Virus record (IMG/VR): IMGVR_UViG_3300010392_001242
Coordinates: 1-43,327 of that record
DNA length: 43,327 nt
Source of the DNA: a virus
Reading direction: 5' to 3' (one strand)
In this document: positions 1 to 43,327 of the stretch, one piece after another
Layout: every line of letters starts with the position of its first letter
How positions within the stretch are numbered: position 1 is the first letter of the stretch
The notes under the pieces: model-generated
Databases searched by the model: none
Told to the model about the DNA's origin: nothing
Seen by the model: the letters and a program-made list of their open reading frames with translations, nothing else
Program-made: the position numbers and the translations under genes

Positions 1-144
1 ACACCCAGGCATTACCGTACACCCTGGCATCACCGAACACCTCGGCATTACCGTACACCCTGGCATTACCGTACACCCTGGCATCACCGAACACCCAGGC
101 ATTACCGAACACCTCGGCATTACCGTACACCCAGGCATCACCGG
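1..144. repeat. eight tandem 18-bp coding repeats
   Basis: Eight in-frame copies of an 18-base unit (ACACCCAGGCATTACCGT and variants) follow each other without gaps. On the minus strand each unit encodes six residues, G-N/D-A-x-V-Y/F. Variation is confined mostly to three positions in the unit. Copy number can change by slippage or recombination without frame loss because the unit is a multiple of three. Confidence 0.95.
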
Positions 145-289
145 ACACGGCTAGATTTCCTTCTTTTTCAACCCATCCGCCAGTTTCTCCTTCTGATATA
201 GAGCCAAAAGAGATCAGCGCTTTAATCCTATGAAGAGTTTTGCCGAAGCGGATTTTTGTTTCTGAGGTAAGTTCAAATTTCTTATTCAT
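1..289 (-). CDS. GNA-repeat beta-roll phage protein, 3' end outside the window
   Basis: Read leftwards this gives a start MNKKFELTSETKIRFGKTLH, then a conserved RIKALISFG and a GGWVE block, followed by hexapeptide repeats of the form G-N/D-A-x-V-Y/F. This family is common in the early regions of phages of enteric and related bacteria and has no settled function; the repeats predict a left-handed beta-helix like hexapeptide acyltransferases. The ATG at 289-287 is preceded by GGAGTGAG. The reading frame is open to the window edge, so the length is unknown. It probably forms part of the PL transcript with the next gene, only 3 bases upstream. Confidence 0.85.
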   Translation of the reverse strand, partial: MNKKFELTSETKIRFGKTLHRIKALISFGSISEGETGGWVEKEGNLAVSGDAWVYGNAEVFGNAWVFGDARVYGNARVYGNAEVFGDARVYGNAWV

Positions 290-292
290 TTC

Positions 293-607
293 TCACTCCC
301 TGAAGTAGTCAGTTATTTTGTTGGTGCCGTTAACTTCATCTTCGATAACGCGCTCGCGAATGGCTTTTTTGTAGAGGGATATAAAACGGCCTTGGGCTTC
401 TACGGGATCAAACTTGAGGAAGTGGCAGACGCTTTGCATTTCTCCGCCTTCGCCCATTTCGTCGCTGATCTTGTCCCAGATAACGCTGTCCATTTCGGCA
501 AGAAAGGAATCGACCCTGCCGGTAGTTAAAAGCTCTGCCTCAAGCTTTAAAGACAGCTCTTCAACATGCTCTTCGAAACTGATTTCTCTTAGTGGCATTC
601 CCATCAT
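293..607 (-). CDS. small acidic early protein, first gene of the PL operon
   Basis: Encodes 104 residues beginning MMGMPLREISFEEHVEELS, acidic and predicted mostly helical, with no recognised domain. The start follows AGGTAAGC, a usable ribosome binding site, 27 bases downstream of the likely PL start point. As the first gene behind PL it sits where lambda carries N, but it has no arginine-rich N-like motif and I do not call it an antiterminator. It could be any early phage function. Confidence 0.7.
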   Translation of the reverse strand: MMGMPLREISFEEHVEELSLKLEAELLTTGRVDSFLAEMDSVIWDKISDEMGEGGEMQSVCHFLKFDPVEAQGRFISLYKKAIRERVIEDEVNGTNKITDYFRE

Positions 608-640
608 TGCTTACCTGCATTTGCGTTGTTGATGTGAATA

Positions 641-682
641 AGTATACCTGTATGGTATACATTGTCAATACCAGATTGGTAT
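641..682 (-). promoter_or_regulatory. leftward early promoter PL with two repressor operators (OL)
   Basis: On the minus strand TTGACA (668-663) and TATACT (646-641) are separated by 16 bp, a strong sigma70 promoter. Two inverted repeats overlay it: ATACC-TGTAT-GGTAT (644-658, flanked to give a perfect GTATACC/GGTATAC pair) and ATACC-AGATT-GGTAT (668-682). Their starts are 24 bp apart. The same half-sites and the same 24-bp step occur at the repressor/cro boundary (3652 and 3676), so these are probably the sites at which one repressor silences both early operons. Confidence 0.85.
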
Positions 683-776
683 ATATGGCAAATTTATTTC
701 TGCTTAATTAATTCAGCTCTATTGCAAAGCCTGGTTTAGCCGGTATGGTTTGGGGTTTTAAAAGGCAGGGATGAAC

Positions 777-1205
777 ATGAAAAAGTTTATTGCGTTGTGG
801 GTTGTGTGTTCCGCTGTTTTGGCCGAGCCATCGACCGGTGAACTAAAAGCAATCATGGATAATGTGTCATCTGACTACGCGGAGTGCGCTGCGTATTTCG
901 GGATCACTAGTGTTGGTGTAGAGAGGTCTGGAGAAAAAGAGCTTGCTGACAAATACAGGGGTATATCGACTTCAGCCTTAACATACGCTATTGAATCAGC
1001 AAAAGCCGGAAGAACTGAAGACATGGCAATGAAGGTGACTGAGGCCAGAGTAAAGATGGCATCTGAGCAAATGATGACGGATATAGGTCGAGACTTCAGT
1101 AACCTTTCAATCCTGTTAAGTAAATACCGATTGCATTGCAAAAAAGCGATGAAAAGCCCTGAATACGTATTCAGCAAATGGGAGCGAAAACAAAAAGGGG
1201 AGTAG
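777..1205 (+). CDS. secreted or periplasmic hypothetical protein
   Basis: Encodes about 142 residues with an N-terminal signal peptide: MKKFIALWVVCSAVLA, positively charged start, hydrophobic core, and an A-x-A-type cleavage site before EPS. The mature part is helical with two cysteines and no domain I recognise. I chose the ATG at 777 because AGGG at 767-770 lies at good spacing; the ATG at 771 sits inside that site. It runs opposite to the flanking leftward genes and pairs with the CsrA-like gene, which suggests a lysogenic-conversion (moron) transcript. Confidence 0.7.
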   Translation: MKKFIALWVVCSAVLAEPSTGELKAIMDNVSSDYAECAAYFGITSVGVERSGEKELADKYRGISTSALTYAIESAKAGRTEDMAMKVTEARVKMASEQMMTDIGRDFSNLSILLSKYRLHCKKAMKSPEYVFSKWERKQKGE

Positions 1206-1206
1206 C

Positions 1207-1362
1207 ATGCTCATACTCACGGTCAAGGACGGCCATTCAATCCGCATTAACGATATACAAATAACGGTCTATTCCCAAGTAGAAGATATAGAAGGGGAGA
1301 GACTACCTAATACGGTAGAGCTGGAGATAGATTTAGAGTGTGAGGTGGTTAGGGTGGAGTAG
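1207..1362 (+). CDS. CsrA/RsmA-like small protein
   Basis: A 51-residue ORF preceded by AGGGGAG, starting two bases after the previous stop. It begins MLILT, the hallmark start of CsrA, followed by G-x-S-I-x-I-x-D-I-Q-I-T-V, matching the CsrA pattern of strands beta1 and beta2 in order and spacing, then a V-E-L-E-I strand and a final V-V-R-V. CsrA dimers bind GGA motifs in mRNA leaders and control translation. The middle is shorter and more divergent than chromosomal CsrA (about 61 residues), and the usual R-E-E-I ending is replaced. The assignment rests on motif resemblance only. Confidence 0.6.
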   Translation: MLILTVKDGHSIRINDIQITVYSQVEDIEGERLPNTVELEIDLECEVVRVE

Positions 1363-1381
1363 GGTATCCGGCCGGATACCC
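1362..1381. terminator. perfect 20-bp palindrome between convergent genes
   Basis: GGGTATCCGG/CCGGATACCC is a perfect palindrome overlapping the stop codon of the CsrA-like gene and lying before the end of the leftward gene. RNA from either strand would form an 8-bp stem with a GGCC loop. There is no T-run on the plus strand, so intrinsic termination is likely weak; a processing or stability element is the alternative. Confidence 0.5.
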
Positions 1382-1405
1382 GAAACGGTTCTAAGTTATA
1401 ACTAT

Positions 1406-1942
1406 TTATTCGCTGTCTGGATAGTAATTGCGATCTGGGTATTCGCAGTGCCTATTGGTTTTGTACGCCAGCTGTTCTAGAAATAATGACCAGGCTCTAA
1501 AGTGCTCTTCTGGTCTGATCGGTTTAGACAAGGCTTCCAGTACGTCTCTGTATGCGTGGTCAGAAAGGGATATTGGGTTTTCTACCTTTTCGTTTGACCC
1601 ATTGTTGCCATGGAGAACGGAATTTTCAATAACACTTAAGCCTATATCAAAGGCAATCACCGCGTTTGTCTTGAATTTGGCCAAAGGGTGGTCGCCAGTA
1701 TAAAACCTGGTGGCAATTGGTGATATGTTGACGAACCAAAGGATAAACCACGCAGCTTTCTTAAATGAGCTTGCGTCATCTTCTCCATATTCGTATGGGA
1801 TGTCGTGTCTACAATTGGTTATTACATCCCATAGCTTGTCTGTATGAATTTCTGCTGCTGGCAAAGAAGAGCTTTCGGAAAAAGCGTCAATGTGTTCAAG
1901 GATATTCTTTATGTCGTCAAATGGGCTTTTATTAAAAATCAT
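1406..1942 (-). CDS. hypothetical protein
   Basis: Encodes 178 residues starting MIFNKSPFDDIKNILEHIDA. One hydrophobic stretch near residues 64-80 (WFILWFVNISPIATRF) could be buried or membrane-associated. I recognise no family. It sits leftward between the early operon and the immunity genes, a region where temperate phages carry accessory genes expressed in lysogens. A terminator for the gene upstream ends just before its start, so it may have its own promoter within the short AT-rich leader. Confidence 0.6.
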   Translation of the reverse strand: MIFNKSPFDDIKNILEHIDAFSESSSLPAAEIHTDKLWDVITNCRHDIPYEYGEDDASSFKKAAWFILWFVNISPIATRFYTGDHPLAKFKTNAVIAFDIGLSVIENSVLHGNNGSNEKVENPISLSDHAYRDVLEALSKPIRPEEHFRAWSLFLEQLAYKTNRHCEYPDRNYYPDSE

Positions 1943-1955
1943 TTTTTTATCGCAT

Positions 1956-1986
1956 AAAAAAGCCCCATTAATAGATCTTATGGGGC
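1956..1986 (-). terminator. intrinsic terminator
   Basis: On the minus strand GCCCCAT (from 1986) pairs with ATGGGGC (to 1962) around an 11-base loop and is followed by six Ts (1961-1956). It ends the transcript of the 2018-2245 gene. Confidence 0.8.
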
Positions 1987-2017
1987 CTTCTGGGTCCTGG
2001 TTGTATGGGTTGTAGTA

Positions 2018-2245
2018 TTATGCGCTTGTGGCCATAGCCAGGCGTGCAGCGCGGCCGCGAATATCTTGAGAGGATTTTACTTCAATCTCACCGCGGGCAT
2101 TAGGGTTAGCCACTTTATCCGTGCAAACGTGCACATTTTCCATTTTTACAGGTTCGCCATATGTATTAGAGTCAGCTATTGACGCTTCCACTAGATTATA
2201 AAAAACGACTTCAGTGTTGTCGCTATTCACGGCATTTTTCTCCAT
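2018..2245 (-). CDS. small hypothetical protein
   Basis: Encodes 75 residues starting MEKNAVNSDNTEVVFYNLVE, with no recognised domain. It is followed at once by a strong terminator, so it is probably a single-gene transcript. The 277 bases upstream (2246-2522) contain no ORF I can support and presumably hold its promoter; several AT-rich stretches are present but none clearly matches both promoter boxes. Confidence 0.55.
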   Translation of the reverse strand: MEKNAVNSDNTEVVFYNLVEASIADSNTYGEPVKMENVHVCTDKVANPNARGEIEVKSSQDIRGRAARLAMATSA

Positions 2246-2522
2246 TTTAGTTCAGCTACGTTGTGTTCGGGCGCACAAAAACAGCGCGCATAGTACGGAT
2301 GTAATTAGGTGCAATCAAGTATTAAGTGACCTTATAGAACTTTAAGTTACTATTGCAAGCGCAATCGGTCACAAAAATTCAAGTTTTATGCGCGTAAGTA
2401 CAAAATTGCACTCTCAGACAACGAATATTAGCGACTAGATCACATATTTGGTTAGATTTAAGCCAAAACTACTTTTTCGCTCTTCGGTTTGCTGCTATAA
2501 GCGATCAGGCTATTTAACCCTT

Positions 2523-2858
2523 CTATTGTGAGCATTTAAAGACCACTTTCATGTGCTCTAAAGACATTTTATGTTGGTTTTCGTTCATATTCTTACACAG
2601 ATAGCTCATGCACTGGCAGTGGATATTTAGGTCAGGTTCGCCCTCTAGTATCCAGTCTTTGGTGGTATTGAGCTGAAAGGCTAGTTCATGAATGTAGCGG
2701 TCAGGCTGGTTGACAATAATGCGCTCCAGCGTTGTTAAAGATACTCGTAATTGACCGGCTAAGTGTCGCTTGTCTTCGGTGGAAGTGTAGCCATGAATCT
2801 CTAGAAGAAATCTTATTCTTGTTTGTGCGTCCATGCCTGTACGATCAAAATCAGGCAT
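2523..2858 (-). CDS. HTH protein, CI-N-terminus-like
   Basis: Encodes 111 residues. Residues about 10-75 (RIRFLLEIHGYTSTEDKRHL onward to TKDWILEGEPD) show a helical DNA-binding pattern ending in W-I-L-x-G, as in the N-terminal domains of phage CI/Cro-type regulators. The C-terminal third holds four cysteines (two as C-Q-C) and has no peptidase S24 features. Start ATG 2858 has AAGAG eight bases upstream; ATG 2834 is the alternative. It overlaps the zinc-ribbon gene upstream and is probably cotranscribed with it. A lysogenic accessory regulator is the likely role. Confidence 0.6.
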   Translation of the reverse strand: MPDFDRTGMDAQTRIRFLLEIHGYTSTEDKRHLAGQLRVSLTTLERIIVNQPDRYIHELAFQLNTTKDWILEGEPDLNIHCQCMSYLCKNMNENQHKMSLEHMKVVFKCSQ

Positions 2859-3043
2859 TTTTTAGACTCTTTTGTTATAAGTGTTTCTTCCTTACTACTT
2901 TTGCTCTCCATTTGGGAAAAAATCCCATTTCGGTAATATTTACACCCACATTTAACGGGGGTTTCAGGCAGCCACTCACCTAAACAGGTTAGGCAAAAAG
3001 TAGTAGTTTGTAAACATTGGTTGATTTCTAACCAATTTGTCAT
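2813..3043 (-). CDS. small zinc-ribbon-like protein
   Basis: Encodes about 76 residues from ATG 3043 (MTNWLEINQCLQ). Four cysteines, arranged C-L-T-C-L-G-E-W-L-P-E-T-P-V-K-C-G-C, form a plausible zinc ribbon. The C-terminus overlaps the start of the next leftward gene by up to 46 bases, which is more than usual for translational coupling and lowers confidence. A longer start at 3082 exists, but the zinc-ribbon frame is the convincing part. Confidence 0.45.
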   Translation of the reverse strand: MTNWLEINQCLQTTTFCLTCLGEWLPETPVKCGCKYYRNGIFSQMESKSSKEETLITKESKKCLILIVQAWTHKQE

Positions 3044-3114
3044 GTGCTCAATTTGGTTGTAAAAAGCTCTCAATAAAAACAAAGACTATTGGAGAGTCAT
3101 AGGATGTTTTATTA

Positions 3115-3143
3115 TTGTTTGCTGTATGAATATACAGTATATT
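3115..3143 (+). promoter_or_regulatory. LexA-controlled promoter (SOS box)
   Basis: The 20-base site TGCTGTATGAATATACAGTA (3120-3139) matches the LexA consensus at 17 of 20 positions, including the invariant CTGT/ACAG ends. It lies between a -35-like TTGTTT (3115-3120) and a -10-like TATATT (3138-3143) exactly 17 bp apart, so bound LexA would block the promoter. Transcription would start near 3150 and run rightwards into the 62-residue ORF and then antisense through the 3' half of the repressor gene. Confidence 0.85.
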
Positions 3144-3207
3144 TTCCTTTCCAGATTGATAAAAACGAACCAGCAGGGAGAAACCGATCTGGGTGGGAGT
3201 ACAAGGG

Positions 3208-3396
3208 ATGAGCAGAAGGGTGTTTTCTGACCTTGCAGAGTCAGAAAAAAAATTAGTAGTGGAGTTTCTTAGTGCTTTTTCTTCCGCATTGCGCGAAGGA
3301 CGGTCTTTAGAGCCTCAGCATCTTCCTCAGCTATCTCCTGAAATAGCTGGTTTGCTTCTTGATCGGTGCAGTTGTGTTCGTGATCCATCCAGTTGA
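3208..3396 (+). CDS. SOS-induced small protein, candidate antirepressor
   Basis: A 62-residue ORF (start MSRRVFSDLAESEKKLVVEF) beginning about 60 bases downstream of the LexA-controlled promoter. GGGAG at 3195-3199 gives a good ribosome site for ATG 3208; a GTG at 3193 is in frame. Its 3' two-thirds overlap the end of the convergent repressor gene, so the N-terminal part is the section free of antisense constraint. In phage 186 (Tum) and Gifsy phages, LexA-controlled small proteins inactivate repressors that cannot self-cleave; position and control suggest the same job. No sequence similarity to those proteins is claimed. Confidence 0.6.
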   Translation: MSRRVFSDLAESEKKLVVEFLSAFSSALREGRSLEPQHLPQLSPEIAGLLLDRCSCVRDPSS

Positions 3397-3616
3397 CCGG
3401 GACACCAGCGCCTCTCCGATTGGCTGCGGCTTCTATGTCCCTAGCGGACTCGCTAGTAATCAGCCTAGAGTTGTCTTTTGGCCACGCAAGCCACCTTGAG
3501 ACGTTGTTTTTGTCAACGCCCATTTCCTTAGCAAGGTCAGCCTGGGAGCCAAAATACTCTTTCAGTACCAGCTTCAGGTTTTGCTGCCTGATCTCTTCTA
3601 TAGGTTTTAATTCCAT
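3269..3616 (-). CDS. phage repressor without self-cleavage domain
   Basis: From ATG 3616 it encodes 115 residues (MELKPIEEIRQQNLKLVLKE). A classical helix-turn-helix spans residues 21-41: G-S-Q-A-D-L-A-K-E-M-G-V-D-K-N-N-V-S-R-W-L. Upstream in-frame ATGs at 3658, 3673 and 3712 would place the operators inside the gene; ATG 3616 leaves all three upstream. Family repressors such as lambda CI have a C-terminal S24-type domain with Ser/Lys that RecA triggers; here the protein ends after a short acidic-to-basic helix (R-K-K-K-H), so RecA-driven autocleavage is not possible. Confidence 0.8.
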   Translation of the reverse strand: MELKPIEEIRQQNLKLVLKEYFGSQADLAKEMGVDKNNVSRWLAWPKDNSRLITSESARDIEAAANRRGAGVPVNWMDHEHNCTDQEANQLFQEIAEEDAEALKTVLRAMRKKKH

Positions 3617-3635
3617 AGCCGGATTATCCACAGAT

Positions 3636-3693
3636 ATACCGCCCCGGTAATCAGCCATATTGGTATTTGACATGAATACCATATTGGTATACT
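3636..3693. promoter_or_regulatory. right operator OR with three sites and promoter PR
   Basis: Three sites of the ATACC-N5-GGTAT type lie between repressor and cro: ATACC-GCCCC-GGTAA (3636-3650), CAGCC-ATATT-GGTAT (3652-3666) and perfect ATACC-ATATT-GGTAT (3676-3690). PR has TTGACA at 3667-3672 and TATACT at 3688-3693 with a 15-bp spacer; the strongest site covers the spacer and the edge of the -10. The two outer-to-inner steps are 16 and 24 bp. A repressor-maintenance promoter must read leftwards from here, but its boxes are not clear. Confidence 0.85.
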
Positions 3694-3701
3694 TTCTCCC
3701 T

Positions 3702-3914
3702 ATGGACTTCAAATTATATTACAGACAGCTTGATAGAGAGCAACGAAAAGCCTTTGCTAATCGCGCTCAGACTTCAACTCGATACATAGAAAACCACCTT
3801 ATGTTTCGCCGCCGCATACCAAGACCGGACATGCTCGAACGCTTGGCAGCAGCTTCGCAAGGTAAGGTTTCTTATGGGGACTTGGTGACGTTCTTTTACC
3901 AAGAGGCCGCTTAA
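3702..3914 (+). CDS. Cro-like regulator
   Basis: Encodes 70 residues (MDFKLYYRQLDREQRKAFAN), small and basic, with an HTH-like segment (FANRAQTSTRYIENHLMFRR, then R-P-D-M-L-E-R-L-A-A-A-S). Its place directly behind PR and divergent from the repressor is that of cro. The predicted PR start point is within a few bases of the ATG and no ribosome binding site precedes it, so the message is probably leaderless. ORF extension upstream to 3660 runs through the operators and is unlikely to be used. Confidence 0.75.
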   Translation: MDFKLYYRQLDREQRKAFANRAQTSTRYIENHLMFRRRIPRPDMLERLAAASQGKVSYGDLVTFFYQEAA

Positions 3915-3997
3915 AAAGCTCAAGCTGAGTTTGATTGTTTTTCATTTTTCCTCTCGTTGTTCACCACCAGATACAGCGGGGGACAGTAGTAATCATA

Positions 3998-4024
3998 GGC
4001 GGGGTAATCCCTGCCCGTATTTTT
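3998..4024 (+). terminator. terminator downstream of cro (tR1-like)
   Basis: GGCGGGG (3998-4004) pairs with CCCTGCC (4009-4015) around a TAAT loop, with one G-T pair, followed by CGTATTTTT. Position after cro and before the early operon is that of lambda tR1, where early antitermination acts. Confidence 0.7.
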
Positions 4025-4091
4025 AACCAGTGTGAGTTTTGGGTGTTGTTTTTTCATGGGTTCAGTATTGAACAGGAAGGAGAACAAGGAA

Positions 4092-4676
4092 ATGGCAAGA
4101 CAGTTTCATGGGTATACATCCAGCAAGTTAGCCGAAGAAGCATACCGGGTTGCCTGTCAGCGTCACAGGAACGCCCGAATAGACATTGCCGACAAAGCCT
4201 TTGAGTTATACGGCGTCAACATTCTTTCAAGCCTTAGAACGCTGGATATTCCAGAACCCGACAACCCTGAGAGCGGTGAAAGCTGGGAATCTTGCCTGAG
4301 AAAAAAGGCGCGAAAAATCAGCGACTTTGTTGACCCTGAGCGAACCGTTAAGTGGCGTGATGACATTCAGTTTTTTGTTCTGAGGGCTATTGATGGGCTT
4401 TACGGTTACGACTATTGCGGCCAATTAAGACAAACGCACCTACCTATCAAGACAGAAGCTTCCAGCTCATTAAGCCTGATTGAAGCAGCGCAAGAAGACT
4501 TAAAAGAATCAAGCGAATGTGAGGCTGCAACTCTGCAAGTCATTAGCAAGATGAGCAGGGACAGCCTAGTTGAAGCTGCAAAAGAAACGGCTGAAGCGCT
4601 TGAGTCAAAACAGCGGAAGTATGACGCCATTATCAACGCCTTGAACGAACTAGACAAAGAGAGGGTTGCTTCATGA
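4092..4676 (+). CDS. early-region hypothetical protein
   Basis: From ATG 4092 it encodes 194 residues (MARQFHGYTSSKLAEEAYRV); AAGGAG and AAGGA precede the start, which is why the longer start at 4032 is not used. The first 60 residues are helical and basic; the last 70 are acidic and probably coiled coil. It lies first in the operon after the cro terminator, the position of cII in lambda and c1 in P22, but I see no clear CII helix-turn-helix or tetramerisation pattern and leave the function open. Confidence 0.65.
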   Translation: MARQFHGYTSSKLAEEAYRVACQRHRNARIDIADKAFELYGVNILSSLRTLDIPEPDNPESGESWESCLRKKARKISDFVDPERTVKWRDDIQFFVLRAIDGLYGYDYCGQLRQTHLPIKTEASSSLSLIEAAQEDLKESSECEAATLQVISKMSRDSLVEAAKETAEALESKQRKYDAIINALNELDKERVAS

Positions 4677-4880
4677 GTTATACCAGTCGCGTCCTAATCG
4701 CCATGAGAGAAGGTCAGGAATATTCACCTTCTGAAATAGCGACTATTACCAAAATTCAAGAAGACGATGTCGGTAAATCACTCCACCTTCTCTCGAAGGG
4801 GGGGGGTAGTGGAGTGTGTTTCTTTTGATCTATTTAGAAAGAACCGTAAGTACAAGAGCAAACAGAAGTCTTTATTTTAG
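4673..4880 (+). pseudogene. small winged-helix protein interrupted at a G9 tract
   Basis: An ATGA start overlaps the previous stop. As sequenced, the frame reads 51 residues, ending K-G-G-G-S-G-V-C-F-F at 4828. If the run of nine Gs (4798-4806) had eight, the frame would continue to a stop at 4880, giving 68 residues with S-P-S-E-I-A-T-I-T-K, L-H-L-L-S-K-G-G-V-V-E-C-V and a lysine-rich tail, the usual layout of a winged helix (recognition helix then L-x-x-L-x-K-x-G-x-V-E wing). So this is a frameshift by sequencing error, true mutation, or slippage-based on/off switching. Confidence 0.65.
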
Positions 4881-4899
4881 GGGTTAAAAGAATACAACG

Positions 4900-5436
4900 A
4901 TGATTTCATTTAATTCAGAAAAACTGTTTGAAGATTTTCTTGAGAAGAATATCGACTGGCTCAAGGCGGCGATTAGCGCAGACGGAGAGCTTTTTCGGCA
5001 ACCAAGACTTGGAAGCTACGGAGTAGCAGACTTTTTGCTGGTTGCTGTCGAGAGGACTCATATACCTGTATATCACATACATCTCGTGGAGTTAAAGAAT
5101 ACACCGCTTAGCTACAAGCATTTAGGGCAGTGCGCGAGATATAAAAGATTTTTTGAAGAGCTGGAAGATGAAGGGCTTTTTGGAGGCCCTCTGATTTTTA
5201 ACGCATCTCTTATAGGGATGAAGACTTTTCCAACTGATTGCGATCTTTGCTTCCTGGCTCAAGAGATAGATTGGCTTAATGTTTATGAGACCGATATAGA
5301 TCCATCTGAAGGGCTAGACCTTAAGTTAGTTAGCGGCTGGCACAAAAACAATATAGGGGAGGCGGACTATGAAGAGTTTCTATCCCTAGTTTCTCATATG
5401 ATCTCAAATGAGGACACTACTGATGGCGAGAAGTAG
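4900..5436 (+). CDS. PD-(D/E)XK-type nuclease-like protein
   Basis: Encodes 178 residues. A restriction-nuclease-fold pattern is visible: E11 in the first helix, D44 in Y-G-V-A-D-F-L-L-V, E64-L-K66 at the end of the next strand and Q77 in the following helix (H-L-G-Q-C-A-R-Y). This is the typical catalytic set D/E-x-K with a downstream Q. It could process recombination or replication intermediates, or be a defence-type nuclease or a DUF4263-like protein. Its 3' end overlaps the start of the replication gene, so the two are translationally linked. Confidence 0.6.
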   Translation: MISFNSEKLFEDFLEKNIDWLKAAISADGELFRQPRLGSYGVADFLLVAVERTHIPVYHIHLVELKNTPLSYKHLGQCARYKRFFEELEDEGLFGGPLIFNASLIGMKTFPTDCDLCFLAQEIDWLNVYETDIDPSEGLDLKLVSGWHKNNIGEADYEEFLSLVSHMISNEDTTDGEK

Positions 5437-6319
5437 AAACTTGAAGCCCGGTTTTTTTAGCAATGACGGCATGGCTGAGAACGATCCATTGGGACGTCTG
5501 CTATTTCTTGGCTTAACAACATTAGCTGATCATAAGGGTGATATTGAATGGCGACCAAAAAGAATAAAAGTCCAAGTTCTTCCTTATGATGATTGCGACA
5601 TTCAAAAACTCGCGATTAATCTAGATAAATCTGGATTTGTACGGTTCTACTCGGTAGGCGACTCAATTTACTTAAATATTGTTAATTTCGAGAAGCACCA
5701 GAACCCACACAAGAACGAAATAGCAAAAGGAAGCGAAATCCCTGCTTACTCCGGAAATGCTCGCCAAGCTGTTGATTTATCTACACTCACGATTAATCGC
5801 GATAAAAACGGATTAAATCCAGATGACTCTGATAGTGATCCTGCTGATTCCTTTAACCTGATTCCTGATTCCCTTAACCCTAATAAAACAATTGTCCCCA
5901 GCGATGCTGGTGACGGTTCTCGTGAGGAGGATGGCTCCGCTGGTTATCCTGATAACTTCGAATCTCTTTGGAAATCATTCCCGTCTGACCTTGGTTCCAA
6001 GGGTTCAAAAAAACGCGCATTTGACGAGTTTAAAAAACTTAATCCTCCTGATGCATTGATTAACCGAATGTTGTTTGCGGTTACAGATCAGATTGAAAAC
6101 AAGCGCGCCATCAAGGAGGCCGGAGAGTTTTCTGAGAACTTCCCTCATGTCGAGAGGTGGATAAAAAATCGGCGATGGGAGGATGAATTGCAGGATTGCC
6201 CTAAGAAGCCTGCGGGGTTTATTGATCGAGCAACAGATAAAAAATGGGCGCAAGGATTTGTTGAAAAACATTCCGATAAGTCTTGGCGTGAGGGGTTGTA
6301 CGGAGGAGACGGGTTGTGA
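5423..6319 (+). CDS. phage replication initiation (O/DnaD-like) protein
   Basis: From ATG 5423 (GAGG upstream) it encodes 298 residues. The N-terminus (MARSRNLKPGFFSNDGMAEN, then L-G-R-L-L-F-L-G-L-T-T-L-A-D-H-K-G) is the winged-helix domain seen in phage replisome-organiser proteins, followed by a D-I-x-K-L/F-V-R-F-Y wing. A Ser/Pro/Asp-rich linker (about residues 125-175) leads to a helical C-terminal domain (F-E-S-L-W-K-S-F-P) typical of such proteins. A replication origin may lie within the linker-coding part, as in lambda O, but I could not identify iterons. No DnaC- or DnaB-type partner follows. Confidence 0.75.
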   Translation: MARSRNLKPGFFSNDGMAENDPLGRLLFLGLTTLADHKGDIEWRPKRIKVQVLPYDDCDIQKLAINLDKSGFVRFYSVGDSIYLNIVNFEKHQNPHKNEIAKGSEIPAYSGNARQAVDLSTLTINRDKNGLNPDDSDSDPADSFNLIPDSLNPNKTIVPSDAGDGSREEDGSAGYPDNFESLWKSFPSDLGSKGSKKRAFDEFKKLNPPDALINRMLFAVTDQIENKRAIKEAGEFSENFPHVERWIKNRRWEDELQDCPKKPAGFIDRATDKKWAQGFVEKHSDKSWREGLYGGDGL

Positions 6320-6534
6320 ACTGGACTCAAGAAGAATCTCACGTCCTTGAATCTGACAAAGGCTACTCAGTCACCATGTTAAACCTGAGCAACAACAAGC
6401 AACTGGTAAAGGGGTACGCCCCACAAGAGAACGGGCAACCAGTACGAATGATTTACAAAGGCGACTGCCGAGACAGTGCGGTAAACGCCTGTGAAGTTCA
6501 CTACGAGAAAACGGAGAAACTAAATCATGGTTAA
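6316..6534 (+). CDS. small hypothetical protein
   Basis: Encodes 72 residues from a GTG start that overlaps the replication gene stop (GTGA), with GGAGG nine bases upstream. Composition is hydrophilic with two cysteines; no family recognised. Translational coupling and tight packing with its neighbours support it as real. Confidence 0.6.
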   Translation: MNWTQEESHVLESDKGYSVTMLNLSNNKQLVKGYAPQENGQPVRMIYKGDCRDSAVNACEVHYEKTEKLNHG

Positions 6535-6721
6535 CGATGACGAAAAAGAACTTAGCCCTCTTGAGCAGCGAATGGAGCGGTGGGTTGAGCACAGCAAGCT
6601 TTTAGGTTTCAAGATCAAGCGCGTCTTGGTTCACCCGGATGACTTTAGGGAAGCTCCAAAAAAGTTTATGGATTATCCCGTTGAAACGTTTGGTATGAAA
6701 AAGCTAAGGGAGGCAGCATGA
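6527..6721 (+). CDS. small hypothetical protein
   Basis: Encodes 64 residues (MVNDDEKELSPLEQRMERWV), overlapping the previous gene by 8 bases. Charged, helical N-terminus followed by K-R-V-L-V-H-P-D-D-F. No recognised domain. It belongs to the nin-like set of small genes between replication and Q. Confidence 0.6.
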   Translation: MVNDDEKELSPLEQRMERWVEHSKLLGFKIKRVLVHPDDFREAPKKFMDYPVETFGMKKLREAA

Positions 6722-7023
6722 GTAAAGCCACTTCAAAAGCTGCCTTTCTTCAGCTCCAGCTATCCGGCAAAGAAAACATTCAGCGACGCATAGTCTTCAA
6801 CTGCATCATCCGCAACACAAAGCGGGGGCTCACTTGTCGAGAAATATCGATTAAAACTGGTATTGAGCACAGCACAGTATGCGCGAGAGTGAACAAGTTG
6901 AAAGAGGAAAATTGCGTAGCAGTCGATGGATGTAGAAAGAACCCCAGCAAAAACTCAGCGGATGTTTTAAAGGTTCACCCTGATCTACTAGCCAAATGGG
7001 AAGAGGTGAAACATGCAGCGTAA
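6718..7023 (+). CDS. winged-helix DNA-binding protein
   Basis: Encodes 101 residues with an ATGA overlap to the previous gene. T-C-R-E-I-S-I-K-T-G-I-E-H-S-T-V-C-A-R-V (residues about 41-60) is a clear helix-turn-helix, followed by L-K-E-E-N-C-V-A-V, the wing. Similar folds occur in the interrupted gene at 4673 and the next gene at 7099. It may regulate phage early genes or modify host transcription; no target is evident. Confidence 0.65.
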   Translation: MSKATSKAAFLQLQLSGKENIQRRIVFNCIIRNTKRGLTCREISIKTGIEHSTVCARVNKLKEENCVAVDGCRKNPSKNSADVLKVHPDLLAKWEEVKHAA

Positions 7024-7102
7024 ATACTGGCATGTTTTCCATTTAATTTTATTTGCTGCTGGGTTGTTAGCAATTTATTTGGCTTGGAGTTATTCAGCAT
7101 GA
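7013..7102 (+). CDS. 29-residue membrane peptide
   Basis: ATG 7013 follows GAAGAGGTGAAAC, a good ribosome site inside the end of the preceding gene, and the stop overlaps the next start (ATGA at 7099). The peptide begins MQRKYWHVFHLILF and continues as one hydrophobic segment of about 18 residues ending A-W-S-Y-S-A: basic N-terminus, single transmembrane helix. The exact fit between two overlapping genes argues that it is translated. Function unknown; a small membrane effector is possible. Confidence 0.5.
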   Translation: MQRKYWHVFHLILFAAGLLAIYLAWSYSA

Positions 7103-7350
7103 CGAAAACAGAGGCAATTGTTTACAAGGCCGTCTTAAGCAGACCCGGAATGATGACATCTGAGATAGCTCAAGTTACTGGCTTGGCTCCAGAGTCTATC
7201 GGCCTTCATGCAAGCAGCCTAAGAGAGAAAAATAAACTCAGAAGTAAAAGCTTACGCGCGGGGTTGGGTTGGTGGCCTGTAAGCACGATAGAAAGACAGG
7301 TCTTGACTAGTCGCTGGGATCGGTCGCTGAGGTTGTGCAATGAGCAGTGA
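7099..7350 (+). CDS. MarR-like winged-helix protein
   Basis: From ATG 7099 it encodes 83 residues (MTKTEAIVYKAVLSRPGMMT). M-T-S-E-I-A-Q-V-T-G-L-A-P-E-S-I-G-L-H-A-S-S-L is a helix-turn-helix with the A/G-x3-A-x3-G-L spacing, followed by a basic wing. The upstream TTG at 7084 is not needed. It is third among small winged-helix genes in this early operon. Target unknown. Confidence 0.65.
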   Translation: MTKTEAIVYKAVLSRPGMMTSEIAQVTGLAPESIGLHASSLREKNKLRSKSLRAGLGWWPVSTIERQVLTSRWDRSLRLCNEQ

Positions 7351-7669
7351 AAAGACCTATGACGATATGGACAAAATATCTGTTGAGTTGGCTGAGGCTA
7401 CGGCTAACCGGGTTTACCTTGCGGAGTTTCGTAAAAGTAAAAAAGCGATTCTCATGAAAGAGGCTGAGGCAAAAAGCCCTGGTATAAGTGCTGCCGCTCA
7501 AGAGAGAGAGGCTTACGCCAGCCCTGAATATGTTGAGCTACTTGAGGGGCTAAAGTCGGCCACGGAAATTGAGGTGTACACCCGCCATAAGCTCAAGATT
7601 TTAGAGATGCGGTTTGAGGCATGGCGCAGTAAGCAGGCTACAGCCAGAACAGAAATGGGGTTGCGATGA
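7340..7669 (+). CDS. phage coiled-coil protein, hypothetical
   Basis: Encodes 109 residues, starting MSSEKTYDDMDKISVELAEA, highly charged and helical, with K-K-A-I-L-M-K-E-A-E in the middle and an R-x-x-K-I-L-E-M-R-F-E-A-W-R-S pattern near the end. Proteins of this look are common in early regions of gammaproteobacterial phages without assigned function. The following gene overlaps it by 4 bases (ATGA). Confidence 0.6.
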   Translation: MSSEKTYDDMDKISVELAEATANRVYLAEFRKSKKAILMKEAEAKSPGISAAAQEREAYASPEYVELLEGLKSATEIEVYTRHKLKILEMRFEAWRSKQATARTEMGLR

Positions 7670-7980
7670 AAGGACGAAAACCAACAAAAGCAGAGTCAGA
7701 CTGGATGAAAAAAGTTGTTGAGCTGGGGTGTTGTGTTTGTCGAAAGCACTATGGGTTATTCAGTGAGGCGGAGCCGCACCATGTCGACGGAAAGACTAAG
7801 GAAGGCGCACATTTTCATGTGTTGCCCCTTTGTCCTAGTCACCATCGTCTAGCATCTCCTAATGGTGAGTGGGCCACCAGGCATTCCCCAGGCAGAAAGG
7901 CGGGGAAGTTTGAGTTTGAGCAGGAGTACGGCACAGAACAAGAATTGCTTCACTACGTTAACGAGTTGGTCAATGGCTAA
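7666..7980 (+). CDS. Ref-like HNH nuclease
   Basis: Encodes 104 residues. Zinc-binding and HNH signature: C-C-V-C at 22-25, P-H-H-V-D-G at 37-42, L-C-P-S-H-H-R at 55-61. This arrangement is that of the P1 Ref recombination-enhancement nuclease family and NinG-like phage proteins, which cut single strands or D-loops with RecA filaments. It sits where lambda has nin recombination genes, so a role in phage recombination is likely. Catalytic His pair H38/H39 is present. Confidence 0.75.
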   Translation: MKGRKPTKAESDWMKKVVELGCCVCRKHYGLFSEAEPHHVDGKTKEGAHFHVLPLCPSHHRLASPNGEWATRHSPGRKAGKFEFEQEYGTEQELLHYVNELVNG

Positions 7981-8299
7981 GTCTGCACTTGAAGAAGCTT
8001 TGGCGTTGCAGTTTAGAGCTTTAAAACTTGATCCGTTACGTGAGTTTAGGTTTCACCCTACAAGAAAGTGGCGCTTTGACTTTGCTTGGCCTGAGAAAAA
8101 ATTAGCTGTAGAGGTTGAGGGCGGTATTTGGACGAATGGCGCACACACAAGGGGCAAGCACTTTGAATCAGATTGCGAAAAATACGGCGAAGCATTATTG
8201 CTTGGCTGGACGGTTTATCGAACAACAGGCGGATTAATAAAAAGCGGTAAGGCCATTCACGTCATTGAACAATTGCTGGAGATGAAAGCGTGTGCATAG
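7973..8299 (+). CDS. DUF559/Vsr-like endonuclease
   Basis: From ATG 7973 (overlapping the Ref stop) it encodes 108 residues. The core is R-F-D-F-A-W-P-E-K-K-L-A-V-E-V-E-G-G, the metal-binding D...E-x-E of Vsr/DUF559 nucleases, followed by H-F-E-S-D-C-E-K-Y and a W-T-V-Y-R strand. Such proteins are frequent next to Ref/NinG-type genes in phages and may resolve branched DNA. The ORF extends upstream to 7862 in frame, but that part shadows the Ref gene. Confidence 0.75.
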   Translation: MAKSALEEALALQFRALKLDPLREFRFHPTRKWRFDFAWPEKKLAVEVEGGIWTNGAHTRGKHFESDCEKYGEALLLGWTVYRTTGGLIKSGKAIHVIEQLLEMKACA

Positions 8300-8643
8300 C
8301 AGAAAAGCAGAGGCAAAAATACGACAACTCTCACCTGATCATTGCTCAATTACATGACTGGGGAAGATGGAGAAGGTCGCAATGCTATGGATTGGGTTAC
8401 ACTTCACCCATGTACAAAAGCGATCACGCTGAAATTTATGACGAAGAAACTTCAGAGAGAGTTAATCGGGTTTATATAGAATTAAAAACCCATGTGCTCC
8501 AGTGGGCCAAGATAATTTATCTCTACTACGTTGACAGAAAATCAATGCAAGAAATCTCCGTTTTGGAGAAGATGGACAGGAAAGCTATCAAGGCAATAAG
8601 GCTTGGTGCAGAAGGCTGGATGGACAGAGCAATAAATTATTAA
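8290..8643 (+). CDS. late antiterminator Q-like protein
   Basis: Encodes 117 residues from GTG 8290. The C-terminal half (W-A-K-I-I-Y-L-Y-Y-V-D-R, then M-D-R-K-A-I-K-A-I-R-L-G-A-E-G-W-M) resembles sigma region-4-like HTHs of phage Q/RinA-type late regulators. Location supports this: last early gene, followed at once by a promoter and two terminators before the lysis genes, exactly the PR'-tR' geometry at which Q acts. Alternative: any sigma4-fold regulator. Confidence 0.65.
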   Translation: MCIAEKQRQKYDNSHLIIAQLHDWGRWRRSQCYGLGYTSPMYKSDHAEIYDEETSERVNRVYIELKTHVLQWAKIIYLYYVDRKSMQEISVLEKMDRKAIKAIRLGAEGWMDRAINY

Positions 8644-8650
8644 AAATTAG

Positions 8651-8678
8651 TTGACAGTTGGCCCCAGCCGATTAAACT
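8651..8678 (+). promoter_or_regulatory. candidate late promoter PR'
   Basis: TTGACA (8651-8656) and TAAACT (8673-8678) are 16 bp apart, starting 7 bases after the Q-like gene. A transcript would begin near 8685 and meet two terminators within 60-100 bases, the layout needed for Q-dependent late control. Confidence 0.65.
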
Positions 8679-8711
8679 GTTCGTATAAGTTAGCAAAGCT
8701 ATATCGGAAAG

Positions 8712-8740
8712 GTCGGTGGTTAATCCCTCCGGCTTTTTTT
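8712..8740 (+). terminator. tR'-like terminator 1
   Basis: GTCGGTGG (8712-8719) pairs with CCTCCGGC (8726-8733) with one mismatch and one G-T pair, loop TTAATC, then seven Ts. Followed by ATGCCTGAAA, which resembles the sequence after two other terminators in this phage. Confidence 0.75.
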
Positions 8741-8765
8741 ATGCCTGAAATTTAACCCCCCAGTT

Positions 8766-8788
8766 GCCCTCCTAGTGAGGGCTTTTTT
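8766..8788 (+). terminator. tR'-like terminator 2
   Basis: GCCCTC (8766-8771) pairs perfectly with GAGGGC (8777-8782) around CTAGT, followed by six Ts. It lies 17 bases before the first lysis gene; a second stop before the late operon makes late expression dependent on antitermination. Confidence 0.85.
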
Positions 8789-8805
8789 ATGCAATAAGGA
8801 AACGC

Positions 8806-8988
8806 ATGAGTAATTTTGTCGAGAGCGCAACAACAGGCACGATGAAAGCAGGTTGTGCGCTTGGTTTAGGCTCATGCACGTATAACTTTTTTGCTGAAAA
8901 CAGTGATTTTATAACGGGGTTTTCTGGATTTGTAGCTTTCTTGATGATGGTTGTTCCACCCCTAATTCGATGGTTGCGTAAGAAGTAA
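8806..8988 (+). CDS. small membrane protein, candidate holin or lysis regulator
   Basis: Encodes 60 residues with AAGGA upstream. Two hydrophobic stretches are possible (residues about 13-30, with A-G-C-A-L-G-L-G-S-C, and 38-54, F-S-G-F-V-A-F-L-M-M-V-V-P-P-L-I), ending in a basic tail R-W-L-R-K-K as in class II holins. It begins the lysis cassette and its stop overlaps the next start. A 3TM holin is also encoded at 9389, so one of the two may be an antiholin or have another role. Confidence 0.6.
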   Translation: MSNFVESATTGTMKAGCALGLGSCTYNFFAENSDFITGFSGFVAFLMMVVPPLIRWLRKK

Positions 8989-9392
8989 TGCATACCTGCG
9001 AATTCTTCAAAATCCATGAATTGGTTCCTCCGCATATTTACGAAGATCGTGGAGAGCTTGCCTGGGAGCTGATGGATGAACGGCTGATTATCACTATTGA
9101 TCAGCTTAGGAAAGATTTCGGCCCTATGACCATCAATAACTACTTTTGGGGTGGTGGTCGTAAAGAATCAGGGCTTCGAGACGTTGAATGCGAGTATTTC
9201 CGGCCTTATTCACAGCACTCGTTTGGTAGGGCGGCCGACTGTCTTTTTGAGGACGTTGAAACCGAGTCGGTTAGGAAAGCCATTTTAGACAACCCCAATC
9301 GTTACCCCTTTATCAATGCAGTGGAGCTAGGAACAAGCTGGCTTCATATCGATGTTCGCAATACGGACAGAATCAAAACATTTTACCCATGA
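8988..9392 (+). CDS. M15-family peptidase, probable endolysin
   Basis: Encodes 134 residues. Zinc-site motifs of the M15A D-Ala-D-Ala peptidase family are present: H77-S-F-G-R-A-A-D84 and W-L-H120-I-D122. These proteins cut peptide cross-links of peptidoglycan. There is no signal peptide, so export to the wall needs a holin, consistent with holin candidates on both sides. No separate lysozyme or Rz/Rz1 pair is evident nearby. Confidence 0.85.
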   Translation: MHTCEFFKIHELVPPHIYEDRGELAWELMDERLIITIDQLRKDFGPMTINNYFWGGGRKESGLRDVECEYFRPYSQHSFGRAADCLFEDVETESVRKAILDNPNRYPFINAVELGTSWLHIDVRNTDRIKTFYP

Positions 9393-9919
9393 AGCTATCC
9401 GAAATCTTTCAAACGCTAAAGCCGTTTGCGGCTGTGGCGGCTTCCGCTATACCTGGCGGGCCTGCGTTAGTGGCTGCTGCCAACGTATTTTTGAAAGACG
9501 AAGATAAATTACCTGTTACCGCTACTGGTTCACAGATAGAGCAAGCCATTAACAACTTGCCACCAGAACAGCGTTCTTCTCTGATGGAGAAGGAGATTGA
9601 TTTACAAATTGCTCAGGAAGAGGGGTGGACTGATCGCTATAAGGCGATGTGTTCCGGCGATGAGCAAAGTACCAGACCGGTTATCGCAAAATGGATGGCG
9701 AAGGTTTTGATCTTTGAAATCTGCTCGTTTACCTTATGGGCGTTTGTGCATCCACAGCAGATGAATAATCCCGTTTTATGGACAGTGTTTGGCACTTTAA
9801 CGGGCGTCCCTGCCAGTATTTTATTGAAGTATTTTGGTGAGCTGCGAAGAGAGCAGGGGCAGCGGCTAGGCCTTGAGCCAAAGAATATTCTTGGTGGTTT
9901 GTTTGGGGCTAGGACGTAA
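9389..9919 (+). CDS. 3TM-type phage holin
   Basis: Encodes 176 residues, overlapping the peptidase by 4 bases. The pattern R-P-V-I-A-K-W-M-A-K-V-L followed by two hydrophobic helices (I-F-E-I-C-S-F-T-L-W-A-F-V and V-L-W-T-V-F-G-T-L-T-G-V-P-A-S-I-L-L) is that of the 3TM holin superfamily found in phages and gene transfer agents. The first membrane segment is the Ala/Val-rich stretch near residues 12-34. It would release the M15 enzyme. Confidence 0.75.
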   Translation: MKLSEIFQTLKPFAAVAASAIPGGPALVAAANVFLKDEDKLPVTATGSQIEQAINNLPPEQRSSLMEKEIDLQIAQEEGWTDRYKAMCSGDEQSTRPVIAKWMAKVLIFEICSFTLWAFVHPQQMNNPVLWTVFGTLTGVPASILLKYFGELRREQGQRLGLEPKNILGGLFGART

Positions 9920-10959
9920 TGGCAGTTGACCTCACCGCACAATCCAAAGACCTGTCGAGCTACGTTAGGGGCGGGGATGGCAAGTATCGCACTGATGATC
10001 CTACTGGGTCTCAAGGTGGCGGAGGCCCTGTAGTTGTGACAAGTGCCACGGTTAACGGCGGGGTTTTAACGGTTAATGGTTCTGGTTTTGGTACAAAGGC
10101 TAATGCTAAGCCCTTACTTTGGTGGAATGCTGATATGGGAATTGCCGCGCCTTCACCGCTGGGAAGAACAATAGCATGGGATAGCACTTTTATCGGTGAG
10201 TTGAGTTCTGCTATAGCTGCACCAAACTCAACTAATGCAGTACGACTAAATCACGACGGCAACACGAACGCCATTTTGAGTCGCGTAGATTTCACAGGAA
10301 CACAGCTTTATATGTTCCGCAGAAAATATGATGATTTTGATATTACTGTGGACAAGGGGTCGAGCGGATTTAACCACAAGATTGTGCGCTTGTTTGATGA
10401 TGTCAGTGCGAGCAATGGTAACAACATTCACATGGGCGCTCAGGGGAATGACGGCACGGCCTACAGGCAGGAGGCGGAAGTCACAGACCTTGATACTTTT
10501 TGGGGTACTGGGCATAACCAGGCCCCTGATACGTGGGAGCGTGAAGAGTTAATTTATCAAGCCTCTGATCTTGATGTTCAAAATGGTATTTTCCATTTCT
10601 ACAAGGGCGGTGTCCTGCCTGCAAGTCGCGGATTTATAACACGCACCACAGCCAGCCCTAACTTGTATAAGCAGTTATTTCAAGCGCAGGTATCGAATGG
10701 TACAGGGCCAAACGCTTATTCATACTATGACTGCCTCTATGTGGATGAGACATGGCACCGTGTCATGCTATCCACTAGCCCGACACTAGCGGGGGCTGCT
10801 GACTTAGAGCCTCAAATCATAGCAGCACATTCTAACTCTCAAGCAACAGCGCACGAAAACTTAGGCGCGCTCAGTGGCAGCGCCGTGGGTAAGTACATCT
10901 ATGTCTTTGACGGCAACGGTGACGCCAACGCTAATGGTGTTCAGGTGGTGGCGGCGTAA
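9919..10959 (+). CDS. virion-associated or appendage protein, IPT/LamG-like
   Basis: Encodes 346 residues. After an N-terminal Gly-rich segment, residues about 37-60 (V-V-V-T-S-A-T-V-N-G-G-V-L-T-V-N-G-S-G-F-G) look like an IPT/TIG or Ig-like strand pattern, and the rest is beta-rich with W-x-W and H-x-G motifs of a jelly-roll, carbohydrate-binding type. No enzyme motif seen. Placed between lysis and packaging genes with three similar neighbours, it is probably a decoration or host-contact protein. Confidence 0.6.
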   Translation: MAVDLTAQSKDLSSYVRGGDGKYRTDDPTGSQGGGGPVVVTSATVNGGVLTVNGSGFGTKANAKPLLWWNADMGIAAPSPLGRTIAWDSTFIGELSSAIAAPNSTNAVRLNHDGNTNAILSRVDFTGTQLYMFRRKYDDFDITVDKGSSGFNHKIVRLFDDVSASNGNNIHMGAQGNDGTAYRQEAEVTDLDTFWGTGHNQAPDTWEREELIYQASDLDVQNGIFHFYKGGVLPASRGFITRTTASPNLYKQLFQAQVSNGTGPNAYSYYDCLYVDETWHRVMLSTSPTLAGAADLEPQIIAAHSNSQATAHENLGALSGSAVGKYIYVFDGNGDANANGVQVVAA

Positions 10960-10990
10960 TGAATTTTAGTTTAATGGGGTATACACCTTA

Positions 10991-12859
10991 ATGGCTTCAC
11001 CAGTATTAAATGGCACCAGTGATGTTATCAAGGCAGCGCTAGATGCAGCGAGAGCCATGGATACAGACTGGACAGTCTTTGTTGAGTGGACATCCCCAGC
11101 AACCCTTCAAAATGGGTATGTTTTTGGGTTCCACGACAGCGGGACATCGTCGGCTTCTGACGGAGTTTTTGCTTACTTTGGAGACCCTACAGTTTGGTTA
11201 GGGGTCTTTGATGCAACAAACGGTGACACTTGGCCAGGATCAGGAGGGGATTGGGTATCAGCAAACACAGCATACCGTATCGCCCTTACGCATGTAGCTT
11301 CAAGCGATACAGTTACTTTGTACTGGGATATAGAGGCGCAGTCACAGACCGTTACTCCTTCACCTGCTTTACCTGCTAACGCTGATGAAATCATTCTAGG
11401 GGCCATTCGATATAACGGAGGAGACCAGGACTATCAGTCAGGCAGCTATAAGGATATGGCTTTTTGGGCATCGGTTCTTAGCAGTAATGATATTCAAGAC
11501 TTGCTGGATAACGGAAAAGTACCGAATCACGCAGACATAGCACCGCCTACTCAATATTGGCCATTGGCTACTAATTACAACCCAGCTATAGGCACAGCGG
11601 TTGCTACAGGCCCAGCTTTTCCGGCAGCCCTGGGTGTTGGTTCATCTCCGACTACGTTAGAGCGTGGTGGACCTACCGGTGACATAGTTGTCAGTAATCC
11701 GGCTACCGCTCCGACAGGCCCTAACACAACCGTTAGAATCGGTGGGCCTACAGGCCCGGTTCTAAACAAAGGCACAATTACGGGTAGCGACCCTTACACT
11801 ATCCCGGTTAGCGTCCCATTAGCGGCAGCTATTCAAAACCAGGCCGGACTAACTTTCCATATTGATATTAACGGGGAGACGGTATCAGGTGGTAGTTGTG
11901 AGTTGGTAGAAGAAGCTGGGTATGACGACACGAACTTATCCAGTCCAAACACAGCCAGTGACACTTCCATTCTTTATGGCTACACCGGTGACACGCCAGT
12001 AACGGGTGATCAGGTTGTTTTTGAAAGCTCTGTGCTTGGTACGGTTGATGATGTAGCTGATCAGCCGATTACCGTCACTGTCGCAGCGGACGGTATTGTG
12101 ACCTTTGATGGCGGTGGAGTTATTACCGGAACTGTCGCGGTTGATCGATATGTTATCCAGGCTAATGGAACGATTGGGGCAAATGCCGATTACACCTATG
12201 ACTTTGGTAGCGGTGCTGATACTACACCGGATCAGTTCACGTTTTCTGATGTTGCCAGCGCCAATTTATCAACGCCTTACGAGAATATTCAGTTCATCAC
12301 GGGCGTCGATGCAGGCGAGACATTAAGCGTTACCGGCGGGCAGCTATCTAACGATGGCACAAACTGGGTTAGCTCTCTGGCTTTCTCTTCGGGCAATACA
12401 CGGGTTAGAGCACAGATAACGTCCAGTGCAAGTTACTCTACACAGTCGGATCAGGTAGTAACGGTCAACGGGGTTAGCGATACCTTCTCGGTTACAACAA
12501 AAGCTGACCCATCACCGGTTATCACGGGCCCCAGTAGTCCGAATGTCGTAGAGGCCACTTCTCAAACCATTAGTTACACGATAACCGAAAGAAACGGCCA
12601 GCTACCGACACTAACCGGCACTAATGCGGCTCTGTACACCATGCCTTTGGTATCAGGTGACACCTTTGCATTAACCCCTGTTTCACCACACCCAGCAGCA
12701 CCAGCAACGCATAACGTCACAATCAATATTAACGATGGGGTTAACCCATCAGTGACTTTGGCTGTGGCAGTGAATGTGGTGGCTGTATCTTCTGGTACGT
12801 CAAAGCCAGGAATTTTTAGTTGCGCATTTTCCAGTCCTTTTTCTGGGTCAATAAATTAA
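10991..12859 (+). CDS. LamG plus Ig-like repeat structural protein
   Basis: Encodes 622 residues. Residues 1-190 form a LamG/concanavalin-like fold: D-W-T-V-F-V-E-W near 25, A-Y-R-I-A-L-T-H near 96, then A-F-W-A-S-V-L-S-S-N-D-I-Q-D-L-L, the pattern of LamG domains. From about 240 there are Thr/Ser/Pro-rich Ig-like modules with G-P-T-G-P linkers, including two related segments (G-P-T-G-D-I-V-V and G-P-T-G-P-V-L). Probably a virion surface protein that binds glycans. No signal peptide, as expected for phage. Confidence 0.65.
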   Translation: MASPVLNGTSDVIKAALDAARAMDTDWTVFVEWTSPATLQNGYVFGFHDSGTSSASDGVFAYFGDPTVWLGVFDATNGDTWPGSGGDWVSANTAYRIALTHVASSDTVTLYWDIEAQSQTVTPSPALPANADEIILGAIRYNGGDQDYQSGSYKDMAFWASVLSSNDIQDLLDNGKVPNHADIAPPTQYWPLATNYNPAIGTAVATGPAFPAALGVGSSPTTLERGGPTGDIVVSNPATAPTGPNTTVRIGGPTGPVLNKGTITGSDPYTIPVSVPLAAAIQNQAGLTFHIDINGETVSGGSCELVEEAGYDDTNLSSPNTASDTSILYGYTGDTPVTGDQVVFESSVLGTVDDVADQPITVTVAADGIVTFDGGGVITGTVAVDRYVIQANGTIGANADYTYDFGSGADTTPDQFTFSDVASANLSTPYENIQFITGVDAGETLSVTGGQLSNDGTNWVSSLAFSSGNTRVRAQITSSASYSTQSDQVVTVNGVSDTFSVTTKADPSPVITGPSSPNVVEATSQTISYTITERNGQLPTLTGTNAALYTMPLVSGDTFALTPVSPHPAAPATHNVTININDGVNPSVTLAVAVNVVAVSSGTSKPGIFSCAFSSPFSGSIN

Positions 12860-12869
12860 GAGAAAGATT

Positions 12870-13175
12870 ATGAGTAAATTTATATCAGCTCAAACCGCAG
12901 CCGTGGCAGCGTCTCAGACAACGGAACTCACTGTTAAGCAGGGCGATTTTAAAACGATCACTTATACCGGCACATTAGGTTCAGGAGAAGAGATAGAGAT
13001 AAAGAAAAAGCTTTCGGATGGCTCTTATAGAGCAGAAGCAGACCCTGATGATACGGTGAATACGTCCAAGAAAATCATTACTTCAGCAAGAAGCTCCATT
13101 CAGCTAAGAGGCCCATTTACTGGTGCTATCAGTAAAACATTTACTGTAGCGGCGGTTGGTGTTGACGTCGAATGA
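12870..13175 (+). CDS. small beta-rich structural protein
   Basis: Encodes 101 residues (MSKFISAQTAAVAASQTTEL), beta-strand rich, T/S/A-rich, no cysteines. Ten bases after the LamG protein gene, preceded by GAGAAAG. Resembles small phage head-decoration or fibre-attachment proteins in composition only. Confidence 0.55.
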   Translation: MSKFISAQTAAVAASQTTELTVKQGDFKTITYTGTLGSGEEIEIKKKLSDGSYRAEADPDDTVNTSKKIITSARSSIQLRGPFTGAISKTFTVAAVGVDVE

Positions 13176-13498
13176 CAATCATTATTGCGGACAATCGAAA
13201 CAATTCGCCCAAAGAGGTCAGGCAGCTTAAGGGCGAGAAGAAACCCTTTACTGTTAATTACTCGCGCCTTGAAAAACAGCTAAATGACTCAGTAAGCGGT
13301 GTTGCCTGGTCAGCAGATGGTAGCGCGACTATTTCAAACGAAGCGCTAGCCAGTAGTGTTGCAACTGCAGAGATAACCACAGGAAACACAGGCTGGCATT
13401 TAATTAAGGTAACAGCGATATTGTCTAACTCAACACACATTAGTTATTTCAAGATCAAGGTGAATGATCCTAAAGGTAGTGCAGGGGATTATTGTTAA
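13172..13498 (+). CDS. phage fibre or decoration protein, hypothetical
   Basis: Encodes 108 residues and overlaps the previous gene (ATGA). Sequence of Ig-like strands: S-G-V-A-W-S-A-D-G-S-A-T-I, then V-A-T-A-E-I-T-T-G-N-T-G-W-H-L-I-K-V-T-A, then I-K-V-N-D-P. This W...A...G-x-H/Y-x-I-x-V pattern is common in phage head-fibre and adaptor proteins. The stop overlaps the terminase small subunit start (TAATG). Confidence 0.55.
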   Translation: MTIIIADNRNNSPKEVRQLKGEKKPFTVNYSRLEKQLNDSVSGVAWSADGSATISNEALASSVATAEITTGNTGWHLIKVTAILSNSTHISYFKIKVNDPKGSAGDYC

Positions 13499-13881
13499 TG
13501 GGAAGGCCAAGAATAATCAGTAGCCCTGAAGAATTTGATGAGTTGGTTGACAGCTATGTTGCCGAAAAGACATCAGAAGAAAAGCCTTTAACGTTAACAG
13601 GAATGATACTTGCCTTGGGCCTTTCTTCGCGACAATCGCTTGATGAGTACTTGGCAAGAGATGAGTTTTCTGACTCGGTAAAAAGGGCAAAGCTGATAAT
13701 TGAAAATCAGTATGAAGAAAGGCTTGCTGGAAACAATGCTGCCGGGCCTATTTTTGCACTTAAAAACTTTGGCTGGAAAGACAAACAAGAGATTGATCAG
13801 AATAATACACATCAATTTGTTGTTGATCCTACGCCTGAATCAACCGTTGATGAATGGTCGAGCAAACACAGTCCTCAGTAG
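13498..13881 (+). CDS. terminase small subunit
   Basis: From ATG 13498 it encodes 127 residues (MGRPRIISSPEEFDELVDSY). The pattern P-L-T-L-T-G-M-I-L-A-L-G-L-S-S-R-Q-S-L-D-E-Y (a DNA-recognition helical segment), the central helix R-A-K-L-I-I-E-N-Q-Y-E-E-R-L and G-P-I-F-A-L-K-N-F-G-W-K-D-K near residues 81-95 are diagnostic of P22 gp3-like DNA packaging proteins. It binds the pac/cos region and feeds the large subunit encoded next, whose start overlaps by 28 bases. Confidence 0.85.
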   Translation: MGRPRIISSPEEFDELVDSYVAEKTSEEKPLTLTGMILALGLSSRQSLDEYLARDEFSDSVKRAKLIIENQYEERLAGNNAAGPIFALKNFGWKDKQEIDQNNTHQFVVDPTPESTVDEWSSKHSPQ

Positions 13882-15290
13882 TTTGGCGTCCGCAGCCAGG
13901 GCCTCAATATGCCTTGATTGAGTGTCCGGTTCCAGAGATATTTTATGGTGGCGCGAGGGGCGGTGGAAAGACTGACGCGATGATAGGGGGCGACTGGCCT
14001 CTTCACGCTCAGCGTTACGGGAAATATGCCAAAGGAGTCTTTTTCCGTAGGGAGCTTCCTCAGCTTGAGGCGGCAATTGCCAGGAGCAAAGAGCTTTACT
14101 ATCCTCTGGGCGCTGAGTGGCAAGATCAAAAAAAGACTTGGACATTTCCAAACGGGGCAGCGTTAAAGTTTAGGCCGCTGGAAAGGGATAAGGATGCTGA
14201 AAAGTATCAAGGCCATGATTACACCAGGACATATTTCGAGGAGCTGACAAACTACCCTGACCCAAAACCCGTAATGAAGATAAAGGCGACGCTTAGGAGC
14301 GGGGCTGGAGTACCTTGTGGATTTAGGGCAACAGGTAACCCTGGAGGGCCAGGGCATAACTGGGTAAAAGCAAGATACATTGATCCGGCGCCGCAAGGGT
14401 TTAAGCTGATTGATGAAGAGTTTCACAATCCAATTACAAACGAAACTCAGATTGTTCAGCGCGTTTTTATTCCTGCGAAGCTAAAAGACAACAAGATTCT
14501 CACTAAGAGCGACCCGATGTACGTGGCCAGGCTGCAGCAATCGGGCTCTGAGGCTTTGGTAAAGGCTTGGCTGGATGGCGACTGGTCAATCATTGATGGC
14601 GCTTATTTTGACTGCTGGTCTGACAGAATGGTTATTAGGCCTTTCGAGATTCCTTCTCGCTGGCTTAGGTTTCGTTCATTTGACTGGGGTAGCGCCAGGC
14701 CGTTTTCTTGCGGTTGGTGGGCTGTAGCTTCAGAAGATTACAAGCACGCTTCTGGAGTTATCCCAAAAGGGTCATTGGTTCGCTACCGTGAATGGTACGG
14801 AGCAAAAGAGCCGAATGTTGGTTTAAAGCTAACGGCTGAACAGGTTGGCCAGGGCATTGTTGAAAGAGAGTCGGGCGAAGAGATTGCTTACGGCGTGGCG
14901 GATCCGGCGATCTTTACTGAAGACGGAGGGCCAAGCATTGCAGAGCGTATGCGGCCATCGTTTTGGCGGAAAGCTGACAACAAAAGAGTTCCTGGCCATG
15001 GCCATATGGGTGGCTGGGATCAAATGAGACAGAGAATACAGGGTGAAGATAAGAAGCCTTTGATTTACTGCTTTTCAACCTGCGTAGATTCGATAAGAAC
15101 AATTCCTGTTTTACAGCACGACCCAGACAAACCTGAAGACCTAGACACCAGCGCAGAAGACCATGCTGCTGATGAGTGGCGCTATGCCTGTATGTCCAGG
15201 CCTTGGATAAGCGCGTTGTCAGATGGCAATAATGACGAGAAAGACCCCTATGACTTTGAAGATGAGGAAGATTCGTGGAAAACAGCGTAA
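13854..15290 (+). CDS. terminase large subunit
   Basis: Encodes 478 residues. ATPase: Walker A G-G-A-R-G-G-G-K-T (32-40), Walker B T-Y-F-E-E (126-130), and a T-G-N-P-G-G coupling-type motif near 160-165. The nuclease starts at S-F-D277-W-G, with further acidic residues in G-V-A-D-P and E-D-H-A-A-D-E-W-R near the end, as in TerL RNase H-like nucleases. It translocates and cuts concatemeric DNA at the portal. Full length for the family. Confidence 0.93.
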   Translation: MVEQTQSSVVWRPQPGPQYALIECPVPEIFYGGARGGGKTDAMIGGDWPLHAQRYGKYAKGVFFRRELPQLEAAIARSKELYYPLGAEWQDQKKTWTFPNGAALKFRPLERDKDAEKYQGHDYTRTYFEELTNYPDPKPVMKIKATLRSGAGVPCGFRATGNPGGPGHNWVKARYIDPAPQGFKLIDEEFHNPITNETQIVQRVFIPAKLKDNKILTKSDPMYVARLQQSGSEALVKAWLDGDWSIIDGAYFDCWSDRMVIRPFEIPSRWLRFRSFDWGSARPFSCGWWAVASEDYKHASGVIPKGSLVRYREWYGAKEPNVGLKLTAEQVGQGIVERESGEEIAYGVADPAIFTEDGGPSIAERMRPSFWRKADNKRVPGHGHMGGWDQMRQRIQGEDKKPLIYCFSTCVDSIRTIPVLQHDPDKPEDLDTSAEDHAADEWRYACMSRPWISALSDGNNDEKDPYDFEDEEDSWKTA

Positions 15291-17074
15291 AGAAGTTCAC
15301 GAATCACTTTGACGAGTTCGCAGATAATGCGACCACTACGTTAAAGGATGCAGCGCAGTCAAGAGACTACTATGACGGAAGGCAGCTCACGCCAGAAGAA
15401 TATTCAGCGCTCGTCAAACGCAAGCAGCCGCCCATTGTTCGAAACGCTGTCCAGAAGTCGGTTTTAAAAATTCTTGGCGCGGAAACTCAATTAAGGCAAG
15501 ACCCCAAGGCTTACCCCAGGACACCAAAAGACGAGGACGGCGCAGAGGCAATCACAAAAGGACTTCGGTTTGTTGCGGATAATATTAACTTTGATGATTT
15601 AAGTTCCGAGCAGTTTGAATATCAAATCGTTGAAGGGTTTGGTGGTGGTATTGTCGAGATCAACCCCAAGACGCTAGAAATCGAACTAACTGTTCCGATG
15701 CCTGACAGGCTGTATTGGGATATTCATTCGCGGAAGAACGATTACTCCGACTCCAAGTATTTTGGTGTCGTTGCCTGGATGGACGTAGAAGACATTAAGC
15801 GCCGCTGGCCTGACTCGAAAAGCTCGATACAGGAGCACATGGATCAGTTTTCTCGTCATACGGACTTTGAGGATAAGCCGGATCACAACCGCTGGGTTAA
15901 CGCCAAACGCAACCGGATGATGGTTAACCAAGAGTATTATCTTGATAAGGGTGTATGGCATGAAGTGTTCTTCTGTCAGGCCTGTATTCTAAGTGAGCAA
16001 GAGTCGCCTTATCTCGATGAGGATGGCGACCCAATGTGTCCAATAGAGCTAGAGAGTTCTTTTGTTACTCGTGACGGTGATCGTTACGGCGTCGTTGAGA
16101 CAATGAAAGACCCTCAGGATGAGGTTAATAAGCGAGGCTCTAAAGCGCTTCATATATTAAATGTTAACCAGACCGTCGCGGAAAAAGGCGCTGTCCAAAA
16201 TGTTAACAGACTTAAATCAGAGAAGGCTAAGCCGGATGGCCATATAGAGGTTAATCCAGGCGCTTTGCGCGACAAGACCTTTCAGTTTATTGATCAGTCT
16301 TCAGAGCTTGTTGCACACCTGCAGATGATGCAGGAAGCCAAGTCTGAAATTGATGAGCTGTCAATTGATGCCGCGGTTAGCGCTTCGGCCTCAGGTCGCT
16401 CCAGGGAGCTGGAACAGCAAGACCAACTAACCAAGATAGGCCGCATATTTGATCGCCATAGAAGCTGGAAGCGCCGCATCTATCGCCAGTTCTGGGCAAG
16501 AATGAAGCAGTTTTGGGACGAAGAAAAATGGGTTCGCGTTACCGACGAGGATGGCGCGGCTGAGTTTGTTGGTATTAACCAAAAAGTAACGTTAGGGCAA
16601 AAGGTTCAGGAGCACGCCGAGCAGACAGGAGAGGAGATTCCGCCTAATTTCTTAAGTGATCCTCGCATGAACCAAGTTGTTGAAGTCAGAAATGATGTTA
16701 AGCAACTGGATATGGACATCATCCTGGATGAGGCGCCCAACTACATTAATCTGCAGCATGAAATATTTGCTTCCGTAATGGAGGGATCAAGAGCGTCGGG
16801 ACAGCCTATTCCGTTGGATGTCATGGTTGATTTGATGCCTTCTGTGCCTAACAAGCGTCAGATCAAAGATAAGCTAACGGGTGATGAGCAGCAAAAAGCG
16901 CAGCAGCAACAACTCGCTGAGCAGCAACAGCAAATACAGGACTTAATGGTTCAATTAGATGTTGCTCAACGCAAAGCTAATTTAGGCAAAACTGCTGCTG
17001 AGACAGAAAAAATCCAAGCTGAAACAGTGGATGAATTCGCGTCTGCAGAACAGAGGCTGGCGGTAAGCCAGTAA
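15275..17074 (+). CDS. P22-like portal protein
   Basis: Encodes 599 residues, overlapping the terminase by 16 bases. The N-terminal R-D-Y-Y-D-G-R-Q-L-T, V-L-K-I-L-G-A-E, and the Y-Q-I-V-E-G-F-G-G-G-I-V-E-I block are typical of P22-type portals. A D-E-L-S-I-D-A-A-V-S-A-S stretch near 365 is the crown/stem region, and a Gln-rich coiled barrel-like C-terminus (residues about 540-575) matches the long barrel of P22 gp1. It forms the DNA gate of the head. Confidence 0.9.
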   Translation: MENSVKKFTNHFDEFADNATTTLKDAAQSRDYYDGRQLTPEEYSALVKRKQPPIVRNAVQKSVLKILGAETQLRQDPKAYPRTPKDEDGAEAITKGLRFVADNINFDDLSSEQFEYQIVEGFGGGIVEINPKTLEIELTVPMPDRLYWDIHSRKNDYSDSKYFGVVAWMDVEDIKRRWPDSKSSIQEHMDQFSRHTDFEDKPDHNRWVNAKRNRMMVNQEYYLDKGVWHEVFFCQACILSEQESPYLDEDGDPMCPIELESSFVTRDGDRYGVVETMKDPQDEVNKRGSKALHILNVNQTVAEKGAVQNVNRLKSEKAKPDGHIEVNPGALRDKTFQFIDQSSELVAHLQMMQEAKSEIDELSIDAAVSASASGRSRELEQQDQLTKIGRIFDRHRSWKRRIYRQFWARMKQFWDEEKWVRVTDEDGAAEFVGINQKVTLGQKVQEHAEQTGEEIPPNFLSDPRMNQVVEVRNDVKQLDMDIILDEAPNYINLQHEIFASVMEGSRASGQPIPLDVMVDLMPSVPNKRQIKDKLTGDEQQKAQQQQLAEQQQQIQDLMVQLDVAQRKANLGKTAAETEKIQAETVDEFASAEQRLAVSQ

Positions 17075-17093
17075 CAACCAAAGAATTAATCAA

Positions 17094-17115
17094 GGTCGCT
17101 TTTGCGGCCTTTTTT
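17094..17115 (+). terminator. intrinsic terminator after portal gene
   Basis: GGTCGC (17094-17099) pairs with GCGGCC (17104-17109) around TTTT with one T-G pair, then six Ts and ATTGCCTG. A near-identical hairpin and downstream tail occur at 25726-25747. Under late antitermination it should be read through. Confidence 0.75.
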
Positions 17116-17200
17116 ATTGCCTGTAAAAAGGCAAAACCGCTGCCGGGTTTTCGGGCTAATGCAGGCTGCCGCTGCTTAATCGGGCTATGAGGTAAGTGTT

Positions 17201-17944
17201 ATGAGCGAGATAGATAGTTTGTTAAACGGAGAAGAGCAGGTTTCAGAAGAGGCTACCCCAGTAGTAGTGTCTGATGAAGTAGCAACTGAAGAGGTCGAGG
17301 CATCGGTAGAAAATACCGAGACGGAAGCTTCTGATGAAAACTCCACGGGCTTAGAAAAGGTTGAGCTGCCGTCAACCCAAGAGCTGCAACAGCAGCTAGA
17401 GACAATATCTAGCGAGCTTAATGCTTACAAGGTGAAAGCAAGAGACGAAAAAACCAAGCGTCAACAGCTAGAGGCCGAGAAAGTTGAAACGCCGAACGTT
17501 CTCGAAAATCCAGAAGAGTACACAAGCCATGTTCTTTCGGAGGCGAAAAATATCGCCCTTAATGAACGAGTAAACTTGTCGGAATTTTTGGCTAGAAAAG
17601 AATATCCAGATCTTGATGAAAAGGTTGCTCAGTACGAAAAGCTTGTTACTGAAAACCCTTCTATTCATCAAGAGGTGATCAAAGCTCCCAGCCCATACCA
17701 CGCATTAGTTGACATTGTTGACAAGCACGAACGTGTTAAAGCAATGGAAAACGTTGATGAATGGGAAGCCAAAAAAACTGCGGAAATTGAAGCAAAAATA
17801 AGAGCCGATATTGAAGCAGAGCAAGGCGCTAGAGCTGAAAAGGTCTCAAACATTTCGCCAAGCCTGGCCAAAGAAGGTTCTTCGCGTGTTAGCGAGGAAT
17901 CATGGACAGGGCCAACCCCAATTAATGATTTAATCGCCTCGTGA
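17201..17944 (+). CDS. capsid scaffolding protein
   Basis: Encodes 247 residues, acidic N-terminus (many E/T/S), long helical coiled region (residues about 65-110 and 175-210), and a basic C-terminus, the pattern of phage scaffolds, where the C-terminus binds coat. It sits between portal and capsid genes as in P22. Sequence identity to a specific scaffold family is not obvious; position and composition carry the assignment. GAGG precedes the start. Confidence 0.75.
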   Translation: MSEIDSLLNGEEQVSEEATPVVVSDEVATEEVEASVENTETEASDENSTGLEKVELPSTQELQQQLETISSELNAYKVKARDEKTKRQQLEAEKVETPNVLENPEEYTSHVLSEAKNIALNERVNLSEFLARKEYPDLDEKVAQYEKLVTENPSIHQEVIKAPSPYHALVDIVDKHERVKAMENVDEWEAKKTAEIEAKIRADIEAEQGARAEKVSNISPSLAKEGSSRVSEESWTGPTPINDLIAS

Positions 17945-17957
17945 GACGCCCTGCATA

Positions 17958-17992
17958 GGCACGTCGAGAGGCACTTTTTAGTGGCACGTCGA
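17958..17992. repeat. direct repeat before the capsid gene
   Basis: GGCACGTCGA occurs at 17958-17967 and 17983-17992 in the short leader between scaffold and capsid genes, with CACT/AGTG able to form a small hairpin between them. It may adjust capsid mRNA processing or translation; the evidence is only the repeat. Confidence 0.5.
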
Positions 17993-18012
17993 ATAGACGC
18001 CCGGAGGATATT

Positions 18013-19101
18013 ATGGCTAAAACAAGTGCAGCTACCGGCTTAACGGTACAACAATGGGATGACAGGTACTTCAGTGAGTATTTGCGCAACAACCCTTTTA
18101 AACCTTATATGGGGACTGGTGAGAACTCCATTATTCAGGTTAAAGAAAACCTCACCAAGAAAAAAGGTGACTCGATCACTTTTGCTCTTATCAACAAGCT
18201 CACCAATGGGGCTAATGACGGAACAACTCCATTGGTTGGCAACGAAGAGAAAATGACGTCTCGCTCTCACAAGCTGACTGTAGGCTTGCGTCGCAACGCG
18301 GTGACGGTTACCGAGTTTGATGAGCAGATTTCAGCCATTGGATTGCGTGATGCGGCCAAACCAAGACTAATGGATTGGTCCATGGAGCAGGATGTTGACC
18401 GGGTTATTGCCCAACTCGGATCGATTAATGGCGTTGCTTACGGCTCGGCTTCTGAAACTCAGAAAGATGCTTGGTTGGTTGATAATGCTGACCGTGTTCT
18501 GTTCGGTGCAGCCAAGTCTAACAATGGCTCTAATGACCATTCTGCTGCTCTGGCAAACATTGACAACACGAACGACAAGTTGACGCCTGAAGCGCTTTCT
18601 CTGATGAAGCGTATTGCACTGTCGGCTAACCCAAAGATTCGACCTATTCGGATTGAGGGGAAAAACAAGCGTTACTTTGTTGTGTTTGCACACCCTCTGG
18701 CTTTTCGTGACCTCAAAAACAACTCAACCATTCAGCAGGCCCAGCGTGAAGTTTCTGTCACCATGCAGAACAACAAGCTGTTTCAGGGAGGCGACCTTGA
18801 ATGGGACGGTATGATTATTCACGAAGTGGATGAGACGCCAACCTTGTCGGGTGTTGGTGCCGCTGGCATTGATGTTGGTCGGGCGGTGCTTTGTGGTGCT
18901 CAAGCTATGGGCTTGGGTATAGCAAAACGCTGGGAAACTCGCGAGAAGAAAGAGGATGATTTCGGCAACGAGAAGGGTGTCGGTATTCGATCCATTGATG
19001 GGTTGGACAAGATGACCTTTGGTTCAGGTTCTGGTGACACTGATGATCTTAAGGATCACGGTTGTGTTACCGGTTACTTCGCTGCTGTAGCAGATAGCTA
19101 A
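18013..19101 (+). CDS. major capsid protein, N4-gp56 family
   Basis: Encodes 362 residues, with CCGGAGG upstream. The N-terminal W-D-D-R-Y-F-S-E-Y-L-R-N-N-P-F and G-T-G-E-N-S-I-I-Q-V, the middle D-A-A-K-P-R-L-M-D-W-S-M-E-Q-D, and the C-terminal G-A-Q-A-M-G-L-G-I-A-K-R-W are the recurring features of the N4-gp56 HK97-fold capsid family. A terminator follows, typical of high-copy capsid mRNA. It assembles on the scaffold into the head. Confidence 0.9.
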   Translation: MAKTSAATGLTVQQWDDRYFSEYLRNNPFKPYMGTGENSIIQVKENLTKKKGDSITFALINKLTNGANDGTTPLVGNEEKMTSRSHKLTVGLRRNAVTVTEFDEQISAIGLRDAAKPRLMDWSMEQDVDRVIAQLGSINGVAYGSASETQKDAWLVDNADRVLFGAAKSNNGSNDHSAALANIDNTNDKLTPEALSLMKRIALSANPKIRPIRIEGKNKRYFVVFAHPLAFRDLKNNSTIQQAQREVSVTMQNNKLFQGGDLEWDGMIIHEVDETPTLSGVGAAGIDVGRAVLCGAQAMGLGIAKRWETREKKEDDFGNEKGVGIRSIDGLDKMTFGSGSGDTDDLKDHGCVTGYFAAVADS

Positions 19102-19105
19102 TCAC

Positions 19106-19128
19106 AAGGGGCTTCGGCCCCTTTTCTT
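19106..19128 (+). terminator. terminator with UUCG tetraloop
   Basis: AAGGGGC (19106-19112) pairs perfectly with GCCCCTT (19117-19123) around TTCG, then TTCTTTTTT-type run. Likely partial terminator that raises capsid mRNA relative to downstream genes. Confidence 0.85.
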
Positions 19129-19142
19129 TTTTGGAGAAGGTA

Positions 19143-19343
19143 ATGAATTTTGAGTTAGTTAAAAAAGTGGATGAGCCTGTAAATGCTTATGGGCATAAAG
19201 GTATTAAAACGGGTGACGTGATTGAACTTGATGGTCGATTAGCAGAGAAGGCCAAAGGCAATGAAGACTTCAAGGAAAGCACCAAGAAACCAACCGTTAA
19301 ACCTGCGCAGACCAAAAAGACGGAAGAGGATGAAGTCGCCTAA
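19143..19343 (+). CDS. small head-region protein, hypothetical
   Basis: From ATG 19143 (GGAGAAGG upstream) it encodes 66 residues (MNFELVKKVDEPVNAYGHKG). A compact N-terminal beta segment is followed by a Lys/Glu/Thr-rich tail. Small genes of this kind between capsid and gp4-like genes often encode head completion or decoration factors, but no family is recognised. Confidence 0.6.
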   Translation: MNFELVKKVDEPVNAYGHKGIKTGDVIELDGRLAEKAKGNEDFKESTKKPTVKPAQTKKTEEDEVA

Positions 19344-19693
19344 TGGCCACCTCTACTGACTTAATCAAGCGCGCCTTGCAACGAATGAACAAGTTGCCTG
19401 CTGGGCAAAATGTTAGCTCGGAGCAAACCACAAAGATGACGAATAGCCTTAACGCAGTGCTCGAAAAAGTGATAGAGCGGAACGTGGCTGATTACGCGTC
19501 AGTGGCCGACATGCCATTAAAAGATGAAGATCCGTTCGTTACTTTGATGGCCTGGAATGCGCGCCTTGATTTTTCGGTTTCGCAGGAAAGGTTTCTGGCC
19601 TTGTCTCAGGCTCAGGAAGAAGCGTGGACGGAGCTTTATCGAAATCATACCGTTTCCAGTGATGGCGAGCCGGTAGAGGCGCAATATTTCTAA
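19343..19693 (+). CDS. P22 gp4-like head-tail adaptor
   Basis: Encodes 116 residues. The start A-T-S-T-D-L-I-K-R-A-L-Q-R-M-N-K-L and the helical layout match the adaptor family that attaches below the portal; P22 gp4 also begins with D-L-V-R-A-A-L-R-K-L-G. It is shorter than gp4 (166 residues) and has no sign of gp4's muramidase motif. The position before gp10-like supports the role in plugging DNA. Confidence 0.65.
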   Translation: MATSTDLIKRALQRMNKLPAGQNVSSEQTTKMTNSLNAVLEKVIERNVADYASVADMPLKDEDPFVTLMAWNARLDFSVSQERFLALSQAQEEAWTELYRNHTVSSDGEPVEAQYF

Positions 19694-21111
19694 TGCCGGT
19701 TCTGCCTATCCCTGTTGTCGGGGCAAGTTACAAGCACCGGTCAGAACAGTTGTCGGATCAGCGCACGCTCAACCTCTATCCAGAGTACAACGAAGAAGCG
19801 AAAGAGGTTATTTCGCTACAACCGACACCCGGCAGCGTGGCCTTTTCCGCCGCTTCCGGCGTTGATCGTGGTATCGGGATGCACAATGGTGAGCTGTATC
19901 AAGTGCTTGATGGCTCGCTGTATAGAATTTCTGGTTCTGGTGCTAGAACGTTACAAGTTGCTATTCCTGGCAGTGGGCGCTGCTTGCTTCGTTCTGAGGG
20001 TGATGTACTTGTTATCGTGTCCAACGATGGCAATGCACACACCTGGAATGGAACAACATTAAGCACAGGGACGACTAATTTTGAATCGCCAACATCAATG
20101 GCATATTTGAATGATCAATTTATCTATCCCGGCTCTGGGCAAAAGTTTTGGGTGGCTGATGCGGGTCAACCGCTATCAGTTAATATCGCTAACTTTGCTT
20201 ATGCTTACTCATCGCCTGATGACCTGATTCGCCCTTATGACTTCAATCAGCGCATTTACATGATGGGTCAGGACACTATTGAGCCCTGGTACAACTCTGG
20301 GCAGGGTAATCCGCCAGTTGATCGTATTAACGGCGGCTTAATGACGGTTGGCCTTGGTGCGAAATACTCCGTTGCCCACAATGACAACTTTCTTTACTTC
20401 ATTGGTGATGATAAGACGGCTTACCGGATTGTTGGATCAAACGCGCAGCGAATCAGTGACGTGTCGTTTGCTAACGCCCTGGAAAAGATGTCGCAAGTGT
20501 CTGATGCGATTGGGTTTTGTTACACACTCCAGAACCAGAACTTTTATCAAGTTAATTTCCCAGCAGCCAATCAAACCTGGTGTTACCACGAATCAACCGG
20601 CAAATGGTTTGAAATGTCCACGGATGACGTTCGTCACTTGGCCAACGATTATGTATTTGTTTATGGAAAGCATTTAGTTAGCGACTACCGAGATGGGTCG
20701 ATTAAGGAACTGAAGCTGGATGCTTACGACGACGCAGGCACAGCCATTAAGCGAGAGCGATCAACTGCTGTAATAGATGCCAGTTATTTCGGCAGCCTGG
20801 GGCGAGGCCGCGAAGTAGAAATGGATTGGTTTGAGTTGATTATGGAGGTCGGTGTAGGTATTGCCTCCGGCCAGGGCTCCGACCCGAAAATTATCATGCA
20901 GTATTCCGATGATCGCGGGAAAACTTGGTCAAGTGAGCTATGGACAGGTGTTGGTGATTTGCCCGTAGGCGAAATGGGGTCGTATAAAACAAGAGTCCGT
21001 TGGGGTGAGCTAGGCACCTTTTACCAGCGTTTAATCCGTATTCGTATGAGTGACCCGGTTTTATTTTCCATTCACGGGGCCTTTGCAGAAATGAGGCTTT
21101 GCATTGACTAG
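19693..21111 (+). CDS. P22 gp10-like packaged DNA stabilization protein
   Basis: Encodes 472 residues, as in P22 gp10. The start P-V-L-P-I-P-V-V-G-A-S-Y, then S-D-Q-R-T-L-N-L-Y-P-E, and repeated beta segments (P-G-S-G-R, P-D-D-L-I-R, W-Y-N-S-G) fit this tail-hub family. It closes the portal after packaging and carries the tail appendages. Start overlaps the adaptor stop by one base. Confidence 0.88.
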   Translation: MPVLPIPVVGASYKHRSEQLSDQRTLNLYPEYNEEAKEVISLQPTPGSVAFSAASGVDRGIGMHNGELYQVLDGSLYRISGSGARTLQVAIPGSGRCLLRSEGDVLVIVSNDGNAHTWNGTTLSTGTTNFESPTSMAYLNDQFIYPGSGQKFWVADAGQPLSVNIANFAYAYSSPDDLIRPYDFNQRIYMMGQDTIEPWYNSGQGNPPVDRINGGLMTVGLGAKYSVAHNDNFLYFIGDDKTAYRIVGSNAQRISDVSFANALEKMSQVSDAIGFCYTLQNQNFYQVNFPAANQTWCYHESTGKWFEMSTDDVRHLANDYVFVYGKHLVSDYRDGSIKELKLDAYDDAGTAIKRERSTAVIDASYFGSLGRGREVEMDWFELIMEVGVGIASGQGSDPKIIMQYSDDRGKTWSSELWTGVGDLPVGEMGSYKTRVRWGELGTFYQRLIRIRMSDPVLFSIHGAFAEMRLCID

Positions 21112-21373
21112 CCCAATACCGCAGGCGATTCCAGTGAGCGCAATTGGAACGCCATTGGGGAGTTATTTATTAGAGCTTATTAGTGTTGCTGACCAAGTCA
21201 GGCTGGGGCTTCCGGTTAACCCCGTTCCGCAAAATGCGCCGAATGAATTTTTAAGCGCAATTGCCGAGGTGTTAAGACAGATAAGAGATGGCGAAGAGGC
21301 TAATCCCTTACCCCAGGCACCAAGCGACCCGTTTTACCAAGAGTTAGTTAATGCCATTGAGGCTCTGCGTTGA
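21104..21373 (+). CDS. small tail-region protein, hypothetical
   Basis: Encodes 89 residues from a TTG start (ATGAGG upstream) overlapping the gp10-like gene by 8 bases. Proline-rich, acidic, with two related segments: R-L-G-L-P-V-N-P-V-P-Q-N-A-P-N-E-F and E-E-A-N-P-L-P-Q-A-P-S-D-P-F. No assigned function. Confidence 0.6.
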   Translation: MTSPIPQAIPVSAIGTPLGSYLLELISVADQVRLGLPVNPVPQNAPNEFLSAIAEVLRQIRDGEEANPLPQAPSDPFYQELVNAIEALR

Positions 21374-21747
21374 TCAAGTTAATGGTGAACAACCAAGAAA
21401 TATTTAATTTTTTGGCTGCTTACTATAACGAGCCGGTTCCAGAGAATATTGATTTTACCGGTTGTCACTCATTTGTTCTCGGGGTGTACCAAGAGGGGCT
21501 TATAGGGTGCTTCCCGTTCAATATCCATGATGAATTTCTTGAGATTCATGCGTGTTTTAAGCCTGAATATCGAGGGAAATTTGCAGTACATTCAGCGAAA
21601 AAAGCTTTTGAATGGGTATTTAGTAACACTTGTATTGATTTAATTAAAACAGAAACAAAAGAAAGACATGCCTCTCGTTTTGCAGTGCTGAGCGGGATGC
21701 GGAGAAACGGAAATTATTACGAGGTTTCAAGATGGGCGGATTTGTAA
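21370..21747 (+). CDS. GNAT-like protein, DUF2824 type
   Basis: Encodes 125 residues from TTG 21370 (TTGA overlap). H-A-C-F-K-P-E-Y-R-G-K-F-A-V-H-S-A-K-K-A-F-E-W-V-F, then I-K-T-E-T, then V-L-S-G-M-R-R-N-G is the acetyltransferase fold A/B motif as in DUF2824 proteins next to gp10 in P22-like phages. Role in the virion is unknown; a non-catalytic structural use or modification of a neighbour is possible. Confidence 0.75.
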   Translation: MIKLMVNNQEIFNFLAAYYNEPVPENIDFTGCHSFVLGVYQEGLIGCFPFNIHDEFLEIHACFKPEYRGKFAVHSAKKAFEWVFSNTCIDLIKTETKERHASRFAVLSGMRRNGNYYEVSRWADL

Positions 21748-22652
21748 GAAAAGTAACGGGTGCCAAAGATGCGAGGGCGGCATCTAGGCAGCAAGCCCAA
21801 TCAGCTGAAGAGTCAATTCAGTTTCAGCGAGAGGCGTTAGAAGCGATCAGAGGCGACCTTCAGCCGTTCAAGGACGCTGGCGAAGGACAAATCAATAACT
21901 TATTAAACACTATTCAGTCTCTTCCTGAGACCTCAAATCTAGAGACCAGCGACAGCCAGTTTCAGGCGTTGTCAGACTTTTCCACCCCTGGCGCACAGGA
22001 AGAGTTTTTGAAGAACGACCCTATTCTTCGTTATGCGACAGATGAGGCCACCAGAGGGATTAATTCGGCAACCGCTGCAACGGGCAAGGCGGGCTCAGGC
22101 GGTGCAGCTAAACTGCTTCAATCTACGATTATGGGGCTTGCTCAAGACAGGATTAATAATCGAGCTAATGAGTTAACCAACGTGCTTGATGGCAGCAATG
22201 CGCTGTTCAATCAGAAACAAAATGTCAGCTTGTTAAACAACACACTCAAGAATCAAAAAACCAATTCGCTTTTCAATCTTGTTTCAATGGGGCAGAACTC
22301 GGCAGCTCAAACAGGTACGGCAACACAGAATACAGCAAACGCGATTAGCAACCTCAACCTCGAGAAAGGTAACGCGCTGGCTAACCGCGACTTAATCAAA
22401 GGTCAGTCTACTAACCAGTTATTCCAGTTAGGATTGCAGGGTGCTATGGCCTTATCGGATAAGCGCTTAAAGCACAATATCAGTTATCTTCGAGAAGACG
22501 GCGGCGTGAAAATCTACCGCTACCAATACCACGGTGATGACAATTGGTATGAAGGGCCGATGGCGCAAGAGCTTCAAGCGGCCAGGCCAGATTTAGTCAC
22601 TGAGGCCCATGGTACTTATTACATTGATTATGAGGTGAAACATGCCGCTTGA
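21732..22652 (+). CDS. ejection protein (P22 gp7-like) with S74-type chaperone tail
   Basis: Encodes 306 residues, overlapping the GNAT gene by 16 bases. The N-terminus M-G-G-F-V-R-K-V-T-G-A-K-D-A is followed by Gln/Ala-rich helical segments typical of injected proteins. Residues about 242-300 (A-L-S-D-K-R-L-K-H-N-I-S-Y-L, then Y-R-Y-Q-Y, then M-A-Q-E-L) match the start of S74 intramolecular chaperone domains, seen more often on tail fibres. No catalytic S-K dyad is obvious. Confidence 0.75.
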   Translation: MGGFVRKVTGAKDARAASRQQAQSAEESIQFQREALEAIRGDLQPFKDAGEGQINNLLNTIQSLPETSNLETSDSQFQALSDFSTPGAQEEFLKNDPILRYATDEATRGINSATAATGKAGSGGAAKLLQSTIMGLAQDRINNRANELTNVLDGSNALFNQKQNVSLLNNTLKNQKTNSLFNLVSMGQNSAAQTGTATQNTANAISNLNLEKGNALANRDLIKGQSTNQLFQLGLQGAMALSDKRLKHNISYLREDGGVKIYRYQYHGDDNWYEGPMAQELQAARPDLVTEAHGTYYIDYEVKHAA

Positions 22653-23898
22653 TACGAGAGCTGTATTATCTGCATCGCAAAATTTTGGCGTGGCCGACAC
22701 TTTTAACCGGGCCGCCAATAACAATATCAACATCCAGAAAGGCATGAAGCAAAATGCGTTATTGGGTATGGTAACCGAACAAAAGAAAAGCCAGATTGAT
22801 GATGCTGAAATTGATCGTCAGATTAAGTCAGTAGTGACTGGAGCGCTGCGAGTTAAGCCCTTGCTTGACTCTGGCAATCTTAAAGGGGCTATGTCGTTTC
22901 TTGAAGAAAGAGCCAGTCAAATCAATGCCAGGGGCGGAGACCCATCCGACACGATAGAAGTGCTTGAGCAGATTCGTGCAGGTGATACGCAAGGAGTCAT
23001 GCAAAACTTGGATGCAGCTATTTCATTCGGCCAACAAGTAGGGTTGATTGGCAAGCAGGGGCAAGCAGGTTTTACTCTCAACCCCGGTCAAACCCGATTT
23101 GATGCGGCGGGCAATGTGATTGCTGAGGGTTCTGAGAAAATAGATAAGGCGGGGAAAAGTCCAGAGCAAATTGATCGAGAGCTTGATATAAAGAGCGAGG
23201 CAAACATTATAAGGCGTGAAGAGCTCGGTTTTCGAAAACAGCAGGGTCAAAAAGTTGAGCTTTCGCCTACAGTGCAAAAGATACTCGATGCTTCTCAAAC
23301 AGCAGCTTTTGATTCTGGCGAGCAAGCCAGGGAGATGGAGTTGCTGGCAGCTGATTTAAAAGATTTTGATATTGGTGGCGGCTCTAGCTCAACATTCAGT
23401 GAGAAAGCGAAAGAGCTGCTAGGCTCCGAGGAAGCCGTGTCGGACTTGAGGCGTAGGTTTCGCGCTATCAGATCAAGCAGAGCTGTTAATAACCTTCCGC
23501 CTGGCGTTGCTTCTGACAAAGATATTGAGATGGCCTTGTCTGGGTTTCCTGGAGAGAACGCTAACGCTGAAACAATCCAGCGATTTTTGCGCGGACAGGC
23601 AAAACTTGCCCGTCTCGACGAAGCCTACAACATAGTGAAGTCTGAATTACTTTCTGAGCAGGGTGATACTCGCGGACTGATTAGCACCTGGAGGAACAAG
23701 CTACAAGACGCGGAGTTTCAGGCAGCTACCTTCAAGGATATTGACGGCATTCGGTCAGTTGATGATACGTCAACCGTCACTCGCCCACAGCCTGTCGTCA
23801 GCAATTCTACACCGCCACCCCTCCCTGAAGGCAGTGCCCAAAATCCTGATGGTACGTTTACTTTGCCTGACGGGCGCAGAGTGAGACCTAAACAATGA
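22642..23898 (+). CDS. ejection protein (P22 gp20-like)
   Basis: Encodes 418 residues (MPLDTRAVLSASQNFGVADT), mostly helical, with Gln/Glu-rich coiled regions and a proline-rich C-terminus (P-Q-P-V-V-S-N-S-T-P-P-P-L-P). Its position between gp7-like and gp16-like genes and shared composition indicate gp20. In P22 this protein helps form the periplasmic DNA channel. Start overlaps the previous stop by 11 bases. Confidence 0.7.
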   Translation: MPLDTRAVLSASQNFGVADTFNRAANNNINIQKGMKQNALLGMVTEQKKSQIDDAEIDRQIKSVVTGALRVKPLLDSGNLKGAMSFLEERASQINARGGDPSDTIEVLEQIRAGDTQGVMQNLDAAISFGQQVGLIGKQGQAGFTLNPGQTRFDAAGNVIAEGSEKIDKAGKSPEQIDRELDIKSEANIIRREELGFRKQQGQKVELSPTVQKILDASQTAAFDSGEQAREMELLAADLKDFDIGGGSSSTFSEKAKELLGSEEAVSDLRRRFRAIRSSRAVNNLPPGVASDKDIEMALSGFPGENANAETIQRFLRGQAKLARLDEAYNIVKSELLSEQGDTRGLISTWRNKLQDAEFQAATFKDIDGIRSVDDTSTVTRPQPVVSNSTPPPLPEGSAQNPDGTFTLPDGRRVRPKQ

Positions 23899-25622
23899 TG
23901 CCTATCCCAGAAGGCTATGAATTAGTTGAAGACAACCCAGTGCCTGAGGGCTATGAACTTGTTGAGGAGCTGGCGCAGACAGCTGAAGCAAAGCCAGATT
24001 CGCTCGGCAAAGACGTGCTTGATGTTGTTGGAGAGTTCGCCGCCTCAGTCAATCGCGGAGTAACTGAATTTATAGACTTTGTTGGGCCGAATACAGTCAA
24101 CGCTATTCTCCAGGCGTCTGGGTCTGATGCTCGGGTTCCCACTTTAACTGAATCCTTGGCACCAGCTACTCAAGGTGGTTTTATGGAGCCTGGCACAGCA
24201 AGAGAGATTGTCCGCAGTGCTGGGTCAGTTGTTCCGGCTGCAGCCGGACTAAAAACCGTTTCCGGACGAGACGTAACTAAGTTGGGTGGCGCTACAGCGG
24301 AGTTTCTTGGTTTTGGTGCGGCCAAGAACCCAGCGGCGATAGCGGGCCAGCAATTGGTAAATGAAGGAAAAGAGCAGGGTATACCGGTTCTAACCTCTGA
24401 TGCGCTGCCACCAAAAACATTTGCTAATAAAGCTATTCGCGAAACCGCTGAAAAAGTGCCATATGCCGGAACCGGGCCTGTTCGGCAGGCTCAACAAGAG
24501 TTGCGAGAGCAAGCCGTTGACAGGGTGGCGAATCAGCATGGTGAATTTAGCTACGATGCAATTGTTCAAAGCCTCAAAGATCAGAAAAATAAGGTCAAAA
24601 ATGCTGCCGGAAATGTCCTGGAGCGTGTTGGTAGCGAGCTTGATGGTCGAGGCCCAATTGAGACAAAAAGCACAAAGACTGCCATCGCTCAAGTTAGAGA
24701 TGAGCTATCAAGACCAGGTGTCATTCAGTCAGACAAAGCGATAAATGATCTTCAGGCGTTGATTGATGTTATTGATCAGCCTCAAACCTTTACGACTCTC
24801 AGGGAGAACCGTACAGCCTTCAGGGAAATCGTTGATTCAGTAGACCCGTCTGGCAGAAGCCAATTAACGAGCCGGGCAAAAGCTCTGTTAAAAGGGGTTG
24901 AAAAAGCGATCACAAAGGATATGGAGAGCTTTTCTCAGAAGAACCTTGATGGTAATTCACTGAGGCAGTGGAAGCGAGCAAATGCTGTCTATGCTAGTGA
25001 GGCTAACAAACTGACAAGAACTAAGTTGAAAAACGTGTTAGATAAAGGGGATATGACTCCGGAAGCAGTTAACACGATGCTGTTCAGCCGAAATTCTTCT
25101 GATCAGCAATTACTTTACAAGTCGCTCACTTCAACAGGCCGGGAAAACGCTAGGGCGGCAATCATATCTAAAGTCATCGAAGACTCTAGCAAGCTAAAAG
25201 GCGGGGTAACACCAAACTCGTTTGTTAATAAGCTGAAAAAATATGACAGTCAGATCGAGGTTTTTTTCAAGGGCAGGGAGAAGAAGCAGCTTGAAGGGCT
25301 TATGAGGGTCTTGGATGCCACACAAAGGGCTCAGGACGCTTCAGTCACAACGCCTACTGGCCAAGGCCTGATTGGATTGGCGGGTATTGGCGGGTTACTT
25401 ATAGACTCAGGCTCCACACTAGGAGCAGCAGGGACGGTAGGAGGATTAGCAAGGCTGTACGAAAGTGCGCCCGTTCGAAATGCTCTACTACGGCTCGGTT
25501 CGCTTCCAAGGAGCTCGAATGGTTATGACGAAGCTCTTCAAGCTGCTGCTTATACGTTGTACGGCGCAGTAACTGTAGCCAATGCTGGACAGGCGGAAGA
25601 AGAAGGGCCGCAACAGCAATAA
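23895..25622 (+). CDS. ejection protein (P22 gp16-like)
   Basis: Encodes 575 residues. It starts with two related segments, P-I-P-E-G-Y-E-L-V-E and P-V-P-E-G-Y-E-L-V-E, continues with long helical sections, and has a Gly/Ala-rich C-terminal hydrophobic stretch near residue 490-525 that could contact membrane, as expected for a DNA-transfer protein. P22 gp16 is 609 residues. Starts MM, overlapping gp20-like stop. Size and order give the assignment. Confidence 0.7.
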   Translation: MMPIPEGYELVEDNPVPEGYELVEELAQTAEAKPDSLGKDVLDVVGEFAASVNRGVTEFIDFVGPNTVNAILQASGSDARVPTLTESLAPATQGGFMEPGTAREIVRSAGSVVPAAAGLKTVSGRDVTKLGGATAEFLGFGAAKNPAAIAGQQLVNEGKEQGIPVLTSDALPPKTFANKAIRETAEKVPYAGTGPVRQAQQELREQAVDRVANQHGEFSYDAIVQSLKDQKNKVKNAAGNVLERVGSELDGRGPIETKSTKTAIAQVRDELSRPGVIQSDKAINDLQALIDVIDQPQTFTTLRENRTAFREIVDSVDPSGRSQLTSRAKALLKGVEKAITKDMESFSQKNLDGNSLRQWKRANAVYASEANKLTRTKLKNVLDKGDMTPEAVNTMLFSRNSSDQQLLYKSLTSTGRENARAAIISKVIEDSSKLKGGVTPNSFVNKLKKYDSQIEVFFKGREKKQLEGLMRVLDATQRAQDASVTTPTGQGLIGLAGIGGLLIDSGSTLGAAGTVGGLARLYESAPVRNALLRLGSLPRSSNGYDEALQAAAYTLYGAVTVANAGQAEEEGPQQQ

Positions 25623-25725
25623 TCAGTACCAGCTCAAACATAATCAAGTCGCTTTTAATATTTGTACGCTTAATTCTACCACAACCCTGCCGCAAGGGTA
25701 TGTTTAAGTAATTTCATAAAAAACA

Positions 25726-25747
25726 GGTCGCTTAGGCGGCCTTTTTT
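25726..25747 (+). terminator. terminator after ejection genes
   Basis: GGTCGC (25726-25731) pairs with GCGGCC (25736-25741) around TTAG, then six Ts and ATTACCTGAA. Matches the post-portal terminator almost base for base. Confidence 0.75.
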
Positions 25748-25768
25748 ATTACCTGAAGAAAAGAAACT

Positions 25769-27238
25769 ATGGATCTATACCCAAGCTCCTATCAAGTCCT
25801 GCATTTCCATGATGACAATGGTAATTTATTATCAGGCGGAACGATATACGCCTATGAGGCGGGAACCACTACGCCTGCAGCAATGTATCTGTCAGACGGA
25901 ACACAGTTAGGCACAGGCGTCACCCTTAACGCTAGGGGTGAACCTGAAAACGGCAGCGGCGCATCCATTATTATCTGGCTTGATTCTTTAATTGAATACA
26001 AGTTTATTCTTCAGAGCGCGTCAGGGACTGAGTGGACAGTAGACGACCTGGTTGCAGGCATTACGCAGGGGGTTATTGAGTCTACGGTAGCCTCAGCAGA
26101 TCCTCTTTTATGGCCCACAGCTTCGGTTAATGTTACTGACTCTGATCATGATGTAGATTTTGCTGCAGGGACGATTGCTAATTCAACTGGCGTGGCACTA
26201 CTAACTTTGGCAGCAATGACCAAACGCCTGGATGCAGCCTGGGCTTCAGGAGCAGGGGCGGGGGGGTTATTCAGCGGAACTATAGCGGCAGATACCACTT
26301 ATTATTGTTTTGTCATAGAAAAAGATTCTGATGGCGCTTTTGATTGCGGCTTTGACACCTCTGTCACCGCTGCGAACATTCCAGCTGGCTATACGCGCTA
26401 CAGACAGATAGCCCGCTTTAAAACGAACGCCTCAGCAAACATTATTTCATCATCTGTAGTTTCAGTTTTACCTATCGTTACGCAAAGCCAATATCAAGAC
26501 GACCAAGATGCCCTGGCTTCATCTTCTGGCTCGGCATTGGTTGGTTACGACAACACTACCTCTGGCCTATCCGCCACAGACGTACAAGGGGCTATTGATG
26601 AGCTAGATAGTGAAAAGGTGCCTGTATCCACTCTTCACTTAAATGGTGGCTCAACTACGCAAGATCCAAACTTGGCAACTGAACCTCACATTCTTACCAC
26701 TCACGCCAACACGCCTAACGCTGTTTATTTCTGGCATATCGATACGCAATTTTATTCATCGATAAGCAGTTCGGCGAATTGCCGACAAATTGCCGTGCAG
26801 TATAACGGCGGATCTCAGATGTTTGTGAGATCACGCTATAACAGCGTATGGACTGGCTGGTACCGCGTACTCACCAACAATGATGAAGGCAGCGGCAATG
26901 GTATCGATGCAGATACCGTTGATGGAATCCAGGGTTCGTCACTGTGGCACAACGGCAACGATGCCCACTCAAACAGCGCCAACGGGTATGTAAAACTACC
27001 GAATGGAATTACCTTCCAGTGGGGTTCTGTCACCTTTTCTGGCGCGTCCACCTCAGTCACTTTCCCTATTGCTTTCACATCTGTCTTTAGAGGTTTTGCA
27101 AGCCACGGTAATTCCGGCACTCCAAGCGGAACGGATGAAGCGTGTTCTGCGTCAGGCGAAAGCACCACGGGCATGACACTGTATAAAATCAATTCTTCAT
27201 CAAGAAAAGTTAACTGGTTTGCGATTGGGAGAATATAA
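25769..27238 (+). CDS. tail fibre protein
   Basis: Encodes 489 residues. N-terminus (MDLYPSSYQVLHFHDDNGNL, then G-T-I-Y-A-Y-E-A-G-T-T-T-P) is a fibre-head attachment domain seen in podoviral fibres. The middle has V-Q-G-A-I-D-E-L-D repeats of a trimeric shaft, and the end (residues about 415-489: G-Y-V-K-L-P-N-G-I-T-F-Q-W-G-S-V, F-P-I-A-F) is the gp53-like receptor-binding C-terminus. It probably contacts host surface glycans. Confidence 0.85.
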   Translation: MDLYPSSYQVLHFHDDNGNLLSGGTIYAYEAGTTTPAAMYLSDGTQLGTGVTLNARGEPENGSGASIIIWLDSLIEYKFILQSASGTEWTVDDLVAGITQGVIESTVASADPLLWPTASVNVTDSDHDVDFAAGTIANSTGVALLTLAAMTKRLDAAWASGAGAGGLFSGTIAADTTYYCFVIEKDSDGAFDCGFDTSVTAANIPAGYTRYRQIARFKTNASANIISSSVVSVLPIVTQSQYQDDQDALASSSGSALVGYDNTTSGLSATDVQGAIDELDSEKVPVSTLHLNGGSTTQDPNLATEPHILTTHANTPNAVYFWHIDTQFYSSISSSANCRQIAVQYNGGSQMFVRSRYNSVWTGWYRVLTNNDEGSGNGIDADTVDGIQGSSLWHNGNDAHSNSANGYVKLPNGITFQWGSVTFSGASTSVTFPIAFTSVFRGFASHGNSGTPSGTDEACSASGESTTGMTLYKINSSSRKVNWFAIGRI

Positions 27239-27240
27239 CC

Positions 27241-27753
27241 ATGTTTGTTAAATACTACTTTTCGCCATCAACTAATGGTTTTTATCAGGATGATATTCAT
27301 TCTCCATCATTGATCCCTGGCGATGCCAAGGAAATCACCCTACAGCGCAGAGATGAGCTGCTTGTGCAAAATGCTGATCAAGGCAAGGTGATTACGGCAG
27401 ATGCAGCTAACGACCCGATTGCTGTTGATCCTGATTCTTTGCTGACACCAGCCGAGCTGGCTTTAAAGGCCTATTCTGGTCTTCAAAAGACGCGAGACGA
27501 TTCTTTAGCCGCATTAGTCTACGACTTTGGCGATGGCCGGGTGATGCAGGTCAGGCCCAAGGATGAAAGCAATATCCGCAATGCCATAGAGCGCATGACC
27601 AGGCTTTCAATCTCTTCTCGAGAGTGGCACATGGCAGACAATACGCGCCATCAAGTCACTGCTGCTGAGCTGCAAACAGCCTTGGAGTCAGGGCAAGACC
27701 AGGCGGCAACGATTTGGGATGATTTCTTTACTGCGTTGGATGGGCTGAGCTGA
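27241..27753 (+). CDS. tail fibre assembly (Tfa/DUF4376-like) protein
   Basis: Encodes 170 residues. N-terminal fibre-contact segment (F-S-P-S-T-N-G-F-Y, P-G-D-A-K-E-I-T), then a DUF4376 helix domain: L-Q-K-T-R-D-D-S-L-A-A-L-V-Y-D-F-G-D-G-R-V-M-Q-V-R-P-split with D-E-S-N-I-R-N-A-I-E-R and W-H-M-A-D-N-T-R-H. Chaperone-type proteins of this kind follow fibre genes and stay bound or help folding. Three bases after the fibre stop. Confidence 0.75.
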   Translation: MFVKYYFSPSTNGFYQDDIHSPSLIPGDAKEITLQRRDELLVQNADQGKVITADAANDPIAVDPDSLLTPAELALKAYSGLQKTRDDSLAALVYDFGDGRVMQVRPKDESNIRNAIERMTRLSISSREWHMADNTRHQVTAAELQTALESGQDQAATIWDDFFTALDGLS

Positions 27754-28274
27754 TGTTTATTGATATTCCCCTGGCAATCCTTTATGCGGCTGACGAACGC
27801 CTAAGAGGTGACAACCGAGGCTTTGGTGGCTTTGGTGAAATGATCCTGGGCGGTTGTATTATCTACTACCTGCTCACTCATTCAATCGACTGGTATATAT
27901 TACCTTTTAGTGTTTTATGGTCACTGGGGTCTACCTGGGGATGGGGTGAGCCAATGGGCACAGCGATCCATCGAAGACCTGGCATGATGGCTCATAAGCT
28001 AGAATGGTGGCAGTTCTGGCTATTCAAACGGGATGTCTATGCTGCTCTGACGCTCAGGGGAGCGATGTGGGGGCTTCCATGCTTACTGATGTCTTGTGTT
28101 ACCCCTGATGCCTGGAAAGCTGCTCTAGCTATAACAATAGCCTTCCCGTTATCCTGTTACATTACTTCCTTTACCAAAGAAGAATGGTTCCACTGGTCAT
28201 GGCTCGATAAGAAATGGCACTTCTGCGAGTGGGTGAGGGGGTTGATGACGGCGGGGTTAATTGTCGTCATGTAA
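27753..28274 (+). CDS. multi-pass membrane protein, hypothetical
   Basis: Encodes 173 residues, very Trp-rich, with about four predicted membrane segments (near 28-44, 45-62, 99-118, 120-140). Its stop is the last of the late rightward operon. Function unknown; membrane proteins at the tail end of late or lysogenic regions sometimes exclude superinfecting phage, but no evidence here beyond topology and position. Confidence 0.6.
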   Translation: MFIDIPLAILYAADERLRGDNRGFGGFGEMILGGCIIYYLLTHSIDWYILPFSVLWSLGSTWGWGEPMGTAIHRRPGMMAHKLEWWQFWLFKRDVYAALTLRGAMWGLPCLLMSCVTPDAWKAALAITIAFPLSCYITSFTKEEWFHWSWLDKKWHFCEWVRGLMTAGLIVVM

Positions 28275-28314
28275 CTACCTCCCCACAGCGTCAAGGGTGC
28301 TGCGTACCCTGGGG

Positions 28315-28491
28315 TTAATCTCTCATAGCTTCTTGTTCGTACCACTTCTGGAAGTAATCGATAGCTCGATGTTTTTCATCTCTAGAAAGAGTGTTGTCAA
28401 AGTAGCTAGAGATCTTCATAAGCAGGTCGATAAGCTGTATTTCTGGCATTGCGTCTATTAGTTCAAGTTCGGCTTTTACTGGTTCTGTCAC
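28315..28491 (-). CDS. small acidic protein, last gene of leftward array
   Basis: A 58-residue ORF from GTG 28491 with GGAGTGAG upstream: M-T-E-P-V-K-A-E-L-E-L-I-D-A-M-P, then L-L-M-K-I-S-S-Y-F-D, ending Y-E-Q-E-A-M-R-D. Helical. The stop codon is the start of TAACCCC, as for other genes in this array, which supports its reality. It converges on the late operon. Confidence 0.6.
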   Translation of the reverse strand: MTEPVKAELELIDAMPEIQLIDLLMKISSYFDNTLSRDEKHRAIDYFQKWYEQEAMRD

Positions 28492-28522
28492 AACTCACTC
28501 CTTATCTATGGTTGGGTGGGGG

Positions 28523-28807
28523 TTATAAAACCTGTAACTCTTTGTAGATGGGTTCAAAATGCTCACCTGTTACTGCACCAGCTCCGTCATACTCCACTAC
28601 ATGGGCAAAGATAACCTCATAAACGACATCTTCCTGCAGATCGTTTTCTGACAACCATTCGTCACAAGCTTCTTCTATTAAGTCTGGAAACAAACGGCTG
28701 TAGACAGAGAAGTTTATGGGTTGCCAAGAAAAAGAAACTTCCCCTTCTTTTTGAGAGCATCCGCCCTCTAAGTGAAAATCTACTTTTATTTTGTTCCTGA
28801 TAGTCAC
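28523..28807 (-). CDS. small array protein, hypothetical
   Basis: Encodes 94 residues from GTG 28807, preceded by AAGGAG at good spacing. Beta/alpha composition (F-H-L-E-G-G-C-S, V-Y-E-V-I-F-A-H-V-V-E-Y), acidic. Its TAA stop starts the recurring TAACCCCCACCC motif. No recognised family. Confidence 0.6.
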   Translation of the reverse strand: MTIRNKIKVDFHLEGGCSQKEGEVSFSWQPINFSVYSRLFPDLIEEACDEWLSENDLQEDVVYEVIFAHVVEYDGAGAVTGEHFEPIYKELQVL

Positions 28808-28821
28808 ATCATTCTCCTTGG

Positions 28822-29082
28822 CTAGCTGGTGGGGTTAGGTTCGTGCTCATCAATCCGAATCATTAGGCTTTTGTCGTTAACGTCTTGGCCTATTACGTGC
28901 CTGTTATCGACGTAACTTGACTGCTTAACCCATCCACCACGGCAGTCATAAAACGAGCCAGAGAAGATTTTGGCTTCTAGCGGCTTTTGCTCAAACGATG
29001 ACAGAGCGTTTTTCTCAAAATCACTCTCTGGTGTTATGACCAGCTGAACAACGCCGTCCTCTATGTAAATGGCTGTTTTCAT
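28822..29082 (-). CDS. small array protein, hypothetical
   Basis: Encodes 86 residues (MKTAIYIEDGVVQLVITPES). Short beta strands at the N-terminus, then C-R-G-G-W and a C-terminal H-E-P-N-P-T-S, where the TAACCCCACC motif falls inside the reading frame instead of at the stop. It lies 15 bases upstream of the next leftward gene and is probably cotranscribed. Confidence 0.6.
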   Translation of the reverse strand: MKTAIYIEDGVVQLVITPESDFEKNALSSFEQKPLEAKIFSGSFYDCRGGWVKQSSYVDNRHVIGQDVNDKSLMIRIDEHEPNPTS

Positions 29083-29103
29083 TCTGTGGTCTCCTGGGTG
29101 GGG

Positions 29104-29376
29104 TTAATTGGTAGAACCGAACCTGCATTCCGGCTTAACAAAACGTTTTTGCCGTTTGCTGCCGTAGTAAGCACTATCTCGACAGGAATCAACGACTTCG
29201 TCCCAATCGTTGTATTTAACGCTTTGCGGGCCCGCTGGCAGAGCTGCCATGCACGACTGGAATAGCTGTTCCCGAAGGCACTGGTCAACAGTTGGTGATA
29301 GATCCGGATCAACCATTTCTTTCACGTCGCAAGCTGTAATTGTTACCGCAACAAGAACTATCAGCATGTACTTCAT
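29104..29376 (-). CDS. probable phage-encoded lipoprotein
   Basis: Encodes 90 residues. N-terminus MKYMLIVLVAVTITACDVKE has a short hydrophobic core and lipobox I-T-A-C (Cys16), so it should be lipid-anchored; D at +2 would favour inner-membrane retention in Enterobacteria. The mature part has four more cysteines. Lipoproteins made by lysogens often block receptors or entry of further phage, a possible role here. Stop is the TAA of TAACCCCACCC. Confidence 0.7.
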   Translation of the reverse strand: MKYMLIVLVAVTITACDVKEMVDPDLSPTVDQCLREQLFQSCMAALPAGPQSVKYNDWDEVVDSCRDSAYYGSKRQKRFVKPECRFGSTN

Positions 29377-29409
29377 ATCCCCTCCTAAGGGTGGTAAGAA
29401 TCGAAGTCA

Positions 29410-29670
29410 TTAATCGAGTTTTACCCATCCTGTGGGGGTAACTTGATAGCGAGTACCATCTGTCATGGTTTTAATGTCTTCTAGGTCATTAAGCTCAACC
29501 TCAACAGGCTGTTGAATTTTGTTAGCAATTTTTTTCATCTTTTGCTGGTTAATTAGCCTGCTGTTGAAAAGAGCCGTTCTCTCATCGATTGCAACCATTT
29601 CATCGCCGAACATCTCCTTAATTATGGATTGATGCTCTTCGGTGATGTCTTCTTTAAAATTCATACTCAT
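29410..29670 (-). CDS. small array protein, hypothetical
   Basis: Encodes 86 residues (MSMNFKEDITEEHQSIIKEM), preceded by AAGAGG. Helical N-terminus, then a C-terminal beta pair M-T-D-G-T-R-Y-Q-V-T-P-T-G-W-V. No recognised family. Its stop is not linked to the array motif, which lies 10 bases beyond as a degenerate GGGTGGTAAGAA. Confidence 0.6.
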   Translation of the reverse strand: MSMNFKEDITEEHQSIIKEMFGDEMVAIDERTALFNSRLINQQKMKKIANKIQQPVEVELNDLEDIKTMTDGTRYQVTPTGWVKLD

Positions 29671-29703
29671 TGGTTTTTCCTCTTTGGGTGGTTAAGAATT
29701 GGG

Positions 29704-29925
29704 TTAGGCTTGCTCATAACGGGGAGGCCTGCTTTTTCCGGCCTTCCTAAAGACCTCATTTGTAAACTGTTCACATAAAGCCTCGAGCGTTTCTGGATTA
29801 AGTTCTGACAGTGCGTATTTTGGCGGCTCTGTCATACCTTCTTCGCGTGGTTTTGGCTCTGCCTCAGTTAGCACAAAATTCGGCACACTGAACGGCTTTA
29901 GTTTTACTTCGATTGTTGCTTTCAT
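29704..29925 (-). CDS. small phage early-type protein
   Basis: Encodes 73 residues. Contains F-x-V-P-N-F-V, then Y-A-L-S-E-L-N-P-E-T-L-E-A-L-C-E-Q-F-T-N-E-V-F-R-K-A-G, a pattern found in small leftward genes near integrases in gammaproteobacterial and Pseudomonas prophages. Function unknown. AAGGAG and GAGG precede the start. The stop TAA forms the start of TAACCCAATTC, a degenerate array motif. Confidence 0.65.
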   Translation of the reverse strand: MKATIEVKLKPFSVPNFVLTEAEPKPREEGMTEPPKYALSELNPETLEALCEQFTNEVFRKAGKSRPPRYEQA

Positions 29926-29968
29926 CCTCTAAACTCCTTGTTTTTCCTTGCTAATAGATTGGGCGGGG

Positions 29969-30223
29969 CTATCCGATTATTTCGTGTGCTGGTATATCTG
30001 GCATGCCTTTGCCCCAACCAACCAACAGTGATGTCAACGCATTCGCAACCTCGTCGCGGTTTGTATTCGACACATAATTCATTCTTGAGCCGGCTTCAGC
30101 ATTAAACACCACCAAACTGAATGACATACGCTGTCCCGCAACGTCTTCCAGGCGCTTATCGAGTTCGTCTGCTATCAGGCGTAGCTGTTCCGATACTTTT
30201 CTATCAGGTGTGGCGGTCTTCAT
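29969..30223 (-). CDS. small phage early-type protein
   Basis: Encodes 84 residues. K-V-S-E-Q-L-R-L-I-A-D-E-L-D-K-R-L and F-S-L-V-V-F-N-A-E-A-G-S-R-M-N-Y-V-S-N-T-N-R form a recurring phage family that appears near integrases in many prophages, no known role. TAG stop begins TAGCCCCGCCC, the array motif with two changes. ATGA overlap with upstream SEC-C gene. Confidence 0.7.
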   Translation of the reverse strand: MKTATPDRKVSEQLRLIADELDKRLEDVAGQRMSFSLVVFNAEAGSRMNYVSNTNRDEVANALTSLLVGWGKGMPDIPAHEIIG

Positions 30224-30456
30224 TCGTACTTACTCCAGCAACAGCGCTTGAACTTCTTCCCGCTACCACACACGCAAGGCTTGTTTCGCATTGAGTTTTT
30301 ACGCTGCCTTTTGCCGAGAGGCTCAAGTTCGTCGGCCAGCTTCTCCGTCAATGGTACAAAGTGCCTTAGTTCAACCTCCCGCCCCTGTTTCTCATACTCT
30401 TTGGTGAGCGTCGCCATTTGTTCGGCTCGATGAATCTCTCCGCTTCTACAGTCCAT
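30220..30456 (-). CDS. SEC-C zinc motif protein
   Basis: Encodes 78 residues. The C-terminus has N-K-P-C-V-C-G-S-G-K-K-F-K-R-C-C, the SEC-C zinc-binding motif (C-x-C-x8-C-C) otherwise found at the end of SecA and many free-standing proteins. The N-terminal half is helical and charged. Good ribosome site AGGAAC. Binding partner unknown. Confidence 0.8.
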   Translation of the reverse strand: MDCRSGEIHRAEQMATLTKEYEKQGREVELRHFVPLTEKLADELEPLGKRQRKNSMRNKPCVCGSGKKFKRCCWSKYE

Positions 30457-30573
30457 AATTAGTTCCTATTTTTGTTGATAAAAATCGTTCTAATAAACCA
30501 CCCAAAACATCACCGAAACCCGCATAAACTGGCTTGAAGGGATGGGAATCTATTAGAATTTTTTGATTGGTAA

Positions 30574-31128
30574 TCATGCTGCCGCCTTGCGCTTGAATAG
30601 GCGGTAGTCATCTGGGTTGTAATTCAACTCATCAAGCAGAGGCTTCCAGCTCTTGCCAAGGCGTATTAGGCTTACTTGAGAGTGTGTAATGGGAAGGTTG
30701 GCGGCAATTAACATATTGCTTTTGCCATCCATTATTTGGCTAACAACCTCCGTAACAATGGATTTATTGAGCTTACAGGCGTTGTTGTCTTCACCGGCCT
30801 GTGGCGCTCTACGGCCCTTTATGGCCATATCACGCATGTTGTCCTGATGCGTACCCAAGAAAAGGTGGTCAGGATTTAAACAGGTTCGATTGTCGCACTT
30901 ATGGCAAACGAACAGTTCACCCGGGTCAACACCGTGGTGGTAGGCATAACTGACGCGGTGAGCGGCGAATTTTCGCTTATCTCCGGGCAGACAGATATGA
31001 AAATAACCATATCCGCTACCATTTGTTGAGCCTTGGTATTCCCAACATCCATTGTCGGTGATAATATGCGCGCCCAACTTGGACGATACCAGATCGAAAC
31101 GTAAATCGATGCGTTCAAGTAAATTCAT
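30574..31128 (-). CDS. HNH endonuclease (HNH_3 type)
   Basis: From ATG 31128 (AAGGGTGACAG upstream) it encodes 184 residues. C-W-E-Y-Q-G-S-T-N-G-S-G-Y-G, then H-R-V-S-Y-A-Y-H-H-G, then C-H-K-C-D-N-R-T-C-L-N-P-D-H-L-F-L-G-T-H-Q-D-N is the HNH_3 family signature of homing-type nucleases and phage HNH proteins. A C-terminal HTH-like segment (P-I-T-H-S-Q-V-S-L-I) would aid DNA recognition. A free-standing homing nuclease near the element boundary is plausible. Confidence 0.8.
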   Translation of the reverse strand: MNLLERIDLRFDLVSSKLGAHIITDNGCWEYQGSTNGSGYGYFHICLPGDKRKFAAHRVSYAYHHGVDPGELFVCHKCDNRTCLNPDHLFLGTHQDNMRDMAIKGRRAPQAGEDNNACKLNKSIVTEVVSQIMDGKSNMLIAANLPITHSQVSLIRLGKSWKPLLDELNYNPDDYRLFKRKAAA

Positions 31129-31202
31129 GACTGTCACCCTTTTTGTCACCCCTTGGGGTCTTAAAAAGGTGTTTTAAGTCCTGATAGTCCACGGTAAATC
31201 CC

Positions 31203-31290
31203 AGCCCGGGTGGTGGAATTGGTAGACACAGGAGACTTAAAATCTCCCGACTTAACGGTCGTGCCGGTTCAAGTCCGGCCCCGGGCACCA
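31203..31290 (+). tRNA. tRNA-Leu (anticodon UAA)
   Basis: Complete cloverleaf: acceptor GCCCGGG/CCCGGGC, anticodon stem GGAGA/TCTCC with loop CTTAAAA (anticodon TAA at 31237-31239), long variable arm CGACTTAACGGTCG, T arm GCCGG-TTCAAGT-CCGGC, and an encoded CCA (31288-31290). It is the likely target site of the integrase encoded just downstream. Confidence 0.97.
31263..31290. other. candidate attachment site (3' end of tRNA-Leu)
   Basis: Tyrosine integrases encoded next to a tRNA 3' end usually recombine within its T arm and acceptor. The T arm to CCA stretch here (GCCGGTTCAAGTCCGGCCCC onward) should recur as a direct repeat at the far end of the element, outside this window. No second copy is seen inside the window. 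Confidence 0.5.
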
Positions 31291-31420
31291 TTAACATTTT
31301 TGCCGTTTCCGGCTAAATCTAGCTTTATCTTATTATTCAATGACTTAGCATTGATTCGCTGAGGCTGTGGTTTACTATTGTTAGCCATAACCAGCCGTAT
31401 TTCGCGCGATTTTACGAACA

Positions 31421-31444
31421 AATTGCGAATGAAATTACGAATGA
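31421..31444. repeat. tandem 12-bp repeat upstream of integrase gene
   Basis: AATTGCGAATGA and AATTACGAATGA lie head to tail, and TTTTACGAACAA immediately before is a third, weaker copy. The spacing (12 bp) and place just upstream of int suggest arm-type integrase sites or an operator for int. Confidence 0.55.
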
Positions 31445-31456
31445 GGTGAATGCATC

Positions 31457-32431
31457 ATGGCTACGATACGTAAGCTGAAGAGCAAACGGTTTGTCGCAGA
31501 AGTCAGAAAATTCGGTCACTATAAATCTAAAACCTTTGATACCAAAATACAGGCTATGGCATGGGCTGCCGAGTCCGAGCAGACTCTATCGCCTGATACT
31601 CTGGTTCAGGGCAAAACACTTGGTGATTGCTTCACCCGCTACCGTGATGAAGTATCCCCGTCCAAGAAAAGCTACCGCACCGAACATAACCGCCTTAATA
31701 AATTCCTGCGGGAAAAGCTCGCCCTCATGCCCTTGGGTGAAGTGAAACAGACCCATTTCGATAGATGGATAGAAACCTCTTTAACACGCATTAAAAGCAG
31801 CAGTGTTAACCGTGATCTGAATCTACTCTCCAGTGTGTTTGAACAGGCTAAACGCTGGCGCTGGACGGATAGCAACCCGATACGGGGTATCAGGCGACCC
31901 AAGAACCCGCATCCCAGAGATAGGCGTATTTCTGAAAAGGAAATCGAGCGTATATTGGACTCCCTTGGCTTTGACGGAGAAACCGTCACAGAGCGCCGTC
32001 ATGTCATCGCCGTGGCGTTTCTGTTTGCGATTGAGACTGCGATGCGCCAAGGCGAAATCTGGAATCTTGAGTGGGATGATGTGTTTCTGGATAAATGCTT
32101 TGTCCGGCTACATGAAACCAAAAATGGAACCAAGCGTGATGTCGCCTTATCTAGTGAAGCTATACGTCTGCTTAACCTGTTGGATAACCGCAAGCATTCC
32201 AGAGTGTTTGCGACGAATCAGGCTTCTTCAGGAACCATCTTTAGACGTTGCCTGATGCTAGCTGGAATTAAAGGGCTGACCTTTCACGATACGAGACATG
32301 AAGCACTCACACGCCTTGCCCGTAAACTCGATGTGCTAGACCTTGCCAGAATGGTTGGCCATCGAGATCCACGATCGTTGATGATTTATTACAATGCTAC
32401 GGCAGAAGAAATTGCTGCACGGTTAGGGTGA
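31457..32431 (+). CDS. tyrosine recombinase (integrase)
   Basis: Encodes 324 residues. N-terminal arm-binding domain (1-45), core-binding SAM-like domain (50-135), catalytic domain with R197 (A-M-R-Q-G-E-I), H277-D-T-R280, H302 (G-H-R-D-P) and nucleophile Y311 or Y312 (M-I-Y-Y). All catalytic residues are present. GAGGTGAATGCATC precedes ATG 31457. The site next to tRNA-Leu indicates that it inserts its element at the tRNA 3' end. Confidence 0.93.
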   Translation: MATIRKLKSKRFVAEVRKFGHYKSKTFDTKIQAMAWAAESEQTLSPDTLVQGKTLGDCFTRYRDEVSPSKKSYRTEHNRLNKFLREKLALMPLGEVKQTHFDRWIETSLTRIKSSSVNRDLNLLSSVFEQAKRWRWTDSNPIRGIRRPKNPHPRDRRISEKEIERILDSLGFDGETVTERRHVIAVAFLFAIETAMRQGEIWNLEWDDVFLDKCFVRLHETKNGTKRDVALSSEAIRLLNLLDNRKHSRVFATNQASSGTIFRRCLMLAGIKGLTFHDTRHEALTRLARKLDVLDLARMVGHRDPRSLMIYYNATAEEIAARLG

Positions 32432-32454
32432 TTTATTCGCAGGAAGGATAGCTA

Positions 32455-32485
32455 GAAGGAAGAGGCTTCCAAAGCCACTTCCTTC
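32455..32485. terminator. long hairpin between convergent genes
   Basis: GAAGGAAG (32455-32462) pairs with CTTCCTTC (32478-32485) and, inside an A-A mismatch, GGCTT pairs with AAGCC around CCA. Symmetric, so it can end both the integrase and the AraC-type transcripts, although T-runs are weak. Confidence 0.65.
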
Positions 32486-32531
32486 AGTATGCTTTTCTAA
32501 ATAACTCCAATACTCAAGTATAATTGTTTCT

Positions 32532-33401
32532 CTATTTCAAAGGGACATAGATGTCTGTAATTAGTTCACATTCATCAACTTCATGAATGAAATTGATGTA
32601 GTGGAAGAAGCAAGGGTAGTCACGAATTTCTTCATTGTTTTCTGGAAGCCATTCACGGTAAACATAGTAGATACTGTTATCCAGATTATTGTGGCTTCCT
32701 TTATGCCGTATCACTGCACAACGCCCACCAGGAATCTCGCCAGTTTTTACACCATACCGATTTTCCGGCACATCACTTTCTATAGATCCACATACGTCCC
32801 AGCGAAACTTTTCAGGGCTTGTGGTTTTTGGATCGCTGTAGGGTATTCCGAAGGTTTTGCTTGTTTTAACCGGTGATAAACCCGTTTCTTTTCGCCACTG
32901 AATAAATTTACCGGCAGTTTCTAATACTTTTTCTGGTGAACCAAGATGCTCAATAAGAGCAACTTTTGTTGTTTCAAATTCTACAATATCTACTTTCATT
33001 TTTTTAACTCCATGAGGCTGAATGTGAAAATCAAACCGTGTGTGCCATTGTGGCCATTGTGGTTCTGCCCTGAATTCAGAAGGAGACTGGTCAAAGGTTC
33101 TCTTAAATGCTCTGGAAAATGCCTCAGGACTATCAAATCCTGCTTCCAGTGCAATTTCGATAATGCGCTGTTCCTTTTCAAAAGCTAGACGAAACGATGC
33201 TCTTTTCAACCTTGCCAGCTGAATAAACTTCGTAACACTCATGCCTGTATAAGCAGTAAATACTCTATGAAAATGATATTTCGAGAATGCAGCCACATTA
33301 CTCATTACCTCAAGTGTAAGCGTCTCATTGAGATTCTGATTAATATATTCACAAACACGTGATACACGCTCATCATAAGGACTTACTAACTTATTCTTCA
33401 T
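32532..33401 (-). CDS. AraC-family regulator with GyrI-like domain
   Basis: Encodes 289 residues. Two AraC helix-turn-helix motifs lie in residues 12-110: S-N-V-A-A-F-S-K-Y-H-F-H-R-V-F, and I-A-L-E-A-G-F-D-S-P-E-A-F-S-R-A-F-K-R. The C-terminal half (from about 138, K-V-D-I-V-E-F-E, to D-I-Y-V-P-L) is a GyrI/SbmC-like ligand-binding domain. Rob/SoxS-related regulators of this build sense small molecules and control efflux or stress genes. Cargo, since it is not part of transfer functions. Confidence 0.9.
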   Translation of the reverse strand: MKNKLVSPYDERVSRVCEYINQNLNETLTLEVMSNVAAFSKYHFHRVFTAYTGMSVTKFIQLARLKRASFRLAFEKEQRIIEIALEAGFDSPEAFSRAFKRTFDQSPSEFRAEPQWPQWHTRFDFHIQPHGVKKMKVDIVEFETTKVALIEHLGSPEKVLETAGKFIQWRKETGLSPVKTSKTFGIPYSDPKTTSPEKFRWDVCGSIESDVPENRYGVKTGEIPGGRCAVIRHKGSHNNLDNSIYYVYREWLPENNEEIRDYPCFFHYINFIHEVDECELITDIYVPLK

Positions 33402-33601
33402 TTTGTTCCTTCTTGTCTCAGGTCTGTTTGCATTATGCTACCGTATGTTAGAGCTGTCCTGATTGAGATTGCTAAGATTTCTATAACGATGTACAAAGCT
33501 TGTAAAGGTAGTTCGATTATTGAGTTTACTCATATAGCGATGACAAGTGAGTATAAAAAGTTAGTATTTGATAGGTTGTTTTCTCCGCAAGACTGTTTCC
33601 C

Positions 33602-33775
33602 TTATTCTGAAGCAACCCCCAAGTTTTGCGTAGGAATAAGGGAAATTTGAGGACAGGTTTGCATGGCTACCGATTCTTTATTTTTCGTTTGTGAAAGTAA
33701 TTGATGGATTATGTGTGATGGAGAAGCGCACCCCGTTACCAACATTAAAATCGTTAGTGCGATAAACAGCTTCAT
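33602..33775 (-). CDS. small lipoprotein
   Basis: A 57-residue ORF starting MKLFIALTILMLVTGCASPS. Hydrophobic core and lipobox V-T-G-C (Cys16), with A at +2. Its ATG overlaps the stop of the next gene upstream (ATGA), which indicates an operon. Small lipoproteins of mobile elements are often entry-exclusion or mating-pore factors, but identity is not known. The rightward ORF opposite (33435-33650) is rejected. Confidence 0.65.
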   Translation of the reverse strand: MKLFIALTILMLVTGCASPSHIIHQLLSQTKNKESVAMQTCPQISLIPTQNLGVASE

Positions 33776-34269
33776 TGAAATGCACTCATTTCAATGACTT
33801 TGCATTCCGGTTTAGCGGGGAAATCACACCACAAAACATATGCGCTTAGTTCACCGATAGTCAGGTGCTTTTCTTCCCTCCAATACATCGGAAAAAAGCA
33901 CCACCCACAGTCGTGGGTTTTAGTATTTTTATCCATATTCCGTAAGTGCGTTTTTATTAAATTGAAATATCGGGTAGCTCGTGTTTTGTAATAGTCCTGA
34001 TTGGTACATTTGAAATAATAGAGTTTGCCTATCGGCATAGTGCGTTTAATTTTAGTATCACTATTACACGCCATATTGGTTATAGCTTTAAAGGAGCTTT
34101 TATAGAGCGGTGCTTCCTGTCTTGGTGAGCCAAAGTAACTGCCACCCATACTTGGCGCAAGACAGAAATTCCGGGAACGGTCAAAGACGGTTTTACCTGT
34201 AAATTCGTCATACAGTTTTTCAAGCGTATCCGCATCATAAAGGGCATGACCAGCTGATGGTAACGGCAT
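33772..34269 (-). CDS. cysteine-containing hypothetical protein
   Basis: Encodes 165 residues, GAGGT upstream. Contains C-L-A-P-S-M-G-G-S-Y-F-G-S-P-R-Q-E and seven cysteines (C36, C68, C88, C120, C123 and two more near the end), suggesting disulphides or metal binding. Residues 55-110 are helical and basic. No recognised family. It starts a short leftward operon with the lipoprotein, controlled by the operator at 34314-34329. Confidence 0.55.
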   Translation of the reverse strand: MPLPSAGHALYDADTLEKLYDEFTGKTVFDRSRNFCLAPSMGGSYFGSPRQEAPLYKSSFKAITNMACNSDTKIKRTMPIGKLYYFKCTNQDYYKTRATRYFNLIKTHLRNMDKNTKTHDCGWCFFPMYWREEKHLTIGELSAYVLWCDFPAKPECKVIEMSAFQ

Positions 34270-34296
34270 GGGATATTTACCTCTTTGCAGAGAGAA

Positions 34297-34337
34297 TTCA
34301 TATGCGGTATTATACGCACTATATTGCGTAATTGCAT
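34297..34337. promoter_or_regulatory. divergent promoters sharing an ACGC-N8-GCGT operator
   Basis: Rightward promoter: TTCATA (34297-34302), 17 bp, TATATT (34320-34325). Leftward promoter: TATAAT (34314-34309) with a weaker ATGCAA at 34337-34332, 17 bp. The 16-base palindrome ACGCACTATATTGCGT (34314-34329) overlaps both. A second copy with the same ends is at 38204-38219, so one regulator of the element probably controls both places. Confidence 0.7.
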
Positions 34338-34351
34338 AGTGTGCAGCACCG

Positions 34352-34675
34352 ATGAAACGGATACGAATCAGCGAAGAACCTATACAGCTAGATCTGTTTG
34401 CAGATAATGTGGTGCCGTTTTTCTATAGCTTTCCCGTGAATTGTACTGATCGGGAGTGGATAGATTGGCAGGAATCATTACAGCGGGAACGTGAGCGTAA
34501 CGCACAGGCACATGAACGCTGGAAAGCTTATATGTATTCCATGCGCTGTATTATCAGCCAGTTCGGATATCGAGCTTTCAAGAAAAACGGGCAGATCATC
34601 GTTGAGCGTATTCCCTATAGAGGTGAGGAATTACGTTCGGAAATGAGAGCGAGAAATATGCGGGTAATTCAATGA
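34352..34675 (+). CDS. orphan basic protein
   Basis: Encodes 107 residues (MKRIRISEEPIQLDLFADNV), highly charged, with E-R-E-R-N-A-Q-A-H-E-R-W-K-A-Y helix in the middle and a basic C-terminus. It begins the rightward operon behind the divergent promoter. Start ATG 34352 matches GATGAAACGG with no strong ribosome site. Function unknown. Confidence 0.55.
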   Translation: MKRIRISEEPIQLDLFADNVVPFFYSFPVNCTDREWIDWQESLQRERERNAQAHERWKAYMYSMRCIISQFGYRAFKKNGQIIVERIPYRGEELRSEMRARNMRVIQ

Positions 34676-34899
34676 ATGACAAAGAATTTGAAGCATTCCA
34701 TAGACGCTGCCGTGCACCTTTTACAGATGGCTGGGGAAACTCGACACTACCTAAGCCACAAAAAGCGGATAAACGCTTCTGTGAGCTTCTTTCGGAAATT
34801 ACAGCTAGTGTACCGGAGTCGCATAAGCAGGATTTTATCCGCTTACAGAGAAAAATATTCGGACTCAAATTAATATCTACTGAGGATAGCGCCTCATGA
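34672..34899 (+). CDS. mini-protein paralogue 1
   Basis: Encodes 75 residues with an ATGA overlap to the previous gene. The C-terminal half carries P-E-S-H-K-Q-D-F-I-R-L, then G-L-K-L-I, a motif repeated without gaps in the proteins at 36429 and 36601. The N-terminus differs (R-R-C-R-A-P-F). Helical fold expected. No family recognised. Confidence 0.6.
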   Translation: MNDKEFEAFHRRCRAPFTDGWGNSTLPKPQKADKRFCELLSEITASVPESHKQDFIRLQRKIFGLKLISTEDSAS

Positions 34900-35387
34900 G
34901 AACGTTACTAAAATTAATCTGCTGGAGTGGCCTTGCTGCCAGTATTTACTATCTCGGATTTACGTGGTGGACAATACCAATATTTGGATTCTGTTTAATA
35001 TCGGTGAAGCTCTATTTAGGAATTAGCGACCTTGCAAAAGAAAATATCACCATATCCTCATTCACTGTGGCAGGAATTTACCTAGCAGGAATAGCGATCT
35101 ATGTTTTTAGCGGTGAAGATTATCTAAGCCGTACAATGGATTCTATCTACACAGCTAAATATTATCTAAATCCCATTATGTTACTCATGGTGGTGCTGGT
35201 TTTAGGGGCTGATTCATCTGGAAGTTACGGCGGCAGTAGAGGTAGGGGCAACCAATATGTAAATGATGAAGTACCTGTATCTTACGATAACGCCTATGGG
35301 CAGAAACGGGACATAATCGATCAGCTCAGAGTAGAAAATCTGGGTGATATTGCTTCCGGTGCTAAAAATCCTGATGATCCGTGGTAG
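34896..35387 (+). CDS. membrane protein, hypothetical
   Basis: Encodes 163 residues, overlapping the previous gene (ATGA). Four hydrophobic segments (5-25, 27-44, 54-72, 89-105) then a soluble C-terminus with S-G-S-Y-G-G-S-R-G-R-G and N-L-G-D-I-A-S-G-A-K-N-P-D-D-P-W. The Gly-rich linker and polar tail would be cytoplasmic. Function unknown. Confidence 0.6.
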   Translation: MRTLLKLICWSGLAASIYYLGFTWWTIPIFGFCLISVKLYLGISDLAKENITISSFTVAGIYLAGIAIYVFSGEDYLSRTMDSIYTAKYYLNPIMLLMVVLVLGADSSGSYGGSRGRGNQYVNDEVPVSYDNAYGQKRDIIDQLRVENLGDIASGAKNPDDPW

Positions 35388-35461
35388 TAGATATACTTCT
35401 CATTAACAATTAATTAACCCTTTTCTGATAGTGTTAATATTAATGGGAATTTATTAGTGCG

Positions 35462-35821
35462 ATGACAGTAGAAAAAAAGAAAACAGAGCTAGCAGAATTA
35501 GGCATTACACCTGAACAGCTAAAGGAAGCCGATGAACAGGCTGAATTTATTGAATGCGCTACTGCGCATGCTCCTGATGGAAAGCAATTCTGGTATTACC
35601 TTTCGATTAAGCCGAGTAAATATGCAGAGTATAAGCAGCGTCATCGAGACGGTGGCAAGCTGAATCCGAAAGAGTTCGGTGAAGTCCTTGCCTGCGGATG
35701 GGGAGCTAACCCGCCGGATGATATAAGAGCAGAAATGAAGGAGGAGTTTGGTTGTGATCCTTCCTTTGAGAAAAACTTAAAAACAGCCATTGAAAAAGAA
35801 TTACGTAATAACTCACAGTAG
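35462..35821 (+). CDS. orphan soluble protein
   Basis: Encodes 119 residues. Contains Y-A-E-Y-K-Q-R-H-R-D-G-G-K-L-N-P-K-E-F-G-E-V-L-A-C-G-W-G and a C-terminal F-G-C-D-P-S-F-E. The upstream 74 bases are AT-rich with TTAATATTAA at 35428-ish, which may be a promoter. No clear ribosome site. Unknown family. Confidence 0.5.
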   Translation: MTVEKKKTELAELGITPEQLKEADEQAEFIECATAHAPDGKQFWYYLSIKPSKYAEYKQRHRDGGKLNPKEFGEVLACGWGANPPDDIRAEMKEEFGCDPSFEKNLKTAIEKELRNNSQ

Positions 35822-35825
35822 GTGA

Positions 35826-36374
35826 ATGGACGAGCAACAAAAGCAAAGGAATGATAAGTTAGTATTGGATGTCATGGAGTTTGCCGACGTCCTTCAGGGG
35901 AAAGATGAATCACAACTCGAATCACTAAAAGCGGATTTGACCGGTGATCTCAAAGACAAGAACAAGGAATTTGAGTGGCTAGAAAAACACCGTAAATCCG
36001 AGATTACTGCACCACTTATGAATATGGGAATAGGTGCTAACCTAGCCGGTCTTGTTATGATGGCAACCTTTCCCGAGGGAGTCGAAGCAGTAGCTACTTT
36101 GGCTGAGGCGACAGCTCTGGCTACTTCTGCGGTTTTAATGGCTGTTGCTGGAAAGGGAGCTATGGATTTCAGCCAGACCAATACTGGTTATCGAATGGAT
36201 CAGAAAGAAGTAACCAGTGAAATTGAAGGAACAGAAGCAAAAATGGCTCTACTTGATAAAGCGCTTGATGGTGAAGAAATTGACCTTTCCGCTATCAAGG
36301 ATGTCACAGGTGAAGATTTAGCTCCGACAGTAGATAGGCTGTCTCATGAAAGAAATAACGGTCAAACCCGATAA
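35826..36374 (+). CDS. helical protein with two hydrophobic segments
   Basis: Encodes 182 residues. N-terminal 60 residues are charged coiled coil; residues about 64-85 (M-G-I-G-A-N-L-A-G-L-V-M-M-A) and 96-116 (A-L-A-T-S-A-V-L-M-A-V-A-G-K-G-A-M) are hydrophobic with small residues, a hairpin that could enter membranes; the C-terminus is acidic. It resembles pore-forming or immunity-type architectures but no identity is proposed. Five bases after the previous gene. Confidence 0.5.
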   Translation: MDEQQKQRNDKLVLDVMEFADVLQGKDESQLESLKADLTGDLKDKNKEFEWLEKHRKSEITAPLMNMGIGANLAGLVMMATFPEGVEAVATLAEATALATSAVLMAVAGKGAMDFSQTNTGYRMDQKEVTSEIEGTEAKMALLDKALDGEEIDLSAIKDVTGEDLAPTVDRLSHERNNGQTR

Positions 36375-36428
36375 TTCTTCGATTCATTACTAGCGCAACC
36401 CCGTTACGTATTCCAACAGTGATTCTTG

Positions 36429-36620
36429 ATGAAAAATAAAGACCTTCCACCGCATTTGCGCCGATGTAGCCCTTCACAAATGGGAACATTATTAGCCCGT
36501 TTTGAATATTTACAGGATACGATGAAACAGATACCGGAGAATCATAAACAGACCTTCATCAAAATGTACTTCCGTGAGCAGGGTTTGAGACTTATCAACC
36601 ATGACATTCTTTCCCGTTAA
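36429..36620 (+). CDS. mini-protein paralogue 2
   Basis: Encodes 63 residues (MKNKDLPPHLRRCSPSQMGT). P-E-N-H-K-Q-T-F-I-K-M, then G-L-R-L-I, aligns without gaps to the gene at 34672 and to the next gene. Ends H-D-I-L-S-R. Its end overlaps the start of the next paralogue by 20 bases, so the pair looks like a local duplication. Confidence 0.6.
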   Translation: MKNKDLPPHLRRCSPSQMGTLLARFEYLQDTMKQIPENHKQTFIKMYFREQGLRLINHDILSR

Positions 36621-36810
36621 CTCATCTTCTGAATCTCTTAAAGAAAAACAGCTAGCTCTTGCACTTGCGGTAGAGCTGGATTTGCAGCGAAGCGTTAAAG
36701 CAACTTTGGCGCAGCTGCATGAAAATGACAGGCAATCCTTCATCCAGATGTATTATCAATCATACGGCCTATCACTCCTTCATTGTGAATTGTTAGACCT
36801 ATCCCGTTAA
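36601..36810 (+). CDS. mini-protein paralogue 3
   Basis: Encodes 69 residues (MTFFPVNSSSESLKEKQLAL). H-E-N-D-R-Q-S-F-I-Q-M-Y-Y, then G-L-S-L-L and terminal D-L-S-R align with paralogues 1 and 2; the proline is changed and the N-terminus is different. Together the three define an orphan family in this element. Function unknown. Confidence 0.6.
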   Translation: MTFFPVNSSSESLKEKQLALALAVELDLQRSVKATLAQLHENDRQSFIQMYYQSYGLSLLHCELLDLSR

Positions 36811-36815
36811 ACGCT

Positions 36816-37013
36816 CTATGTAACGGAGCACCCCCAAGCAACGCACAGAGACCAAAGGCTATCAAGCCACGCATTTTCCCAAACCATACCCATTATTGCA
36901 TTGTCATGCCGATATATTTGCTTGTACGCACGTAGATTCTCAGTCTGCAATGATTTAAGTATTGCCGTCATTGCCAGTCCTTTTTGGTAGTCAAGATCGC
37001 TGGTAAATCCCAC
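36816..37013 (-). CDS. doubtful small ORF
   Basis: Encodes 65 residues from ATG 37013 (or 51 from 36971): a helical start, L-K-S-L-Q-T-E-N-L-R-A-Y, and a Trp-rich end with two cysteines. It is the only reading frame of note between the paralogues and the next genes and ends 5 bases from the convergent gene. No ribosome site is clear; it may be chance. Confidence 0.25.
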   Translation of the reverse strand: MGFTSDLDYQKGLAMTAILKSLQTENLRAYKQIYRHDNAIMGMVWENAWLDSLWSLCVAWGCSVT

Positions 37014-37051
37014 CTTTATTCGTGAACGCTACCGCCACGGCGGCGCTCATA

Positions 37052-37128
37052 AAACCGCTTTACCCGTTAACCTCAACTAAAACAGCTACGCTGCAAGTTT
37101 CGCTAAACAGTCCCCCACAAAGCGGTTT
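37052..37128. repeat. 10-bp inverted repeat in a gene-free stretch
   Basis: AAACCGCTTT (37052-37061) and AAAGCGGTTT (37119-37128) are perfect inverted copies 57 bases apart. The surrounding 190 bases hold no supported gene and include a second palindromic run (CCGCCACGGCGG near 37033). It may form part of a small RNA, an origin or a regulatory site. Confidence 0.5.
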
Positions 37129-37206
37129 GACGATCTCCTTATTCCGAGTCGGTTAATGCTTGTCACAAGGCGGAATTCACCGTCTTGAAAACAAAAGGTA
37201 AAGATT

Positions 37207-37407
37207 ATGACTAACCAACAAACAGATAAATCGTCAAACAGACCTACCCATACAGTACGCATTAAAGACTGGAATACCGATCAGGACAACTATCTGAATA
37301 TCGGTGTCGCATGGCAGAAAGACAACGGCACAATCACCGTAAAACTCTCCGGCAAGCAGCTCATTGACGATGCCATATTCCTTAATCCTATCAAGGACAA
37401 ATCATAA
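37207..37407 (+). CDS. small plasmid-type protein
   Basis: Encodes 66 residues (MTNQQTDKSSNRPTHTVRIK), then I-G-V-A-W-Q-K-D-N-G-T-I-T-V-K-L. The T-H-x-V-R...W...I-G-V-A-W...G pattern is like that of small DUF736/ssDNA-related proteins carried by plasmids and ICEs near relaxase genes. AAAGGTAAAG precedes the start. Exact role unknown. Confidence 0.65.
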   Translation: MTNQQTDKSSNRPTHTVRIKDWNTDQDNYLNIGVAWQKDNGTITVKLSGKQLIDDAIFLNPIKDKS

Positions 37408-37421
37408 CCATAACAAATTCA

Positions 37422-37440
37422 GGGGCGGCTTTGCCGTCCC
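37422..37440 (+). terminator. hairpin before DUF3768 gene
   Basis: GGGGCGGC (37422-37429) pairs with GCCGTCCC (37433-37440) around TTT, with one G-T pair. No T-run follows (TATAAAGGAG), so it may act as an attenuator or mRNA stabiliser. Confidence 0.5.
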
Positions 37441-37457
37441 TATAAAGGAGATTTTCA

Positions 37458-37814
37458 ATGAACGATAAAACCTTACTTATTCAAAAACAGAATGATATTT
37501 TCAGAAAGCAAAGCTATAAAGCCATAGAAGATGATCACACCATTCGGGGGAAGTGCGTTAAAACTCATGGAGTTGGCTGTTTAGAGTACGAAGTACAAAT
37601 AACTATTTTAGAATTGGTTCATAATTTTAATAATTTCACAGAAGATAACGATCCTCATGGTGAGCATGATTTTGGTTCTTTTACTTGCAAAGGAAACAAA
37701 ATATTCTGGAAGATCGACTATTACGATGTGAATTACGAATATGGTTCGGAAGATCCAAGTGATCTTTCAAAAACCCGCCGTGTACTCACAATCATGCTGG
37801 CAGAGGAATATTAA
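37458..37814 (+). CDS. DUF3768 family protein
   Basis: Encodes 118 residues. I-Q-K-Q-N-D-I-F-R-K near the start, then N-D-P-H-G-E-H-D-F-G-S-F, W-K-I-D-Y-Y-D, and T-R-R-V-L-T-I-M-L-A-E-E-Y at the end are the conserved blocks of DUF3768, a family mostly on plasmids and ICEs of Proteobacteria. Function unsettled. AAAGGAG upstream. Confidence 0.88.
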   Translation: MNDKTLLIQKQNDIFRKQSYKAIEDDHTIRGKCVKTHGVGCLEYEVQITILELVHNFNNFTEDNDPHGEHDFGSFTCKGNKIFWKIDYYDVNYEYGSEDPSDLSKTRRVLTIMLAEEY

Positions 37815-37820
37815 TATTTT

Positions 37821-37853
37821 AGCTATCTCATTGCATTGTGCAGTGAGATAGCT
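37821..37853. terminator. bidirectional terminator
   Basis: A 15-bp stem with one G-T pair, AGCTATCTCATTGCA (37821-37835) with its partner at 37839-37853, loop TTG, flanked by T-runs on both strands (ATTTT). Ends the DUF3768 transcript and the leftward 37852-38166 gene, whose stop lies in the stem. Confidence 0.85.
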
Positions 37854-38166
37854 ATTTTAACCACGAGAAGCAGCTTGGATATTTACTCACTGGTCTACGT
37901 TTAGTTATGGTGTGATCTAATTGTCCGGCTTGTGGAATATCAACTTTTTCAAGCCAATATTTTCTCCAATTTTCATCTATGTATACAGCGCATGTATAGT
38001 CACTTTTGAATTGACTATGAAAATGGCTCAATGCGTCTTCAATACTGTTCCGCTCGAATGCTCGCATAAACCCTGAATCACTGTAATAACGTTGCGTTGA
38101 ATGGCTATTATTTGAATGTAGAACTTCAAATCGTGGTGTGCTTAGACTTCGATAAATATTCTCCAT
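37852..38166 (-). CDS. hypothetical protein under the element operator
   Basis: Encodes 104 residues. N-terminus M-E-N-I-Y-R-S-L-S-T-P-R-F-E-V-L, then Y-Y-S-D-S-G-F-M-R-A-F-E and E-D-A-L-S-H-F-H-S-Q-F-K, suggesting an alpha/beta protein. GGGAGGATGCT gives a good ribosome site. The operator palindrome at 38204-38219 lies 38 bases before its start, so it is probably repressed by the element's regulator. Confidence 0.6.
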   Translation of the reverse strand: MENIYRSLSTPRFEVLHSNNSHSTQRYYSDSGFMRAFERNSIEDALSHFHSQFKSDYTCAVYIDENWRKYWLEKVDIPQAGQLDHTITKRRPVSKYPSCFSWLK

Positions 38167-38203
38167 AGCATCCTCCCATTACTCATGTTCGTCTGGACTG
38201 ATA

Positions 38204-38219
38204 ACGCAATATATAGCGT
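38204..38219. promoter_or_regulatory. second ACGC-N8-GCGT operator
   Basis: ACGCAATATATAGCGT is a 16-base palindrome with the same ends and spacing as 34314-34329. A TATATT on the minus strand (38213-38208) within it could be the -10 of the 37852-38166 gene. Confidence 0.65.
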
Positions 38220-38249
38220 ATCATAGTATTGCGCCGGATATACAACTGG

Positions 38250-38516
38250 CTACTTTGAAGCTACGCCGTTAATTGGCTCACGGTTGCGTGATGTCCAGTG
38301 TTTTACCTCTTTTGCATACCAGCGTCTTCCGCCGATTCCGTTATCCGTAGGGATACGAATTGCCCTTGGAAAGTCCTTTCGACAAATGATGCGGGATTGC
38401 ACCGAGGATCGGCTTAATCGCACATAATGAGCAATGTCATCCACATTCCATAATTCTGCACTATCAGAACGTAATGATTTCAGCTCGTTTAGAATTTCCA
38501 GTAGTAATTTTTCCAC
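38250..38516 (-). CDS. AlpA-like HTH protein, excisionase or regulator
   Basis: Encodes 88 residues. After a coiled N-terminus (E-K-L-L-L-E-I-L-N-E-L-K), L-W-N-V-D-D-I-A-H-Y-V-R-L-S-R-S-S-V is a winged MerR/AlpA-like helix-turn-helix, followed by F-P-R-A-I-R-I and G-G-R-R-W-Y-A-K-E-V-K-H-W, the AlpA pattern. AlpA-like proteins act as excisionases or regulators of integrase genes. It is last in the relaxase operon and is a candidate for the operator-binding protein. Confidence 0.75.
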   Translation of the reverse strand: MEKLLLEILNELKSLRSDSAELWNVDDIAHYVRLSRSSVQSRIICRKDFPRAIRIPTDNGIGGRRWYAKEVKHWTSRNREPINGVASK

Positions 38517-38549
38517 AAGGTTTCACCTTGGCGAATATAGCAGTCAGCA

Positions 38550-38753
38550 CTATTTCTTAGTTTCAACGGTTACAGAAAGGCCGTATTTATCTGCCATTTT
38601 TTTCATTTCCATCTTGGCTTTTCTGACTTCCGCCTTATGGCGCCTACTTAATTCGTTGTCACAGGATTTGCGTAGCTTGGTAATAGCATCATCGGTCATG
38701 GATTCAAAATTAACGTCTGGATTAGCGTTCAGGTTTTGTGGGAAGTTCATCAA
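38550..38753 (-). CDS. H-NS N-terminus-like small protein
   Basis: Encodes 67 residues. L-R-K-S-C-D-N-E-L-S-R-R-H-K-A-E-V-R-K-A is a charged helix, then M-A-D-K-Y-G-L-S-V, which resembles the linker of H-NS family proteins. The protein ends there, without the AT-hook-like DNA-binding domain. Truncated H-NS relatives (H-NST) on islands antagonise host H-NS silencing. Similarity is local and uncertain. Overlaps the end of the upstream gene by 32 bases. Confidence 0.4.
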   Translation of the reverse strand: MMNFPQNLNANPDVNFESMTDDAITKLRKSCDNELSRRHKAEVRKAKMEMKKMADKYGLSVTVETKK

Positions 38754-39177
38754 TATTTACCTCGCTGTTAGGCTTTAGGGTGATGTAATCAATATAAGGG
38801 GAGTCTTCATCTTCGGTTTCAAGATAATCGGCTATGAATATTTCTTCGACCTTATGACGGCATATGTTGGTAAAGAGTGTTCCCAGATTTCTGCCGTTTA
38901 TAAGTAGGGTTTCATCTGCGAATTTAAGAATGATCCAGCCTTTAACAAACCTGAATCGTCTTCGTAACATGTAGGGACAGTTATTGGCTTCACCCTTGAA
39001 ATGAAAACCTATAGCTACCGCTGAATGCTCTGTTGAAAGTGAGAAGCATTTTTCTTGAGGGCGGTGTATTTCATTATCATTTTCACCTGCTTTCTTTATT
39101 GGCGGCGTCCGTGGGTTAGCCAGCGAACTTAACTGTTCGCTATAGGACGTGCTTTTATCTTTAGGTGCTGTACTCAT
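38722..39177 (-). CDS. relaxase operon hypothetical protein
   Basis: Encodes 151 residues, ATGA overlap with the relaxase stop. N-terminus is polar and disordered (STAPKDKSTSYSEQLSSLAN), then a beta-rich region R-R-R-F-R-F-V-K-G-W-I-I-L-K-F-A-D-E-T-L-L. No recognised family. Coupling to the relaxase suggests a transfer-related role. Confidence 0.65.
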   Translation of the reverse strand: MSTAPKDKSTSYSEQLSSLANPRTPPIKKAGENDNEIHRPQEKCFSLSTEHSAVAIGFHFKGEANNCPYMLRRRFRFVKGWIILKFADETLLINGRNLGTLFTNICRHKVEEIFIADYLETEDEDSPYIDYITLKPNSEVNIDELPTKPER

Positions 39178-42056
39178 AGTGAAATATCCTTTTCTTTATC
39201 GTCACGTTGCTGTGATACTAAATCCCTCCATTTAGTGTTATCTGGCTGCTTTGGTGATGGTTGCTGCCCTAATGATGAAAGCCAGTGCTGCGTATTGTCT
39301 TTCATATTTTCATAAAGATTACGGGCATACATGCCAACCATCGCTAGAAAGCTGTCTTCATTGTCCATGCCATCGTTAAGACCAGCTTGCACACGTTTCA
39401 TTAGTTCAGTTGCACTTAGATCTTTATTGCTGTGCTGAATCTGTTTGCGGATCTCTTCTTTATCATCGGTGAAGAGTTCAACGGATTTTTTACCCCTTGA
39501 TACCGAAACGTAGAACTGTTCGGTACTGGTAGCTCCGGCATAATCCGCACCTTGAGCAAGGAAGATGTGATCTATGGATTTACCTTGTGAGGAAATGGAG
39601 GTTCTTACATAACCGTGATCAAAATTACCTTTGCTACTATCTAAGACCCAATCATTATTCAGTTTGATATTGCCGTGTTTATCTATGTCTTTAACTTTAT
39701 AGATAGCACCATTATTTAACCGTTTACCTTCCAGCGATTTATGCCCCTCGGTGATACGAACATCATCACCCACAGCCAGATTTATATCCTGTTCTTCGTA
39801 TACCTGAAATTTTTCAGCTTCTTTTAGATCAAGCCTCTGTTTTTGTCCGGTATCGTCTGTAATCCACACCTCATTCTTAATTACATCGGATACGGTAAAT
39901 TCAGAACTTTTATAGATTCTTCCATGCTCACCCTTGCCGTTTTTTTGATAACGAATCATCTGACCCGTTTCATAATTAAAACTGTCACCACGTTCCGCTT
40001 CGGTGAAGCGGGTATTATTAAATCGTGTAAGGGTTGTCTCAAAGGAATGAATCAGCTCACGGGCTTTAAGTTCGTCCCTAATTGCCTCATTAACGATTGC
40101 ACCTTCCGCTCTGGTAGGGGCTACAGTGAGCGCAGAAGCTCCTTTCTTCTGGAACACATCTGCAACCCGATTTGCAAGCGTGCTATAGCGTTTATCATCA
40201 TCGGGTATTTCATGGACTTGCCCCATTTTATCGAGTTTGTTAAAGCCTGCTTCAAGATTGCCTTCGGATATGGTTTTGACGGCATCTTTATAGTCACCTT
40301 TTTGTCTGCGGATTTCTTCAAGGGTGGCAGGGGTTAATCCTGCTTCGGTCTGCAAAATACGGAAAGCATCACCACGCATCACCGAATTATGCTGAGTGAT
40401 ATCACCGACCAGAATAATACGGTTCTTATTGTGTTTGGCATGGTCAAACAGGGTATGCATATCATCCACTCCCATTAATCCCGCTTCATCAACAATCAGG
40501 GTGCTGCCTTTGGTGGCATTCCTCATTCTTTCATCCACCAGATAACGTGCGAGTGTTTGAGCATTTTGCATCGCATCACTCTGGTAGGCATTACCGTCCT
40601 GTCGTAACGTGTCATAGGCTGCATCGGCAGTCGGGGCGAGTACAACGGTGCTTCCACCGCCTTGTTCAATGCCATCAATTAAGGTGGCTAGAGTCGTGGT
40701 TTTACCTGTACCTGCTTTACCCTGAATGGCTTGAATATCATCACGGCTACTAAGGATGGTACGGACGACATTTTTTTGTTCAGCGCTTAGTTCAAATCGC
40801 TCATTTTTGACGTGATCCGTAACCAGACCAATCTCATAGTCATCATTCAATTTACGGTGAATACCATATCCCTGACTGGTGTGATTAATAATCTGCTTTT
40901 CTTTTAGAAGGATTTCTTTAGTTGTCGCTTTATCACCCACAATTAACAAGTCTTGATTGGCATTAAACGCAGCATCGACCTGTTCAGATGTAACCGAACC
41001 AAAACCCTGTCTTAGTGCGGTTTCTTTTAAACGATTAACGGAATAAACGGACTGCTTTTCCAGATTATGTTTTAAAGAATAATCAACGGTTTCTTCTGCG
41101 GTAAAGTGTGAATGGTCGTTATCGTCATCCTGTTCAAACAGGCTTAGCCTGTCTAACGTTTCCCGCTCACTATCATCAAGTCGTTTCCACCATTCTTCCC
41201 GTAGTTCGGCGCGGCTTTTATCACCATCTTTTTTACTGCGGGTAGTAGCACCTAACCCGTCCTTGGCTTTGTCTGATTTAATGCCCAGTTCTTCTGCTTT
41301 CTTCTCTATCTGTTCGGTGCGGTGAGAATATTTTTTTAGTGTTTCTTTTTCGATTCCGTCTATCGTCCAGAACTTTCCATCTCTGACAACATCCAGCCCC
41401 ATATCGGATAGTGATTTAGATAGGTGCGAATGGAATAGAGCTTCAAAATAAGGTGCATCCTTTTTGATGTGAAAAAATTCACCGGCTTTCCATTCATCCT
41501 CTACATCATCATGTGTCATATTCATGGTGTAACAATGGGCATGAAGATTTGGATCTGGATCAAGATCATCTACAGGACGAGCCGTAAAATGTACAAATTC
41601 TGCGTATACTAATTTGCCTGTGTGTCTTTCAGTATTTGCGCCATTTTTCCGCACCCTTGTATACATAGATTCTTCGATGCTTTGCATGGTGCTATGGACA
41701 GAATCACGGAAAGCATCTAGCAATCTTTCATCCTTGGAATATTCGTACAAAATTGAAAGGCTTTTGGGAGCAGAAAAGTTAATATCAAATCCACTTCTGC
41801 GATCAGGATTATCACGTCCGGTTAGGGGCTTATCATTGTCATTGGCATGAGGGAATCTGTTATCAACCAAAGAGTTAAATGCATCTTTTTCTACCGTCCC
41901 TGATAGACCTAAACTCTCGGCAGCTTTTCCACCCCATTCGCCGACAATTTCCTGTCCGTCATCCGAGGATGCGGAGTAGTAATCTCCAACGGATAATTCA
42001 TTGGCAAAATAGGACTTAGCTTGTGCCGAAGAGCGTGATGCATATACACGTAACAT
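39174..42056 (-). CDS. traI: MobF relaxase-helicase (TraI/TrwC type)
   Basis: Encodes 960 residues. Relaxase domain: N-terminal tyrosines Y16 and Y26-Y27, F-S-A-P-K-S-L-S (94-101), and the metal-binding histidines H156 (F-V-H-F-T-A-R) and H172-A-H174 (N-L-H-A-H-C). Helicase domain: Walker A G-K-A-G-T-G-K-T-T (446-454), Walker B L-I-V-D-E-A-G (520-526), and RecD-like later motifs (Y-V-S-V-S-R-G). It nicks oriT and unwinds the strand for transfer. Compared with F TraI (1756) it is short, about the size of TrwC (966). Confidence 0.93.
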   Translation of the reverse strand: MLRVYASRSSAQAKSYFANELSVGDYYSASSDDGQEIVGEWGGKAAESLGLSGTVEKDAFNSLVDNRFPHANDNDKPLTGRDNPDRRSGFDINFSAPKSLSILYEYSKDERLLDAFRDSVHSTMQSIEESMYTRVRKNGANTERHTGKLVYAEFVHFTARPVDDLDPDPNLHAHCYTMNMTHDDVEDEWKAGEFFHIKKDAPYFEALFHSHLSKSLSDMGLDVVRDGKFWTIDGIEKETLKKYSHRTEQIEKKAEELGIKSDKAKDGLGATTRSKKDGDKSRAELREEWWKRLDDSERETLDRLSLFEQDDDNDHSHFTAEETVDYSLKHNLEKQSVYSVNRLKETALRQGFGSVTSEQVDAAFNANQDLLIVGDKATTKEILLKEKQIINHTSQGYGIHRKLNDDYEIGLVTDHVKNERFELSAEQKNVVRTILSSRDDIQAIQGKAGTGKTTTLATLIDGIEQGGGSTVVLAPTADAAYDTLRQDGNAYQSDAMQNAQTLARYLVDERMRNATKGSTLIVDEAGLMGVDDMHTLFDHAKHNKNRIILVGDITQHNSVMRGDAFRILQTEAGLTPATLEEIRRQKGDYKDAVKTISEGNLEAGFNKLDKMGQVHEIPDDDKRYSTLANRVADVFQKKGASALTVAPTRAEGAIVNEAIRDELKARELIHSFETTLTRFNNTRFTEAERGDSFNYETGQMIRYQKNGKGEHGRIYKSSEFTVSDVIKNEVWITDDTGQKQRLDLKEAEKFQVYEEQDINLAVGDDVRITEGHKSLEGKRLNNGAIYKVKDIDKHGNIKLNNDWVLDSSKGNFDHGYVRTSISSQGKSIDHIFLAQGADYAGATSTEQFYVSVSRGKKSVELFTDDKEEIRKQIQHSNKDLSATELMKRVQAGLNDGMDNEDSFLAMVGMYARNLYENMKDNTQHWLSSLGQQPSPKQPDNTKWRDLVSQQRDDKEKDISL

Positions 42057-42085
42057 ATAGTGTAATTCCCCTTAGTTACAACCGG

Positions 42086-42171
42086 AGGTATTTGTAGCGT
42101 GTTCGACCTAGCCGCACTACAAATACCTTAAAAATAGAATCAGACATCTCTCCTAAGCACGATAGCTTAGG
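42086..42171. other. candidate origin of transfer (oriT)
   Basis: Immediately upstream of the relaxase gene. A perfect 12-bp inverted repeat AGGTATTTGTAG / CTACAAATACCT (42086-42097 and 42117-42128) with a 19-base loop is followed by CCTAAGC-ACGATA-GCTTAGG (42152-42171), a second perfect hairpin. MobF relaxases nick next to such hairpins, and oriT usually lies beside the relaxase gene. The nick base itself cannot be named. Confidence 0.6.
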
Positions 42172-42224
42172 TATATTTACAACACTCAATGCCAGTGTAC
42201 TCACGGACTTAAGGCTAATACTGC

Positions 42225-42617
42225 TCATTCGCCAAGTCTCATGTTTTCTAGGGTGCTAATTGAGTTTTCGCTCTCACGCATCACTTCTATTCGAGCGATT
42301 TCCAACCCTAATTGATTGATAAATTGCTCACTATTTAGAGCGTTTTCTAGAGCCTCAGATAGTGCCGAAAACATAGCTTCTGCAAGCGAAGAATTGATCT
42401 GACTAGTGGGGATAATTCTTTCTTCTGTAAGTGGGTTTACATAGAATTCATCAACCGCTTTTGACATCGCAATGGGTATTTCTGGACGAACAACATCCTG
42501 AAATAATGCCCCGTCCTCAATTGCGCCTCTGATGTCCTCGGCTAAGACTTTTGCACGTTCAAATGGTAAGTAGTTATCTGGACTTGTTTTGTTTATTTTC
42601 TTTGGTTCTTTTGGCAT
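42225..42617 (-). CDS. hypothetical protein, possible mobilization accessory
   Basis: Encodes 130 residues, largely helical: L-P-F-E-R-A-K-V-L-A-E-D-I-R-G-A-I-E-D-G-A-L-F-Q-D-V, then E-A-M-F-S-A-L-S-E-A-L-E-N-A-L-N-S-E-Q-F-I-N-Q-L-G-L. It shares the style of the next gene upstream (both have E-D/D-D-G-A/S-x, F/M-x-x-x-V and an L-N-S/N-E/Q-x-N-Q-L/M element). On the far side of oriT from the relaxase, where accessory oriT-binding proteins often lie. Confidence 0.55.
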   Translation of the reverse strand: MPKEPKKINKTSPDNYLPFERAKVLAEDIRGAIEDGALFQDVVRPEIPIAMSKAVDEFYVNPLTEERIIPTSQINSSLAEAMFSALSEALENALNSEQFINQLGLEIARIEVMRESENSISTLENMRLGE

Positions 42618-42620
42618 GGT

Positions 42621-42974
42621 TTATTCCCCCATTTCCGTTGTTTTTTCTTGTCCCATACCTGCTTCACGTTCGGCTTGTTTTTCTGCTAGAGATTCAGCCA
42701 TTTGATTCAGTAATTCGTTACTTCCTAACACTTCCATTACTGCTTCTTTGACTACACTTTTGATGTTATCTGTAGTCCAGTTCACAAGGTCATCTACCCC
42801 TGTAAAATTAATTGTTCCTCCAACGATGGTGCTGACCAGATCACCAACCATTTCACCGATCATTGACCCATCATCAAAGACCGCATGAAGGTCATGTTTG
42901 ATGTCTTCTTTTCGATCAGAGGGGAAGGAACTTTCTTCAACAATCTTGTGTAATTGGTCTTTATAAGTAGCCAT
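42621..42974 (-). CDS. hypothetical helical protein, related to neighbour
   Basis: Encodes 117 residues. R-K-E-D-I-K-H-D-L-H-A-V-F-D-D-G-S-M-I-G-E-M-V-G-D-L-V, then S-V-V-K-E-A-V-M-E-V-L-G-S-N-E-L-L-N-Q-M-A-E-S-L, then a charged tail. The D-G-S/A...V...E-x-L-x-S/N-x-E-x-x-N-Q-M/L pattern also occurs in the downstream gene, suggesting divergence from one ancestor. Start ATG 42974 follows GAGGAAATAA. Function unknown. Confidence 0.55.
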   Translation of the reverse strand: MATYKDQLHKIVEESSFPSDRKEDIKHDLHAVFDDGSMIGEMVGDLVSTIVGGTINFTGVDDLVNWTTDNIKSVVKEAVMEVLGSNELLNQMAESLAEKQAEREAGMGQEKTTEMGE

Positions 42975-42995
42975 ATTTATTTCCTCAAATGAATG

Positions 42996-43036
42996 GATTG
43001 CACCTGAAAATCCACTTGTGATTTACAGGTGCAATC
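42996..43036. repeat. 11-bp inverted repeat with 19-base loop
   Basis: GATTGCACCTG (42996-43006) and CAGGTGCAATC (43026-43036) are perfect inverted copies separated by 19 bases, the same spacing as in the oriT candidate. It lies in the leader of the 42621-42974 gene and may be an RNA hairpin/terminator for the upstream gene or a protein site. Confidence 0.7.
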
Positions 43037-43043
43037 AGGGGCT

Positions 43044-43286
43044 TTAATGGGTTGTAGCAGAAGCTGTTTGCTCTGCAAATTGTTGTTGATTACGTTCGGC
43101 TAATGCTCTCAAATAGGCTCGATCTTCACCGTCATTTGAGATGCCAGCGATATAGACTCCATGAGTTTCTTCAGGGGATTTACCTTGCAGGGCATCGGCC
43201 ATATATCTAGCCATGATGTCAGCATCAACCTGATCAAGCAGGATGTTGCGTGTATGACGTGCTTGAGCATATTCTTTGATTGCCAT
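43044..43286 (-). CDS. hypothetical protein
   Basis: Encodes 80 residues (MAIKEYAQARHTRNILLDQV), helical and charged, with A-D-I-M-A-R-Y-M-A-D-A-L-Q-G and D-R-A-Y-L-R-A-L-A-E-R-N. It precedes the leftward pair 42974/42617 and may be the first gene of that set. The region from 43287 to the window end holds only its probable leader. Confidence 0.5.
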   Translation of the reverse strand: MAIKEYAQARHTRNILLDQVDADIMARYMADALQGKSPEETHGVYIAGISNDGEDRAYLRALAERNQQQFAEQTASATTH

Positions 43287-43327
43287 ACAGAAAGCAGAAA
43301 TGATCAGCCATGACCCTGTTTGTGGGT

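What the first reader, a model, noticed from the sequence alone, without database searches (positions are those of the whole stretch)
3115..3616. Prophage induction likely uses a LexA-controlled antirepressor, since the repressor cannot self-cleave
The sequence shows a 115-residue HTH repressor with no S24 domain, and a near-consensus LexA box set between -35 and -10 boxes 17 bp apart, driving a convergent 62-residue ORF. Known parallels are phage 186 Tum and the Gifsy antirepressors. The same transcript is antisense to the repressor 3' half, so protein inactivation and antisense effects may act together. No similarity to known antirepressors is visible, so the small protein may be a new family.
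Basis: partly seen in the sequence, partly recalled or inferred. Interest (0 to 1): 0.85.

Follow-up and report, generated by a model that had tools for sequence, protein, structure and literature searches.

The report
SOS-controlled antirepressor candidate overlapping phage repressor
A prophage-like virus carries a master repressor that lacks the domain needed to cut itself, and next to it a tiny gene behind a textbook DNA-damage (LexA) switch; the nearest studied relative of this repressor is switched off by exactly such a small protein, so the tiny gene is probably the trigger that wakes the virus, though its sequence and its position overlapping the repressor gene are unlike the known case.

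Summary
A perfect CTGT-N8-ACAG LexA box (3122-3137) lies between -35 TTGTTT and -10 TATATT, 17 bp apart, ahead of a 62-codon ORF (P0001, 3208-3396) with a good ribosome-binding site. The ORF is convergent to, and overlaps by 128 nt, a 115-residue HTH repressor (P0002) without an S24 domain; none occurs in the window. New here: P0002 and its divergent Cro partner P0003 are homologues of the epsilon15/phiV10/SPC32H immunity pair. SPC32H Rep is a non-cleaved repressor inactivated by Ant, a small LexA-controlled protein, a closer parallel than 186 Tum or Gifsy. P0001 is not an Ant homologue. It is an orphan, found in only one other record, with identical DNA, and it sits inside the immunity region; ant lies 12-14 kb from rep in the relatives. 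P0001's first helix resembles the Ant-binding tetramerisation tail of Rep and P0002's own tail, in one register, and those two coding segments form an imperfect palindrome. This hints at a SinI-like mimic, but a profile HMM does not confirm it. Best reading: a new variant of a known kind. Antirepressor activity, LexA binding and any antisense effect are untested.

The parts
3115..3120 (+). -35 hexamer TTGTTT (weak)
   Evidence: read directly
3122..3137 (.). LexA (SOS) box CTGTATGAATATACAG, palindromic, between -35 and -10
   Evidence: 14 of 16 bases identical to the LexA box of SPC32H ant (CTGTATAAACATACAG)
3138..3143 (+). -10 hexamer TATATT, 17 bp from the -35
   Evidence: read directly
3195..3199 (+). 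Shine-Dalgarno-like GGGAG, 8 nt before the ATG
   Evidence: read directly
3208..3396 (+). 62-codon ORF P0001, candidate LexA-controlled antirepressor; orphan sequence, predicted helices at residues 11-29 and 44-54
3223..3282 (+). codons 6-25 of P0001 (FSDLAESEKKLVVEFLSAFS), segment resembling the C-terminal tetramerisation (CAD/TetDloop) helix of Rep-family repressors
   Evidence: for; against (profile HMM)
3284..3343 (-). codons 92-111 of the repressor tail, in the same register as the P0001 segment; the two segments form an imperfect palindrome around 3283 (26 of 60)
3269..3616 (-). 115-aa HTH repressor P0002, DNA-binding domain homologous to phiV10/SPC32H Rep, no S24 domain, short helical tail
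3269..3396 (.). 128-nt tail-to-tail overlap of P0001 and the repressor gene
   Evidence: coordinates
3675..3691 (.). putative repressor/Cro operator AATACCATATTGGTATA (OR side); a further partial copy CCATATTGGTAT at 3655-3666
667..683 (.). putative left operator AATACCAGATTGGTATA (OL side), with a weaker copy at 643-659
3702..3914 (+). Cro-like protein P0003, divergent from the repressor, homologous to SPC32H_042 and phiV10p41
   Evidence: tblastn 3e-9

Best explanation
This is the SOS-induction switch of a temperate phage of the epsilon15/SPC32H immunity type. P0002 holds lysogeny by binding the operators near 3655-3691 and 640-683 (repeats shown, binding inferred). It has no S24 domain, so RecA cannot trigger its self-cleavage (domain absence shown, consequence inferred). 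LexA sits on the box inside the P0001 promoter and keeps it off (site shown, binding inferred). On DNA damage LexA is cleaved and P0001 is made. P0001 binds P0002, most likely at its C-terminal oligomerisation tail, which its first helix resembles, breaks the DNA-binding assembly and frees the lytic promoters (inferred from SPC32H Rep-Ant and from SinR-SinI). Convergent transcription through the last third of the repressor gene may help by lowering new repressor synthesis (possible, no evidence).
For: LexA box and promoter geometry far above chance. Homology of the repressor to phiV10 Rep (tblastn 4e-7) and SPC32H Rep (none of 2000 shuffles reaches the score); the best fold matches of the P0002 model are the Rep chains of the Rep-Ant crystal structure 5d50, probability 1.00. 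Homology of the divergent Cro gene (3e-9), so the whole immunity pair is of this type. SPC32H ant has a LexA box sharing 14 of 16 bases. In SPC32H, Rep and Ant interact through Rep's C-terminal CAD domain (PMC9986798) and Ant breaks the Rep tetramer (PMC9638917). No S24 domain. The window has no Ant homologue, so another effector is needed. P0001 is predicted as well-formed helices from a single sequence (mean pLDDT 77) and its first 60 nt are gene-like. P0001 residues 6-25 score above all but 3 of 11,756 pieces of other ORFs against the Rep CAD matrix, and at 0.5% against P0002's own tail, in the same register. In that register the DNA is palindromic at 26 of 60, a level reached by 0.16% of positions.
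Against: No diverged homologue of P0001 was found, so selection on the protein cannot be shown. A profile HMM of Rep CADs does not find P0001, and the resemblance was first noticed by eye, so the tail-mimic part is only a lead. P0002's own tail is only weakly CAD-like (7.6 against 21.4 for P0001). Fold searches with P0001 found nothing significant. The P0002 model has low confidence outside the HTH (mean pLDDT 58). The host is unknown, so its LexA specificity is assumed from the box type and from terminase relatives in gammaproteobacterial genomes.
Confidence: 0.6

Rival explanations
1. The LexA-controlled transcript works only as RNA: damage-induced antisense transcription through the repressor gene blocks repressor synthesis, and the ORF is incidental.
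For: 128 nt of the ORF and anything downstream are antisense to the repressor; the overlapping part has no coding signal beyond what an open antisense frame would show.
Against: Repressor already present would persist until diluted, which is slow for induction (general knowledge). The ORF has a good ribosome-binding site, gene-like 5' codons and a well-predicted helical structure. The RNA is not unusually structured (z +1.47) and matches no Rfam family.
Confidence: 0.13
2. P0001 is an SOS-induced phage protein with another job (for example acting on host division, recombination or polymerase), and prophage induction uses another route.
For: Many LexA-controlled phage genes are not antirepressors; a survey of 80 phage loci with a LexA box fused to a -10 shows varied downstream genes. 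P0001 has no recognised domain.
Against: The studied member of this repressor family uses a LexA-controlled antirepressor, and the window has neither Ant nor any other strong LexA site. Position inside the immunity region fits a regulatory role.
Confidence: 0.17
3. The LexA box serves the leftward genes (76-codon ORF 2813-3043 and HTH-like P0004, 2523-2858) rather than P0001, or both divergent units.
For: The box lies between divergent reading frames, and P0004 has a coding signal (frame score +0.39).
Against: The -35/-10 pair around the box points right; no comparable promoter was seen on the minus strand (by eye).
Confidence: 0.05
4. The arrangement is a decayed or non-functional remnant in a defective prophage.
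For: All copies seen are from metagenomes and activity has never been observed; the record is linear and may be a fragment.
Against: All switch parts are intact, structural genes have full-length ORFs, and the same sequence was assembled in other records.
Confidence: 0.05

Closest known systems
Salmonella phage SPC32H Rep-Ant (epsilon15/phiV10 group, Uetakevirus)
   Same: Homologous repressor DNA-binding domain and homologous divergent Cro gene; repressor without S24; small protein behind a LexA box with 14 of 16 identical bases.
   Different: Ant (86 aa) and P0001 (62 aa) are not detectably related; ant lies far from rep (about 14 kb in SPC32H) while P0001 overlaps the repressor gene; P0002 lacks Rep's middle dimerisation domain and a clear CAD.
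Gifsy-1/2/3 GfoA, GfhA, GftA antirepressors (PMC3121763)
   Same: Uncleaved repressor, small LexA-controlled antirepressor that removes it from DNA.
   Different: [quoted passage not shown] no sequence match was found, though Gifsy genomes were not specifically searched.
Coliphage 186 Tum and N15 AntC
   Same: LexA-controlled antirepressors (named in PMC3121763).
   Different: Tum is 146 aa with a DinI-like half; no tblastn match of P0001 in the phage collection.
TF-smORF modules of linear plasmid-phages (PMC10432266)
   Same: Orphan small protein inactivates cI without proteolysis, next to regulatory genes.
   Different: Those smORFs are driven by a phage transcription factor independently of SOS; here the switch is a LexA box.
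Bacillus SinR-SinI
   Same: SinR/SinI (1b0n) is the fourth fold match of P0002 (E 0.28); SinI is a small antagonist built like SinR's own oligomerisation hairpin (own knowledge), the proposed mode here.
   Different: Not a phage system, not LexA-controlled; no sequence relationship tested or claimed.

Membership tests
SPC32H-type Rep repressors | Homologous N-terminal DNA-binding domain | tested here: met
   (4e-7 to phiV10), (5d50 probability 1.00)
SPC32H-type Rep repressors | Divergent Cro partner of the same family | tested here: met
SPC32H-type Rep repressors | No S24 self-cleavage domain | tested here: met
SPC32H-type Rep repressors | Middle dimerisation domain and C-terminal CAD/TetDloop | tested here: not met
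   P0002 is 115 aa against 198; the middle domain is absent and the tail is only weakly CAD-like
SPC32H Ant antirepressors | Sequence homology to Ant | tested here: not met
   (shuffle p 0.29)
SPC32H Ant antirepressors | LexA box at the promoter | tested here: met
SPC32H Ant antirepressors | Binds and dissociates the cognate repressor | not testable with these tools
   needs biochemistry
LexA-controlled antirepressors in general (Tum, AntC, GfoA) | LexA-controlled expression | tested here: inconclusive
   site and promoter geometry present; binding and induction not measured
LexA-controlled antirepressors in general (Tum, AntC, GfoA) | Inactivates a non-cleaved repressor | not testable with these tools
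   target is non-cleavable by domain content; activity unmeasured
TF-smORF modules | Small gene activated by a neighbouring, divergently transcribed phage transcription factor, SOS-independent | tested here: inconclusive
   a LexA box lies in the promoter, which argues against it; HTH-like P0004 lies divergent from P0001 behind a 76-codon ORF and its role was not tested

The most novel reading that the evidence does not exclude
P0001 is an antirepressor that arose from its own target: an inverted duplication of the repressor's 3' end gave a LexA-controlled gene on the opposite strand whose first helix copies the repressor's oligomerisation tail and poisons its assembly, while its transcription also runs antisense through the repressor gene.
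Probability: 0.2. Interest if true: 0.72.

Novelty: new variant of a known kind. Interest (0 to 1): 0.5.

Why it matters
Repressors without a self-cleavage domain leave open how a prophage senses damage. This locus extends the SPC32H Rep-Ant logic beyond the enterobacterial epsilon15 group, with an unrelated effector placed inside the immunity region. It suggests that S24-less repressors of this family recruit different LexA-controlled antagonists, and that such genes, being tiny and overlapping, are easily missed by annotation. If the tail-mimic reading is right, it would show how such an antagonist is born. The test is cheap: two small genes and a reporter in laboratory E. coli.

Tried and rejected
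Direct homologues of P0001: none in phages, genome contigs or 369 gammaproteobacterial genomes, only chance-level matches in plasmids. The only copy is in IMGVR_UViG_3300005589_000127, whose DNA is 100% identical over the stretches compared; a third record matches another part of the phage at 99.98%. Homology of P0001 to Ant: rejected. Fold matches of P0001: none significant. Profile HMM of Rep CADs against P0001: negative, so the resemblance from the averaged matrix stays a lead. Same layout in relatives: about 150 epsilon15-like immunity loci (highly redundant) show no LexA box at the repressor gene, except L133, where a deletion seems to have brought a truncated ant near the immunity genes. 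Structured antisense RNA: no support. Literature for a convergent, antisense or tail-mimicking phage antirepressor: no paper in the held library combined the terms. The two primary SPC32H papers were asked for under guessed identifiers and not obtained.

Full report
OBSERVATION. The region was read directly. The -35 TTGTTT is at 3115-3120, the LexA box CTGTATGAATATACAG at 3122-3137 and the -10 TATATT at 3138-3143, with a 17-bp spacer. Within three mismatches of the 20-base consensus this is the only site in 43 kb, and no shuffle has one; it is also the only full CTGT-N8-ACAG. The -35 is weak (3 of 6), and the generic promoter scan did not list the pair. The ORF P0001 (3208-3396, 62 aa) has GGGAG ending 8 nt before its ATG. 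The repressor P0002 (3269-3616, minus strand, 115 aa) has an HTH of the YdaS/P22-Cro type and no S24 domain. A window-wide search for S24 was negative while 13 of 14 control genomes rang. The overlap is 128 nt, the last 37% of the repressor gene.

IS THE ORF A GENE? A frame-aware composition model trained on 24 clear genes of the window gives the non-overlapping first 60 nt of P0001 a score typical of true frames (43rd percentile); only 1.1% of wrong-frame pieces reach it. The overlapping part is not informative, since open antisense frames in this register score similarly. A single-sequence structure prediction gives helices 11-29 and 44-54 with mean pLDDT 77, good for a lone 62-residue sequence. 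No diverged relative was found in any collection searched. The one other IMG/VR record that holds P0001 is the same DNA (100% over the compared stretches), so it shows independent assembly but gives no conservation test.

WHAT THE REPRESSOR IS. tblastn of P0002 in phages hits only the phiV10/Tyrion/TL-2011b kind (4e-7 and 2e-7). SPC32H Rep aligns over the DNA-binding domain with a score no shuffle reaches, although a sequence search of PDB gives only E=0.08 for it. The fold search with the P0002 model puts the Rep chains of 5d50, the Rep-Ant complex, in the first three places (E 0.017-0.07, probability 1.00) and SinR-SinI (1b0n) fourth; the model itself is weak outside the HTH. The divergent Cro gene P0003 is homologous to SPC32H_042 (3e-9). 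The immunity pair is therefore of the epsilon15/SPC32H type. Related DNA-binding domains (L026, L028) and Cro partners (Moraxella phage Mcat9, Psychrobacter phage pOW20-A) occur with S24 repressors, so within this wider group the cleavable domain is sometimes present and sometimes absent. P0002 is shorter than Rep: it lacks the middle domain and has only a short helical tail.

THE KNOWN PARALLEL. In SPC32H, Rep is not cleaved and is inactivated by Ant, whose gene is under LexA control (own knowledge of Kim & Ryu 2013 and Kim et al. 2016; those papers were not read here). Held papers state that Rep's C-terminal CAD makes the tetramer and binds Ant (PMC9986798) and that Ant breaks the Rep tetramer (PMC9638917). 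The annotated SPC32H ant gene (19676-19936) lies beside CTGTATAAACATACAG, sharing 14 of 16 bases with the window's box. Ant homologues occur throughout the epsilon15 group. Where both genes were placed they lie far apart: about 14 kb in SPC32H, about 11-12 kb in phiV10, about 13 kb in Tyrion. The window has no Ant homologue. A LexA-controlled antagonist is thus expected for P0002, and P0001 is the only candidate at a strong LexA site.

HOW IT MAY ACT. P0001 residues 6-25 (FSDLAESEKKLVVEFLSAFS) resemble the Rep CAD (YAALPQEEKNKITSFINFVF). With an averaged-BLOSUM matrix of 22 CADs, 3 of 11,756 pieces of other ORFs score as high; against the tail of P0002 itself the fraction is 0.5%; with both combined, none. 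The best register is the same in both comparisons. In that register, set before the DNA was tested, the two coding segments (3223-3282 plus, 3284-3343 minus) form an imperfect palindrome, 26 of 60; 0.16% of positions in the window do as well. Cautions: I noticed the resemblance by eye before testing; protein similarity and palindromic DNA are not independent; pairwise shuffles against whole proteins give only p = 0.02 (Rep) and 0.13 (P0002); a profile HMM of the CADs does not detect P0001; and the tail of P0002 is itself only weakly CAD-like. I rate it a lead for a SinI-like or Ant-like attack on the oligomerisation tail, perhaps with origin by inverted duplication.

ALTERNATIVES. Antisense action alone is possible from the layout, but the RNA is not unusually structured, matches no Rfam family, and would leave existing repressor in place. 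P0001 might have another SOS role; the survey of LexA-promoter loci shows that such genes are varied. The leftward genes could share the box, but the promoter points right.

NOVELTY. The principle (LexA-controlled antirepressor for a non-cleavable repressor) is known: 186 Tum, N15 AntC, Gifsy and SPC32H. What differs here is an unrelated effector, its place inside the immunity region overlapping the repressor tail-to-tail, and a shortened Rep. About 150 redundant epsilon15-like immunity loci show no LexA box at the repressor apart from one deletion remnant. I therefore call it a new variant of a known kind.

Noticed in passing
L133:2560-2690 (IMGVR_UViG_2778261502_000005): An epsilon15-like prophage remnant in which a LexA box and a truncated ant (about 25 codons) lie about 1.3 kb from the immunity genes, apparently by deletion.
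   Followed up: partly
window 2813-3043 (-) and 2523-2858 (-): Two overlapping small ORFs downstream of the repressor: a 76-codon Cys-rich ORF (CLTC...CGC, zinc-ribbon-like) and a 111-aa HTH-like protein; no Pfam or NCBIfam match above cut-off for the latter, none at all in NCBIfam for the former.
   Followed up: partly
window 1-160: 18-bp repeats (ACACCCTGGCATTACCGT type) that, on the minus strand, seem to read as a repeat protein cut by the window's left end.
   Followed up: no
window 31204-43327: A tRNA-Leu (31204-31290) followed by a tyrosine integrase and, to its right, an AraC-type gene and a TrwC/TraI relaxase (39174-42056, Pfam 1e-65): possibly a mobilisable element or host flank beside the phage.
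   Followed up: partly
L196, L202, L230, L255, L272 around the LexA box: A recurring family of 72-75-aa proteins (MSNKNQLFQ-ALE-IIDGVA...) directly behind a LexA box in several phage contigs, mostly facing a convergent gene of about 340 aa; a possible LexA-controlled regulator family of another phage group.
   Followed up: no
L031 and L032 (Moraxella phage Mcat9, Psychrobacter phage pOW20-A): Homologues of the Cro protein P0003 paired with S24 repressors, so this Cro family is shared between cleavable and non-cleavable immunity systems.
   Followed up: yes
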